64,000 bases of DNA, taken from positions 62,001 to 126,000 of the forward strand of contig JACEFZ010028134.1 of NCBI GenBank assembly GCA_014155875.1. The letters run 5' to 3'. This DNA comes from Cepaea nemoralis (Eukaryota > Mollusca > Gastropoda > Stylommatophora > Helicidae). How positions within the stretch are numbered: position 1 is the first letter of the stretch; each line of letters begins with the position of its first letter. The notes beneath the pieces are model-generated. The model was not told the DNA's origin and did no database searches. It saw only the letters and a list, made by a program, of their open reading frames with translations. A program made the translations under genes and the position numbers. Below, piece by piece: positions 1 to 64,000 of this stretch.

Positions 1-411
1 ATTATAACTTCAGTTTTATTCTGTTTACTTTGTGTATGTTATATGCAGCTGCTAGCGTTTTGTTTTCATTATATGTTTATATTCAACCTTCAACAAAATC
101 TCTCTCATAGACACCAGCAATAGTACACCATGCCATGACCATATTCTTTATGTACATATATTTATTTTCTGAAATTTTTAATGTTTTTATCTCATCTCAT
201 CTCCTCTTGTACCTTGTGTTGTCAAGGTGAGGCATAAACAGCGGGATTTTTCCTACTGTTCAAAGAAAAAGAAAGAAGCAATGTTTTTGTTTTCTTGAAA
301 TTTTGAAGTTCAGTTTAATGTGTTCTAGAGGCTCTACTGGTGATAATGTGATGGTCATGAGTGTAAATTTAAAGCAGATCTTAACGTGTCTAGGTTTGCT
401 TTTGGTCAATG

Positions 412-615
412 CTTTCTTGCGCGTGCGTTCGCTGGCTATGAACTCCAGCGCGAAGTCCTGTATGTCAGATGAAGACATCCTGTTGTCCAACATCAGTGTG
501 ATGTCATACCGGACTGAGATTTGCTTGAGTATCCGTTGTCCCATCTCTGGCTTATTGGTGTGCAGGCTGGTGGTTCTTCGCCATGCAGGCAGATACTCTC
601 CGACTTCGGAGGAAA
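412..615 (-). other. 204-bp insertion with an uninterrupted minus-strand frame
   Basis: The insert is bounded by 13-bp direct repeats CTTTTGGTCAATG at 399-411 and 616-628. The second duplication copy has a single, near-identical site there (near 35,800-35,815), so this is an insertion in copy 1 or a precise loss in copy 2. One minus-strand frame is open across the whole insert (it contains LPAWRRTTSLHTN and RYDITLMLDNRMSSSD) and looks protein-like, but I do not recognise the family. A LINE-mobilised cDNA scrap is one possibility. Confidence 0.6.
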
Positions 616-628
616 CTTTTGGTCAATG

Positions 629-1583
629 TCATAGACCTTTCTATCATGGCTCATCTGTATGCACAATAGTCACTCGTACAAATAGGTATATGACAGGTAA
701 ACTGTCACTGTTAGCCATATAACGCCAGGAGTGAGAAGAGATATGGCTACATTTAATGTTATAAAATGGACATCTTAAGATGAAGTACAGGAATAAATAG
801 ATAAATATCTACACTTTATAAATGCTTTCGCTCACGCGTGTTTCCAGTCATTCTCTCTATAAGCCAAACGCACACACCAACTGCATATTGCCGTTCACAC
901 ACTCGGCATCCTTGGTCTAGTAAATATATTCACGCACCGCGCATTCTAAAGCATTGTATTCTTTGTCATAACAGTATCGAAGCTCTGTACGTCTCGTCAC
1001 TAAGTCGCACTCACTTTTATGTGTTCGTACCAAGCCCCGTTACTATTATACTTCAGTCTCACATTTCCTAAATCAATTTGTCTAGCACCTAAATTCGTCG
1101 TATCCTGTTGGCGGTCTGAAACACACCGTATTCAGTCGGCTTCACTTTCTTCCCTTGTCATCTCTCTGACCTTTACCTATCATTGGCTGTTGGTTTTTCC
1201 TCCGAGGCGTGTTCACCCTCCACATTTCATCCCCTGGTCAGTGAGCGTTCACTCGTACTGTCACTCATCCTTGAATGGGGTAACCGATTCATTATTTGTT
1301 GAAGTCTACTCTGTCAGTTTAACTCCTGTCTGACTTGTCCTCAGTGATTGTCCATGTCTGTCATCTGAACCTATTAACTCTTATCCATCATATTCTACAC
1401 TGTTACTAATAAATATGTAATATAGGACTGTGACAGTCAAGAATCATTTTCATCGCACATAGATATCTCCATAAGTTCTCAATCTCCCAGTAAGGATCCA
1501 TATGTGTGTATACCAAAATTATACGTGCCTGAAATATTCTTGTTTGCGGATACAAAAAATGGTCAGTTAAAGTATCCTTGATC
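629..1583. other. No gene recognised
   Basis: AT-rich sequence shared with about 35,810-36,775 in the second duplication copy. Short open frames exist but match nothing I recognise and are not preserved between the two copies. The stretch around 1,000-1,330 is rich in CACTCGTACTGTCACT-like words and may be an old LTR or UTR. Confidence 0.5.
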
Positions 1584-1595
1584 ACACAGTGAACT

Positions 1596-1741
1596 TCTTC
1601 TTCTTCTTCTTCGTTCATCCGGGTTTTTTTTTCGGATGTGATTGCGTTGTGCCTGTTTACAGCAGAGCTGCGTTCTTGCGCCGTTAGGCCGACACATCCG
1701 ACTTCTGCGGGCATTTGTTGACCGGGTTAACCTTCCCGGGG
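1596..1741 (-). mobile_element. Short SINE-like element with (GAA)n tail, 146 bp
   Basis: A TSD of ACACAGTGAACT lies at 1,584-1,595 and 1,742-1,753. The other duplication copy has one ACACAGTGAACT and no element (near 36,783). On the minus strand the element starts CCCCGGGAAGGTTAAC and ends in a (GAA)n run, which is how a retroposed tail would look. Relatives lie at about 3,950-4,090, 38,880-39,030 and (decayed) 45,060-45,175. No clear A or B box was found, so the RNA of origin is unknown. Confidence 0.85.
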
Positions 1742-2081
1742 ACACAGTGAACTATGTTGGATATTTGGTGCTGGCCCCATATTATTAGACCAATCAGCAC
1801 TCAGTGGGTCATGTGATCAGTATCAGATTTTCCTCCCCAGGACATGTCCTGATATCCATTTTAGGCTAGGTCGACCTGGGAGCCAAGGTCAGTGTTTTTA
1901 ATCTGTCTAATGGGGATTTGAACATATGACCACCATGCCAGCTGGCAAGTGTGCTAGCAATGGTTCCCACCCTGAAGCTGTAGCAGTTGATAAAACTAGA
2001 ATTTTGACAGTCTGGGATTCTGAGATATGTAGCACATTTTCTTCATTTTTTTTTTCATCTTTCCATTCTTCTCATTCAGTT

Positions 2082-2491
2082 TAGTTTTAGTTTAGTTTTA
2101 GTCATTGGATCAACATCACGGCACATGGTTTAACCCATAAGTGCTCCGTTTTCCTCCTAACTCAAACCTGAGTCTGGAGAAACTCAGTTCAATGCACGAA
2201 CTCCTGTTGCATCGGCGAGGATCCTAAATACTTTGGGTAGATTTTTAACTCGAAATTTTGCCCGGGCAGCGCCGTTAGGCTACTCTTTTTCGATTTCCAG
2301 CTGCCAAGGGATTTTTTACGTGTGCAACAATACACACGGGCGTCCGATCTCACTACCCAGAGACCAGGGGAAATTTTATTACTGGAAGTCCAGGTGGATT
2401 TTTTAAATAAATCCCGGTCCTCACCGGGGCCTGAACCCGGGACCTCCAGCACTCGAGGCGGACACCATACCTCGAGACCACTCAGCCCCCC
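2082..2491 (-). mobile_element. tRNA-derived SINE, about 410 bp, with TSD
   Basis: The tRNA-like head is at the high-coordinate end on the minus strand: A-box-like TGGTCTCGAGG and B-box-like GGTTCAGGCCC. The tail at the low end is a (TAAAC)-type repeat. The TSD TCTCATTCAGTT is at 2,070-2,081 and 2,492-2,503. The second duplication copy is empty at this point (about 37,400). Same family as 7,349-7,887. Confidence 0.88.
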
Positions 2492-2523
2492 TCTCATTCA
2501 GTTATTATACCTTAATGTTGTCA

Positions 2524-2757
2524 CTGTAGTGTCTTCCCCATGTTTATATGTTGTGTTGTGTTGTATTTGTTTCCTGAAGAAGGCTAGTCGCTGTAGTGTC
2601 TTCCCGGTGTTTATATGTTGTGTTGTGTCCCAGTGTTTATATGTTGTGTTGTGTTGTATTTGTTTCCTGAAGAAGGCTAGTCACTGTAGTGTCTTCCCAG
2701 TGTTTATATGTTGTGTTGTGTTGTATTTGTTTCCTGAAGAAGGCTAGTCGCTGCAAC
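2524..2757. repeat. 67-bp minisatellite, about 3 units
   Basis: The unit contains CTGTAGTGTCTTCCC, TTTATATGTTGTGTTG and CCTGAAGAAGGCTAGTCG. The second duplication copy has about two units (37,430-37,570), so copy number changed after the duplication. One unit in copy 1 contains an internal partial repeat. Confidence 0.85.
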
Positions 2758-3705
2758 AGAGTCGGTAGGTCAGTGCCTTGATCACAGATCATTGAAGAAT
2801 TAGTCATGAAAAGACTACAGTTTTATATTGTAGTGAAATATTTGCAGAGATTTTAATAGGCTTTGAATATCATTATCCTCTCTGTTGTGTTTCCTTCTTG
2901 ACATAGTAGAAGGGCTTGCAGAGTCAGGTGACTCCAAGATCTATGCCGACCGTAGCCCAGCTACTGGCAGGGGTCTCTCTCATGTCGGACAGGTCAAGGG
3001 CAATCACAAACCTGCTGTCTTGTAGGTAGACTGGAAATGTCAAAGGCTAAGGAAAGTAAATCCCAAAAAATGTTTGTCAGTCAAAGGTACTGAGCCACAG
3101 GCTTCTTGAAACAGTGCAATGCAATCCACTCTATTTTGATGATATCATGAAAATAAATGTTTTGTTGGCTTGGCTTTACAGTGTGCTTTTTACTTTTGTC
3201 AAATATTTGTTTCATATTTTTTATTAATACTATTTGCCAATGTCATTTTTAACATGCTACGGAAGAATTGAGAACACTAGGGCATATAGCAAAATCTGCT
3301 TATTCCGTGTTCTAATACTTATGATGAATCCGATTGTGGACAACTTTTACAAACTATACAACCTAGGAAAGTTATGCTTCTCTCGTATCTCAAGGTAACG
3401 GATGGGGTGTCTAGCTTTATCGGATTAGCTCTAAAAAAATGAAGTGTGTATGATGTACATGTGCGTGTATGTATGTAGTAGGCTATATAATATTTTAACC
3501 ATGCAACAGACCAATCTAGAAGTACGAGAGAACTGGATTTTATTATAGTGTAGGAAAGAGTATGGAAAACAGAAAATCTTATTTCAGGACACAATCTGGC
3601 TCTTAACCAATACCCTATGTAGAGGTCATGAAGATCAAGCAGTTTGCACATGCGCAATAGTGATTACAAAATTGCTACCCCACCGTTGACATTCTCTTCT
3701 TTTTT
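2758..3705. other. No gene recognised
   Basis: Sequence shared with about 37,571-38,640 in copy 2. It holds short open frames only, none convincing. The stretch near 2,915-3,060 looks protein-like on the plus strand but has no motif I recognise. Confidence 0.45.
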
Positions 3706-3710
3706 TTTTT

Positions 3711-4435
3711 GAGTCAGAGGGTGTGAAAGCTTACGAAATCTACAGAAGAATGATAGTTTATTATGGAAACTGCTGTTGGAGTCAGGGTTGAGGGTATATA
3801 ATGGAAAGAATGATTTTAAAAACAAAGACAAGACATCATTGATGAACTGCATAGTGGAAGACCTGCAAGTGTTATGGTGACCATCTTTTGGGACATCAAG
3901 GGCCCTGTATTGGTGCACATTCCAGGAAAGGGGTGAAACTGACTGGTGCTTCTTCTTCTACTTCTGTGTTCATCCGGAGAGTTTTTTCCGGCGTGAAAAT
4001 TCCATTATGCCTGTTTACAGCAGAGCTGCGTTCTTGCGCTGTTACATTAGGCCGACTTCTGCGGGCATTTGTGGGTTAACCTTCCCGAGAGTGACATGTT
4101 AGTGAACAAATTTAAACCCACATACGATCAAAAGGCCAGGGGCTTCTCTCAGAAGTAGTGCTGTTGCTGTACAACAATTCCCGCTGCACATATGGCTGCG
4201 CAGACAATGAATATACTATGTGCTCTGAAATTTGACGTCTTGAAACATTCAGCACACAGTCCAGACTTGGCGCCATTGGACTTTACTTTTGGACCCTTAA
4301 AAGAACATATTGGAGGTTTGCAGATTATGAGGTAATGGAAGTTTGGTTAACCAAAATTGGTTAAAGGCCACACCCAACACCTTGTTCCTAGAAGGCATCA
4401 ACAAGCTAAGCTAGTGGCCAGGAGGACCAAGTGAG
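3711..4435 (+). pseudogene. mariner-family transposase relic
   Basis: Decayed IS630/Tc1-mariner transposase. Reading the plus strand across frames gives an N-terminal helix-turn-helix-like piece (EIYRRMIVYYGNC), then DELHSGRPAS. After a large internal deletion comes FWDIKGPVLV (the first catalytic Asp region). A SINE at about 3,950-4,090 interrupts it. It resumes with VNKFKP, a degraded equivalent of the second catalytic Asp region (NNAR, Asp lost), then HSAHSPDLAPLDF (third catalytic Asp region) and FLEGINKLS. Frameshifts, stops and the deletion rule out activity. No terminal inverted repeats were located. The same relic lies at about 38,645-39,405. Confidence 0.85.
3950..4090 (-). mobile_element. 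(GAA)n-tailed SINE-like element nested in the mariner relic
   Basis: Same family as 1,596-1,741: shared core CAGCAGAGCTGCGTTCTTGC, TTAGGCCGACTTCTGCGG and GGTTAACCTTCCCG. It is present at the equivalent place in copy 2 (38,880-39,030), so it predates the duplication. A possible short TSD (ACTGGTGC / ACTAGTGC, seen best in copy 2) flanks it. Confidence 0.75.
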
Positions 4436-4469
4436 TTGCCAGGCAGGCGAACTGTTGAATTGAGCTAAG

Positions 4470-4560
4470 AACTAACATCACTGCACTCAGGACAGTCCCC
4501 ATACGCTCTCCATCCCCTCATTCAACAGCCAGCAAAGAGTCACACTACTAATTGTTCCCA
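4470..4560 (-). pseudogene. 3' end scrap of an RNase-H-bearing LINE
   Basis: About 90 bp resembling the 3' coding end of the LINE seen best at 12,783-13,503: a LLAV..GDGERMG-type peptide corresponds to WLLRMGTERLWEC there. The second duplication copy carries it at about 39,435-39,525. Confidence 0.5.
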
Positions 4561-5234
4561 CCACTATCTACGTTGAGAAATAACATACAAAATGTATGGT
4601 TCGCACTATTGTAATAAATAAAAGTTAACGTAAAATTCTTGTTAATGAATTCCCCTCGTAACAAAAACATCATGGATTTCAACACGTATAGTTCTCTTAC
4701 AATATAGTTTATTATTCTTATGAATACAAAAAATATCTTAACCATTTATTTGCTTATTTTCACATCTCACCACATCAAACATTTTGGCTTGTCCTCTGTA
4801 CAATGCTGTCATTTTTATTTATTCATCTCAGATGTTGGCCACTGTTTTCTTCACGTCATCCTGTAATTGTACTTTCCTGTGTGGATGCTTGTCAAAGACG
4901 GTTGTGCTTAATGAAACTTTCTTTTTCCGTTTTGTTTTTCTTTCCTCGTTTTATTGTTCTCAATTTGTGTGTGTGTAATTTGCATTTACATGTCAATTCA
5001 CTCTGAAGAGATATATCTGTAATAATTCAAACACACAATGCTAAATGTCCGTACTATACATACACCACTCAATAACTCACTATGTGCACATTTTGACTTT
5101 AGTCGCCTAACTTCCATTAAATTCATCTGTAACATAGAAACAATTTTAATATTTGGAAAATTATTAAACAAACAACATCCTTTAAAGACTCGGAGATGTG
5201 TTGTGAGCAAACATGCAACAGCGGATCAGTTGGT
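4561..5234. other. AT-rich sequence, part related to 6,946-7,070
   Basis: No gene seen. The segment around 4,786-4,895 is similar to 6,946-7,070 (GGCTTGTCCTCT, CAGATATTGGCCACT words). It is therefore probably another piece of the Gmr1-like relic described at 6,326-6,960. Shared with copy 2 at about 39,530-40,190. Confidence 0.45.
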
Positions 5235-5244
5235 GGGAAAACTC

Positions 5245-5765
5245 AAGAGACGTGCTAGGTAGCTTAGCTTTACTGCACTGTTTGATGGTGTCCTGAGATG
5301 TTGGTGATGCGGCTCGTTTCTTTCAGTGTCTTCTTATCATCAAAAGACTGAAGCCAAGTAGAGGGCTGCTGCAGCAACTGTGCTTGAATACTTCCCTAGT
5401 ACTAAATGCACCGCGGCAGACTGTCTGGCAGTTCATGTAGCCTCTTCTTGTATGTCTGATGATAAACGCAAGTCGGCGCAGAAGGGGCAAGAAATCGTCT
5501 AGAGTAGAGGGATTTAAATGTATGCCCAGGTATTGTTGGGCGAAGTAATGTTCATTGAATTTCTTCTTTGTGACTTTGAAGACACCACAAATGTCATTAA
5601 TTGACCTGGTACAGCCATCTTGTCAGCATGCAGCATATATGCATGCGGCTGCCATGGTGTGAACATCTTGATCCTTCAAGGGTCCAGTCTAGAACCTGCT
5701 TGATCATCGAGGTGGCTGTGTCCGCCAACATCTTGGGCAGATGGAGTTTGTCTGCCATTATGTAT
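5245..5765 (-). pseudogene. GTF2B: TFIIB (general transcription factor) core pseudogene, copy 1
   Basis: Minus-strand relic of the two cyclin-like repeats of TFIIB, the RNA polymerase II initiation factor that bridges TBP and polymerase. Reading across frames: MADKLHLPKM, then MAAACIYAAC followed by a stop, QDGCTR, INDICGVFKVTKKK (end of repeat 1). Repeat 2 follows: FCADLRLSSDIQEEAT, a decayed AAxYLAS-type segment, and TLKETSRITNISG. These match the order and spacing of the family core. The N-terminal zinc ribbon is absent. The homology runs without an intron, which suggests a retroposed copy. Stops and frameshifts make it non-functional. On its 5' side it abuts a Gmr1-like protease fragment (5,776-5,935). 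The better-preserved twin is at 40,200-40,718. The in-frame TGA after AAC is shared, so the decay predates the duplication. Confidence 0.85.
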
Positions 5766-5775
5766 ACTGCTCCCA

Positions 5776-5935
5776 ATTATTAAATCACAACAAAGGATTT
5801 TTTCAGAGCTGCGCACTTGACTTTTCCTGAAATAAGGAGGACAAATATTGGCCCATACCAAAGGATATCTTTCTCTTCTCCCTGAAAATGTTTTACAAGT
5901 TATTTTTTCCTCTGTGTAGTCTTGTTTATTCACTT
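5776..5935 (-). pseudogene. Gmr1-like LTR retrotransposon protease fragment
   Basis: The minus-strand peptide contains DYTEEKITCKTFSG and YPLVWANI. It parallels the protease of the two better Gmr1-like copies in this window (DYTGRHITCRTFSG, YPLAWAYI). The second duplication copy also retains GKVKCAALKNPCCDFIIGS. The frame then gives way to the TFIIB pseudogene. It continues the relic interrupted by a LINE fragment at 5,940-6,325. Confidence 0.8.
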
Positions 5936-5939
5936 GTGT

Positions 5940-6325
5940 GATTCTGTCATCTCATCATGTTCCTCTCGTACTTTGCGGTGTCGAAATGAAGTAGAAGTAT
6001 AAGCAGCATAACGGGAGAGGGCTCCCTCTTAGGGGTTTCATGTATTGATATTCCCATGGACTCTGCTATTCCCTCCGTCCATTGTTTATGTGGTCGGCCT
6101 CTTCCTCTGCTTCCATCTGGTCAGTACATCATTACTTTTTGTGGTATACTGTTAGTTGGTAACCTACTTGCATGGCCAAACCATTTGATTTGCTGCCTTC
6201 TAATAAAATCTGGCCAAACCATTTGACTTTCTGCTTTCTAATAAAATCTAGTGCTGCTATAACCCCTACTTTAGTCCTGATTTCTTCATTTCTGATCTTA
6301 TCTCTCCTTGATACATTGAGTAGTA
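5940..6325 (-). pseudogene. LINE 3' coding fragment inside the Gmr1-like relic
   Basis: The minus strand encodes NVSRRDKIRNEE, VGVIAALDFIRKQKVKWFG and RGRPHKQWTEGIAESMG, typical of the C-terminal end of APE-type LINE polyproteins downstream of the reverse transcriptase. It splits the protease of the Gmr1-like relic (upstream part ends near 6,326, downstream part resumes at about 5,935). A short internal duplication (around 6,170-6,250) is present in copy 1 only. Confidence 0.7.
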
Positions 6326-6960
6326 TTCTCAGGAATCACTAGTGATTGACAGAGCCTAATAATCATGGCACCCGTGTCGTGCAAGACCATTGCCATTTTT
6401 CCATTAACCAGACTGTGACTTCTGTCGTGCAAGACCATTGCCATTTTTCCATTAACCAGACCTTAATGGATTTTTTTTTATTTTCCATTTATATGTACTG
6501 ACATATTACCTTCCTCATTGGGTTTAGGAATGGTATGCCCACAAGATAGGATGCAATCTGTATGAAACATTTTACAAGTTTTGCATGTAGCTGAGGTAAA
6601 ATCATCGATGCAATTACCTAACTCTTCCTCATCTACCTAACTTATTAAGTGACTGATAAAGACAGCAGATGCATTCGCATTCTCAAGTTTTAATTGCTTT
6701 CTGCTGTCACATCCAGGCTGAATATGTCCATACGCCTTGCCCAAAAAACAAAAAAAATTATGTAAACTTGTATATCGATTTTTCTTTTGTTGTTGGCTAG
6801 CTACAATTTTTTTTAAATATTTGTTTTGAGGATTTCTGTCACACATCTCATTCTCACCATGTTTATGGGTACATTCTTTACATTTTATTAACCTACTTAT
6901 TTTTAATCTTCTGTTTTTAAATCTTTTGTTATTCTCATATGGCTTGTCCTCTATACAACG
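6326..6960 (-). pseudogene. Gmr1-like gag/protease relic
   Basis: The minus strand reads in order: CKECTHKHGENEMCDRNPQ (first Cys/His motif), FLGKAYGHIQPGC (a decayed zinc knuckle), CKTCKMFHTDCILSCGH, and VNGKMAMVLHDTGA (retropepsin DTG catalytic motif, here DTG rather than the DSG of the 17-kb element). Each has its counterpart in the same order at 16,600-17,110. A 38-bp tandem duplication (around 6,375-6,460) repeats the protease site and is absent from copy 2. Confidence 0.85.
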
Positions 6961-7099
6961 CTATCATTTTTATTCATTCTTCTCAGATATTGGCCACTAC
7001 GTTTTCTTCATGTCATCCAGTAATTGTAAAATATGTCTCTTTGCGATCATAGACTTTGCTGTGTGGATGTTTACTGCCACATTCTCCATTACAGAATTC

Positions 7100-7975
7100 T
7101 GGAAGAAACAGAAAAAAAAGTAAAAGTCAGGATTGTTTTATTTCTGGAACATACAGAAAAAAAAAAGTAAAAGTCAGGTTTATTTCATTTCTGGTACATA
7201 CGGAAACAAGTAAATGTCAAACTTGTTTCATTTCTGGAACATTCAGAAGAAAAAAAAGTAAAAGTCAAGTTTATTTCATTTCTGGAACATACAGGAAAAA
7301 AAAAGTAGAAGTCAGGGTTGTTTCATTTCTGAAACATACAGAAATAAAGTTTACTTTAGTCGTTGGATCAACATCACGGCACACGGTTTAACCTATAAGT
7401 GCTCCATTTTCCTCCTAACTCAAACCTGAGTCTGGAGAAACTCAGCTCAATGCACGAACTCTGTTGCATCGGCGAGGAAATACTTTTTAAAAAAGGGGAC
7501 TGCCTGGTCTCGAGGTATGGTGTCCGCCTCGAGTGCTGGCAGTCCCGGGTTCAAGCCCCGGTGATACCGGGATCTTTTCTCGTGGACTTCTAGTAATAAA
7601 TATCCCCTGGTCTCTGGGTAGTGAGATCGGACGCCCATGTGTATTGTTGCGCACATAAAAATTTCCTTGGCAGTTGGAAATCGAAAAAGAGTAGCCTAAT
7701 GGCGCTGCCTGAGCAAAATTTCGAGTTAAAAATCTACCCAAAGTATTTCAGGATCCTCACCGGTGCTATGGAGTTTGTGCATTGAGCTGAGTTTCTCCAG
7801 ACTCAGGTTTGAGTTAGGAAGAGAATGGAGCACTTATGGGTTGCACCCGTGTGCCGTGATGTTGATCCATCGACTAAACTAAACTAAACAGAAATAAAAG
7901 TCATGCTTGTTTTATTTCTGGAACATACAGAAAAAAAGTAAAAGTCAGGCTTGTGTCATGTCTGCTTTAGTAAGT
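7100..7975. repeat. About 44-bp minisatellite, split by a SINE
   Basis: The unit is A-rich, contains AAAAGTAAAAGTCAGG and TTTCATTTCTGGAACATACAG, and occurs about five times before and twice after the SINE at 7,349-7,887. The unsplit array is at about 41,955-42,310 in copy 2. Confidence 0.85.
7349..7887 (+). mobile_element. tRNA-derived SINE with an inverted partial copy at its 5' end
   Basis: The full SINE runs from about 7,490 to 7,887. It has A box TGGTCTCGAGG (7,505-7,515), B box GGTTCAAGCCC (7,548-7,558) and tail (TAAAC)n. Bases 7,349-7,480 are the reverse complement of its own 3' end (about 7,760-7,887). TSDs ACAGAAATAAA at 7,338-7,348 and 7,888-7,898 enclose the whole composite, so it inserted as one unit. 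The second duplication copy is empty (near 42,190). Confidence 0.88.
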
Positions 7976-8084
7976 TAAGAAAGCAAGTAACCAGCCACAT
8001 CTTTGGCTGTGAGGATGGTGAGATGGTAGTTTCATAATTCCCTGACATACTAAGTTGAGTGTTGGATATTGATTCAAATAATAA

Positions 8085-8330
8085 TCATCATCATCATCTT
8101 GTACCTTGCAGTGTCGAGGTGAAGCATAAACAGCGGGAGAGTGCGTTTATGGGCTTCATATATCGTGATTTCCATGGACTCTTATTCCCTCTGTCCATCA
8201 TTTTCATGGTCGGCCTCTTCTTCTGGTTCTATTTTATCTGTACATCATTGCTTGTTATAGTATGCTGTCAGCTGGTAGCCTAGGTATGTGGCCAAACCAT
8301 TTAACTTGCTGTTTTCTATTGAGAAAGTTA
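8085..8330 (-). pseudogene. LINE 3' coding fragment
   Basis: Related to 5,940-6,325: the minus strand preserves the Q-V-K-W-F-G-H-like motif (AAATGGTTTGGCCA) and the downstream segment with the ATGGAAATCACGATATATGA-type end. Twin at about 42,440-42,665. Confidence 0.6.
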
Positions 8331-8406
8331 TAGGAAACCAATAATAACTGTTCAAAATACCCTAGACTTGTCCTTTAGGGAAAAGAATATGGGAAACAGA
8401 ATAGAC

Positions 8407-8690
8407 TTTTTTGGCATTCACTCGTTTTAACTCTAGTGTAGTCCACACATATACTACAACTTCTAGTAGCACTGGACTGATTTTTGCATTTGGAATAGCC
8501 TTCTCTATTACCAGAGTCCCTCGCCATCAGACGAACCCACTCCGACTTCTGAGATATTTGTAATTTATATCCCAAGTCAAGGATGAGAAGTCAGCATTTT
8601 AGTCCAACTGACTGGTCTAGTGGTTGAAGCCATAACCTCGGCATCAGCACACCAGAAGTTTAAGAGTGAGTGCTCTTATCCAGAATAGAC
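8407..8690 (-). mobile_element. SINE-like repeat, family C
   Basis: About 280-bp repeat with four copies: here, 42,745-42,985, 33,115-33,410 and 43,945-44,223. On the minus strand one end is tRNA-like (GGATAAGAGCG, GGTTATGGCTTCAACC), and the other contains CCAAAAAAGT. The copy at 42,745 lacks about 54 bp between CAGCAT words. Confidence 0.65.
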
Positions 8691-9219
8691 ATGCATGTAA
8701 ACGTATGAGAGGATGATGCAGATAGTAAAGCTAATGCACAGCAGAAATCTAGGACACTGACGACTTCATCCCCAAGTTCCACAGTGAGCCAACAGGTTAT
8801 AATATGGTCATCCATATCTGGCCTGTGATCAGTTAATAAACAGAAAACTCCAGAAAGTTGAAGGCAAGAGAAGAAAGAGCTGACAACCAAAACGATGTTC
8901 TGACAACTTTACAGACTATACTTGTGACGAAACTGACACAGATAAGAGTTGCTTAGGTTAATAATTGAAAATACTGACTACAAACACAAAATGTTCATGG
9001 ATCACCTGTCAGAATAGGATAGGATAATAAGGGTTTTGAAGAGTTAATGGGGAAACATGGATTTGGGATAATGAACAAAAATGGGAATTTGTGTGCAGTT
9101 AATCAGTGTCACAGGAGGAAGTGTTTTTTCCAGAAAAAAATGCAGAAAGCAACATAAGTATCACAGACCACAATACAGAAAATCAAACTGATCTGTATTA
9201 ACAAGACATTTTGATTATC
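8691..9219. other. No gene recognised
   Basis: Shared with about 42,990-43,530. Short frames only; no motif or repeat identified. Confidence 0.4.
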
Positions 9220-9374
9220 TCTACATTACGTAAATGTGTCTCTTTCTTCTTCTTGTATATTGTGGTCCAGTTTCATTAGCCTCTTTCAGGCAATCATCGT
9301 TAGTTACTATGGCAGTCCAAGGAATTCACATTTATCTCAGGGAACCACATCTCTGTTGCTTCTAAGCTTTTCCT
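9220..9374 (-). pseudogene. LINE C-terminal fragment, cut at the duplication boundary
   Basis: Better preserved in copy 2 (43,530-43,750), where the minus strand reads YIEPVFLYGSEYWN and KSLEAIDMWFLR, the usual post-RT segment of APE LINEs. In copy 1 homology stops at about 9,374 and a different LINE begins. Confidence 0.65.
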
Positions 9375-9600
9375 TCATAGACATCATGGGCAAAGACTGC
9401 TGCATTGGTCCAGGTTTCTCTTTTTGGACGGTACCCACCCAGGGTAGGTGGGAAAACACCTTGCCTCTCTAGCTGGCTTGATATTTTCCTGGCAATTACC
9501 TTCTCCAGCAGCTTGCCTATTGTATTCTGCATGGTTATAATTCGATATCCCTGAATTTTTTTGTGGTCTTTGTCAGGCTTCGGCAAGGGAATCAGATAGC
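9362..9600 (-). pseudogene. LINE reverse transcriptase fragment
   Basis: The minus-strand peptide has PKPDKDHKKIQGYRIITMQN, IGKLLEKVIARK and LGGYRPKRETWTNAA. This is the early fingers/palm region of a Jockey/I-like non-LTR reverse transcriptase. The catalytic FADD region is absent. It is joined directly to the Polinton-like polymerase relic on one side and to the direct duplication on the other. Confidence 0.8.
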
Positions 9601-9633
9601 TGTGTAACCACTCCTCCTTGATGCCAGCACTCC

Positions 9634-12147
9634 CTATACTGAGTATATAGCATATATACTCCCTATACAGTATATATCCTTTCCTGGGGCATACAGCTCA
9701 CCAGCCTTGGTGCCCCTGAGAAGGTATTGTTGGGACACCCTAGGGAGGCTGCACGCGTCTTTGAATATGTCGATTCCCCACTCTCCGTAGAAGGCCTTCA
9801 TCTTCCCTAAGGCCTCGATGCCTGGACCGACGTCGAGGTTGTTGTAGTACCTCAACCAGTCGGCAAAAGTGGTAATTCCTTTTTTCTTTGAAGAGACGCT
9901 TGCAACTCCTCCACTCCTCCAACGTGAGCACGTATCCACCCTTTAAGCTGGAATACCACGCGGGGTAGTCGGGCAGACCTGGGTAGTTCAGCTTCTCAGG
10001 TGTGTCGAGCCATTCATACGGTAGCCACGACTTGGTCGCCGTGCAGCCATAGGCTCGCACCCATGCATCTTACGTGATGCCGGGGGCCAGGTAGTTGACA
10101 ATATCAAGGAACTTGAACTTGGGTGTGATGAGGAACATTATCTTTGTCCCTTGTGCGGCCACGTTGATCTTCCGGCAGGTGTCTGCGAGCTCCACTACTA
10201 AGTGTTCCTTGATTAGGTTTAGGTCGTACCGGCCTGAGTTGAAGCCCAACACAGGGACTTGCCCAACCACTCACGCATTTCCTTCTGCAGTTTTGGGTGC
10301 AGCTTGTCCAGGTCTTCCGGGAGGTAACGCGCTTCCATCTCGGCTCGTATCGCGGATGCGCGCCGACGCAGGTCCGCCAGGAAGCTGGCTATCAAGGCTT
10401 TTGGGTCTGCATTGCTCAGGTGGGTCGGCTGCTCCTCTACGGTGTCCCCCACCGAAACAAATATCGCAATCTGGTGGCTCTCATAGGAGAGGTCGGTGTG
10501 GGGCGCTGGGTTTGAGCCTTGTCGTGCCAGGCCTCAAAGTCATAAAAGATCGCATGAGGGTAGACCTCCGTCTGCACCTGAGGCATTGGGGCGCGAGACA
10601 GAGGTGGTCGCTCACACTCCCACACTAACACCAGATTATAGCCAGAGGCCTTTATTTTCTCTCCGCGGCGGAGGGTTTTCTGATACAGCTCGTCGGCGTT
10701 GGGGGCCTCACTGTAGGTGGGACACCCATGCCAGTGGCAGCCGTGATATTGGTACACCGTGTGGGTGGCCGGATCGTAGCCATCCACCAAACGATCCACC
10801 GCTCTCCCCCATGCCCGCAGTATGCGTGGTGGATGTGGCGCCCTGATTTTTCGGCCATGTGCTCTAGGATGGAGCTGCGGCTGGCGTTGTTTTCGGGGTA
10901 GAAAACTTTCCCGTATGCCGACTGCGGCCGCTCCACCTCTTTCCATGGACAGAGGACCGTGGTTTCCCCTCTGCTGCAGCGGTAAGCGTGGCGCTGGAGA
11001 TGACAGGCCTGGGTGCAGCGCTGATTGCAATGCTGGCACTGAAAAAGCTTCGCCAGCTTTGGCAGGTCAGTTATCAGGACTTGGTGCCGACGCGCTCGTA
11101 GTTCTCGGCCCGCATTACCAACCGCCACACCCCCTATTCGGTTGGCTCATAGACGCGGATCCCTAACTTCAACCTCTCCTCAAACACTTTTAACGAATCC
11201 AAGCCTGGCTTGTCTGGGGTGTCCGTGGCCCACAGCCTTTGTGTCAGCTCTCGTGCTGCGGCGGTGCAACGGTCTGGCCTCGCGCCGTAGTGGACGGCTA
11301 GGCATCGGAACAGACAGAGATTGTTGTTGTATGTGTCCAACGCGTGCAGTCCCTGCTTGTGCCGCAGCAAGTCCGGCAGTCGCCCTGCCCCTAACAGCAC
11401 CTGGGGAGTGAGGATCGCCTTGCACCCACCTTACAAAGACCCACTTGGTGTTCGGGCGGTCGATTTGGCCGGTGTCGAAGCGGATCTCATCACGCCCTGC
11501 CAACCACTCTGCGGCTGTTGCAGTGTGGTGTATCAAATCACGCGACCTGCGTAGGGTTTTGTGGAACAACTTGACGTCTCCGTTTTCGATGTTTCGGATT
11601 CGGTAGGTTTAGGCGTACCGCAGATAGAAGGCTGACCTCAATGCATCGAGGTGGGGCATGAGCCTCTCTACGATCGGACCATCTAGCCCTCGGAAGAGCT
11701 TCAACGTGATTGTTCGCCTCCCCCGCTCTTCCCTATCCTTGGGGATTACCTCCTCTAGGAGTTGGGGACCACGCTGGGTGATGAGTCGAGCTAGTGGCTC
11801 TGGGTGTAGATAACGAAAGTGGCGCCTTATTGAATTGGCGTTTAACACAGCGAAGCATTGTAACGGGTGCATTCGAGCCCGGGCGACGTATTTACGTGCT
11901 CGCAGGGCGGCGGTGACCTCGTCTTCCAACCGCGCAGCCTCCCGCGATTACTGCGCTGCGTCCTGGACTCCCCCCCCCCCCCCCGAAGAGCTGGATACCA
12001 CCCGGTGGTGGCGGCCCGCTCGAGTCGGGTGACGTGGACTGCGTCTCTCGCCTGAGCTATCTCCCGGGCAAGGACGGCCTTGCGGCGGTGGCTGTATGGC
12101 ATCCCATACTGGCGAGCTTGATTTTGCAACTGTTTTGCGGTGAACAT
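9634..12147 (-). pseudogene. Polinton/adintovirus-like protein-primed DNA polymerase B, N-terminal half, broken
   Basis: A minus-strand polymerase relic of about 2.5 kb spread over several frames. The 5' part starts MFTAKQLQNQARQYG, followed by a basic region and LCLFRCLAVHYGARP. A Cys/His-rich segment (CQHCNQRCTQACHLQRH) and an endonuclease-like YQYHGCHWHGC motif come next. The 3'-5' exonuclease motifs of family B polymerases follow: HAIFYDFEAWHD (Exo I, about 10,521-10,545), VLGFNSGRYDLN (Exo II) and YYNNLDV (Exo III). It ends near YLLRGTKAGELYAPG, before any palm motif, so the polymerase active site is missing. At least five frame changes plus a 15-base C run near 11,970 show decay. GC content is clearly higher than the flanks. 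Polintons/adintoviruses are large animal elements that encode their own protein-primed polymerase. No capsid or integrase gene is present here. Confidence 0.82.
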
Positions 12148-12276
12148 GATTACTGCTGGACTCGTACCGTCAACACTCCACTTTTCTCTAAATGAAAATT
12201 TCTTTTGCCGGAATGTAAATATTTATTCATTTCAGGCGCCTCCATTCACAGAGGAACGGACCCTCTTGTTGGTATC

Positions 12277-12474
12277 TCAGTTTGTGGTATTTAATGTTGG
12301 CTCCGCACGGCCGGCAGAGGCAAGGGTGGTTTTCACCCCGATGCCGCAGCTAGTACAGGCGGCTGTGAAACCCCCCTTCTTGAGATGCACGTTGTGCTTC
12401 CGGCAGTATTCCCCCCTACACCGCCGCTCACACTGGCGCGTCGTCCCCAACAGTAGCCACCGACACTTGTTCAT
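12277..12474 (-). CDS. Small Cys-rich protein of the Polinton-like element
   Basis: 65-codon minus-strand frame just upstream of the polymerase relic and in the same direction. Cysteines and a histidine are arranged QCERRCRGEYCRKHN, then CTSCGIG, consistent with one or two zinc-binding sites. I associate a small protein of this layout with the same class of polymerase-bearing elements, but I assign no activity. The frame is intact, unlike its neighbour. Whether it is expressed is unknown. Confidence 0.55.
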   Translation of the reverse strand: MNKCRWLLLGTTRQCERRCRGEYCRKHNVHLKKGGFTAACTSCGIGVKTTLASAGRAEPTLNTTN

Positions 12475-12564
12475 GGTGCGTACCTCTATATCTCATACAG
12501 CTTTAATTCCAAAATAATTTATCTGGCTATGAGTAATATATCGAGTCAGAATGATACTACCGAG

Positions 12565-12730
12565 GCGAGCCTCTCTTGCTGGGGTCGGTTCGGACCCCCT
12601 TAGGGGTGCGAATGGGGGTCGGTGTGGACCCCTTTTCGACCTCTTAGGGGTGCGAATGGGGGTCGGTGCGGACCCCTATTCGACCCTCCTTAGGGGGGTG
12701 CTAGGGTGGCGGTATCGGTGCCTAACGCGG
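12565..12730. repeat. GC-rich tandem repeat, about 3 units
   Basis: The units contain GGGGTCGGTGTGGACCCC, TTAGGGGTGCGAATG and CGACC. GGGGTC and GACCCC within each unit are complementary, so each unit can form a hairpin. It lies between the Cys-rich ORF and a LINE fragment and may be the end or control region of the Polinton-like element. Confidence 0.6.
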
Positions 12731-12782
12731 GGGTGTGGGGTGGTGGTATTTGAGTCGGGAGTGCAGGGAGTGGCCTGCAGGG

Positions 12783-13503
12783 GCCACGGAACTAAAAATC
12801 CAGCAACTATTTCAGGACAATGCTCACTCGAGTGATGTGATTATCTACACAGATGGTTCGGTGTCAAGAGGTGAGAGAAGTGGCTGGGGGTTCATAGCCA
12901 AAGCTAATGGTCGACGTTTGGTGCAGGAGAGCCTGGCATATGATACCACAACATCCAGCTTAAGAATGGAGGTGGAGGCAGTCACTGCGGCTCTCCGCTG
13001 GATGGATAATACGACACACAAACACATCGTGATGTTAATGACTCAGAAAGCATGCTGACGAGGGTGAGGGTGGGCAGGCTTCGTGAGAAGTGGCTTGCTT
13101 CGCTTCGGAGGTCACGGGTGACAAGCATCGCCTGGATCTTTTCTCCGGGGCATGCCGGTGTGCTGGGAAATGAACAGGCGGACAGATTGGCTGGCTCTGC
13201 AGAGATTGGTGGAGTATTGATACATGACAAGGCAGACGTGGTTGTGGCCTCGTGGGAGCACATGTACACCTCGGAGGAGCAAATGGATTACCATGCGCTG
13301 GCAAGAATGAGACAGCGAGGAGTGACGAGGGGATCTGGCCGACGCTCAACGCTCAGAGGAAAGGCGAGACGAACATATAATCAGATTGCTACTGGTACTA
13401 TTGGTGTTGGAACTCTTCGCTGGCTGCTGAGGATGGGGACGGAGCGCTTATGGGAATGCCCCGAATGCTGTGGTGTCGATTCCTAAATCAATCAATCAAT
13501 CAA
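12783..13503 (+). pseudogene. RNase-H-bearing LINE, 3' end (5'-truncated)
   Basis: Two adjoining frames encode the RNase H domain: IIYTDGSVSRGERSGWGF (first Asp), SSLRMEVEAVTAALRW (Glu), then after a frame change FSPGHAGVLGNEQADRLAG (the HxGxxxNExAD end of the domain). The tail follows: GTIGVGTLRWLLRMGTERL, WECPECC and an (AATC)n run at about 13,484-13,503. RNase H after the RT is typical of I/R1-like LINEs. Copies of this 3' end recur at about 22,653-23,150, 33,568-34,010, 46,612-46,900, 53,620-53,985, 57,840-58,215, 4,470 and 39,435. Confidence 0.88.
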
Positions 13504-13589
13504 TCTGAGGCCAAGCCTGGTGAAAGTGGGTTGAGTCTCTGAGGAGGCCAACAAACAAACAAAAGCTAAAGATAACTACAAAAAACATT

Positions 13590-13980
13590 TATCTTTGGTT
13601 GAAACTTACAACATCTGCAACATTTAGTAAATGCGGTTGTTGTACACAGTGATCAACTAGGATTAAAATAAATTGTAAGAAGACATAGATTATGGCTGTC
13701 AATAGGAAGAAAGGATACCACAATATATAGGTAAATGGGAATATACTTCAATAAGTGAATCAGTAAAACTATCCCCGAACAGTCTTAACATCTGATGGGA
13801 GGTGCCTTGAAGAGATTAGAACAAGAATCGCTAACAGCGAAAGTAGCCTTTTGCAAGATGGCTAATGCAATGCTAATTTCAATGCGAAAAAGAGTGTTGA
13901 AGTGCTACATAGACCTGTACTTTTGTTTGTATGTGAGATATGGACACTGAGCAGACACGCTGAAAACATTTAATAGCAGT
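13590..13980 (+). pseudogene. LINE fragment (post-RT region), inverted relative to the next LINE
   Basis: The plus strand reads IMAVNRKKGYHN, LTSDGRCLEE and IRTRIA, followed by a decayed CYIDLYFC segment. It corresponds to the post-RT region of LINE B (28,085-28,300) and retains about 100 codons that LINE B has lost. It meets the oppositely oriented LINE A at about 13,980. Confidence 0.75.
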
Positions 13981-16093
13981 TACTGTTCTCAGTATATACA
14001 CAGCATTTACTGTGCCCTTGCTTTCTACAAACCCACATTGTTCTTCTCCTATTTCGGGTTGTATTTTCTTCCTAGCTCTTTGCATGATAATCCTCAGCAG
14101 AATCTTTGTGGTGTGGCTCATTATACTAATTGTTCTATGTTGATCGCATTCCATGGCTCCTGATTTCTTCGGGATTGCAATAAATATAGAATTACATAAT
14201 TCAGGAGGTATATCCCCAGTATCGTATATTGCGTTCAGCAGCCTGGTGATTTGGTCAATTCCATATTCTTCTAAGGCATTGATCATTTCTACTGTGATGT
14301 TATCTGTACCCTGGGTCTTGCCAGTTTTCATATGGTTAAGAGCATTCTGAACCTCTATCTTCAAAATTGATGGTCCTTCATTATTATTCCGATGAATATA
14401 TTGTTCATCTCTTGCATCATCATAAAGGTCTTTCACATAATCTGACCACGCATGTAAAATCTGATCTTTTTCTATTATGATTTTGCCATCTTTGGTTTTT
14501 AGGCAACCCGTTGATGTGTGTATTCTTTTGTTAGTGATGTCATTAATTCTTTTGTGCATTAATTTGGTATCCCGGGTATTGTGTTGGTGTTCAATTTCCT
14601 TGCAATTTTCCTCAAGCCATGTTTCTTTTGCCTCTTTGCATAGCTTCCTAATTTTCCTATGAATCTCTTCATATTTGTCCTTGTTATTTTTGTTATTTCT
14701 TCTTAATTCCATGAGTTTTAAGATCTCTTCCGTCATCCATTTCTTGCGTCCTATTATCTTTACTTTTGGAATGGTTGTTTCTGCGGCTTGGTTGACTGAT
14801 GTCTTTAACATTTCCCATTGGTCACTGACATCTTGAAATAATATTTCCATATCGGACAATGCATCAAATCTGTTTTTTACCTCTACGTTGAATTTATCTT
14901 TTATTTCCTCACTCTTCAGTGCTTGTAGATCAAATTTTGTGTTTCTTGGTGAATATTTGACTTTCTTTAATTTTATATGTAAATTGCTTAAGATTAATCT
15001 ATGGTCGCTGTAGCAGTCTGCGCTTGGTATAGTTTTTGAAACTTTTACGGCATTTCGAAATCTTCTGTTGATGAGGATGTAATCAATCTGATTTTTAATC
15101 TTATGATCAGGACTCCTCTATGTCCATAATCTCCTTGGGTGCTGTTGAAACCAGGTGTTTCCAATAATCAAATCTTGCTCTTTTGCCCACTGTACTAGTC
15201 TGCAACCTCTTTCATTCTGTTCCCCTAGTCCATGCTTGCCTACTATGCATCCGTCCTGTTGATTTCCAACTTTGGCATTCAAGTCACCCATTATGATAGT
15301 TACTTCAGAATTCTTGCATATTTTGAAGGCTTTCTCTAAATCACTATAAAATTCATCGATGCTGTCATCACTACTGTCAGCTGTTGGTGCATAAACTTGT
15401 ATGACGTTGACATCAAAAGGTCTTCCACTCAACTTCACCAGTAACACTCTGTCTGATACAGTCCAGTATCCTTTGATCGACTTTGCTCTCTCTGTATCCA
15501 TAATAATTGCTACTCCTCGCTGTTGTTTCTCTCTACCAGAATAGATTATTCTATATTCCTCAGATGTCATAATGCCCATTCCTGTCCATCTGGTCTCACA
15601 TACACCTAATAGGTTAATATTTAATCTTCTCATTTCATTCTTAATGTTATCAAATTTCCCATTCCAACTCATAGTTCTTACATTCCAAGTTCCTACTTTC
15701 AGTGTTGATATTCTTTTGCACTCAGTCGCCTGATGACGGTCTGGAGTCACCTTGTGCACATGACTACCCCTACCGGGCGAGGTTACTCCCATGGAGCACC
15801 CATTTACGCCGTTTCTCTGATTATCGATAAGACTGCAGTACATGATATTCTTGGCATCTGTAAAGAAGGTAGTTTGCCATTGCTTTCCTTCCTAGCAGTG
15901 ACCATACTGGTCGATTACCGTAGCCATTGTCTCCCAAAAAGGAGATCCTCTGCCTACCGTCGTGAAGCTGGAAACCATAACTTACAACTATCTGTCGTCT
16001 GCTCTTCATCTTCATCCATCACCTGCACCCATGGCTTCACGTAACCCTGATCGGGGGGATAAACGGGTACTCCACCTTGCCCAAGGGTGGAAT
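13981..16093 (-). pseudogene. APE-type LINE, copy A (inside gag of Gmr1-like copy A)
   Basis: Minus strand. The endonuclease domain (15,843-15,118) carries LKVGTWNVRTM, LGVCETRWTG, VIQVYAPT and IMGDLNAKVG, the catalytic blocks of apurinic-like endonucleases. A second frame (14,859 downward) holds the linker and the start of the reverse transcriptase (IAIPKKSGAMECDQHRTISI, EEQCGFVESKGT). It is broken near 13,981 before the YADD motif. The endonuclease/RT layout resembles RTE-like or CFDP2-related LINEs, but I cannot fix the clade. Its 5' end (16,093) joins Gmr1-like gag at exactly the same bases as copy B. Confidence 0.85.
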
Positions 16094-17475
16094 AATGGAA
16101 CATTATTTACATGAGAAGTCTCTCCGGGGAACCTCTAAAAGTTATAGAAACCATCCCCAAAGATCTTAGGAAAGATTACCATTATATAAAATCTAAAATA
16201 ATGGCACATTTCCTACTGGATGAGGCTGGGTACAGAGAACAATTTAGCAAACTGTCTCCAAAACCAACGCAAACGTTCTCTGATTATATCTCCTTAGTTC
16301 ATGATATTTTCAGTAAATGGCTATCATCAGCCAAAGTTAACAATGATTTTGAGAAATTAAAAGACCTAATTTTAAGAGACAAAGTTATCTCTTCCATTCC
16401 ATCACCTTTTTCGAAGTTTCTCTTAGAGTGTGAATGTGAAACTGTACAACAGATGGAAAAGCGTGGGTCGGCCTATTTCACGGCCAATAAGAACTGTTTT
16501 GCAAATATCCGATCTGACACTGAGTTTGTAGCAGCTGCCAGCTACGACAAATCAAAATCAGAGTCCTATTATAAACAAAAACAATTCAAACCATCTACAT
16601 CCAAAAACTACCCATGTAGATACTGCAGTTTGAATCATAACATGAATGAGATGTGTGACAAACATCCTGGGTACCTCACATACTTGCAGAATTACATAGA
16701 TAAGCAAGATAAAGAGAGAAGAGGCTATAAACGACTGACCAAATGCTTCCTCTGTAAAGCCTATGGCCACTGGCGCAATGTCTGTAAAGGTAGGCAGATG
16801 AGCAAGAAAGCCAATGCTGCCATGTTTGATAGCTCTTCCTCAGATGAGGAACAAGTGTAGACCATCCTGTAAATGTTGCTCAGGCCATAGATGTTTTCAA
16901 TCCTGGAAAAATGTACCACCTGCAACCGATTTCATGAAGATGGCGTATTAACATGCGGCCATTCAGTTCCTATCGCCAGTGAAGAAGCCAATCTGGTGAT
17001 AGACTCAAAAGGTAGACTGAATATTCATAGAGGTTATGTAAATGGCAAAGCTGCCACTGTTTTACGGGATAGCGGGTGCACTCTAGTTGGTTTAAAGAGC
17101 GACTTTATCCTCCCAGAAGATTATACTGGCAGACATATAACATGCAGAACTTTCTCAGGAACATCGAGAAATACCCTCTTGCATGGGCATACATTGACAC
17201 CCCGTTCCTTAAGGGCAAAGTCAAATGCGCAGCATTATCAAACCCATGTTGCGATGTTATTGTGGGAAACTTGCCCGAGGTTAACGATATGCCACATGAT
17301 TCCATCACATCTTCTGCCAATAGTATAGTTGCAAATGTGTTAACATCTGTTTATGATTGTTCTATTCCAAATTCATCACCTCATGAATGCAGTATTGAAA
17401 ATCCATCATCTGCTTATGAGAACATTGCCATAAATCCATTACCATCACATCATTGTATGAATGAGATGTATTAAT
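16094..17475 (+). pseudogene. Gmr1-like element copy A: gag C-terminus and protease (frameshifted)
   Basis: The gag frame opens inside the gene because the LINE removed its start; it can be read from 16,111. It contains two Cys/His motifs: CRYCSLNHNMNEMC and the zinc knuckle CFLCKAYGHWRNVC (C-x2-C-x4-H-x4-C, about 16,747-16,788). A one-base deletion at about 16,855 creates a stop at 16,858. The following frame has CTTCNRFHEDGVLTCGH and the retropepsin site LRDSGCTLVG (DSG). A second one-base deletion near 17,160 shifts the frame again, after which the flap region WAYIDTPFLKGKVKCAAL follows. Copy B lacks both deletions. Confidence 0.88.
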
Positions 17476-17862
17476 GTCTACAATTGATAGTTCACAATCA
17501 CTAACACCTTTTGATGAACTTGATTGTGCAAATGTAACAACTAGATCTGATACAGCTAAGCAAGATCAGATTAAGCAAGTTGAGACTCTAGAAATACTGA
17601 GTCCAGTGACTATGTCCCTTAACACCATAAGAGAAAACTTTATTAAAGCCCAAAAGGCTGATCCATCATTACAAAAGTATTTTAAATTGATAGGCCAAAA
17701 GCCGAGAATGTCAAAGAAGGCTAAGTGGTACTTTGATTTAAAGGATGGTATCCTTACAAGATACTATGTCAAAGATACCGAAACAACAGCGCAAACGGTG
17801 TTACCATTTGAACACCGCAAAAAGCATTACAACTGGCGCACGATATACCCTTTGCAGGGCAT
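17476..17862 (+). pseudogene. Gmr1-like copy A: protease-integrase linker
   Basis: A frame of about 140 codons from 17,474 carries the linker (KAQKADPSLQKYFKLIGQKP) leading towards the integrase. A one-base loss relative to copy B near 17,830 puts the His half of the integrase zinc finger out of frame with the ORF that begins at 17,863. Confidence 0.75.
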
Positions 17863-20406
17863 ATGGCCTATGCCAAAACTAGGTCAAGATTATTAATGCA
17901 GTTCTACTGGCCAAAGTTCTGTAGTGATACAAAACAATACTGCAGATCCTGTGACATCTGCCAGAAGCTTGTGAAAAAAGGTAAACACCCACAAGCAGAA
18001 CTACAGGTAACAGACCTTGCATGTAGACCATTTGAAAAGATATCTGTGGATTTGGTAGGACCTTTAAACCATGTAACAGCTAGAGGGAATAGGTTCATTC
18101 TTACAATCGTAGACCTATGTACAAGATGGCCAGAAGCTATAGCTCTTAAAAATACAACTTCCAAAGACATTGTGGAAGTCTTCTTCCATGTATTTGCTAG
18201 GATAGGATTTCCTGATACGATTTTGTCAGATAGAGGTAGCCAGTTTATTGCAGCTGCGACCCAGGCATTTACTAAGATGTTAGGAGTGCAACAATGTTTT
18301 AACACCCCATACCACCCCAACTCCACTGGGATTATAGAAAAAATAAACGGGGACCTAAAGCATATGTTATCGAAAGTCACTCAAGAACACCCAGAAAACT
18401 GGGACACATATTTGCCTGCCATACTTTTTGCATACAGAGAAATACCTCATTCCAGCACAGGTTTTTCACCATTTGAACTTGTTTACGGTGCCAAACCACG
18501 CGGCTCATTAACAATATTTAATAACTTGCTGACTGAAAGTGTTAGTGAAAGGAAACCAGTGTCCCCTTACGAACATGTTACATCTTTACGGGACAGAATA
18601 ATGAGATCATGTATAATAGCTAAGGAATCATTGAGACAATCTGGTGCTATGTACAGACATTACGCAAACAGAGGCAACAGGACGATAACACTGACACCAG
18701 GACAGGACGTTTTACTACTACTGCCAAGTGACCGACATCTTCTGACTGACTCTTGGCAGGGACCATTCAAGGTACTAAGACAGATATCACCAGTTGACTA
18801 CGAGATTGCAATCAAGGACAAACTTAAAATATTCCACATAGACATGTTTAAACCTTATTACAGCAGAGACAGCGACCAAGACAAGACTGCAGCCAGCACC
18901 ACCATTGTAGACCATACAGACACTGACGACACAGATGAGACTGACGAGATACCAGTTCCATCTCTTGACATGACTGACAATCTAGAAGACATCAAGTTAA
19001 ACCCCAATCTCTCTCAGACAGAGACAGACGAGTGCAAACAGATACTGCAAGACTACAAGACAATCTTTTCCAACCACCCTGGACAGACAGACCTGGTACA
19101 GCATCAGATCATCTTGACATCCGACAAACCAATAAAATGCAGACCGTATTCCATACCCATACATTACAAGGACAAGTTGCATCAAGAAATTTTAGACTTA
19201 GAACGTAAAACCAACATCAGACGATCACAATCACATTTTTGTTCACCCATAGTGATTGTGAAGAAAAAAGACAACACTACAAGACTCTGTGTTGACTATC
19301 GACAACTTAACAGTATCACACAGTTAGATTTAGAGCCAATGAATAACTGTGACGACATACTGACTGAACTGACAGACTCCAAGTACTTTACAAAACTGGA
19401 CATGACGAAAGGCTACTGGCAGATACCGGTACACCCTGACAGCATACATTTGACAGCATTCGCCACGCCCTGGGGTTTATACGAATGGTGCAAGTTGCCA
19501 TTCGGACTAGTCAATGCCCCTGCGACATTTGTGCGTATGACAAGACTTTTACTGACAGACATTCCAAACATAATTTCATCTATCGACGACATTTGTATTC
19601 ACACTAGGACGTTGACAGAGCACTTCACCACCATGCGAAAGACATTCGACCGTATCAAACACCATGGCTTAACAGTAAAGCCTTCTAAAGTTGAAATAGC
19701 CTTTCAACAAATTTCTTTTTTGGGTTACAAAATATCCAACGGCTTTGTCAAACCAGATGATAAAATTGTCTCAAGAATTCTCAAATTATCACTTCCCACA
19801 ACAAAAAAAGAAGTGAGAAGTGTTCTTGGCTTATTAAACTACTATAGGCAGTTTATTCCCAATTTTGCTGAGTTAACAGCATGTTTTTCTAACCTACTAA
19901 CAAAGGACCAACCAAATAAGATTGTGAACAGCGAATGCCTGAAATCTGCATTCACAAAAGTCTTATCTTATTTTTCGAGCGAGCCGATTCTTAAATTGCC
20001 AAATTTAAATGATATTTTCAGATTACGGACAGACGCAAGCTCCACTGCCATAGGAGCCGTGCTGTTACAAAATCATGAGGGGCTACTCCATCCAATCTAT
20101 TATATTAGTCGGAAGCTCCAACCAAGGGAGAGACATTGGTCGACTCCGCAACTGGAGGCCCTTGCTTTAATATTTGCAGTCCGTAAGCTATCCCGTTTTC
20201 TCTTAGGGAAGCATTTTATTATTGAAACCGACAACAACCCACTGACGGTAATCACCACTGGAACTCCAACAAATCAGCGCATAGCCAGATGGTCGCTACT
20301 ACTTCAAGATTTTGATTTTGAAGTCAGGCACATAAGTGGCTCACAGAATACAATTGCCGATCTTCTGTCTAGGTGCCCAGACACGTCCAATAGTCTACCT
20401 GTGTAA
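17863..20406 (+). CDS. Gmr1-type Ty3/gypsy Pol: integrase - reverse transcriptase - RNase H
   Basis: 847-codon uninterrupted frame. Order: the end of the integrase HHCC finger (CRSCDICQ); the integrase core with catalytic positions in ISVDLVG, ILSDRGSQF and GIIEKINGD; a GPY/F module (WQGPFKVL..VDYEI, about residues 295-310). The reverse transcriptase follows (LCVDYRQLNS, KLDMTKGYWQIP, LPFGLVNAPATF), then RNase H (RTDASSTAIGAV, QLEALALIFA, IIETDNNPL, NTIADLLSR). Most Ty3/gypsy elements have RT-RNase H before integrase. Integrase first is the diagnostic order of the Gmr1-like group. The RT catalytic box reads SIDD instead of YxDD (Ser at residue 573, bases 19,579-19,581). This pol frame is the best preserved long ORF in the window, but the element is 5'-broken. 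Confidence 0.95.
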   Translation: MAYAKTRSRLLMQFYWPKFCSDTKQYCRSCDICQKLVKKGKHPQAELQVTDLACRPFEKISVDLVGPLNHVTARGNRFILTIVDLCTRWPEAIALKNTTSKDIVEVFFHVFARIGFPDTILSDRGSQFIAAATQAFTKMLGVQQCFNTPYHPNSTGIIEKINGDLKHMLSKVTQEHPENWDTYLPAILFAYREIPHSSTGFSPFELVYGAKPRGSLTIFNNLLTESVSERKPVSPYEHVTSLRDRIMRSCIIAKESLRQSGAMYRHYANRGNRTITLTPGQDVLLLLPSDRHLLTDSWQGPFKVLRQISPVDYEIAIKDKLKIFHIDMFKPYYSRDSDQDKTAASTTIVDHTDTDDTDETDEIPVPSLDMTDNLEDIKLNPNLSQTETDECKQILQDYKTIFSNHPGQTDLVQHQIILTSDKPIKCRPYSIPIHYKDKLHQEILDLERKTNIRRSQSHFCSPIVIVKKKDNTTRLCVDYRQLNSITQLDLEPMNNCDDILTELTDSKYFTKLDMTKGYWQIPVHPDSIHLTAFATPWGLYEWCKLPFGLVNAPATFVRMTRLLLTDIPNIISSIDDICIHTRTLTEHFTTMRKTFDRIKHHGLTVKPSKVEIAFQQISFLGYKISNGFVKPDDKIVSRILKLSLPTTKKEVRSVLGLLNYYRQFIPNFAELTACFSNLLTKDQPNKIVNSECLKSAFTKVLSYFSSEPILKLPNLNDIFRLRTDASSTAIGAVLLQNHEGLLHPIYYISRKLQPRERHWSTPQLEALALIFAVRKLSRFLLGKHFIIETDNNPLTVITTGTPTNQRIARWSLLLQDFDFEVRHISGSQNTIADLLSRCPDTSNSLPV

Positions 20407-21420
20407 GAGCGCAGCTTATGAGGCATGCATAACCACCAGCAGGTTACAAGCGCTCTAAATCCAGCGAAAGCATATTATTTCTGAGAATCGCTGTGATTCA
20501 CCGGGTCAAAGGGACACTGTCCCATGTATATATATATATTTTGTGGTTTAAATTAATATAGATGTGTGTGTAGTTTAGTTATTGTAGGAACGCGAGGAAC
20601 AGTGCTGTAAATAGAACTTTGTGTGACCTTATTTTAACTACAGACATCAAGTGCAACGAACAGTTCTACACATAAAGTCCAAACCTACCTTGTTGAATGG
20701 ACTTATCCAATATCAGTAGAACCAGCATACGGGAGTATTCATACATCTTTTAACCGTGTGAAAGGGACAATTGACATTCTACAGTTGCATCAGTGTTAGT
20801 TAATCCAATAGAAATTGAACGGTAATCCATCAAACTGACTGTGTGAAATATAATCCGTCACTTTGTATAACATTGAAACTTTGGTGACAAATAGTGACAC
20901 ACCAACCGTGTAGTTCCGGGGTCAGTGAATTAATTATCATAAATTTATCAAAATTGTCCAGTACATATTAATCTTCACAAAGTGGTGACGTTTATTTAAA
21001 CTTTGTGTCTTAAAATTTACATTTAAATATATTTAACTTATTTATTTCTATTAATTGTGATCTAAGAATTATAGTTTGATTAACTTGTAAGCAATGACAC
21101 CTTTTGGTCGCTATTGATAAGAAGCATCAGTCTATGACGCTTAGAACGAAAGATTTGAGTGTAATTTACTTATTTTTTTTTTGAAAGTTCGGAAATAATC
21201 TCCCATGGATAATTATGTCATTTTCCTTTCAAGGGAAATAAGTAGTGTGATTGAAATCTTGGTAGAATGGAAATTTAATAGAGTGATCCGTCATGAAGCC
21301 TGACGTACAACATTGCAGGTCAGGGTCAGCCATGCGTGGATCAGAAGTATTGAAGTTGGGACTAACAAGTGCCTATCCAATCAATTAGGGTTGGTAGCAA
21401 ATGTTAAAGATACCTCGTAA
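20407..21420 (+). other. Likely 3' UTR/LTR of Gmr1-like copy A, ends undefined
   Basis: No gene seen. After the pol stop comes AAAGGGACACTGTCCCATG, where TGTCCC (about 20,518) could be an LTR start. It is followed by AT-rich sequence with a (TA)n run. No second LTR is in the window to compare with, so the boundary is a guess. Confidence 0.35.
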
Positions 21421-22344
21421 CAGAGATATCTTACAGCTTGGCCCGTATTTTTTTATTTTCTTTTTTTGGTCGTAAAGTGGCTGCATGGTTTGTGTATTGC
21501 AAACACCGCGGATAGCTACTAGCTGTGTCCACGTACAACAAGAGATATGGAAATCCAACTGGAGGGCTACACGTGTATATTGTTACTCCACAGCGGCATG
21601 TAAGAAATGTTCTGTATGTCATACCATTGCCATGTTATTTCAATACAGCCAAATTGTCATTTCAGATGACAAACCATGGGTAGACTCTGACAAATTTATA
21701 TAACCATATGTACAGATCCATGAATGAAAGGCTACACCTTTCATTAACGGGGCGGTGGGAGAATGTCAGAGTCTACAGAGTGAGTCTACAGGTTGAGTCT
21801 ACAGGTTGCGCCACCACAAGGTGTGCCACGGCGTCATCATTGCCGCCAGGCAAGAGACAGCAGCTGCGTCGAGGGAAGTCACAGGCCTGTCATTGAGTAC
21901 GGGTAGCGGGGCAGACAGGAGATACTTGTGCGACACGCGGATCATGAGATACCACGTGGCGAGATGGCCGAGCATGTGCGGCGGGTAGCTGTGAAACGGG
22001 AGACCAAGTTGGACTGGCGACAAAGGCGGTTGATTGTGTCTGGTCGAGTGAATGCTACTAGTTGTGAAGAGAGCCTGTTCGAGTGTAGCTGACTGTGTAT
22101 CTGGTGTATGTGGGTGTAAGTCGTTGACATTGATATTATCTATAACTGCTTGTTGTATATTGACATGTATTTGCGAGTGTGTCCAACATGTTGCGTTTAC
22201 GCCGAGTGAAGTGAGTGATTAAAGTGTTGACTCTATGTTCGTTGAGCGTTATGTTGAGTCATTCTGTACATTTGTATAGTCTCACATCCTGTCTGTTATA
22301 ACGAGCTGTGCAGTTGTCCTGTAGGACCCTGACAGGTGTGAACG
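21421..22344 (+). other. Candidate 5' LTR of another retroelement
   Basis: No ORF of note. Its only support is the tRNA-Pro-like primer binding site immediately downstream (22,345-22,360). There is a short tandem repeat (TGAGTCTACAGG, about 21,780-21,810). It shows no similarity by eye to the sequence after the pol ORF of copy A. Confidence 0.35.
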
Positions 22345-22360
22345 TGGGGGCTCGTCCGGG
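22345..22360 (+). promoter_or_regulatory. Primer binding site complementary to tRNA-Pro 3' end
   Basis: TGGGGGCTCGTCCGGG is the complement of the 3' acceptor end of animal tRNA-Pro, used as a minus-strand primer site by several LTR retroelements. Related degenerate repeats of GTGTGAACGTG(A/G)(T/G)GGC follow within 70 bases. Confidence 0.55.
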
Positions 22361-22652
22361 TTTAGAATCAGTTGTGAACGTAAGAAATAGGTGTGAACGT
22401 GATGGCTTTTGTCCGAGTTTTCGAACCGTATTTGCAGTAAGGTGTTTGTAAAAGTGTGAACACAGGTACGAACGTGATTGTAAAGTAGAGAATAAGTGTG
22501 AAAGTAAGATCTACCTTCTTGATTTTCCAACCATGAGAGACAATACAAATGTGCCAAGCACGTGCCTATCTCAGAGTCAATGCAAACACACAACATCCAC
22601 TGCATAGCGATATTAAGAAGGTAAAGGGCAGCAGGTTAAAAAGAGGAAAATC

Positions 22653-23150
22653 GTGGATGGGTCAACTGAAGATATTCTTCAGCAGGTGTATTCACTTGGG
22701 GACTTAGAACCTGGTGAGGAGTGGGTACAAGTGCTAACAGAATTATGTACATCTTTTTCAGTGTGCATCCAACTACACAGGAAATGCAGACAAGAAAATC
22801 CAGCTTCTATGGAGGCGGAAGTACAGGCTCTGATCTTCGAGAATTCTTTAGAGAATGATGCAGTCATTTATAAGGATGGGTCGGTCGTCCGAGGAGTGAG
22901 AAGTTCTTGGGCCTTTACGGCTTAGGCCAGAGGGAAAACTGTGAAGGAAGAGTCTGGCGATTTTGCTTTGACCTCATGCAGCCTGATTATGGAAGTCATG
23001 GCAGTAAGTAAAGCAATAACAGGGCTCGAGACACAGACATTCAATCGGGCTTGTGTCCCTAGTGACTCAATGAGTATGCTCAGGGGAATAGTGATGGGTG
23101 GGTCCGAAGAGAGTGGCTGCTGTCTCTGGAGCGGTCTCAACTGGCAATGA
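22653..23150 (+). pseudogene. RNase-H LINE fragment
   Basis: Plus-strand frame with AVIYKDGSVVRGVRSSWAF (first RNase H Asp region), an in-frame TAG at about 22,924, then SLIMEVMAVSKAITGLE (Glu region) and SDSMSMLRGI. It ends where the Gmr1-like copy B begins. Same family as 12,783-13,503. Confidence 0.8.
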
Positions 23151-23162
23151 TTAGTTTCATCT

Positions 23163-25623
23163 CACACTTTCAGTCAGCAAGTTATTAAATATTGTTAATG
23201 AGCCGCGTGGTTTGGCACCGTAAACAAGTTCAAATGGTGAAAAACCTGTGCTGGAATGAGGTATTTCTCTATAAGCAAGGAGTATAGCAGGCAAATATGA
23301 GTCCCAGTTCTCTAGGTGCTCTTGAGTGACTTTAGATAACATATGTTTCAAGTCCCCCGTTTATTTATTCTATACTCCCAGTGGAGTGGGGGTGGTACGG
23401 GCTGTTAAAACATTGTTGCACTCCTAACATCTTGGTAAATGCCTGGGTAGCTGCTGCAATAAACTGGCTACCTCTGTCTGACAAAACCGTATCAGGGAAT
23501 CCTATCCTAGCAAATACATGAAAGAAAACTTCCACGATATCTTTGGAAGTTGTGTTTTTAAGCGCTATCGCTTCTGGCCATCTCGAACATAGATCCACAA
23601 TTGTAAGTATGAACCTATTCCCCCTAGCTGTTACATGGTTTAAAGGTCCTACTAAATCCACAGATATCTTTTCAAATGGTCTACATGCAAGGTCTGTTAC
23701 TTGTAGTTCTGCTTGTGGGTGTTTACCCTTTTTCACAAGCTTCTGGCAGATGTCACAGGATCTGCAGTATTGTTTTGTATCACTACAGAACTTTGGCCAG
23801 TAGAACTGCATTAATAATCTTGACCTAGTTTTGGCATAGGCCATATGCCCTGCAAAGGGTATATCGTGCGCAAGTTGTAAGGCTTTCTTGCGTTGTTCAG
23901 ATGGTTACACCGTTTGCGCTGTTGTTTCGGTATCTTTGATGTAGTATCTTGTAAGGATACCGTTCTTTAAATCAAAGTACCACTTTGCTGATTTTAACAT
24001 TCTTGGCTTTTGGCCTATCAATTTAAAATACTTTTGTAATGATGGATCTGCCTCTTGGGCTTTAATAAAATTTTCCCTCGTGGTGTTAAGGGGTAGTATC
24101 ACTGGACTCAGCAATTCCAGAGTCTCAGTTTGCTTTATCTGGTCTTGCTTGGATGTATCAGACCTGGTTGTTAAATTTGCACAATCAACTTCATTACATG
24201 GTCTTAATTATTGTGAACATTCATTTGTAGACATTAATACCTTTTCATTCAAACAATGATGCAATGGTGATGGATTTATGGCAATGTTTTCATGAGTTGA
24301 TGATGGATTATCAATAATACACTCATGAGGTGATAAATTTGAAATAGGACAATCATAAACAGATGTTAAAACATTTGCAACTGTACAATTGGTAGAAGAT
24401 GTAATGGCATCATGAGGCATATCGTTTACCTCGGGCAAGTTTCCCACAATCACATCGCAACATGGGTTTGTTAGTGCTGCGCATTTGACTTTGCCCTTAA
24501 GGAACGGGGTGTCAATGTATGCCCATGCAAGAGGGTATTTCTCGATGTTGCCTGAGAAAGTCCTGCATGTTATGTGTCTGCCAGTATAATCTTCTGGGAG
24601 GATAAAGTCGCTCTTTAAACCAACAAGGGTGCACCCGCTATCCCGTAAAACGTAAAACAGTGGCAGCTTTGACATTAACATAACCTCTGTGAATATTCAA
24701 TCTACCCTTGGAATCTATCACCAGATTGGCTTCTTCACTGGCGATAGGGACTGAATGGCCGCATGTTAGTACGCCATCTTTGTGGAAACCGTTGCAGGTG
24801 GTACATTTTTCAAGGTTGAAAACATCTATGGCCTGAGCAACATTCACAGGATGGTCTACAACTTGTTCCTCATCTGAGGAAGAGCTATCAAACATGGCAG
24901 CGTTGGCTTTCTTGCTCATCTGTTTACATTTACAGACGTTGCGCCAGTGGCCATATGCTTTGCAAAGAAAGCATTTGGACATCCGTTTATAGCCTCTTCT
25001 CTCTTTATCTGGCTTCTCTATGAAATTTTGCAAGTATGTGAGGTATGCCGGATTTTTATCACACATTTCATTTGTATTGTGGTTCAAACTACAGTATCTA
25101 CATGGGTAGTTTTTGGATGTAGATGGTTTGAATTGTTTTTGTTTATAATAGGACTCTGATTTTGATTTGTCGTAGCTGGCAGCTGCTACAAACTCAGTGT
25201 CAGATCGGATATTTGCAAAACAGTTCTTATTGGCCGTGAAATAGGCCGACCCACGCTTTTCCATCTGTTGTACAGTTTCACATTCACACTCTAAGAGAAA
25301 CTTCGAAAAAGGTGATGGAATGGAAGAGATAACTTTGTCTCTTAAAATTAGGTCTTTTAATTTCTCAAAATCATTGTTAATTTTGGCTGATGATAGCCAT
25401 TTACTGAAAATATCATGAACTAAGGAGATATAATCAGAGAACGTTTGCGTTGGTTTTGGAGACAGTTTGCTAAATTGTTCTCTGTACCCAGCCTCATCCA
25501 GTAGGAAATGTGCCATTATTTTAGATTTTATATAATGGTAATCTTTCCTAAGATCTTTGGGGATGGTTTCTATAACTTTTAGAGGTTCCCCGGAGAGACT
25601 TCTCATGTAAATAATGTTCCATT
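23163..25623 (-). pseudogene. Gmr1-like element copy B: gag C-terminus, protease, integrase part
   Basis: Minus strand. Gag from 25,606 has the zinc knuckle CFLCKAYGHWRNVC and Cys/His motif CRYCSLNHNTNEMC, and runs without the copy A frameshift into the protease. A 7-bp tandem duplication at about 24,644-24,657 then breaks the frame just before DSGCTLVG. The linker ends at a stop codon (23,905-23,907). Integrase (23,844 downward) retains YWPKFC, CRSCDICQ, ISVDLVG and VLSDRGSQF, and a frameshift near 23,365 separates the last part. The element stops at 23,163 beside a LINE fragment, so RT and RNase H are absent. Confidence 0.9.
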
Positions 25624-27742
25624 ATTCCACCCTTGGGCAAGGTGGAGTACCCGTTTATCCCCCCGATCAGGGTTACGTGAAGCCATGGGTGCAGGTGATG
25701 GATGAAGATGAAGAGCAGACGACAGATAGTTGTAAGTTATGGTCTCCAGCTTCACGACGGTAGGCAGAGGATCTCCTTTTTGGGAGACAATGGCTACGGT
25801 CATCGACCAGTATGGTCACTGCTAGGAAGGAAAGCAATGGCAAACTACCTTCTTTACAGATGCCAAGAATATCATGTACTGCAGTCTTATCGATAATCAG
25901 AGAAACGGCGTAAATGGGTGCTCCATAGGAGTAAGCCTCGCCCAGTAGGGGTAGTCATGTGCACCAGGTGACTCCAGACCGTCATCAGGCGACTGAGTGC
26001 AAAAGAATATCAACACTGAAAGTAGGAACTTGGAATGTAAGAACTATGAGTGGGGATGGGAAATTTGATAACATTAAGAATGAAATGAGAAGATTAAATA
26101 TTAACCTAGTTAGGTGTATGTGAGACCAGATGGACAGGAATGGGCATTATGACATCTGAGGAATATAGAATAATCTATTCTGGTGCAGAGAGAAACAACA
26201 GCGAGGAGTAGCAATTATAATGGATACAGAGAGAGCAAAATCGATCAAAGGATATTGGACTGTATCAGACAGAGTGTTACTGGTGAAGTTGAGTGGAAGA
26301 CCTTTTGATGTCAACGTCATACAAGTTTATGCACCAACAGCTGACAGTAGTGATGACAGCATCGATGAATTTTATAGTGATTTAGAGAAAGCCTTCAAAA
26401 TATGCAAGAATTCTGAAGTAACTATCATAATGGGTGACTTGAATGCCAAAGTTGGAAATCAACAGGACGGATGCATAGTAGGCAAGTATGGACTAGGGGA
26501 ACAGAATGAAAGAGGTTGCAGACTAGTACAGTGGGCAAAAGAGCAAGATTTGATTATTGGAAACACCTGGTTTCAACAGCACCCAAGGAGATTATGGACA
26601 TGGAGGAGTCCTGATCATAAGATTAAAAATCAGATTGATTACATCCTCATCAACAGAAGATTTCGAAATGCCTTAAAAGTTCGCAAAAACTATACCAAGC
26701 GCAGACTGCTACAGCGACCATAGATTAATCTTAAGCAATTTACATATAAAATTAAAGAAAGTCAAATATTCACCAAGAAACACAAAATTTGATCTACAAG
26801 CACTGAAGAGTGAGGAAATAAAAGATAAATTCAACGTAGAGGTAAAAAAACAGATTTGATGCATTGTCCGATATGGAAATATTATTTCAAGATGTCAGTG
26901 ACCAATGGGAAATGTTAAAGACATCAGTCAACCAAGCGCAGAAACAACCATTCCAAAAGTAAAGATAATAGGACGCAAGAAATGGATGACGGAAGACATC
27001 TTAAAACTCATGGAAGTAAGAAGAAATAACAAAAATAACAAGGATAAATATGAAGAGATACATAGGAAAATTAGGAAGCTATGCAAAGAGGCAAAAGAAA
27101 CATGGCTTGAGGAAAATTGCAAGGAAATTGAACACCAACACAATACCCGGATACCAAATTAATGCACAAAAGAATTAATGACATCACTAACAAAAGAACA
27201 CACACATCAACGGGTTGCCTAAAAACCAAAGATGGCAAAATCATAATAGAAAAAGATCAGATTTTACATGCGTGGTCAGATTATGTGAAAGACCTTTATG
27301 ATGATACAAGAGAAGAACAATATGATCATCGGAATAATAATGAAGGACCATCAATTTTGAAGATAGAAGTTCAGAATGCTCTTAACCATATGAAAACTGG
27401 CAAGACCCCGGGTACAGATAACATCACAGTAGAAATGATCAATGCCTTAGAAGAATATGGAATTGACCAAGTCACCAGGCTGCTGAACGCAATATACGAT
27501 ACTGGAGATATACCTCCTGAATTATGTAATTCTATATTTATTGCAATCCCGAAGAAATCAGGAGCCATGGAATGCGATCAACATAGAACAATTAGTATAA
27601 TGAGCCACATCACAAAGATTCTGCTGAGGATTATCATGCAAAGAGCTAGGAAGAAAATACAACCCGAAATAGGAGAAGAACAATGTGGGTTTGTAGAAAG
27701 CAAGGGCACAGTAAATGCTGTGTATATACTGAGAACAGTAAT
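23163..27742 (-). repeat. Inverted duplication, arm B (pairs with 13,981-18,545)
   Basis: Reverse-complement partner of arm A, about 4.6 kb, separated from it by about 4.6 kb of unrelated sequence. Beyond 27,742 arm B continues into the rest of the LINE and the gag N-terminus. Beyond 18,545 arm A continues into RT/RNase H. Each arm therefore carries a different end of the same element. Confidence 0.88.
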
Positions 27743-28631
27743 TGAGCGTTCTATAGAAGTAAACAAGGATCTATATCTTTGCTTTATTGACTACACAAAG
27801 GCTTTCGATAAAGTGAGACATGTCGACATGATAAGGATGCTTGAAGATTTACAAATTGATGGAAAGGACCTTAGACTTGTAAAAACCATATATTGGAAAC
27901 AACAAACTGCCATCAGAATTGATAACGATGTAGGTCAATATCAGCCTATTAAAAGAGGTGTGAGACAGGGATGTGTAATGTCTCCAGATCTTTTTTCCCT
28001 GTACAGTGAAAATATATTTAGAAATATAGAAGATATGGAAGGAATCAACATTGGGGGACGATACATCAATAACATTAGATATGCAGATGACACAGATTAG
28101 AACAAGAATTGCCATGGCGAAGGTAGCCTTTTGCAAGATGAAAAACATACTGACCAACAAAAAGATATCAATTGAAACGAGAAAAAGAGAGTTGAGATGC
28201 TACATAGAACCTATACTTCTGTATGGATGTGAAGCATGGACAATATGCAGTCAAGCTGAAAAACAGCTAATGGCTGTGGAAATGTGGTTTCTGAGGAAAA
28301 TGCAAAGAATACCATGGACAGATAGAAAAACCAACGAACAAGTCCTTCAAGAAACAAATGAAGATCGTAAACTGATTAGAGTCATTAGACGTAGACAGTC
28401 AAAATTTTTTGGGCATGTTATTAGAAGAAATGAACTGGAGAACTTGGTGACAACTGGCAAGATCGAAGGGAGGAGACCAAGGGGAAGACCTAGAAGCAAA
28501 TACCTGGATGGTTTGGCCACGTGGCATGGTCGAGACAGGAACACAGAGCTGATCCACGACTCTGGTGATCGAGTGAGATGGCAGAACATGACCGCCCACG
28601 CTTACCGGCATGGCACATGATGGATGGATGG
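25624..28631 (+). mobile_element. APE-type LINE copy B inserted in Gmr1-like gag, with TSD
   Basis: A 3.0-kb LINE on the plus strand flanked by AATGTTCCATT at 25,613-25,623 and 28,632-28,642. The gag frame of the host element is in register on both sides. Coding pieces: endonuclease (26,220-26,723; VIQVYAPT, IMGDLNAKVG, IDYILINRRF), linker (26,905-27,162), RT (27,162-28,100; FIDYTKAFDKV, GVRQGCVMSP, IRYADDT) and post-RT region (28,085-28,620; EPILLYGCEAWT, GRRPRGRPRSKY). About 100 codons after YADDT are missing by comparison with 13,590-13,980. The 3' end is a short GATG/GGAT repeat. Frameshifts make this copy dead. Confidence 0.9.
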
Positions 28632-28642
28632 AATGTTCCATT

Positions 28643-29126
28643 CAGACTCTGCGATCTGGTAATGGTCCATGATTGTTTCAAAATTTTGGGTGAAGGCTGC
28701 AATGCAGTCACCTGATGTGAACCCTTTAACGATCCCCTGATACTTTTTATATTGATTTTCTTTCTCTTTAAGTTCTAATTGTCTAGTATCTTTGGCGGCT
28801 GCTGTTTCAGCTTCTAATTGTTTGATCTTTAGTTGCATTTCTAGGTCTTCTCGTTTACTTTGAGCCGCGATTTCAGCTTTTCTGAGTTCTGCCTCAGTCT
28901 GTTTGGCTTGGAGCTCTGCTTCCATTTTCCTAGCATCTAATTTTGCCTTTTCCAAGTCTCTTTCAGCTGCCCTATCTTCTCTTTCCCTAGCTTTCTCTTG
29001 TACTTTGAGATATTCATCATACTTTGCCTCACTCCATTTGTTTAGTTCTTCACCAGTTAAATTTAACTTTAATCCTAAATTTATAAAATGTTCCAATGTT
29101 GACATTTTGGATGCGTTTAAATACAA
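28643..29126 (-). CDS. Gmr1-like copy B: gag N-terminus, coiled coil
   Basis: Minus-strand frame starting at 29,126 or at the internal Met of MSTLEHFINLGLKLN. It contains a long charged segment (EKAREREDRAAERDLEKAK and following) predicted by eye to be a coiled coil, then FTQNFETIMDHYQIAE. The LINE insertion begins directly after. It is the only copy of the gag N-terminus here and shows that the LINE sits inside gag. Confidence 0.85.
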
Positions 29127-29550
29127 AAAAATATATCAGAAAATAACATTAATTTGTTAGTAGATAGGCCTATGATACAATTTACAATGTCTATGGAAAG
29201 AATGTACAGCCAATGCCTGTTTACATGCACAAAAGTGTAGAAAAAATGAATACTTAAGTGACCCAGGCGTTCTTGAGATGTTGCCGGACTGCGGGTTACG
29301 AAAATGGCTACTTGCTCTTGGGTCGCACGCAAAATACCTTTTCGACGTTACGGATCTTGCACGCTAACAACCTGGTTGCTTGGACAGAAATAATATTAGA
29401 ATGTGTCTGTTTGTGTGGTGTATGCGATGTCACTATGTTTTATTAGGTTTGTATGCTGTAAAGTGTGTCTGTTAGTCGTACTGTCGTCTGTCGAACTCAC
29501 AATGTTTTTCTCTCAACTCTTCCCAAAACTCACTTATATTTTCACATATA
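29127..29550. other. Upstream flank of Gmr1-like copy B
   Basis: No gene seen. It probably includes the 5' UTR or LTR of the element (minus strand), but without a second LTR the limits cannot be set. Confidence 0.35.
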
Positions 29551-30843
29551 ACAGTACAGTACATCTACCTACAGTACACCATCCAGGTAGAGAACAGACA
29601 ACAGTACATCTACCTACAGTACACCATCCAGGTAGAGAACAGACAACATTACACCATCCAGGTAGAGAACAGACAACAGTACATCTACCTACAGTACACC
29701 ATCCAGGTAGAGAACAGACAACAGTACATCTACCTACAGTACACCATCCAGGTAGAGAACAGACAACAGTACATCTACCTACATTACACCATCCAGGTAG
29801 AGAACAGACAACAGTACATCTACCTACATTACACCATCCAGGTAGAGAACAGACAACAGTACATCTACCTACAGTACACCATCCAGGTAGAGAACAGACA
29901 ACAGTACATCTACCTACAGTACACCATCCAGGCAGAGAACAGACAATGTTACATCTACCTACAGTAAACCATCCAGGTAGAGAACAGACAACAGTACATC
30001 TAACTACATTACACCATCCAGGTAGAGAAAAGACAACAGTACATCTAACTACAGTACACATACAGGTAGAGAACAGACAACAGTACACCATCCAGGTAGA
30101 GAACAGACAACAGTACACCATCCAGGTAGAGAACAGACAACAGTACACCATCCAGGTAGAGAACAGACAACAGTACACCATCCAGGTAGAGAACAGACAA
30201 CAGTACACCATCCAGGAAGAGAACAGACAACATTACACCATCCAGGTAGAGAACAGACAACAGTACATCTACCTACAGTACACCATCCAGGTAGAGAACA
30301 GACAACAGTACATCTATCTACCTACAGTACACCATCCAGGTAGAGAACAGACAACAGTACATCTACCTACAGTACACCATCCAGGTAGAGAACAGACAAC
30401 AGTACATCTACCTACAGTACACCATCCAGGTAGAGAACAGACAACAGTACATCTACCTACAGTACACCATCCAGGTAGAGAACAGACAACAGTACACCAT
30501 CCAGGTAGAGAACAGACAACAGTACATCTATCTACCTACAGTACACCATCCAGGTAGAGAACAGACAACAGTACATCTACCTACAGTACACCATCCAGGT
30601 AGAGAACAGACAACAGTACATCTACCTACAGTACACCATCCAGGTAGAGAACAGACAACAGTACACCATCCAGGTAAGAGAACAGACAACATTACACCAT
30701 CCAGGTAGAGAACAGACAACAGTACATCTACCTACAGTACACCATCCAGGTAGAGAACAGACAACAGTACATCTATCTACCTACAGTACACCATCCAGGT
30801 AGAGAACAGACAACATTGCATCTACCTACAGTACACCATCCAG
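29551..30843. repeat. Satellite of 45-bp and 30-bp units, about 1.3 kb
   Basis: Three 15-bp blocks alternate: AGTACATCTACCTAC, AGTACACCATCCAGG and TAGAGAACAGACAAC. Full units have all three (45 bp); short units lack the first (30 bp). A run of short units sits in the middle (about 30,060-30,240). CTACCT and AGGTAG within a unit are complementary. All unit lengths are multiples of three, which keeps long frames open on both strands. These frames have repeat composition and are not taken as genes. Confidence 0.95.
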
Positions 30844-30984
30844 TTCTCTAAGTCAATATCAAGTTCTCTACCTGGAAAATTGTTAAACTTATGCCAATAA
30901 ATAGGTGGGCAATAGTGTCCACCTCAAATGATATTGACTTCGAGAGAGAATGTTCATGAAGAAGTAGTCCATGTACTCAGGAGT

Positions 30985-31385
30985 AAAGCCAACTTGGCAC
31001 TATGGACTCCTTCATCAGGAGCAAAGCACCTTTGCACTATGGACTCCATCATCAGGAGCAAAGCACCTTGGCACTATGGACTCCTTCCTCAGGAGCAAAG
31101 CACCTTGGCACTATCGACTCCATCATCAGGAGCAAAGCCACGTTAGCACCATAGACTCCTTCCACAGGAGCGAAGTTTTACCTTGTCACTAGGACTCCTT
31201 ACTCAGGAGCTAAGCCACGTTAGCACCATAGACTCCTTCATCAGGAGCAAAGCCACATTAGCACCATAGACTCCTTCCTCAGGAGCAAAGCCACGTTAGC
31301 ACCATAGACTCCTTCCACAGGAGCGAAGTTTTACCTTGTCACTAGGACTCCTCAGTAACAAAGCCACAAATGGCACTGTGGACTA
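30985..31385. repeat. About 37-40-bp minisatellite, about 10 units
   Basis: Units contain GGACTCCTTCATCAGGAGC, AAAGCCACGTTAGCACCATA or CACCTTGGCACTAT. ACTCC and GGAGT-like ends make each unit a small inverted repeat. A larger period is visible, since the block with AGCGAAGTTTTACCTTGTCACTAG recurs twice. Confidence 0.9.
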
Positions 31386-31999
31386 CTTCTTCATGAAAGG
31401 ATCCGTCAGTCTAAGACAACATCACTTGAGATGGACACGTCTTGACCACTGATTGATTGCCATCCGCACCAGGCTAATATTTAATAAGTTATCGCACGGA
31501 CCTGAGAGAGAACTGTCCATGTAGCAGATCATTTCTAGAAGCCCGCTCTGAACTCTGAACTCGGACATGCAACAGGTGTATACAGACAACAAGCGCCGTC
31601 CTCGGATACGGCCCGCTTGCCGGCGGAGTGAGGAGGCAAAGAACCAGTGCCTAAACCCCACGTGTTCTATGTGTGAGCATGACTGGAGGAATGGCAGTGG
31701 CCAGTATGCAGCGGAAGTATGACAGGGGGAGGACTGTTAGATACGCAATTTCCCACCGAGAGACAGGCACTAGTTTTAGGCACTAGTTCTTTGTGGGGAA
31801 CTGAGGACTGGTCTGGTTTGTAAGATTAATCCCGCGTCTAGCGTTCGTTGTCTCGGATGGCTGTGTCAGGTGCACAAAACTGGGATCTTCCCAGCCTTCG
31901 CAAGTTAGCGAGACAGGCATTTCGAGAATGTAACCGCATCGTTCATTAGTTAGCGAGACAGGCATTTCGAGAATGTAACCGCATATTTTCATTTATTCT
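31386..31999. other. No gene recognised; contains a 2x repeat of about 45 bp
   Basis: The only structure seen is a tandem pair at about 31,900-31,985 containing GTTAGCGAGACAGGCATTTC and GAGAATGTAACCGCAT. Confidence 0.5.
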
Positions 32000-32772
32000 G
32001 GTAGAGATGTCGGAGGCCAGAGTGGAGTGGCATTTTGTTTAGATAAGACAACTGCAAAAACTTTAATGGGATATAATCCAGTTAGTGATAGAATCCTCAC
32101 TATTAGACTTAAAGGCCGTCCAAAAAACACAACTCTCATACAGATATATGCACCTACTTCAGCAGCAGAGGACGACGAAATTGAAGATTTTTACAACACA
32201 CTACAAGACACATTAAATAAGATTGGTCATAATGATATAGCAATAATAATGGGGAATTTTAATGCAAAAGTAGGTGCAGGCAGAGCTGAAAATGAGAGAC
32301 ACGTTTTAGGAAAATTTGGATTAGGAAATAGAAATGATGCAGGTGACAAATTAATTGAATTTTGCACAGAAAATGAGTTAACGATAGCCAACACACTTTT
32401 TAAACAACATCCAAGGCCACTTCGTTTTGATCTCACAAACATACCAGACGCATACAACATAGAAGTTATGAATCGCTTTGGGGTCTTGATGTCTGTACAG
32501 GAATAAATGACACCTGATGAACTGGCAGTACAAGCTAGAGATATCTTGATAACTGCAGCCAAAGATCTAATTCCGACCAAGAAAAAGCAACTTAAGCCAT
32601 GGATTACGAAGGGAGCTGAAACGGAAAGGAGAAGAATCAATTAACCGCAGGATGAAGTATAAATCTTTAACTCGAGAAATAAGAAAGAACACAAGAAAGG
32701 ACAAAAATCAATATATACAAGATTGCTGTACCAGAATAGAGCAATATCATAAGGCTGGAAGAGATGATTATG
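32000..32772 (+). pseudogene. LINE endonuclease fragment, second APE family
   Basis: The plus strand reads NPVSDRILTIRLKGRP, TLIQIYAPTSAAEDDEIED, IAIIMGNFNAKVG (Asp of the usual GDFNAK replaced by Asn) and KFGLGNRNDAG, then LTIANTLFKQHP. After a stop, a second piece continues with PDELAVQARDILITAAKDL and KKQLKPWITK. It differs clearly from the 26-kb LINE. No RT follows. A (TTAG)n run at 32,773-32,797 directly abuts it. Confidence 0.82.
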
Positions 32773-32797
32773 TTAGTTAGTTAGTTAGTTAGTTAGT
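32773..32797. repeat. (TTAG)n microsatellite
   Basis: Six tandem TTAG units at the end of the truncated LINE fragment, possibly its 3' tail or a repair tract. Confidence 0.9.
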
Positions 32798-32824
32798 CGA
32801 CAGATCATCCTCATTGCACATCGA

Positions 32825-32931
32825 ACCAAACTTGCGTTTCACAAACTGTGGTGTTATATTTCAGCTGGCCAAGTGGATACTCCACCATGTCAGTTTGGCT
32901 GCTGTAAGAAAACCAAAAACGCAAGTTTGGT
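32825..32931. repeat. 15-bp inverted repeat, MITE-like
   Basis: ACCAAACTTGCGTTT at 32,825-32,839 and its exact complement at 32,917-32,931, 77 bp apart. No obvious target duplication flanks it. Confidence 0.45.
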
Positions 32932-33114
32932 GTTCATTTTGTTTCAATGAAATATTGATTGCTCTCAATGCTGCTAAGTTGTCTGTTATTGGCAGTTCTG
33001 TCCCATTCTTCTAAATATGCAGTTCCTTTGCAGCTGTTCCTGGGACAGATAGAATGAATAATTGTTGGAGACAACTGTATTAGCTTTTTCCTGTTCTTTT
33101 TTTTTTTTTTTTTT

Positions 33115-33410
33115 TGGCATTCACTCAGTTTGAGCTTAAGCATAGTCCATACATGGACTACTACTTCTAGTGCATTAGAGTAATTTTTGCGTGTGGATTA
33201 GCTTTGCCTATTACTAGTGTCCCTTACCATCAGGCGAACCCACTCTGACTTCTGAGGTACTTGTAATTTACGTCTCGAAGTCAAGGACGAGATGTCAACA
33301 TTCTAGTACAACTGTCCGGTGTAGGGGTTGAATCCATTACCTAGGCATCAGCACATCAGGTGTTTAAGAATGAACGCTCTTATCCATTGAATGCTGACTT
33401 TCATTAAGTG
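33115..33410 (-). mobile_element. SINE-like repeat, family C
   Basis: The longest member of the family, also at 8,407, 42,745 and 43,945. The minus strand begins at the high-coordinate end with CAATGGATAAGAGCG and GGATTCAACCCC (tRNA-like A/B box spacing). It ends in a T-rich tract on the plus strand, complementary to an A tail. Confidence 0.7.
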
Positions 33411-33567
33411 AGTTACAGTGATAAATATTTTACTTTATGAGAGTGATTACCTGTATAAACATGTTTGTTCTTGTGATGTATTGTCAGAGTCGTCCTTACA
33501 GGCAATCTAACTTTGACATGTTTTCTATTGTTTTGTTCATTGTATTTTTTCATTGAGTTGAGTCAAG

Positions 33568-34010
33568 TCAAGAACTGACATCACAGCTCTTGGTACACTC
33601 CCATACATGCTCTGTCCCCATCTGCAACAGCCAGCAAAGAGTCCCAATGCTAATGGTACCAATAGCAGCCTGATTATGTGTCTGTCTGGCCTTTCCTCGG
33701 ATTTTTGTTTGTTGGTCAGATCCTCTGGTCACTCCCTGCAGCACCATTCTCTCCAAGCCATGATGATCTACCCATTCTTCTACACTATACACATGATTCT
33801 AAAGGTCCCAGATCACATCCGCCGTATCATGTATTGATACCCCACTAAGTGATGCAGACAAAGCCAATCTATCCACCTGCTCGTTTCCCACCACACCAGC
33901 ATGTCCTGGGGGAAAAATCCAACAGGTGCTCTCTACTTTTGATCGTTGAATGGAAGCCTGCCACTCTGCCTGAAACATGTCTGTCTTCACCTTTCTCATC
34001 ATACTTTATG
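33568..34010 (-). pseudogene. RNase-H LINE 3' end
   Basis: Minus strand: CWIFPPGHAGVVGNEQVDRL (RNase H end motif), then a frame change, QGVTRGSDQQTKIRGKARQ, GTISIGTLCWLLQMGTEHV and WECTKSC. Homologous to 12,783-13,503. Confidence 0.85.
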
Positions 34011-34158
34011 TATCCGTTACATTTATGACATGTGTGCGCTGTTTGTCTTCCAGTCAGCAGAACTCAGATAGTGATTTCCTTTATTGTTTATATTTTTTGC
34101 ACTCAAATGTTATTTTGCTTCTAACGTTCAGCACAGTTAAGTTCTATTGAAAAATATG

Positions 34159-34399
34159 CCGGCTTCGTGGCTTAGAGGTTATGACTTTTCTCCGTAATCT
34201 CGTATACTCTCGTCGGTAACGTGATGACGGTTAGAATCAGCAGTGGTTCGAATTGCATCGGTAACTTACGGGGTATGTGAGCCGGCCGCTCAGAAAGCAA
34301 TGGCAAACTACTGAATGTAATCTTGCCAAGAAATCAACATACAGCTGAAAGATGCTGGTGTTGACAGCGATGTCCTGTAAAGGATATGCAAAAAAAAAA
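34159..34399 (+). mobile_element. tRNA-derived SINE, 241 bp, family B
   Basis: A box TGGCTTAGAGG (34,168-34,178), B box GGTTCGAATTG (34,245-34,255). The body contains GAAAGCAATGGCAAACTAC and CTTGCCAAGAA, and the 3' end is GTCCTGTAAAGGATATGC plus an A tail. TSD TTGAAAAATATG at 34,147-34,158 and 34,400-34,411. Second copy at 36,970-37,219; older relatives lie in the palindrome region. Confidence 0.92.
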
Positions 34400-34661
34400 T
34401 TGAAAAATATGTTGATTCCACAAGTAGTCTTAAATTGTTTATTGCGAGGAATTTGTATTGCATTTGTAACCTAGCATATTCTTGTTGGAGCATTCAACAA
34501 TTTGTATGTATTTCTTCCTAATTATCTTTCTTATCTTCTTATCCATCATATGAATTAAGAGTTCACATGGCGTTTATACATTATAACTTCAGTTTTATTC
34601 TGTTTACTTTTTGTATGTTATATGCAGCTGCTAGCGTTTTGTTTTCATTATATATTTATAT

Positions 34662-35480
34662 ATATGGTAGACCATTTTACATATCTAGGACCAGTGGTAA
34701 ATAGCAAATTATCCCTAGATCAGGAAATCAGCATCCGGATTGGTAAGGCAGCAACAACAATGAACAGGTTAAGAAAAAGAGTCTGGGAGAACAGGAAGCT
34801 TACTGCCAAAACAAAAGTCCTTGTCTATCAAGCCTGTGTCCTTAGTACTCTTCTTTATGGCAGTGAAACCTGGACAACTTACTCACACCAAGAGAAACGT
34901 TTAAACAGCTTTCATATACGATGTCTGCGAAGAATTCTTGGTATTAAGTGGCAAGACAAAATCACAAATACTGAAGTATTGGAAAGATCTGGTTGTGTGA
35001 CGGTTTATTCCATGCTCAGTCTTCGTAGGCTTAGATGGATAGGACATCTTAGGAGGATGGATGATGGTAGAATACCAAAGGACATCTTTTTTGGTGAATT
35101 ACAGATGGGTAAGATCTCAGGGTCGGCCTCTACTACGATACAAAGATGTGTGTAAGCGGGACATGATTGATACAGGCATTGATAATGCACAATGGGAGGA
35201 AGTCGCCGCTGAACGTATTGCATGGAGGGCAAAGATCAGAAATGGAATAAAGACAAAGGAGAAAATTATTGCAGATAAGTCACACAGCGAGCGTGTGAGA
35301 CGTAAGATGGTGCATGATGGTGGAAATGACCACGTGTTCACATGCACCCACTGTGAACGGACATTTACAGTGCGAATTGGCCTTATCAGTCACATTCACT
35401 ACCACCATGGGTAAAAGTTATTATGCCTTTTTAAAGCACAAACTATCGTCTGTCAAGACGGCAAGGTGCCAATGAATGAG
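34662..35480 (+). mobile_element. 5'-truncated LINE, C-terminal region with C2H2 finger, with TSD
   Basis: An 819-bp insertion flanked by ATATTTATAT at 34,652-34,661 and 35,481-35,490. Copy 1 has the empty site at about 80-95. The plus-strand frame encodes the post-RT region: YLGPVVNSKLSLDQEI, ACVLSTLLYGSETWTTYSH, FHIRCLRRILGIKWQDKI and LRRLRWIGHLRRMDDGRIPK. After a frameshift it continues to a C-terminal zinc finger, CTHC-x12-HIHYH. A one-base shift near 35,107 breaks the frame. No poly-A is visible. Confidence 0.9.
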
Positions 35481-35490
35481 ATATTTATAT

Positions 35491-36957
35491 TCAACCTTCA
35501 ACAAAATCTCTCTCATAGACACCAGCAATAGTACACCATGCCATGACCATATTCTTTATGTACATATATTTATTTTCTGAAATTTTTAATGTTTTTATCT
35601 CATCTCCTCTTGTACCTTGTGTTGTCAAGGTGAGGCATAAACAGGGATTTTCCCTACTGTTCAAAGAAAAAGAAAGAAGCAATGTTTTTGTTTTCTTGAA
35701 ATTTTGAAGTTCATTTTAATATGTTCAAGAGGCTCTACTGGTGATAATGTGATGGTCACGAGTGTAAATTTAAAGCAGATCTTAACGTGTTTAGGTTTGT
35801 TTTTGGTCAATGTCATAGACCTCCCCATCATGGCTTGTCTGTATGCACAATAGTCACTTGTACAAAGAATAGGTATACGACAGGTAAACTGTCAATGTTA
35901 GCCATATAAACAACTCCAACGCCAGGAGCGAGAAGAGATATGGCTAAGTTTAATGTTATAAAACGGACATCTTTAGATGAAGTCCAGGAATAAATAGATA
36001 CATATGTAAACTTTATAAATGCTCTCGCTCACGCGTTTTCCAGTCATTCTCTCTATAAGCCGAACGAACACATCAACTGCGTATTGCCGTTCACACACTC
36101 GGCGTCCTTGGTCTAATATATTCACGCATCGAGCGTTCTAAAACATCGTATTCCTTGTCATAACATTATCGATGCTCTGTACGTCTCGTCACTAAGTCGC
36201 AATCACTTTTATGCGTTCACACCAAGTCCCGTCATTATTATACTTCAGTCTCGCATTTCCTAAATCATTTTGTCTAGCTCCTAAATTCGTCATATTTTGT
36301 CGACGGTCTGAAGCACAGTATTACAGTCGGCTTCACTTTCTTCCCTCATCGTCTCTCTGACCTTCACCTATCAAGGGCTGTTAGTTTTCCCTCCTAGGCT
36401 TGTTCACCCGTCCACGTTTCATCCTCTGGTCAGTGAACGTTCACTCGTACTGTCACTCGTCCTTGAACTGGTGGTAACCGTGTCAGTACTTGTTGATGTC
36501 TACTTTGTCGGTTTAACTCCTGTCTGACTTGTCCTCAGCGATTGTCCGTGTCTGTCATCTGAACCTATTAACTCTTATCCATCATATTCTACACTGCTAC
36601 CTAATAACTATCGTAATATAGGACTGTGACAGTCAAGAATCACTTTCAATGCACATAGATATCTCCATAAGTTCTCAGTCTTCCCGGCAAAGATCCATAT
36701 GTGTGTATACCAAAATTATACGTGCCTGAAATATTCTTGTTTGTGGATACAAAAAATGGATCAGTTAAAGTATCCTTGTTCACACAGTGAACTATGTTGG
36801 ATATATTGGTGCTGACCCCATATTATTAGACCAATCAGCACTCAGTGGGTCATGTGATCAGTATCAGATTTTCCTTCCCAGGACATGTCCTGAATCCTGA
36901 TATCCATTTTAGGCTTGGTCGACCTGGGAGCCAAGGTCAATTGTTTTTAATCTGTCT
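35491..36957. other. No gene recognised (copy 2 counterpart of 90-1,910)
   Basis: Collinear with the start of the window minus the insertions at 412 and 1,596. No conserved frame between the copies. Confidence 0.5.
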
Positions 36958-36969
36958 AATGGGGATTTG

Positions 36970-37219
36970 GCCAGCTTCCTGGCCTAGAGATTAGCGACTT
37001 TTCTCCGTAATCTCGTATACTCTCATAAATAACGTGACGGTGAGAATCGGCAACGATTCCAATCGCGTCGTTAAATTACGGGGTATGTGAGCATGCCGCT
37101 CAGAAAGCAATGGCACATTACTGAGCGTAATCTTGCCAAGAAATCAACAATCAGCTGAAAGATGCTGATGTCAACAGCGATGTCCTGTAAAGGATATGCA
37201 AACATTTTAAACATTTTTA
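36970..37219 (+). mobile_element. tRNA-derived SINE, family B, with TSD
   Basis: Flanked by AATGGGGATTTG (36,958-36,969) and AATGGAGATTTG (37,220-37,231). Copy 1 is empty at about 1,908-1,920. A box TGGCCTAGAGA is present and the B box is degraded. The end has GTCCTGTAAAGGATATGC. Confidence 0.88.
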
Positions 37220-37429
37220 AATGGAGATTTGAACATATGACCACCATGCCAGCTGGCAAGTGTGCTAGCTACTGCACTGCACATGGTTCCCATCCTGAAG
37301 CTGTAGCAGTTGATACAACTAGAGTTTTGACAGTCTGGGATTCTGAGATTTGTAGCACATTTTTTTTCATTTTTTTTTTTTTTTCATCTTTCCATCCTTC
37401 TCATTCGATTATTATACCTTAATGTAGTT

Positions 37430-37570
37430 ACTGTCGTGTCTTCCCCGTGTTTATATGTTATGTTGTGTTGTGTTGTATTTGTTTCCTGAAGAAGGCTAGT
37501 CGCTGTAGTGTCTTCCCAGTGTTTATATGTTGTGTTGTATTTGTTTCCTGAAGAAGGCTAGTCGCTGCAA
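37430..37570. repeat. 67-bp minisatellite, about 2 units
   Basis: Counterpart of 2,524-2,757 with fewer units. Confidence 0.85.
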
Positions 37571-38640
37571 CAGAGTCGGTAGGTCAGTGCCTTGATCACA
37601 GATCATTAAAGAATTAGTCATGAAAAGACTACAGTTGTTTTATATTGTAGTGAAATATTTGCAGAGATTTTAATAGGCTTTGAATAGCATTATCCTCTCT
37701 GTTGTGTTTCCTTCTTGACATAGTAGAAGGGCTTGCAGAGTCAGGTGACTCCAAGATCTATGCCGACCGTAGCCCAGCTACTGGCAGGGGTCTCTCTCAT
37801 GTCGGACAGGTCAAGGGCAATCACAAACCTTGCTGTCTTGTAGGTAGACTGGAAATGTCAAAGGCTAAGGAAAGTAAATCCCAAAACATGTTTGTCAGTC
37901 AAAGGTACTGAGCCACAGGCTTCTTGAAACAGTGCAATGCAACCCACTCTATTTTGATGATATCATAAAAATAAATGTTTTGTTGGCTTGGCTTTACAGT
38001 GTGCTGCTTTTTACTTTTGTCAAATATTTGTTTCATATTTTTTATTAATGCTATTTGCCAATGTCATTTTTAACATGCTACGGAAGAATTGAGAACACTA
38101 GGGCATCTAGCAAAATCTGCTCATTCCGTGTTCTAATTCTTCTTATGATGATGAATCCGATTGTGGACAACTTTTACAAACTATACAACACAGGAAAGTT
38201 ATGCTTCTCCCGTATCTCAAGGTAAAGGATGGGATGTCTAGCTTTATCGGATTAGCGCTAAAAAAATGAAGTGTGTATGATGTGCGTACTGTATCATGTA
38301 TGTATGTAGTTAGGCTGTAATATTTTGCTATCAACTATCAGTATCAACTATCATGCTTCAGACTTAAGAATTACAACTCATCTCCCAGAAAATTCACAAC
38401 CATTCAACAGACCAATCTAGAAGTACGAGAGAAAGTCATTAACTGGATTTTATTATAGTGTAGGAAAGAGTATGGAAAGCAGAAAAGAAAATCTTATTTC
38501 AGGACACAAACTGGCTCTTAACCAATACCCTATGTAGGGGTCATGAAGATCAAGCAGTTTGCACATGTGCAATAGTGATTACAAAATTGCTACCCCACCA
38601 TTGACATTCTCTTCGTTTTTTGTTTGTTTTTTGTTTTGTT
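37571..38640. other. No gene recognised (copy 2 counterpart of 2,758-3,705)
   Basis: Contains only short frames. An extra 60-70 bp near 38,330-38,400 is not present in copy 1. Confidence 0.45.
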
Positions 38641-38644
38641 TTTT

Positions 38645-39405
38645 TATTCAGAGGATGTGAAAGCTTTCGAAATCTACAGAAGAATGGTAGTTTATTATGG
38701 AAACTGTTTTTGGAGTCAGGGTTGAGCGTATAAATAGAAAGAACAATTTTAAAAACAAAGACAAGATATCATTGATGAACTGCATAGTGGAAGACCTGCA
38801 AGTGTTACGATGACCATCTTTTGGGACATCAAGGGCCCTGTATTGGTGCAGTTCCAGGAAAGGGGTGAAACTGACTGGTGCCTCTTCTTCTTCTTCTTCT
38901 GTGTTCATCCGGAGTTGTTTTTTTCGGACGTGACAATTCCGTTGTGCCCGTTTACAGCAGAGCTGCGTTCTTGCGCTGTTACGTTAGGCCGACTTCTGTG
39001 GTCATTTGTGGGTTAACCTTCCCGAGACTAGTGCTCGATACAGTGACATGTTAGTGAACAAATTTAAACCCACATGCGATCAAAATGCCAGGGGCTTCTC
39101 TCAGAAGTAGTGCTGTTGCTGTACAACAATGCCCGCTGCGCATATGGCTGCGCAGACAATGGATATACTATGTGCTCTGAAATTTGAGGTCTTGAAACAT
39201 TCAGCACACAGTCCAGACTTGGCGCCATTGGACTTTCACTTTTGGACCCTTAAAAGAACATTTGTGGGGTCAGAGGTTTGCAGATTATGAGGTAATGGAA
39301 GCGGTGCAAAATTGTTTAAAGGCCACGCCCAAAACCTTGTTCCTAGAAGGCATCAACAAGCTAAGCCAGTGGCCAGGTGGACCAAGTGAGTTGCCAGGCA
39401 GGGGG
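38645..39405 (+). pseudogene. mariner-family transposase relic, copy 2
   Basis: Same arrangement as 3,711-4,435: helix-turn-helix piece, DELHSGRPAS, FWDIKGPVLVQF, nested SINE (38,880-39,030), then the SPDLAP and LFLEGINKLSQWPGG region in shifted frames. Slightly longer than copy 1 around GTTTGCAGATTATGAGG. Confidence 0.82.
38880..39030 (-). mobile_element. (GAA)n-tailed SINE-like element nested in mariner relic, copy 2
   Basis: Counterpart of 3,950-4,090 with the same core words; inherited through the duplication. Confidence 0.75.
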
Positions 39406-40199
39406 ACTGTTGAGTTGAATTGAGCTAAGAACTAACATCACTGCACTCAGGACATTCCCATACGCTCTTCATCCCCTCATTCAACAGCCAGCAAAGAGTC
39501 ACACTACTAATCGTTCCCACCACTATCTATGTTGAGAAATAACATACAAAATGTCTGGTTCGCACTATTGTAATAAATAAAAGTTAACGTAAAATTCCTG
39601 TTAATGAATTCCCCTCATAACAAAAACGTCTTGGATTTCAACACGTATAGTTCTCTTACAACATAGTTTATTATTCTTATGAATACAAAAAATACCTATT
39701 GATTTGCTTATTTTCACATGTCACCACAACAAACATTTTGGCTTGTCCTCTGTACAATGCTGTCTTTTTATTCTTTCATCTCAGATGTTGGCCACTGTTT
39801 TCTTCATGTCATCCTGTAATTGTACTTTCCTGTGTGGATGCTTGTCAAAGACTGTTGTGCTGTACAGGCTTGATGAAACTTTCTTTTTCCTCGTTTTATT
39901 TTTCTCAATTTGTATGTGTGTAATTTGCATTTACATGTCATTTCACTCTGAAGAGATATATCTGTAACATAATTCAAAAACACAATGCTAAATGTGCGTA
40001 CTATACATACACCACTCAGTAACTCACTATGTGCGCATTTTGACTTTAGTCACCTAACGTCCATTAAATTCATCTGTAACATAGAATCAATTTTAATATT
40101 TGGAAAATTATTAAACAAACAACAACATCCTTTAAGGACTCAGAGATATGTTGTGAGCAGACATACAACAGCGGATCAGTTGGTGGGAAAACTCAAGAG

Positions 40200-40718
40200 A
40201 CGTGCTTGGTAGCTTAGCTTTACTGCACTGTTTGATGGTGTCCTGAGATGTTGGTTATGCGACTTGTTTCTTTCAGTGTCTTCTTATCATCAAAAGACTG
40301 AAGCCAAATAGAGGACTACTGCAGCAACTGTGCTTGAATACTTCCCTAGCACTAAATGTACCGCGGCAGACTGTCTGGCAGTTCTTGTAGCCTCTTCTTG
40401 TATGTCTGATGATAAACGCAAGTCGGCGCAGAAGCGGGGCAAGAAATCATCTAGAGAAGAGGGATTAAAATGTATGCCCAGGTATTGTTGGGCGAAGTAA
40501 TGTTCATTGAATTTCTTTCTTTGTGACTTTGAAGACGCCACAAATGTCATTAATTGACCTGGTACAGCCATCTTGTCAGCATGCAGCATATATGCATGCG
40601 GCTGCCATGGTGTGAACATCTTGATCCTTCAAGGGTCCAGTCTAGAACTTGCTTGATCATCGAGGTGGCTGTGTCCGCCAACATCTTGGGCAGATGGAGT
40701 TTGTCTGCCATTATGTAT
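40200..40718 (-). pseudogene. GTF2B: TFIIB core pseudogene, copy 2 (better preserved)
   Basis: The minus strand preserves repeat 2 in one frame: FCADLRLSSDIQEEATRTAR and STVAAVVLYLAS. Repeat 1 is in another frame (ACIYAAC, stop, QDG, INDICGVFKVTKKKFNEHY). Alignment to TFIIB covers both cyclin folds without introns. The zinc ribbon and B-reader/linker are absent. The shared stop with copy 1 shows that the copy was dead before the 9-kb duplication. It lies immediately downstream of a Gmr1-like protease fragment in the same direction. Confidence 0.88.
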
Positions 40719-40724
40719 ACTGCT

Positions 40725-40888
40725 CCCTATTATAAAATCACAACATGGATTTTTCAGAGCTGCGCACTTGACTTTTCCTGAAATAAAAGAACAAATATTG
40801 GCCCATACCAAAGGGTATCTTTCCCTTCTCCCTGAAAATGTTTTACAAGTTATTGTTTCCTCTGTGTAGTCTTGTTTATTCACTTGTC
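40725..40888 (-). pseudogene. Gmr1-like protease fragment, copy 2
   Basis: Contains DYTEETITCKTFSG, YPLVWANI and GKVKCAALKNPCCDFIIGS, closely paralleling DYTGRHITCRTFSG and GKVKCAALTNPCCDVIVGN in the 25-kb element. Confidence 0.85.
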
Positions 40889-40889
40889 A

Positions 40890-41250
40890 CCTCATCTCAT
40901 CATGTTCCTCTTGTACTTTGTGGTGTCAAAGTGAAGTATAAACAGCACAGCGGGAGAGGGCTCCCTCTTAGGGGCTTCACGTACTGATATTCCCATGGAC
41001 TCTGCTATTCCCTCCGTCCATCGTTTATGTGGTCGGCCTCTTCCTCTGGTCATCTGGTCAGTACATCATTGCTTCTTGTGGTATACTGTTAGTTGGTAAC
41101 CTACTTACATGGCCAAACCATTTAACTTGTTGCCTTCTAATAAAATCTAGCGCTGCTATAACCCCCACTTTAGTCCTGATTTCTTCATTTCTGATCTTAT
41201 CTCTCCTTGATACATTGAGTAGTATTCTCAGGAATCACTAGTGATTGACG
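40890..41250 (-). pseudogene. LINE 3' coding fragment, copy 2
   Basis: Counterpart of 5,940-6,325 without the short internal duplication; it interrupts the Gmr1-like protease. Confidence 0.7.
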
Positions 41251-41800
41251 AAGCCTAATAATCATGGCACCCATGTCATGCAAGACCATTGCCATTTTCC
41301 CATTAACCAGACCTTAATGGATTTTTTTAAATTTTCCATTTATATGTACCGACATATTACTTTCCTCATCGGGTGTAGGAATGGTATGCCCATATGATAG
41401 GATGCAATCTGTATGAAACATTTTACAAGTTTTGCATGTAGCTGAGGTAAAATTATTGATGCAATTACCTAACTCTTACTCATCTACCTCACTTATTGAA
41501 TGACTGCTAACGACAGCAGATGCATTCACATTCTCAAGTTTTAATTGCTTTCTGCTGTCACATCCAGGCTGAATATGTCCATACGCCTTGTCAAAAAACA
41601 ACAACAAAATTATGTAAACTTGTATATTGGTTTTCCTTTTGTTGTTGGCTAGCTACAATTTTTTAAATAATATTTGTATTGAGGATTTCTGTCACACATC
41701 TCATTCTCACCATGTTTATGGGTACATTCTTTACATTTTATTATCCTACTTATTTTTAATCTTCTGTTGTTAAATCTTTTGTTATTCTCATATGGCTTGT
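41251..41800 (-). pseudogene. Gmr1-like gag/protease relic, copy 2
   Basis: Counterpart of 6,326-6,960. It holds one copy of the protease-site segment that is doubled in copy 1. Confidence 0.8.
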
Positions 41801-41954
41801 CCTCTATACAACGCTATCATTTTTATTCATTCTTCTCAGATATTGGCCACTACGTTTTCTTCATGTCATCCAGTAATTGTAAAAGTATGTCTCTTTGCGA
41901 TCATAGACTTTGCTGTGTGGATGTTTACTGCCACATTCTCCATTACAGAATTCT

Positions 41955-42310
41955 GGAAGAAACAGAAAAAAAAGTAAAAGTCAGGATTGTTTTATTTCTG
42001 GAACATACAGAAAAAAAAAAAGTAAAAGTCAGGTTTATTTCATTTCTGGAACATATGGAAACAAGTAAATGTCAGGCTTGTTTCATTTCTGGAACATACA
42101 GAAGAAAAAAAAGTAAAAGTAAAGTTTATTTCATTTCTGGAATATACAGAAAAAAAAGTAGAAGTCAGGGTTGTTTCATTTCTGAAACATACAGAAATAA
42201 AAGTCGTGCTTGATTCATTTCTGGAACATACAGGAAAAAAAGTAAAAGTTAGGCATGTTTCATTTTTGGAACATACAGAAAAAAGTAAACATCAGGCTTG
42301 TGTCATGTCT
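41955..42310. repeat. About 44-bp minisatellite, about 8 units
   Basis: Same unit as 7,100-7,975, uninterrupted here. Confidence 0.85.
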
Positions 42311-42439
42311 GCTTTAGTCAAGTTAAGGAAGCAAGTAACCAGCATCTTTGGCTTTGAGGATGGTGAGATGGTAGTTTCATAATTCCCTGACATACTGAGT
42401 TGAGTGTTGGATATTGATTCAAATAATATCATCATCATC

Positions 42440-42985
42440 TTGTACCTTGCGATGTTGAGGTGAAGCATAAACATCGAGAGAGAGCGTTTATGGGCTTCAT
42501 ATATTGTGATTTCCATGGAATTGTTATTCCCTCTGTACATCGTTTTCATGGTCGGCCTCTTCTTCTGGTTCTATTTTATCTGTACATCATTGCTTGTTGT
42601 AGTATGCTGTCAGCTGGTAGCCTAGGTATGTGGCCAAACCATTTCACTTGCTGTTTTCTAATGAGAAAGTTATAGGAAACCAATAATAACTGTTCAAAAT
42701 ACCCTAGACTTGTCCTTTAGGAAAAAGAATATGGGAAATAGAATATACTTTTTTGGCATTCACTCTTTTTAACTCTAGTATAGTCCACACATATACTACA
42801 ACTTCTAGTAGCACTGGACTGATTTTTGCATGTGGAATAGTTTTCTCTATTACGAGTCCCTCGCTATCAGGCGAACCCACTCCGACTTCTGAGATACTTG
42901 TAATTTATATCCCCAAGTCAAGGATGAGAAGTCAGCATCAGCACACTGGAAGTTTAAGAGTGAGTGCTCTTATCCAAAATAGACA
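42440..42985 (-). pseudogene. LINE fragment (42,440-42,665) and family C SINE (42,745-42,985)
   Basis: Counterparts of 8,085-8,330 and 8,407-8,690. The SINE has a 54-bp deletion between CAGCAT repeats. Confidence 0.6.
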
Positions 42986-43529
42986 TGCATGTAAACGTAT
43001 GAGAAGATGATGCAGATAGTAAAGCTAGTGCACAGCAGAAATCTAGGACACTGACGACTTCTTCCCCAAGTTCCACAGTGAGCCAACAGGTTATAATATG
43101 GTCATCCATATCTGGCCTGTGATCAGTTAATAAACAGAAAACTCCAGAAAGTTGAAGGCAAGAGAAGAAAGAGCTGACAACTAAAAAGATGTTCTGACAA
43201 CTTTAAAGACTATACTTGTGACAAAACCGACACACAGATAAGAGTTGCTTAGGTTAAGAAATAATTGAAAATACTGACTACAAACACAAAACTTTCATGG
43301 ATCAACTTATGTCAGAATAGGATAGGATAATAAGGGTTCTGAAGAGTTGATGGGGAAACATGGATTTGGGAATTGGGATAATGAACAAAAATGGGAATTT
43401 GTGTGCAGTTAATCAGTGTCACAGGAGGAAGTGTTTTTTCCAGATAAAAATTCAGAAAGCAACATAAGTATCACAGACCACAATACAGAAAATCAAACAT
43501 CTGTATTAACAAGACATTTTGATTATCTC

Positions 43530-43750
43530 TACACGACGTAAATGTGTCTCTTTCTTCTTCTTGTATATTATGGTCTAGTTTCATTAGCCTGTTTCAGGCA
43601 ATCATCATTAGTTACCATGGCAGTCCAAGGAATTCATAACATTTATCTCAGGAACCACATATCTATTGCTTCTAAGCTCTTCCTAATTTGTTTATTTACG
43701 TTCCAATATTCACTGCCATACAGGAACACAGGTTCTATATAAACACCGCT
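43530..43750 (-). pseudogene. LINE C-terminal fragment
   Basis: Minus strand: YIEPVFLYGSEYWNVNKQIR and KSLEAIDMWFLR. It begins within about 10 bp of the exon 5 donor of the saposin gene, in the intron. Confidence 0.75.
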
Positions 43751-43757
43751 TACTGAC

Positions 43758-43898
43758 CTATGATTAGTGTGTAATTGCCAGGAAACCATTGCTCACATGG
43801 TCCCTGTGTCGGGTCACAGTTAGGATCTGGTTGTGCAGCAAGTTTCAAGTTTTGGCTGTAGTTGCCAGCATTCTGGGGCTCATGCAGAAATGCACTTT
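43758..43898 (-). CDS. Saposin-like gene, exon 5
   Basis: 141 bp. Acceptor TTTATTACAG before it, donor GTCAGTAAG after it. Encodes AFLHEPQNAGNYSQNL and QPDPNCDPTQGPCEQWFPG, a Cys/Pro-rich segment of the domain after the saposin fold. Enters and leaves in phase 1. Confidence 0.9.
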
Positions 43899-46800
43899 CT
43901 GTAATAAACAAATAAAATACTGCTTAAGTAACATGTTTTATTACATTTCTTTTCAGCTCACTCACTTTGAACTCAAGCGTAGTCCATAAATACTACTTCT
44001 AATAGCACTGGACTGAATTTTGCATTATTATTAGCTTTCCCTGTTACCAGGATCCCCCGCTATTAGGCAAACCCACTCCGACTTCAGGGGTACTTGTAAT
44101 TTACATCCCCAAGAACGAGAAGTCAACAATTTAGTCCAGCTGAATCATGTGGAGGTTGAACCCCCTACCTCAGCACACTGGATGTTTAAGAACAAGAGCT
44201 CATACATTTGCCATGCTGACCTCTGTGTCTTAAATGATATGTTGTTTTTGTGACAGCTTTAGCATTTTCTCTCAACTATTTACAATGTATTTGTTAGAAC
44301 TAGTACCAACACTTCTGAATCAAGTTCATTTACTTAATGAAGGTTTACCCAGTTATGAACTTATTTCATCTACCCACTGTATGTCTAACCATTTCAGACC
44401 TTACTTCATCAACACATGAATGTCTAGCCAGTTACACACCTAGTTCATCCAAGCAATGAATGTCTAGCCAGTTCCACATCTAGTTCATCCAATTAATGAA
44501 TGTCTAGCCAGGTCCACACCTAGTTCATCCAACCAATGAATGTTTAGCCAGTTCCACACCTAGTTCATCCAACCAATGAATGTCTAGCCAGTTCCACACC
44601 TAGTTCATCCAACCAATGAATGTCTAGCCAGTTTCACACCTAGTTCATCCAACCAATGAATGTCTAGCCAGGTCCACATCTAGTTCATCCAACCAATGAA
44701 TGTTTAGCCAGTTGCACATCTAGTTCATCCAACCAATGAACGTTTAGCCAGCAGTTGCCCCACCAAAAGCGTGTCTATCTGATCATATATCTCAGTATAC
44801 TCATTTTCTTCAGTAAGACAATGGCATCATAGTTACACAGCTCTGGTTACACCAGGTGTGCATTAGGTGGTGGTCTTACTGCTCATTTCTTGTTGTGCTT
44901 GGCAGGACAAATGGTTTTGCTTCAATTTCAAATTCATTTTGGTGAAAGATATTTCTCCGTGTTCACATACTCTGTGCAATATTCTTTCTGCAGAATGCAT
45001 ACTGATATGTGCAAGTGCACATGTTTGCACATGCTTTTTCTTTATTAATCTGGTATTTTTTTTTAATTGCTGAGCAGAATTTGTGTTTTGTTTGTTTACA
45101 GCAGAGCTGTTGTATTTGTGCCTTTTAGCTGACCCATCCAACTTCTTCCTGGCATATGTTGACCTGGTTAGCTACTCTGCACATGAACAGATATCTACAT
45201 ATTTGGGAAGACAAAAGATGCTGCCTCACCAAGTGGTATTCCATCAACAGTGCGGACAGCAACAACAATTTCACCAGTTCCTGTGCCATTTTTGGAAACA
45301 TAGAAAAATGTGATTGCCCGTTCTCCTGGAAATAAATAATTGATATTTTTCAAGTGAAATAATTTCAAAAATAGAATTCATGGAAAGTTATAACAAGACA
45401 AGAGTGTTTAATTTATAAAAACATCCATCAACTTGTACAGAACAGCAATTATTTTTATAGCTTTTTTTTCACATTTACACCTGTCTAAGAACACACATGT
45501 AGCTTGTATGATGTTTTTTTAATGCTTTGATTTTTTTTTTAACTATATTAAATTTGCCAGCATTTTGTAAATGTAGTTTCTTCAAATAAAACAAATTTTT
45601 AATCAGTTAAACCCAATCTATCCTATACATTCAAAATTATAGATCTACCTTTTAGATTGTAAACTTTGACAAATCAAATACAATCTACACCAGATGATCA
45701 AGCACCAAATACCCAATACACCTAATGTTGAAATGGAATCCTTTACTTACTTAACATAATGAAATAGTGCACATCCTTTACTTACTTAACATAATGAAAT
45801 AGTGCATATCCTTTAATTTCTTAACATAATGAAAAAGTGCACATCATTTAATTTCTAAACATAATGAAATAGTGCACATCATTTAATTTCTAAACATAAT
45901 GAAATAGTGCTCATCATTTACTTACTTATAATGAAATAGTGCACATTCTTTACTTAACATAATGAAATAGTGCACATCCTTTACTCAACATAATGAAATA
46001 GTGCACATCATTTACTCACTTAACATAATGAAATAGTGCACATCATTTACTCACTTAACATAATGAAATAGTGCACATCCTTTACTTACTTAACATAATG
46101 AAATAGTGCACATCCTTTAATTTCTTAAAATAATGAAATAGTGCACATCCTTTACTTACTTAACATAGTGAAATAGTGCACATCCTTTACTTACTTAACA
46201 TAATCAAATAGTGCACATCCTTTAATTTCTTAACATAATGAAATAGTGCACATCATTTACTTACTTAACATAATGAAATAGTGCACATCATTTAATTTCT
46301 TAACATAATGAAACAGTGCACATCCTTTACTTACTTAACATAATGAAATAGTGCCCATCATTTACTTACTTAACATAATGAAATAGTGCACATCCTTTAA
46401 TTACTTAACATAATGAAATAGTGCACATCCTTTACTTAATATAATGAAGTAGTGCACATCCTTTACTTAACAATTAAATAGTGCACATCCTTTACTTAAT
46501 ATAATGAAATAGTGCACATCCTTTACTTACTTAACATAATGAAATAGTGCACATCCTTTACTTAACGTAATGAAATAGTGCACAACCTTTAATTACTTAA
46601 CATAATGAAATATGATTTGCTGGGTCTGCACCGCTGGGTGGGGTATTGGTGCACAAAAGGTTGGTGTGGTCGGGGACTTGTGGGATCATGTGAATAGTGC
46701 TGAAGAACAGCTAAAATATCCTGGCCTGGAGAGAATGGTGCAGCAGCGAGTGACCAGAGGATCTCAGCACTCAGAAGGAAGGCCAGATGGACACATATTC

Positions 46801-49800
46801 AGACTCAAACCAGTACATCAGTATTGGGACTCTTCGCTGATTGTTGAAGCTGAGGATGGAGCACATATGGGAATGCCATAAGTGCTGTTATACAGATTCA
46901 GCTCAGCTGATGACTCAACTTGCCAGATGATCATAATGAAAAATAAATTACTGTTTAAAACATTGTCAAGCACAAAATAATTAACAGGCCCTTTTCACAA
47001 TCCCCGAGACATGGGACACGTGGTGCTAGACATGTTTTATCAAGACCAACCGACATTTGGGGGCTAATGTGGTCAATATCATGTTGGCTGTGTTTACCTC
47101 CCAATAAATGTGCAGGTACCTATTTCAGCTTCAAGGATTTGTCTAATGACTTGAGTTTATGTTGTGCGATTTCTGCAGTATGTACCTGACAAGATGCAGC
47201 GAAATTTGTCAGGTAATAAATCGTACTGCTTAGTTGGTCTGTGTCTTCATACAGTGTACTGTTTAGTTGGTCTGTGTCTTCATACAGTGTACTGTTTAGT
47301 TGGTCTGTGTCTTCATACAGTGTACTGTTTAGTTGGTCTGTGTCTCCATACAGTATACTGTTTAGTTTGTTCATGTCTCCATACAGTGTACTGTTTAGTT
47401 GGTCTGTGTCTCCATACAGTGTACTGTTTAGTTGGTTCATGTCTCCATACAGTGTACTGTTTAGTTGGTCTATGTCTCCATACAGTGTACTGTTTAGTTG
47501 GTCTGTGTCTCCATACAGTGTACTGTTTAGTTGGTTCATGTCTCAATACAGTGTAAAGTTTAGATGGTCTGTCTCCATACAGTGTACTGTTTAGTTGGTC
47601 TGTGTCTTCATACAGTGTACTGTTTAGTTGGTTCATGTCTCCATACAGTGTACAGTTTAGATGGTCTGTCTCCATACAGTGTACTGTTTAGTTGGTCTAT
47701 GTCTCCATACAGTGTACTGTTTAGTTGGTCTGTGTCTCCATACAGTGTACTGTTTAGTTGGTCTGTCTTCATACAGTGTACTGTTTAGTTGGTCTGTCTT
47801 CATACAGTGTACTGTTTAGTTGGTTCATGTCTCCATACAGTGTACTGTTTAGTTGGTCTGTGTCTCCATACAGTATACTGTTTAGTTGGTTCATGTCTCC
47901 ATACAGTGTACTGTTTAAGTTGGTTCATGTCTCCATACAGTGTACTGTTTAGTTGGTCTGTCTTCATACAGTATATGTTTAGTTGGTCTGTGTCTCCATA
48001 CAGTATACTGTTTAGTTGGTTCATGTCTCCATACAGTATACTGTTTAGTTGGTTCATGTCTCCATACAGTGTACTGTTTTGTTGGTCTATGTCTCCATAC
48101 AGTGTACTGTTTAGTTGGTCTATATCTCCATACAGTGTACTGTTTAGTTGGTTCATGTCTCCATACAGTATACTGTTTAGTTGGTCTATGTCTCCATACA
48201 GTATACTGTTTAGTTGGTCTGTGTCTCCATACAGTATACTGTTTAGTTGTTTCATGTCTCCATACAGTATACTGTTTAGTTGGTTTATGTCTCCATACAG
48301 TGTACTGTTTTGTTGGTCTATGTCTCCATACAGTGTACTGTTTAGTTGGTCTATGTCTCCATACAGTGTACTGTTTAGTTGGTTCATGTCTCCATACAGT
48401 ATACTGTTTAGTTGGTCTATGTCTCCATACAGTGTACTGTTTAGTTGGTCTGTGTCTCCATACAGTGCACTGTTTAGTTGGTTCATGTCTCCATACAGTG
48501 TACTGTTTAGTTGGTCTGTGTCTCCATACAGTGTACTGTTTAGTTGGTTCATGTCTCCATACAGTATACTGTTTAGTTGGTTCATGTCTCCATACAGTGT
48601 ACTGTTTAGTTGGTCTGTGTCTCCATACAGTGTACTGTTTAGTTGGTTCATGTCTCCATACAGTATACTGTTTAGTTGGTTCATGTCTCCATACAGTGTA
48701 CTGTTTAGTTGGTCTGTGTCTCCATACAGTATACTGTTTAGTTGGTTCATGTCTCCATACAGTGTACTGTTTAGTTGGTTCATGTCTCCATACAGTGTAC
48801 TGTTTAGTTGGTTCATGTCTCCATACAGTGTACTGTTTAGTTGGTTCATGTCTCCATACAGTGTACTGTTTAGTTGGTCTGTGTCTTCATACAGTGTACT
48901 GTTTAGTTGGTTCATGTCTCCATACAGTGCACTGTTTAGTTGGTCTGTGTCTTCATACAGTGCACTGTTTAGTTGGTTCATGTCTCCATACAGTGTACTG
49001 TTTAGTTGGTTCATGTCTCCATACAGTGTACTGTTTAGTTGGTCTGTGTCTCCATACAGTATACTGTTTAGTTGGTCTGTCTTCATACAGTGCACTGTTT
49101 AGTTGGTCTATGTCTCCATACAGTGTACCATTTAGTTGGTCTGTGTCTCCATACAGTGTACTGTTTAGTTGGTCTGTCTTCATACAGTGTACTGTTTAGT
49201 TGGTCTCTGTCTCCATACAGTATACTGTTTGGTCTGTCTTCATACAGTGCACTGTTTAGTTGGTCTGTCTTCATACAGTGCACTGTTTAGTTGGTCTGTC
49301 TTCATACAGTGCACTGTTTAGTTGGTCTATGTCTCCATACAGTGTACTGTTTAGTTGGTCTGTGTCTCCATACAGTGTACTGTTTAGTTGGTATGTCTTC
49401 ATACAGTGTACAGTTTAGATGGTCTGTCTCCATACAGTGTACTGTTTAGTTGGTCTGTCCTCATACAGTGCACTGTTTAGTTGGTCTATGTCTCCATACA
49501 GTGTACTGTTTAGTTGGTCTGTGTCTCCATACAGTGTAGCTGTTTAGTTGGTCTGTCTTCATACAGTGTACTGTTTAGTTGGTCTATGTCTGCATACAAT
49601 GTACTGTTTAGTTGGTCTGTGTCTCCATACAGTGTACTGTTTAGTTGGTCTGTGTCTCCATACAGTGTACTGTTTAGTTGGTCTGTGTCTCCATACAGTG
49701 TACTGTTTAGTTGGTCTGTGTCTCCATACAGTGTACTGTTTAGTTGGTCTGTGTCTCCATACAGTGTACTGTTTAGTTGGTCTGTGTCTCCATGCAGTGT

Positions 49801-52800
49801 ACTGTTTAGTTGGTCTATGTCTTCATACAGTGTACTGTTTAGTTGGTCTATGTCTGCATACAGTGTACTGTTTAGTTGGTCTATATCTTTATACAATGTA
49901 TTGGTGTGGAAGGATTTAATGGTAGTAGCTGTCTCCTCAGGTCAACTCAGTACAGGGCACTTGAAGATGGTGATTAACTGTTTCCTCTTCCTGTCTATCT
50001 CAATGGTTGCATGTTGTCTTCTTAGTCTACATTTTGTGCTCTGGTCCCTGGGGTGTGGGATTAGAGAAGGCTTGTGACTTGTTCATCATCTACTGCCTTT
50101 AACAAATGAAACAACCACAGGGAAGTCTCTCTGGCACTGCAGCGGCACATCCTGAACAAAAGACAAGGAACTAAGAACATACAAGAACAGACTTTACAAC
50201 CATAAGAAGAAAAGACAAGGAACTAAAAATATACAAGAACAGACTTTACAGCCATAACATGTGATCACCTTGAGGTCCAGCTTGTGGATTTACAATTATC
50301 TTAGTGATTGTTGCATCTCCCCCATCAAAAACAGTGCACACTTTCAGAAGTTCACAGAAGTAAATTGGGTCAAGGTCAGCCCTGTAACAATAAATACACA
50401 TTGTATATTCATAATGTTCACATGATTATCATTATTATCCTATAAGATAGAATAACGCGTAATAAATTAATGTACATAAATAATACAGAAGAAGAAAGAA
50501 CAGTGTTAAAAAAGAGTTTACAGATATGAAGTGACTACTCAAAAACAAAAACACATATTGATCAAATATTAGTATTAAAACATTGGTAACTTGAACTACA
50601 AGATTAAAAGTAAATTAATAATATAATTAAAAGAAAAAGAAGCCCTGTAACAATAAATACACATTGTATATTCATAATGTTCACATGATTATCATTATTA
50701 TCCTATAAGATAGAATAACGCGTAATAAATTAAAGTAAATAAATAATACAGAAGAAGAAAGAACAGTGTTAAAAAAGAGTTTACAGATATGAAGTGACTA
50801 CTCAAAAACAAAAACACATATTGATCAAATATTAGTATTAAAACATTGGTAACTTGAACTACAAGATTAAAAGTAAATTAATAATATAATTAAAAGAAAT
50901 AACATTATAAGTTAAATAGGGATAGAACTGGTGATAATCGTTCGAATGTGAGCAAGAAATAAAGTGAAAATATGAGCCAATCAAAAATACACAATTACCA
51001 TGAGTGGCCAACTGTGAAAGAGTTGTTTTTTCACTACTTCTTTCCCTGAAAGAACTATTTTATGCAGCTGGCTAACTACATGGCTATACTGGTCCAATAG
51101 GTAAATAACTTCCATTCATGTAAAATCTCCCATGTGTTACTGAAACCCAGGAAGTGGGAAAACAGTAACACCCATATAGAATGGATTTTACCTGGCAACT
51201 AAGGAAGGGCGGCATGGGGCTGGCTACTTCATCCCATACAAAATGTTAGTGGTAATATTCAGCCAATCGTGAACAACTCTACAGAAAGGCAAAGAAAAAT
51301 AACCAGTCAAGTTTAAAGAGAACTCATTCTCTTTCAGAATAATTTCTAAAACAAACACAGGGAGAAGCGGATTAAAGACAGAGATTCGTACACAGGAAGA
51401 CATGGAAGGAACTACATCAGATAGCAAAGGACAGGAGGGTCTGGGTAAGATAGTTGTCGGCCTGTGCTCATTTGAAGGATAAAAAGTTAGTTGCATATCT
51501 TTTACAGGACGTCACAGTTAACCCCATTATTTCTTAGCTGTTTGAGATTTCATGGCAAGTTTTATGTTCAGTAGTTTGCTTTGTGAACCATCAGCACTCG
51601 TACCGTTGTATGAAATACCGGCACAAGGCAGTCTACTTCCAATTCTCCCGCAGCTGTGTTTTGAATGCAGGATCTTACCCCATCACCACAGTACTGTTTG
51701 TGATTGGATAAAAGGCAGGAGAAAAATTTTGGGGTGGACAGAAGAAAGTCAGACAAAAATACAGATGTATCTTGTTATTTTGGACAAAATATTAAAGTTA
51801 ATATGAATAAACATATCTCAATCCACTCACTGTTCAATAAGTTTAACAAACTCCTCGATACCCGCAATGTCACACAGAACATTGCAGACGACACCAATAA
51901 CTTTGCTTCCAGTCTTCTCCTCTAAAGCATTACACAGCAACTCACAAGATCCCACTATGCCTGTATCTGTAAAGAAATGTCCTAGGCAGTCTTCACATTG
52001 ATACTTATATTTCTTTATTTTATTGTTTTAAGTTCATTTTTTTAAATTCCATTTCTTTTGATTTGCTAAATTGTTAACTGCCTACTACTTTTAGCAAATA
52101 ATTTTGTTTCCTCAAGTACAACCTTTGCTAAAATGTACAATGTAACATACCACTACAGTGAATGCAGAAAAATAGAATAATGTTTTGTATAAATATAAGT
52201 GAATTTTCAGTCACAAGTCCTAGAAGACTTGAGAAACCAAATGCTGTAAAATATAACGTTGTGACTTTCATGTCTATTAATAATGCCAAAATAACAATAG
52301 CAATAACAAACAAATAAAAATAAGTATAGATTCTGCAAAAGACTTGCTACTTGATGAAAAGATAAAGGGCCAAATGGTATATATCCGTCACACCTGTTCG
52401 TACTGCTATGACTCCCACTTCAAACAGGCAGGTTGCTTCGACAGCCCTATTCATGTTTCCAGCAATATCATATCAGAGCATTGTGTTGCAAATTACTCAC
52501 ACAAACTTGAAGAGGTAATCAAGACAAAGTTCAGACAAAATGTCTTTCCTCTGTCCCTTCCTAACTATGAAGTTAGGTAAATTTCTCTCTTCCTCACCAC
52601 TTCTCAGCTCAGAACATTATCTTATACCAATGGCCTCAGCTTCGGTTGGCTTGGAAGTGTACTGTTAGAGAAAGAAAACACTGCCACTGCTGTTCTTGGA
52701 CTACTGCGGTTTAGCCATCACCTGCACCAGGCAGGTACTTTGCATATCTTAGGTCCTATCGTGGTGGCCCACTGAAAAGATTCCATATCTTTTGCTAGTT

Positions 52801-55800
52801 CAGCCACACACATTTTCATGCCCAAGAAGTCGTCAATTGTCCATCTGCATGCTGGTTTACTCCTGCCTTTTATTCCAGAAGCACACTTCCAGCACTGTTC
52901 TGTCCAAACTACCGTGCTATTTAATATGGCCAAAGTATTTCAGTTTCCAAATCACCATGCTGTTTACGAGCCAGTTCCCTTTGATGTTCAGATCATGTAG
53001 AATGTGAAAATAATTCTTCTTCTTGGACCATATTGTAGGAACTCTTCTGTAACATTTTGATTCAAAAGCACTGATTTTCTTCTTTATTGATTGCAATATG
53101 ATCCACAACTTACAACCATCTGTTGCCAATCAAACATTATTGTTCTCAACAAATTCACTTTTAGTCTGGTGGTTTTGTGCCATAGGTTCCTAATATTGCT
53201 TTAAAAAAGTTACTTGCATTTCCTTTACATGACGTAACAGTCAATTCCAGCATTGTTTAGCTGTTTGTGATGCTGGACAAGTTTACATTCATGTTTACAT
53301 TCAGTAGTTTGCCAGTGCTTTCTGAACCAGCATTCCTACCATTGTATGGAATCCAACGCAAGGCTTCCAAATCATCCGCAGCTGTGTTTCGAACGTGGTA
53401 TGCGGGATTATGAATTGCATTTGTAACCCCTTTGGCACACAGCCAGTACTATTGCTTAACCTTTGCATTAATAAACTAGTGATATATTGACTATGCAGCT
53501 ATGTTGAACACCTGCTAAGAGGAACATCAGACTGCAACTAGAGGAAGTCTGCTTTATGGTGCATCAGTCCATAGTCAGATGAATATATGAAATCAAGAAT
53601 AAACTTTATTGTACCCAAGACATTCCCATACACGCCCCATCCCCTTCACAGGTAACCAATGAGGAGATCCCACGTTGTTGGTACCAATGGCAGTCTGATT
53701 AAACGTTTGCCTGAATGTTTCCTACGCCATGAGTGCCATCTGCTCACTCTACAGTGAATCAGCCTCTCCAGGTGTGGATCCTCTTGTCTGTTTTGCTGCA
53801 CTTTCCACTGGATCCATGACAGTCTTCACTACATCAACCCTGTCATAACCTAGCTCACTGTCTAAAAGAGAGGCAGCAGCAAGTCTATCAGCCTGTTCAT
53901 TTCCTTGCACATCCACATGCCCTGAGTAGAAAATACAAGATATGCTCTTCACCTTCATCTTACCCTGAGTAATATATAACTGAAGAAGGCAATCTGTTAT
54001 ACAAGGGCATCAATCCACCATAAAAAAACTACTGAAGAAGGCCACACACAATAATCAGATATCTCACTTGTGCTTACTCAGGATAATATTCAAAAGGACA
54101 TTCAAGGCTTCATCAGTAAACTGTAAACATAGTGGACACAGGTCAACACTGACTTTCTGTGATGTTACTGGCCTATAGCTTTGCTTTCCCTGAAATCTGA
54201 GCGACTTTTGTATGCCAGAAAGGCCACCGCTGACCGTTAAGATGGAAAAGAAAACTGCAAAAACCTGCAGGAAGTAATACAATACATTTTAAAATTAAGA
54301 TAGTACAACATCAATTATTGGCACTGTATAATTATAACAAGATAAATGTATCAGCAAATAAAGTAAATGTTCATAAACAATACAGGATTACAGCCCATTA
54401 CTGCTAATTATTTTCCTTATGGCTTTCAAGTAAATTCTACAATTTACTATTCACAATCTATTAATACAAACAAATTTTTCCTGAATCATCGCCATCCAAA
54501 TGTTTTCATTCTCAGCTGAATTTGGATTTTAATTGGTAAAGTCAGGCACAGCTGTTGAAGTGTGAACTGTTTGGCCACCGTGTGTTCTAGGCCAAAGAAT
54601 GAATCATGAACAACTCTACACAAAGGGCTTGGCATGAGTTGGTTGTGAGCTGATGCTCCAATGATAGATTAAATTCATAAGAATAAGAAAAAAATATATG
54701 CTCTTCAATTATTTTTAACTTTTATACACAGGAGGCAATAATATAAAGAGAATTCTCATGTGACGTACATTTAACTTTATGTGTAAGAAGATGACGGAGA
54801 CAAAACAGTTGGAACATATACAAGGTCCTACAAAGGACATGCAGTATTAACAAGAAAACTATTAGTATAATCATCAAAGATTGCAATAATTTAATAATCT
54901 ATGAGGTCTCCACAATGAAGGTTGGCTGCAATGGATCTACAACATTGTCTGTCTCTTTCTTGATTGTACATAAAATTCTGTCATACTGCTGTTCGTTCAT
55001 CTATTAATGATTATTTCTCACTTGTATTATTGTGATAATATAATAGGGCACTCTTCCGAATAACGATCCCAAATTATTTAGTGTAAAAAGTATCCCTTAC
55101 AGGGCCTCATTAGTTGATGTCGATCATTTCTGGTTCAGCATGTCGTGGACTGCTAGACCGATCGATGAATGCAATAAATATTTCCTGAGCCCGGAGGGCC
55201 CTCACTGTCGTTGGAGTGTATATCTATATCTTGTACATACGTATTTCCACATCTAACTGATAGGTATACACTCCGATGACAGTGAGGGCACTCCGGACCC
55301 AAAATATTTATTGCATCCCTCGATCGGCCTAACAGCCCGCGACACTCAATAACTGTATATTTCACCTCTGAACGAGCATAATCACCTAATGAGGCCCTGT
55401 AAGGGATTGTGGCTCTATTAATACAACTTTATACTTTATATTATAACCAATTAAATTATTCATTATTATTATTTTACACTATTAGTATTAGTGAATTATT
55501 TATTAGTATTTCTATTTTATTATTAACTTAATTACATGTCCAAGAAAAGATAAACGTTTAGCTTCATTTCATAGTTGAAAGTTGTTCTTCTACTTTTACT
55601 TTTTTTAGTATCTTCCTGTATTTAATGTATTATAACTTTAACGTCTCTGCCTTTTTAGGTTCACTCATCTGGACAAAGACAAATATTAGTAATTACTAAT
55701 ACTTATTGTATTATTATTATATTGCATCTTTCAACAACGTGAATTAATCATCAAACGTAAACAATAACAATAACAAATGGCACAGAGATGAACTCCATAC

Positions 55801-55815
55801 CGACTTCCTGTTCAT
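43758..55815 (-). CDS. Saposin-B-domain secreted protein gene, exons 0-5 (3' end not found)
   Basis: The one clear host gene. Exons on the minus strand: 55,801-55,815 (candidate start), 54,078-54,264, 51,831-51,966, 50,269-50,381, 45,230-45,325, 43,758-43,898. Every internal boundary is AG/GT, and the reading phase matches at each join (0, 1, 2, 1, 1). The product opens with a signal-peptide-like hydrophobic stretch (VFAVFFSILTVSGG). A saposin-B fold with paired cysteines follows (LCPLC, SCELLC, VCNVLC, FCELLKVC). After that comes a beta-rich domain (YVSKNGTGTGEIVV, QPDPNCDPTQGPCEQWFPG). Saposin-like proteins bind lipids or membranes, usually in lysosomes or the secretory route. The exact role of this one is unknown. 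Introns hold satellites and LINE/SINE debris. The last exon lies beyond 43,758 and was not located; the direct duplication may have displaced it. Confidence 0.9.
43945..44223 (-). mobile_element. SINE-like repeat, family C, in intron 4
   Basis: Fourth member of the family at 33,115-33,410, more diverged. Confidence 0.6.
44335..44755. repeat. 40-bp minisatellite, about 9-10 units, in intron 4
   Basis: Unit parts: AATGAATGTCTAGCCAGTTC and CACACCTAGTTCATCCAACC. Early units are more divergent than later ones. Head-to-tail without spacers. Confidence 0.93.
45060..45175 (-). mobile_element. Decayed (GAA)n-type SINE relic in intron 4
   Basis: Retains TTTACAGCAGAGCTG and GCTGACCCATCCAACTTCTT, corresponding to the core of the element at 1,596-1,741. 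Confidence 0.6.
45230..45325 (-). CDS. Saposin-like gene, exon 4
   Basis: 96 bp. Acceptor ATTTCCAG, donor GTGAGG. Encodes ITFFYVSKNGTGTGEIVVAV and RTVDGIPL. Phase 1 in and out. Confidence 0.92.
45736..46614. repeat. 35-bp satellite, about 24 units, in intron 3
   Basis: Unit parts: ACTTAACATAATGAAATAG and TGCACATCCTTTACTT. Some units are shortened by about 4-8 bp. The array ends where a LINE fragment begins. Confidence 0.94.
46612..46900 (+). pseudogene. RNase-H LINE 3' scrap in intron 3
   Basis: Plus-strand peptides GLERMVQQRVTRGSQHSEGR and similar correspond to the segment after RNase H at 13,265-13,480. Confidence 0.7.
46901..47227. other. Intronic, nothing recognised
   Basis: A stretch at about 47,177-47,213 has flanking AG and GT dinucleotides on the plus strand but no coding support. 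Confidence 0.4.
47228..49902. repeat. 33-bp (and 30-bp) satellite, about 80 units, in intron 3
   Basis: Unit parts: TGTACTGTTTAGTTGGTC and TGTGTCTCCATACAG. Variants end TCATGTCTCC or TGTCTTC (30-bp form). Each unit has ACAGT-GT-ACTGT, a near-palindrome. The unit length is a multiple of three and gives frames of more than 400 codons on both strands with 10-11-residue periods. This is judged to be a by-product of the repeat. Confidence 0.95.
49903..50268. other. Intronic, nothing recognised
   Basis: Contains a short tandem pair around 50,140-50,250 (AAGACAAGGAACTAA, TACAAGAACAGACTTTACA). Confidence 0.5.
50269..50381 (-). CDS. Saposin-like gene, exon 3
   Basis: 113 bp. Acceptor TTGTTACAG, donor GTGATC. 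Encodes ADLDPIYFCELLKVC (last Cys pair of the saposin fold) and FDGGDATITKIIVNPQAG. Only one copy in the window; the mirrored arm has the acceptor but not the exon. Confidence 0.92.
50382..50905. repeat. 262-bp tandem duplication in intron 2
   Basis: The segment beginning CCCTGTAACAATAAATACAC at 50,380 is repeated from 50,642. The repeat boundary falls at the acceptor of exon 3, so a decoy acceptor (ACAGGGC on the minus strand) sits about 260 bp before the real one. The same unit is involved in the fold-back at 61,170-61,660. Confidence 0.85.
51495..51720 (-). mobile_element. Old family B SINE relative, intron 2
   Basis: Minus strand ends GTCCTGTAAAAGATATGCAA as in the family B SINEs and contains CTAAGAAATAATG and GGTATTTCATACAACGGTA. 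Mirrored at 60,100-60,330 and repeated at 62,250-62,475. Confidence 0.65.
51831..51966 (-). CDS. Saposin-like gene, exon 2
   Basis: 136 bp. Acceptor TTCTTTACAG, donor GTGAGT. Encodes GIVGSCELLCNALEEKTGS and VVCNVLCDIAGIEEFVKLIE, the middle helices of the saposin fold. Mirrored intact at 59,856-59,991; a third copy at 62,593-62,728 has a stop. Confidence 0.93.
52620..53160 (-). pseudogene. LINE post-RT fragment in intron 1
   Basis: Minus strand: SIKKKISAFESKCYRRVPTI, LNIKGNWLVNSMVIWKLKYF, then RWTIDDFLGMKMCVAELAKD after a frame change. This is the typical C-terminal tail of an APE LINE. Mirrored at 58,665-59,205 and repeated at 63,370-63,900. Confidence 0.8.
53205..53430 (-). mobile_element. 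Old family B SINE relative, intron 1
   Basis: Minus strand ends with TGACGTCATGTAAAGGAAATGC-type sequence matching the 3' end of the family B SINE. Mirrored at 58,405-58,625. Confidence 0.6.
53620..53985 (-). pseudogene. RNase-H LINE 3' end in intron 1
   Basis: Minus strand: ISCIFYSGHVDVQGNEQADR (RNase H end motif), then the conserved tail with GTNNVGS..WL and GRVWEC-like residues. Mirrored at 57,840-58,215. Confidence 0.82.
54078..54264 (-). CDS. Saposin-like gene, exon 1 (signal peptide core and first Cys pair)
   Basis: 187 bp. Acceptor CTTCCTGCAG, donor GTAAGC. Encodes VFAVFFSILTVSGGLSG and KVSVDLCPLCLQFTDEALNV. There is no ATG in frame at its 5' end, so a start exon must lie upstream (see 55,801-55,815). 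Mirrored at 57,561-57,747. Confidence 0.9.
54283..55091. other. Intron 0/upstream sequence, nothing recognised
   Basis: AT-rich and identical in the mirrored arm. A short stretch (54,590-54,660) resembles 51,260-51,290 (GAACAACTCTAC). Confidence 0.45.
55092..55407. mobile_element. Fold-back (MITE-like) element, about 315 bp
   Basis: Ends TCCCTTACAGGGCCTCATTA and its exact complement. The two halves are imperfect inverted repeats almost to the middle (GCAATAAATATTT, CCCTCACTGTC, GGAGTGTATA). Possible TA target site (TA left, TT right). It lies inside the larger palindrome, so its mirror is at 56,420-56,735. Confidence 0.85.
55801..55815 (-). CDS. Saposin-like gene, candidate start exon 0
   Basis: ATG AAC AGG AAG TCG then a GTATGG donor. 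It ends in phase 0, as exon 1 requires, and supplies a basic n-region (MNRKS) to the hydrophobic core VFAVFF. The ATG is about 100 bp from the palindrome axis. Two short upstream ATG frames (mirror positions about 55,966-55,993) lie between axis and start, which weakens the call. Confidence 0.5.
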
Positions 55816-56011
55816 GATGTTTGTGTGTGGCCTACAACTAGTTTCATTTCACGGGTCATATGTTAGATTCATATGCTCTACTGCGTTATCTCTGATTTGG
55901 CTGCACTTCCCTTAAGGGAAGTGCAGCCAAATCAGAGATAACGCAGTAGAGCATATGAATCTAACATATGACCCGTGAAATGAAACTAGTTGTAGGCCAC
56001 ACACAAACATC
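55816..56011. promoter_or_regulatory. Palindromic region between two mirrored start codons
   Basis: 196 bp, perfectly palindromic about 55,913/55,914. If the structure is real, this would serve as a shared divergent promoter and 5' UTR for the mirrored saposin genes. No TATA box was recognised. Confidence 0.4.
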
Positions 56012-56419
56012 ATGAACAGGAAGTCGGTATGGAGTTCATCTCTGTGCCATTTGTTATTGTTATTGTTTACGTTTGATGATTAATTCACGTTGTTGAAAGA
56101 TGCAATATAATAATAATACAATAAGTATTAGTAATTACTAATATTTGTCTTTGTCCAGATGAGTGAACCTAAAAAGGCAGAGACGTTAAAGTTATAATAC
56201 ATTAAATACAGGAAGATACTAAAAAAAGTAAAGTAGAAGAACAACTTTCAACTATGAAATGAAGCTAAACGTTTATCTTTTCTTGGACATGTAATTAAGT
56301 TAATAATAAAATAGAAATACTAATAAATAATTCACTAATACTAATAGTGTAAAATAATAATAATGAATAATTTAATTGGTTATAATATAAAGTATAAAGT
56401 TGTATTAATAGAGCCACAA

Positions 56420-56735
56420 TCCCTTACAGGGCCTCATTAGGTGATTATGCTCGTTCAGAGGTGAAATATACAGTTATTGAGTGTCGCGGGCTGTTAGGCC
56501 GATCGAGGGATGCAATAAATATTTTGGGTCCGGAGTGCCCTCACTGTCATCGGAGTGTATACCTATCAGTTAGATGTGGAAATACGTATGTACAAGATAT
56601 AGATATACACTCCAACGACAGTGAGGGCCCTCCGGGCTCAGGAAATATTTATTGCATTCATCGATCGGTCTAGCAGTCCACGACATGCTGAACCAGAAAT
56701 GATCGACATCAACTAATGAGGCCCTGTAAGGGATA
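56420..56735. mobile_element. Fold-back element, mirrored copy
   Basis: Reverse complement of 55,092-55,407. Confidence 0.85.
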
Positions 56736-57839
56736 CTTTTTACACTAAATAATTTGGGATCGTTATTCGGAAGAGTGCCCTATTATATTATCACAATAAT
56801 ACAAGTGAGAAATAATCATTAATAGATGAACGAACAGCAGTATGACAGAATTTTATGTACAATCAAGAAAGAGACAGACAATGTTGTAGATCCATTGCAG
56901 CCAACCTTCATTGTGGAGACCTCATAGATTATTAAATTATTGCAATCTTTGATGATTATACTAATAGTTTTCTTGTTAATACTGCATGTCCTTTGTAGGA
57001 CCTTGTATATGTTCCAACTGTTTTGTCTCCGTCATCTTCTTACACATAAAGTTAAATGTACGTCACATGAGAATTCTCTTTATATTATTGCCTCCTGTGT
57101 ATAAAAGTTAAAAATAATTGAAGAGCATATATTTTTTCTTATTCTTATGAATTTAATCTATCATTGGAGCATCAGCTCACAACCAACTCATGCCAAGCCC
57201 TTTGTGTAGAGTTGTTCATGATTCATTCTTTGGCCTAGAACACACGGTGGCCAAACAGTTCACACTTCAACAGCTGTGCCTGACTTTACCAATTAAAATC
57301 CAAATTCAGCTGAGAATGAAAACATTTGGATGGCGATGATTCAGGAAAAATTTGTTTGTATTAATAGATTGTGAATAGTAAATTGTAGAATTTACTTGAA
57401 AGCCATAAGGAAAATAATTAGCAGTAATGGGCTGTAATCCTGTATTGTTTATGAACATTTACTTTATTTGCTGATACATTTATCTTGTTATAATTATACA
57501 GTGCCAATAATTGATGTTGTACTATCTTAATTTTAAAATGTATTGTATTACTTCCTGCAGGTTTTTGCAGTTTTCTTTTCCATCTTAACGGTCAGCGGTG
57601 GCCTTTCTGGCATACAAAAGTCGCTCAGATTTCAGGGAAAGCAAAGCTATAGGCCAGTAACATCACAGAAAGTCAGTGTTGACCTGTGTCCACTATGTTT
57701 ACAGTTTACTGATGAAGCCTTGAATGTCCTTTTGAATATTATCCTGAGTAAGCACAAGTGAGATATCTGATTATTGTGTGTGGCCTTCTTCAGTAGTTTT
57801 TTTATGGTGGATTGATGCCCTTGTATAACAGATTGCCTT

Positions 57840-58215
57840 CTTCAGTTATATATTACTCAGGGTAAGATGAAGGTGAAGAGCATATCTTGTATTTTCTACT
57901 CAGGGCATGTGGATGTGCAAGGAAATGAACAGGCTGATAGACTTGCTGCTGCCTCTCTTTTAGACAGTGAGCTAGGTTATGACAGGGTTGATGTAGTGAA
58001 GACTGTCATGGATCCAGTGGAAAGTGCAGCAAAACAGACAAGAGGATCCACACCTGGAGAGGCTGATTCACTGTAGAGTGAGCAGATGGCACTCATGGCG
58101 TAGGAAACATTCAGGCAAACGTTTAATCAGACTGCCATTGGTACCAACAACGTGGGATCTCCTCATTGGTTACCTGTGAAGGGGATGGGGCGTGTATGGG
58201 AATGTCTTGGGTACA
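57840..58215 (+). pseudogene. RNase-H LINE 3' end, mirrored copy
   Basis: Counterpart of 53,620-53,985. Confidence 0.82.
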
Positions 58216-58664
58216 ATAAAGTTTATTCTTGATTTCATATATTCATCTGACTATGGACTGATGCACCATAAAGCAGACTTCCTCTAGTTGCAGTCTGATG
58301 TTCCTCTTAGCAGGTGTTCACATAGCTGCATAGTCAATATATCACTAGTTTATTAATGCAAAGGTTAAGCAATAGTACTGGCTGTGTGCCAAAGGGGTTA
58401 CAAATGCAATTCATAATCCCGCATACCACGTTCGAAACACAGCTGCGGATGATTTGGAAGCCTTGCGTTGGATTCCATACAATGGTAGGAATGCTGGTTC
58501 AGAAAGCACTGGCAAACTACTGAATGTAAACATGATGTAAACTTGTCCAGCATCACAAACAGCTAAACAATGCTGGAATTGACTGTTACGTCATGTAAAG
58601 GAAATGCAAGTAACTTTTTTAAAGCAATATTAGGAACCTATGGCACAAAACCACCAGACTAAAA

Positions 58665-59205
58665 GTGAATTTGTTGAGAACAATAATGTTTGATTGGCAA
58701 CAGATGGTTGTAAGTTGTGGATCATATTGCAATCAATAAAGAAGAAAATCAGTGCTTTTGAATCAAAATGTTACAGAAGAGTTCCTACAATATGGTCCAA
58801 GAAGAAGAAATATTTTCACATTCTACATGATCTGAACATCAAAGGGAACTGGCTCGTAAACAGCATGGTGATTTGGAAACTGAAATACTTTGGCCATATT
58901 AAATAGCACGGTAGTTTGGACAGAACAGTGCTGGAAGTGTGCTTCTGGAATAAAAGGCAGGAGTAAACCAGCATGCAGATGGACAATTGACGACTTCTTG
59001 GGCATGAAAATGTGTGTGGCTGAACTAGCAAAAGATATGGAATCTTTTCAGTGGGCCACCACGATAGGACCTAAGATATGCAAAGTACCTGCCTGGTGCA
59101 GGTGATGGCTAAACCGCAGTAGTCCAAGAACAGCAGTGGCAGTGTTTTCTTTCTCTAACAGTACACTTCCAAGCCAACCGAAGCTGAGGCCATTGGTATA
59201 AGATA
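58665..59205 (+). pseudogene. LINE post-RT fragment, mirrored copy
   Basis: Counterpart of 52,620-53,160. Confidence 0.8.
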
Positions 59206-62200
59206 ATGTTCTGAGCTGAGAAGTGGTGAGGAAGAGAGAAATTTACCTAACTTCATAGTTAGGAAGGGACAGAGGAAAGACATTTTGTCTGAACTTTGTC
59301 TTGATTACCTCTTCAAGTTTGTGTGAGTAATTTGCAACACAATGCTCTGATATGATATTGCTGGAAACATGAATAGGGCTGTCGAAGCAACCTGCCTGTT
59401 TGAAGTGGGAGTCATAGCAGTACGAACAGGTGTGACGGATATATACCATTTGGCCCTTTATCTTTTCATCAAGTAGCAAGTCTTTTGCAGAATCTATACT
59501 TATTTTTATTTGTTTGTTATTGCTATTGTTATTTTGGCATTATTAATAGACATGAAAGTCACAACGTTATATTTTACAGCATTTGGTTTCTCAAGTCTTC
59601 TAGGACTTGTGACTGAAAATTCACTTATATTTATACAAAACATTATTCTATTTTTCTGCATTCACTGTAGTGGTATGTTACATTGTACATTTTAGCAAAG
59701 GTTGTACTTGAGGAAACAAAATTATTTGCTAAAAGTAGTAGGCAGTTAACAATTTAGCAAATCAAAGAAATGGAATTTAAAAAAATGAACTTAAAACAAT
59801 AAAATAAAGAAATATAAGTATCAATGTGAAGACTGCCTAGGACATTTCTTTACAGATACAGGCATAGTGGGATCTTGTGAGTTGCTGTGTAATGCTTTAG
59901 AGGAGAAGACTGGAAGCAAAGTTATTGGTGTCGTCTGCAATGTTCTGTGTGACATTGCGGGTATCGAGGAGTTTGTTAAACTTATTGAACAGTGAGTGGA
60001 TTGAGATATGTTTATTCATATTAACTTTAATATTTTGTCCAAAATAACAAGATACATCTGTATTTTTGTCTGACTTTCTTCTGTCCACCCCAAAATTTTT
60101 CTCCTGCCTTTTATCCAATCACAAACAGTACTGTGGTGATGGGGTAAGATCCTGCATTCAAAACACCGCTGCGGGAGAATTGGAAGTAGACTGCCTTGTG
60201 CCGGTATTTCATACAACGGTACGAGTGCTGATGGTTCACAAAGCAAACTACTGAACATAAACTTGCCATGAATCTCAAACAGCTAAGAAATAATGGGGTT
60301 AACTGTGACGTCCTGTAAAAGATATGCAACTAACTTTTTATCCTTCAAATGAGCACAGGCCGACAACTATCTTACCCAGACCCTCCTGTCCTTTGCTATC
60401 TGATGTAGTTCCTTCCATGTCTTCCTGTGTACGAATCTCTGTCTTTAATCCGCTTCTCCCTGTGTTTGTTTTAGAAATTATTCTGAAAGAGAATGAGTTC
60501 TCTTTAAACTTGACTGGTTATTTTCTTTGCCTTTCTGTAGAGTTGTTCACGATTGGCTGAATATTACCACTAACATTTGTATGGGATGAAGTAGCCAGCC
60601 CCATGCCGCCCTTCCTTAGTTGCCAGGTAAAATCCATTCTATATGGGTGTTACTGTTTTCCCACTTCCTGGGTTTCAGTAACACATGGGAGATTTTACAT
60701 GAATGGAAGTTTATTTACCTATTGGACCAGTATAGCCATGTAGTTAGCCAGCTGCATAAAATAGTTCTTTCAGGGAAAGAAGTAGTGAAAAAACAACTCT
60801 TTCACAGTTGGCCACTCATGGTAATTGTGTATTTTGATTGGCTCATATTTTCACTTTATTTCTTGCTCACATTCGAACGATTATCACCAGTTCTATCCCT
60901 ATTTAACTTATAATGTTATTTCTTTTAATTATATTATTAATTTACTTTAATCTTGTAGTTCAAGTTACCAATGTTTTAATACTAATATTTGATCAATATG
61001 TGTTTTTGTTTTTGAGTAGTCACTTCATATCTGTAAACTCTTTTTTAACACTGTTCTTTCTTCTTCTGTATTATTTATTTACTTTAATTTATTACGCGTT
61101 ATTCTATCTTATAGGATAATAATGATAATCATGTGAACATTATGAATATACAATGTGTATTTATTGTTACAGGGCTTCTTTTCTTTAATTATATTATTAA
61201 TTTACTTTAATCTTGTAGTTCAAGTTACCAATGTTTTAATACTAATATTTGATCAATATGTGTTTTTGTTTTGAGTAGTCACTTCATATCTGTAAACTAC
61301 TCAAAAACAAAAACACATATTGATCAAATATTAGTATTAAAACATTGGTAACTTGAACTACAAGATTAAAAGTAAATTAATAATATAATTAAAAGAAAAA
61401 GAAGCCCTGTACAATAAATACACATTGTATATTCATAATGTTCACATGATTATCATTATTATCCTATAAGATAGAATAACGCATAATAAATTAATGTAAA
61501 TAAATAATACAGAAGAAGAAAGAGAACAGTGTTAAAAAAGAGTTTACAGATATGAAGTGACTACTCAAAACAAAAACACATATTGATCAAATATTAGTAT
61601 TAAAACATTGGTAACTTGAACTACAAGATTAAAAGTAAATTAATAATATAGTTAAAAGAAATAACATTATAAGTTAAATAGGGATAGAACTGGTGATAAT
61701 CGTTCGAATGTGAGCAAGAATAAAGTGAAAATATGAGCCAATCAAAAATACACAATTACCATGAGTGGCCAACTGTGAAAGAGTTGTTTTTTCACTACTT
61801 CTTTCCCTGAAAGAACTATTTTATGCAGCTGGCTCAACTACATGGCTATACTGGTCCAATAGGTAAATAACTTCCATTCATGTCAAATCTCCCATGTGTT
61901 ACTGAAACCCAGGAAGTGGGAAAACAGTAACACCCATATAGAATGGGTTTTACCTGGCAACTAAGGAAGGGCGGCATGGGGCTAGCTACTTCATCCCATA
62001 CAAAATGTTAGTGGTAATATTCAGCCAATCGTGAACAACTCTACAGAAAGGCAAAGAAAAATAACCAGTCAAGTTTAAAGAGAACTCATTCTCTTTCAGA
62101 ATAATTTCTAAAACAAACACAGGGAGAAGAGAATTAAAGACAGAGATTCGTACACAGGAAGACATGGAAGGAACTACATCAGATAGCAAAGGACAGGAGG

Positions 62201-62249
62201 GTCTGGGTAAGATAGTTGTCGGCCTGTGCTCATTTGAAGGATAAAAAGT

Positions 62250-62475
62250 TAGTTGCATATCTTTTACAGGACGTCACAGTTAACCGCATTATTTCTTAGC
62301 TGTTTGTGATTTCATGGCAAGTTTTATGTTCAGTAGTTTGCTTTGTGAACCATCAGCACTCGTACCGTTGTATGAAATACCGGCACAAGGCAGTCTACTT
62401 CCAATTCTCCCCGCAGCGGTGTTTTGAATGCAGGATCTTACCCCATCACCACAGTACTGTTTGTGATTGGATAAA
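62250..62475 (-). mobile_element. Old family B SINE relative, third copy
   Basis: Counterpart of 51,495-51,720. Confidence 0.6.
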
Positions 62476-62592
62476 GGCAGGAGAAAAATTTTGGGGTGGA
62501 CAGAAGAAAGTCAGACAAAAATACAGATGTATCTTGTTATGTTGGACAAAAAATTAAAGTTAATATGAATAAACATATCTCAATCCACTCAC

Positions 62593-62728
62593 TGTTCAAT
62601 AAGTTTAACAAACTCCTCGATACCCGCAATGTCACACAGAACATTGCAGACGACACCAATAACTTTGCTTCCAGTCTTCTCCTCTAAAGCATTTCACAGC
62701 AACTCACAAGATCCCACTATGCCTGTAT
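62593..62728 (-). pseudogene. Saposin-like exon 2, third copy, with premature stop
   Basis: Same splice sites as exon 2 at 51,831-51,966, but a T-to-A change turns the second Cys of SCELLC from TGT into TGA (about 62,694). Both other copies have Cys. Confidence 0.88.
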
Positions 62729-63369
62729 CTGTAAAGAAATGTCCTAGGCAGTCTTCACATTGATACTTATATTTCTTTATTTTATTATTTTAAGTTCATT
62801 TTTTTAAATTCCATTTCTTTTGATTTGCTAAATTGTTAACTGCCTACTACTTTTAGCAAAGAATTTTGTTTCCTCAAGTACAACCTTTGCTAAAATGTAC
62901 AATGTAACATACCATTACAGTGAATGCAGAAAAATAGAATAATGTTTTGTATAAGTGAATTTTCAGTCACAAGTCCTAGAAGACTTGAGAAACCAAATGC
63001 TGTAAAATATAACGTTGTGACTTTCATGTCTATTAATAATGCCAAAATAACAATAGGCAATAACAAACAAATAAAAATAAGTATAGATTCTGCAAAAGAC
63101 TTGCTACTTGATGAAAAGAAGGGCCAAATGGTATATATCTGTCACACCTGTTCGTACTGCTATGACTCCCACTTCAAACAGGCAGGTTGCTTCGACAGCC
63201 CTATTCATGTTTCCAGCAATATCATATCAGAGCATTGTGTTGCAAAATACTCACACAAACTTGAAGAGGTAATCAAGACAAGGTTCAGACAAAATGTCTT
63301 TCCTCTGTCCCTTCCTAACTATGAATTTAGGTAAATTTCTCTCTTCCTCACCACTTCTCAGCTCAGAAC

Positions 63370-63900
63370 ATTATCTTATACCAATGGCCTCAGCTTCAGT
63401 TGGCTTGGAAGTGTACTGTTAGAGAGAGACAACACTGCCACTGCTGAGAACAATCTTGGACTACTGCGGTTTAGCCATCAACTGCACCAGGCAGGTACTT
63501 TGCATATCTTAGGTCCTATCGTGGTGGCCCACTGAAAAGATTCCATATCTTTTGCTAGTTCAGCCACACACATTTTTATGCCCAAGAAGTCGTCAATTAT
63601 CCATCTGCATGCTGGTTTACTCCTGCTTTTTATTCCAGAAGCACACTTCCATCACTGTTCTGTCCAAACTACCGTGCTATTTATTATGGCCAAAGTATTT
63701 CAGTTTCCAAATCACCATGCTGTTTACGAGCCAGTTCCCTTTGATGTTCAGATCATGTAGAATGTGAAAATGTTTCTTTTTCTTGTACCATATTGTAGGA
63801 ACTCTTCTGTAACATTTTGATTCAAAAGCACTGATTTTCTTCTTTATTGATTGCAATACGATCCACAACTTACAACCGTCTGTTGCCAATCAAACATTAT
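63370..63900 (-). pseudogene. LINE post-RT fragment, third copy
   Basis: Counterpart of 52,620-53,160. Confidence 0.8.
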
Positions 63901-64000
63901 TGTTCTCAACAAATTCACTTTTAGTCTGTTTGGTGGTTTTGTGCCATAGGTTCCTAATATTGCTTTAAAAAAGTTACTTGCATTTCCTTTACAGGACCTA

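Follow-up and report, generated by a model that had tools for sequence, protein, structure and literature searches.

A 10.8-kb near-perfect palindrome spans exons 2 and 3 of a saposin/countin-like gene in the window, by which we mean the whole 64,000-nucleotide stretch of Cepaea nemoralis DNA that was analysed. The palindrome is present as text in the assembled contig, and chance cannot produce such symmetry. Judging by the contig sequence and the differences among its copies, it is most probably (about 0.9) an assembly error in which two haplotypes of one locus were joined via a spurious fold-back copy, and it is likely not a genuine genomic feature. A fold-back artefact had already been raised as an option in a preliminary description of this DNA, and it is now favoured by the error-like indels of the inverted copy (A2'), by the presence of a third, haplotype-like copy (A3), and by the way A3 reads past the position of the palindrome axis.

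Structure of the palindrome and its third copy

Self-BLAST returned a single inverted self-match at 50,515-61,298 with 99.67% identity over 10,800 columns, and an axis scan centred on 55,913/55,914 matched 200 of 200 bases (Table 1). The spacer at this axis (axis 1) is 0 bp, with no loop between the left arm (A1) and the right arm (A2'), and the 319 bp to either side of it are a perfect match between the arms. Comparison of A1 with A2' within 50,641-55,913 shows 2 substitutions and 12 one-base indels. The near-perfect palindrome and loop-free axis of the preliminary description were thus borne out; its limits of 50,643-61,289 fell slightly short.

Table 1 Features of the palindrome, the third copy, and the gene (window coordinates)
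Feature	Coordinates	Strand	Basis and remarks
A1, left arm	50515..55913	+	self-BLAST; its left side abuts the exon-4 flank
A2', right arm, inverted copy of A1	55914..61298	-	self-BLAST, arm comparison
Axis 1, zero-spacer inverted junction	55913..55914	.	200/200 bases match
Junction 2, A2' flips to A3	61296..61298	.	overlap of 3 bases; in A1, 16 bases separate the two 3-base matches
A3, third copy, direct orientation	61296..64000, on to 66,855	+	self-match and contig beyond the window
Two 263-bp tandem units	50378..50899	.	junction 2 falls within the equivalent of unit 1
Exon 2	54076..54270	-	tblastn of land-snail and other homologues; mirrored at ~57,555-57,749 (+)
Exon 3	51830..51967	-	tblastn; mirrored at ~59,855-59,992 (+); in A3 at 62,592-62,729 with in-frame stop
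Exon 4	50267..50383	-	tblastn; outside the arms
Exon 5	45222..45326	-	tblastn
Exon 6	43762..43902	-	tblastn
Exon 7	41882..41953	-	tblastn; second copy at 7,016-7,099

A3, which had previously been overlooked, runs in A1 orientation from 61,296 and is 97.6% identical to the left arm. Because this third copy is in direct orientation from that position, a second inverted junction (junction 2) lies at 61,296-61,298. The first 103 bases of A3 past junction 2 are identical to the second tandem unit of A1 and, since they are exact and the 319 bp beside axis 1 are perfect, neither turning point is itself error-rich. A3 ends where the axis would fall, at position 128,855 of the contig (C26176; window coordinate 66,855), and beyond it the contig carries sequence absent from both A1 and A2'. 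A3 simply reads through the axis position and joins the right flank without a break, as an ordinary allele would. The order along the contig is left flank, A1, inverted A2', A3, and right flank.

The assembly searched for further copies comprised 3,472,891,610 bases in 26,579 contigs. Segment A (query 54,000-55,900) was recovered from C26176 only, as A1, A2', and A3, the last in two overlapping pieces. The left flank (50,000-50,514; 515 bases) and the right flank (2,001 bases) each gave one full-length match, and their remaining matches were partial and corresponded to interspersed repeats; no other contig was seen to hold a second allele of either flank. These searches scored the best 40 of 4,369, 6,310, and 16,523 candidates for A and the two flanks, respectively, so that all copy counts are lower bounds.

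Differences among the three copies

Differences were polarised by bringing in A3 as a third sequence across 50,641-55,913, with one of two identical 163-bp A3 units left out. A3 alone carried 67 substitutions and 18 indels, 8 of them longer than one base. Private to A2' were 0 substitutions and 11 one-base indels (10 deletions and 1 insertion), all in A/T runs, and the spectra of private changes in A2' and A3 differed accordingly (Fisher p = 4e-7). In addition, A2' agreed with A1 at 67 of the 69 substitution sites, and its partial 263-bp unit contained 3 further one-base deletions. Because only one-base indels are private to A2', this copy has the appearance of A1 plus read-type errors, and its private changes have the look of uncorrected long-read error, but 2 substitutions and one one-base indel are private to A1 (with A2' and A3 in agreement) and are unexplained by errors in A2'. 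One-base indels could also persist in genuinely duplicated, poorly polished sequence. For comparison, 193 mismatches and 17 gap openings separate the members of a diverged 95% inverted pair elsewhere in the window (13,977-18,550 and 23,155-27,744).

A3 looks like a different allele or paralogue. Its substitution divergence from A1 is 1.27% (67 of about 5,272 positions), or about 1.4% in the first 2.6 kb (37 substitutions), and these values of ~1.3-1.4% compare with a heterozygosity of about 1.42% reported for the sequenced individual (PMC8022989). Together with outer flanks that were single copy among the best 40 candidates per search, this is the pattern of overlapping haplotypes. The haplotype pattern alone is, however, indecisive because recombination between an ODIRA intermediate and a homologue also gives a 2:1 SNP ratio.

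The one-base indels are unevenly distributed. Within 1.2 kb of junction 2, a limit picked after the positions had been seen, lay 10 of the 14 one-base indels of A2' (p = 1e-4) and 6 of the 10 in A3 (p = 0.01). The substitutions of A3 did not cluster there (10 of 67 versus 13.7 expected), and A1 had zero private one-base indels in the stretch equivalent to the neighbourhood of junction 2. Presumably, polishing by true reads that extend into the left flank reaches A1 but misses the junction-2 neighbourhood. Polarising differences by a third copy and comparing indel with substitution spectra may offer a way to recognise such assembly errors from sequence alone.

A probable fold-back during assembly and in vivo alternatives

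If the palindrome arose by fold-back, each haplotype of the true locus would hold a single A between the left and right flanks. The contig would track haplotype 1 up to 55,913 and then pass into A2', the same stretch read from the opposite strand; at the second turn (61,296-61,298), it would re-enter the segment on haplotype 2 (A3) and continue into upstream sequence. A3 would then be the other haplotype, and no DNA molecule in the snail would carry the two junctions. Both turns might stem from one read passing three times along a ~5.4-kb molecule or from two fold-back reads, and low-coverage edges, together with the merging of several assemblies, could have retained them. How the fold-back arose physically is inferred, and the existence here of a three-pass read of a 5.4-kb molecule is conjecture. 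The geometry suits such a route, as at each turn the sequence switches strand with near-perfect symmetry and resumes within 200 bp of where it left off (gap of 0 bp at axis 1 and about 19 bp at junction 2).

The way the draft was built is compatible with this route. The published Cepaea nemoralis draft (3,490,924,950 bases; 28,537 contigs, including 26,580 longer than 10 kb) was derived from ~23x PacBio CLR reads with the assemblers Flye, Canu, and wtdbg2, the last run with -edge-min 2 and -rescue-low-cov-edges, and the three assemblies were purged (purge_dups), merged with Quickmerge, and polished, with 12.9% duplicated BUSCOs remaining (PMC8022989). The polymerase read N50 was 18,196 bases (PMC8022989), a length that would allow a 5.4-kb molecule to be traversed three times. 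The contig resembles an allelic duplication left unpurged where sequences are joined in a merged draft, in that two copies ~1.3-1.4% apart lie between flanks found once; unlike such a duplication, it has an inverted copy between the two haplotypes.

Fold-back reads are a known long-read artefact, described mainly for Nanopore, and many have no sequence at the turn (PMC12870357). In such reads, as in the palindrome, a forward sequence runs directly into its reverse complement, and the turn often adds no bases. The palindrome differs from them, as they are described there, in that it stands in a finished contig and is followed by a third pass, and the three PacBio samples of that survey contained almost none (PMC12870357). 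Chimeric palindromes are also known from amplified DNA (PMC6218980). Fold-back reads and amplification chimeras are candidate causes here. Inspection of the junction sequence revealed no adapter-like insert at axis 1 or junction 2, and a 45-base PacBio adapter sequence was not found in the assembly with up to 3 mismatches, so that a missed PacBio adapter, while possible, leaves no trace and was set aside as a visible cause. A search of 286 kb of the 837-kb contig for arms of at least 150 bp and at least 95% identity within 30 kb yielded no second near-perfect zero-spacer palindrome, and so gave no sign of a recurrent artefact.

The strongest competitor, though an improbable one, is an inverted triplication formed in vivo by fork template switching (ODIRA or MMBIR), in which the homologous chromosome supplied one copy and the haplotypes are present at 2:1. 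With A1, A2', and A3 in succession between flanks found once, the contig shows the DUP/INV/DUP order expected of such an event, and recombination of an ODIRA intermediate with the homologue is described to yield a 2:1 SNP ratio (PMC10766186), as found here. Junction 2, with its 3-base inverted match and 16 bases between, also fits. In both respects, the direct-inverted-direct arrangement and the possible 2:1 ratio, the contig resembles DUP-TRP/INV-DUP structures attributed to ODIRA (PMC10766186) and the small inverted triplications of yeast, for which a 30-base median spacer and 6-base junctions are given (PMC13334657). It departs from these in that one junction has no spacer and the changes present in the inverted copy alone resemble sequencing errors. 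ODIRA would leave short inverted repeats with a spacer at both junctions, described as ~5-nt repeats 40-80 nt apart (PMC10766186), yet the spacer at axis 1 is zero. Around the axis position in A3, only 2 inverted-repeat pairs of at least 8 nt were present, one of which spans the position (10 nt, 90%, 143 nt apart), and there were none of at least 8 nt in the 214 bases of A1 preceding the axis. Further against a triplication, A2' differs from A1 by almost nothing other than one-base indels, which become denser toward junction 2, and long perfect palindromes are described as unstable (PMC10766186, PMC7999016). A germline triplication of ~5.4 kb, assembled from both homologues by template switching, would require that the spacer-free 10.8-kb palindrome somehow stayed intact, and we give it little credence. 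If it were real, such a long spacer-free germline palindrome would challenge current knowledge of palindrome instability.

Less probable still is a mixed origin, in which one haplotype truly carries an inverted duplication at junction 2, leaving A3 as a truncated pseudogene with a stop in exon 3, and axis 1 alone is a fold-back. In keeping with a pseudogene, exon 3 of A3 carries a TGT to TGA change at a cysteine that is conserved in all 10 of the homologues listed, and no exon 4 adjoins A3. However, an old inverted pair would be expected to differ from A1 as well, and A2' has the A1 state at nearly all substitution sites; the one-base indels are denser by junction 2 than by axis 1, and the unbroken passage of A3 into the right flank is the behaviour of an ordinary allele. 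Under the favoured reading, a fold-back assembly error at both turns, A3 would simply be the second haplotype.

The saposin/countin-like gene and the search for exon 1

Exons were placed on the minus strand by tblastn of homologues, among the matches listed (Table 1). By this placement, the arms carry exons 2 and 3 in homologue numbering; the preliminary description had correctly seen two exons in the arms but numbered them 1-2, and its exon 3 corresponds to exon 4. In a protein search with joined exons 2-4, 15 of the 28 candidates passed E <= 0.001, the best being a Candidula unifasciata protein with 81% identity; other homologues were named countin-1 or saposin B-type ('Saposin B-type domain-containing'). 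Because the spliced exons 2-4 matched 0 Pfam families up to E 0.1, the saposin model included, the saposin label rests on these homologue names. Solved structures gave no match up to E 1, and Rfam found nothing at gathering score in the window. Retroelement proteins gave 1,589 hits, with 32-55% identity among the 120 listed, values too low to help place the species.

Candidate first exons were sought by a strict scan that required an ATG, no stop, and a last base G before GT, as the Candidula protein predicts. Between exon 2 and the axis, this rule left one in-phase frame of 5 residues, starting at 55,463. A relaxed scan that dropped the Candidula base requirement returned 28 candidates, including a hydrophobic 14-residue frame from 54,874, so that exon 1 may yet lie in the arms. 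Among them was also a minus-strand ATG at 55,815, which is 98 bp away from the axis and opens a 7-residue frame whose GT is in phase with exon 2 under the relaxed rule only; the start codon proposed about 100 bp from the axis is consequently without positive support. Rightward, the strict scan of about 77 kb gave 121 candidates, none convincing as exon 1, and scans against the Candidula homologue recognised no homologue-like exon 1 beside the axis.

These results bear on the proposal that the palindrome is a young inverted duplication in which two divergent genes share one palindromic promoter. Nearly identical arms, gene copies pointing away from the axis, and the relaxed in-phase candidates (among them the ATG by the axis) would fit it, but we regard it as hardly credible, as no Candidula-like exon 1 was recognised and the strict rule leaves a single 5-residue frame, the mirrored copy stops short of exon 4, the arms differ almost only by one-base indels, and a third, haplotype-like copy follows and passes the axis position into other sequence. 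If the palindrome is an assembly artefact, a gene model on this contig would meet exons 2 and 3 three times, once in inverted orientation and with one copy carrying a stop.

Differences in the third copy of the palindrome arm

The third copy (A3, in the same orientation as the left arm A1) carries an exact tandem duplication of 163 bp, and the equivalent unit is present once each in A1 and in the inverted right arm A2'. This duplication may mark a further seam in a contig that was probably stitched from two haplotypes by a fold-back assembly error, or may be a variant between the haplotypes. In exon 3 of A3, an in-frame TGA stop codon occupies the position of a cysteine codon in A1 and A2', reflecting either a null allele or an error.

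Saposin/countin-like gene and a homologue on a short contig

Left of the locus, the interval between exons 4 and 5 contains a tandem array of a 33-bp unit in ~82 copies. Exon 7, the last one known for this gene, is present twice, with both copies lying inside direct duplications of ~89–95% identity. A further homologue, the 83-aa protein P0015 (source label lgn) from a contig of 1,284 bases, corresponds to exon 2 plus intron-edge residues with ~76% identity, as if the lgn data set contained snail DNA.

Other inverted repeats

A 95% identical inverted pair in the window contains open frames of gypsy-type and LINE-type elements and looks genuine, since substitutions make up most of the differences between its arms. 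The arms of a second inverted repeat, each 860 bp, are 100% identical and flank a spacer of 457 bp, which resembles a reverse transcriptase fragment; this repeat represents either a retroelement or an additional fold-back.

Coordinates of the repeats, exon copies and stop codon
Feature	First copy or span (window)	Second copy (window)	Contig C26176
163-bp tandem duplication, A3	65,542-65,704	65,704-65,866	127,542-127,866
TGA stop, A3 exon 3	62,694-62,696		
33-bp array	47,223-49,900		
Last known exon	7,016-7,099	41,882-41,953	
Direct duplications	617-9,374	35,801-43,684	
Inverted pair, 95%	13,977-18,550	23,155-27,744	
860-bp inverted repeat			143,116-143,975 / 144,433-145,292
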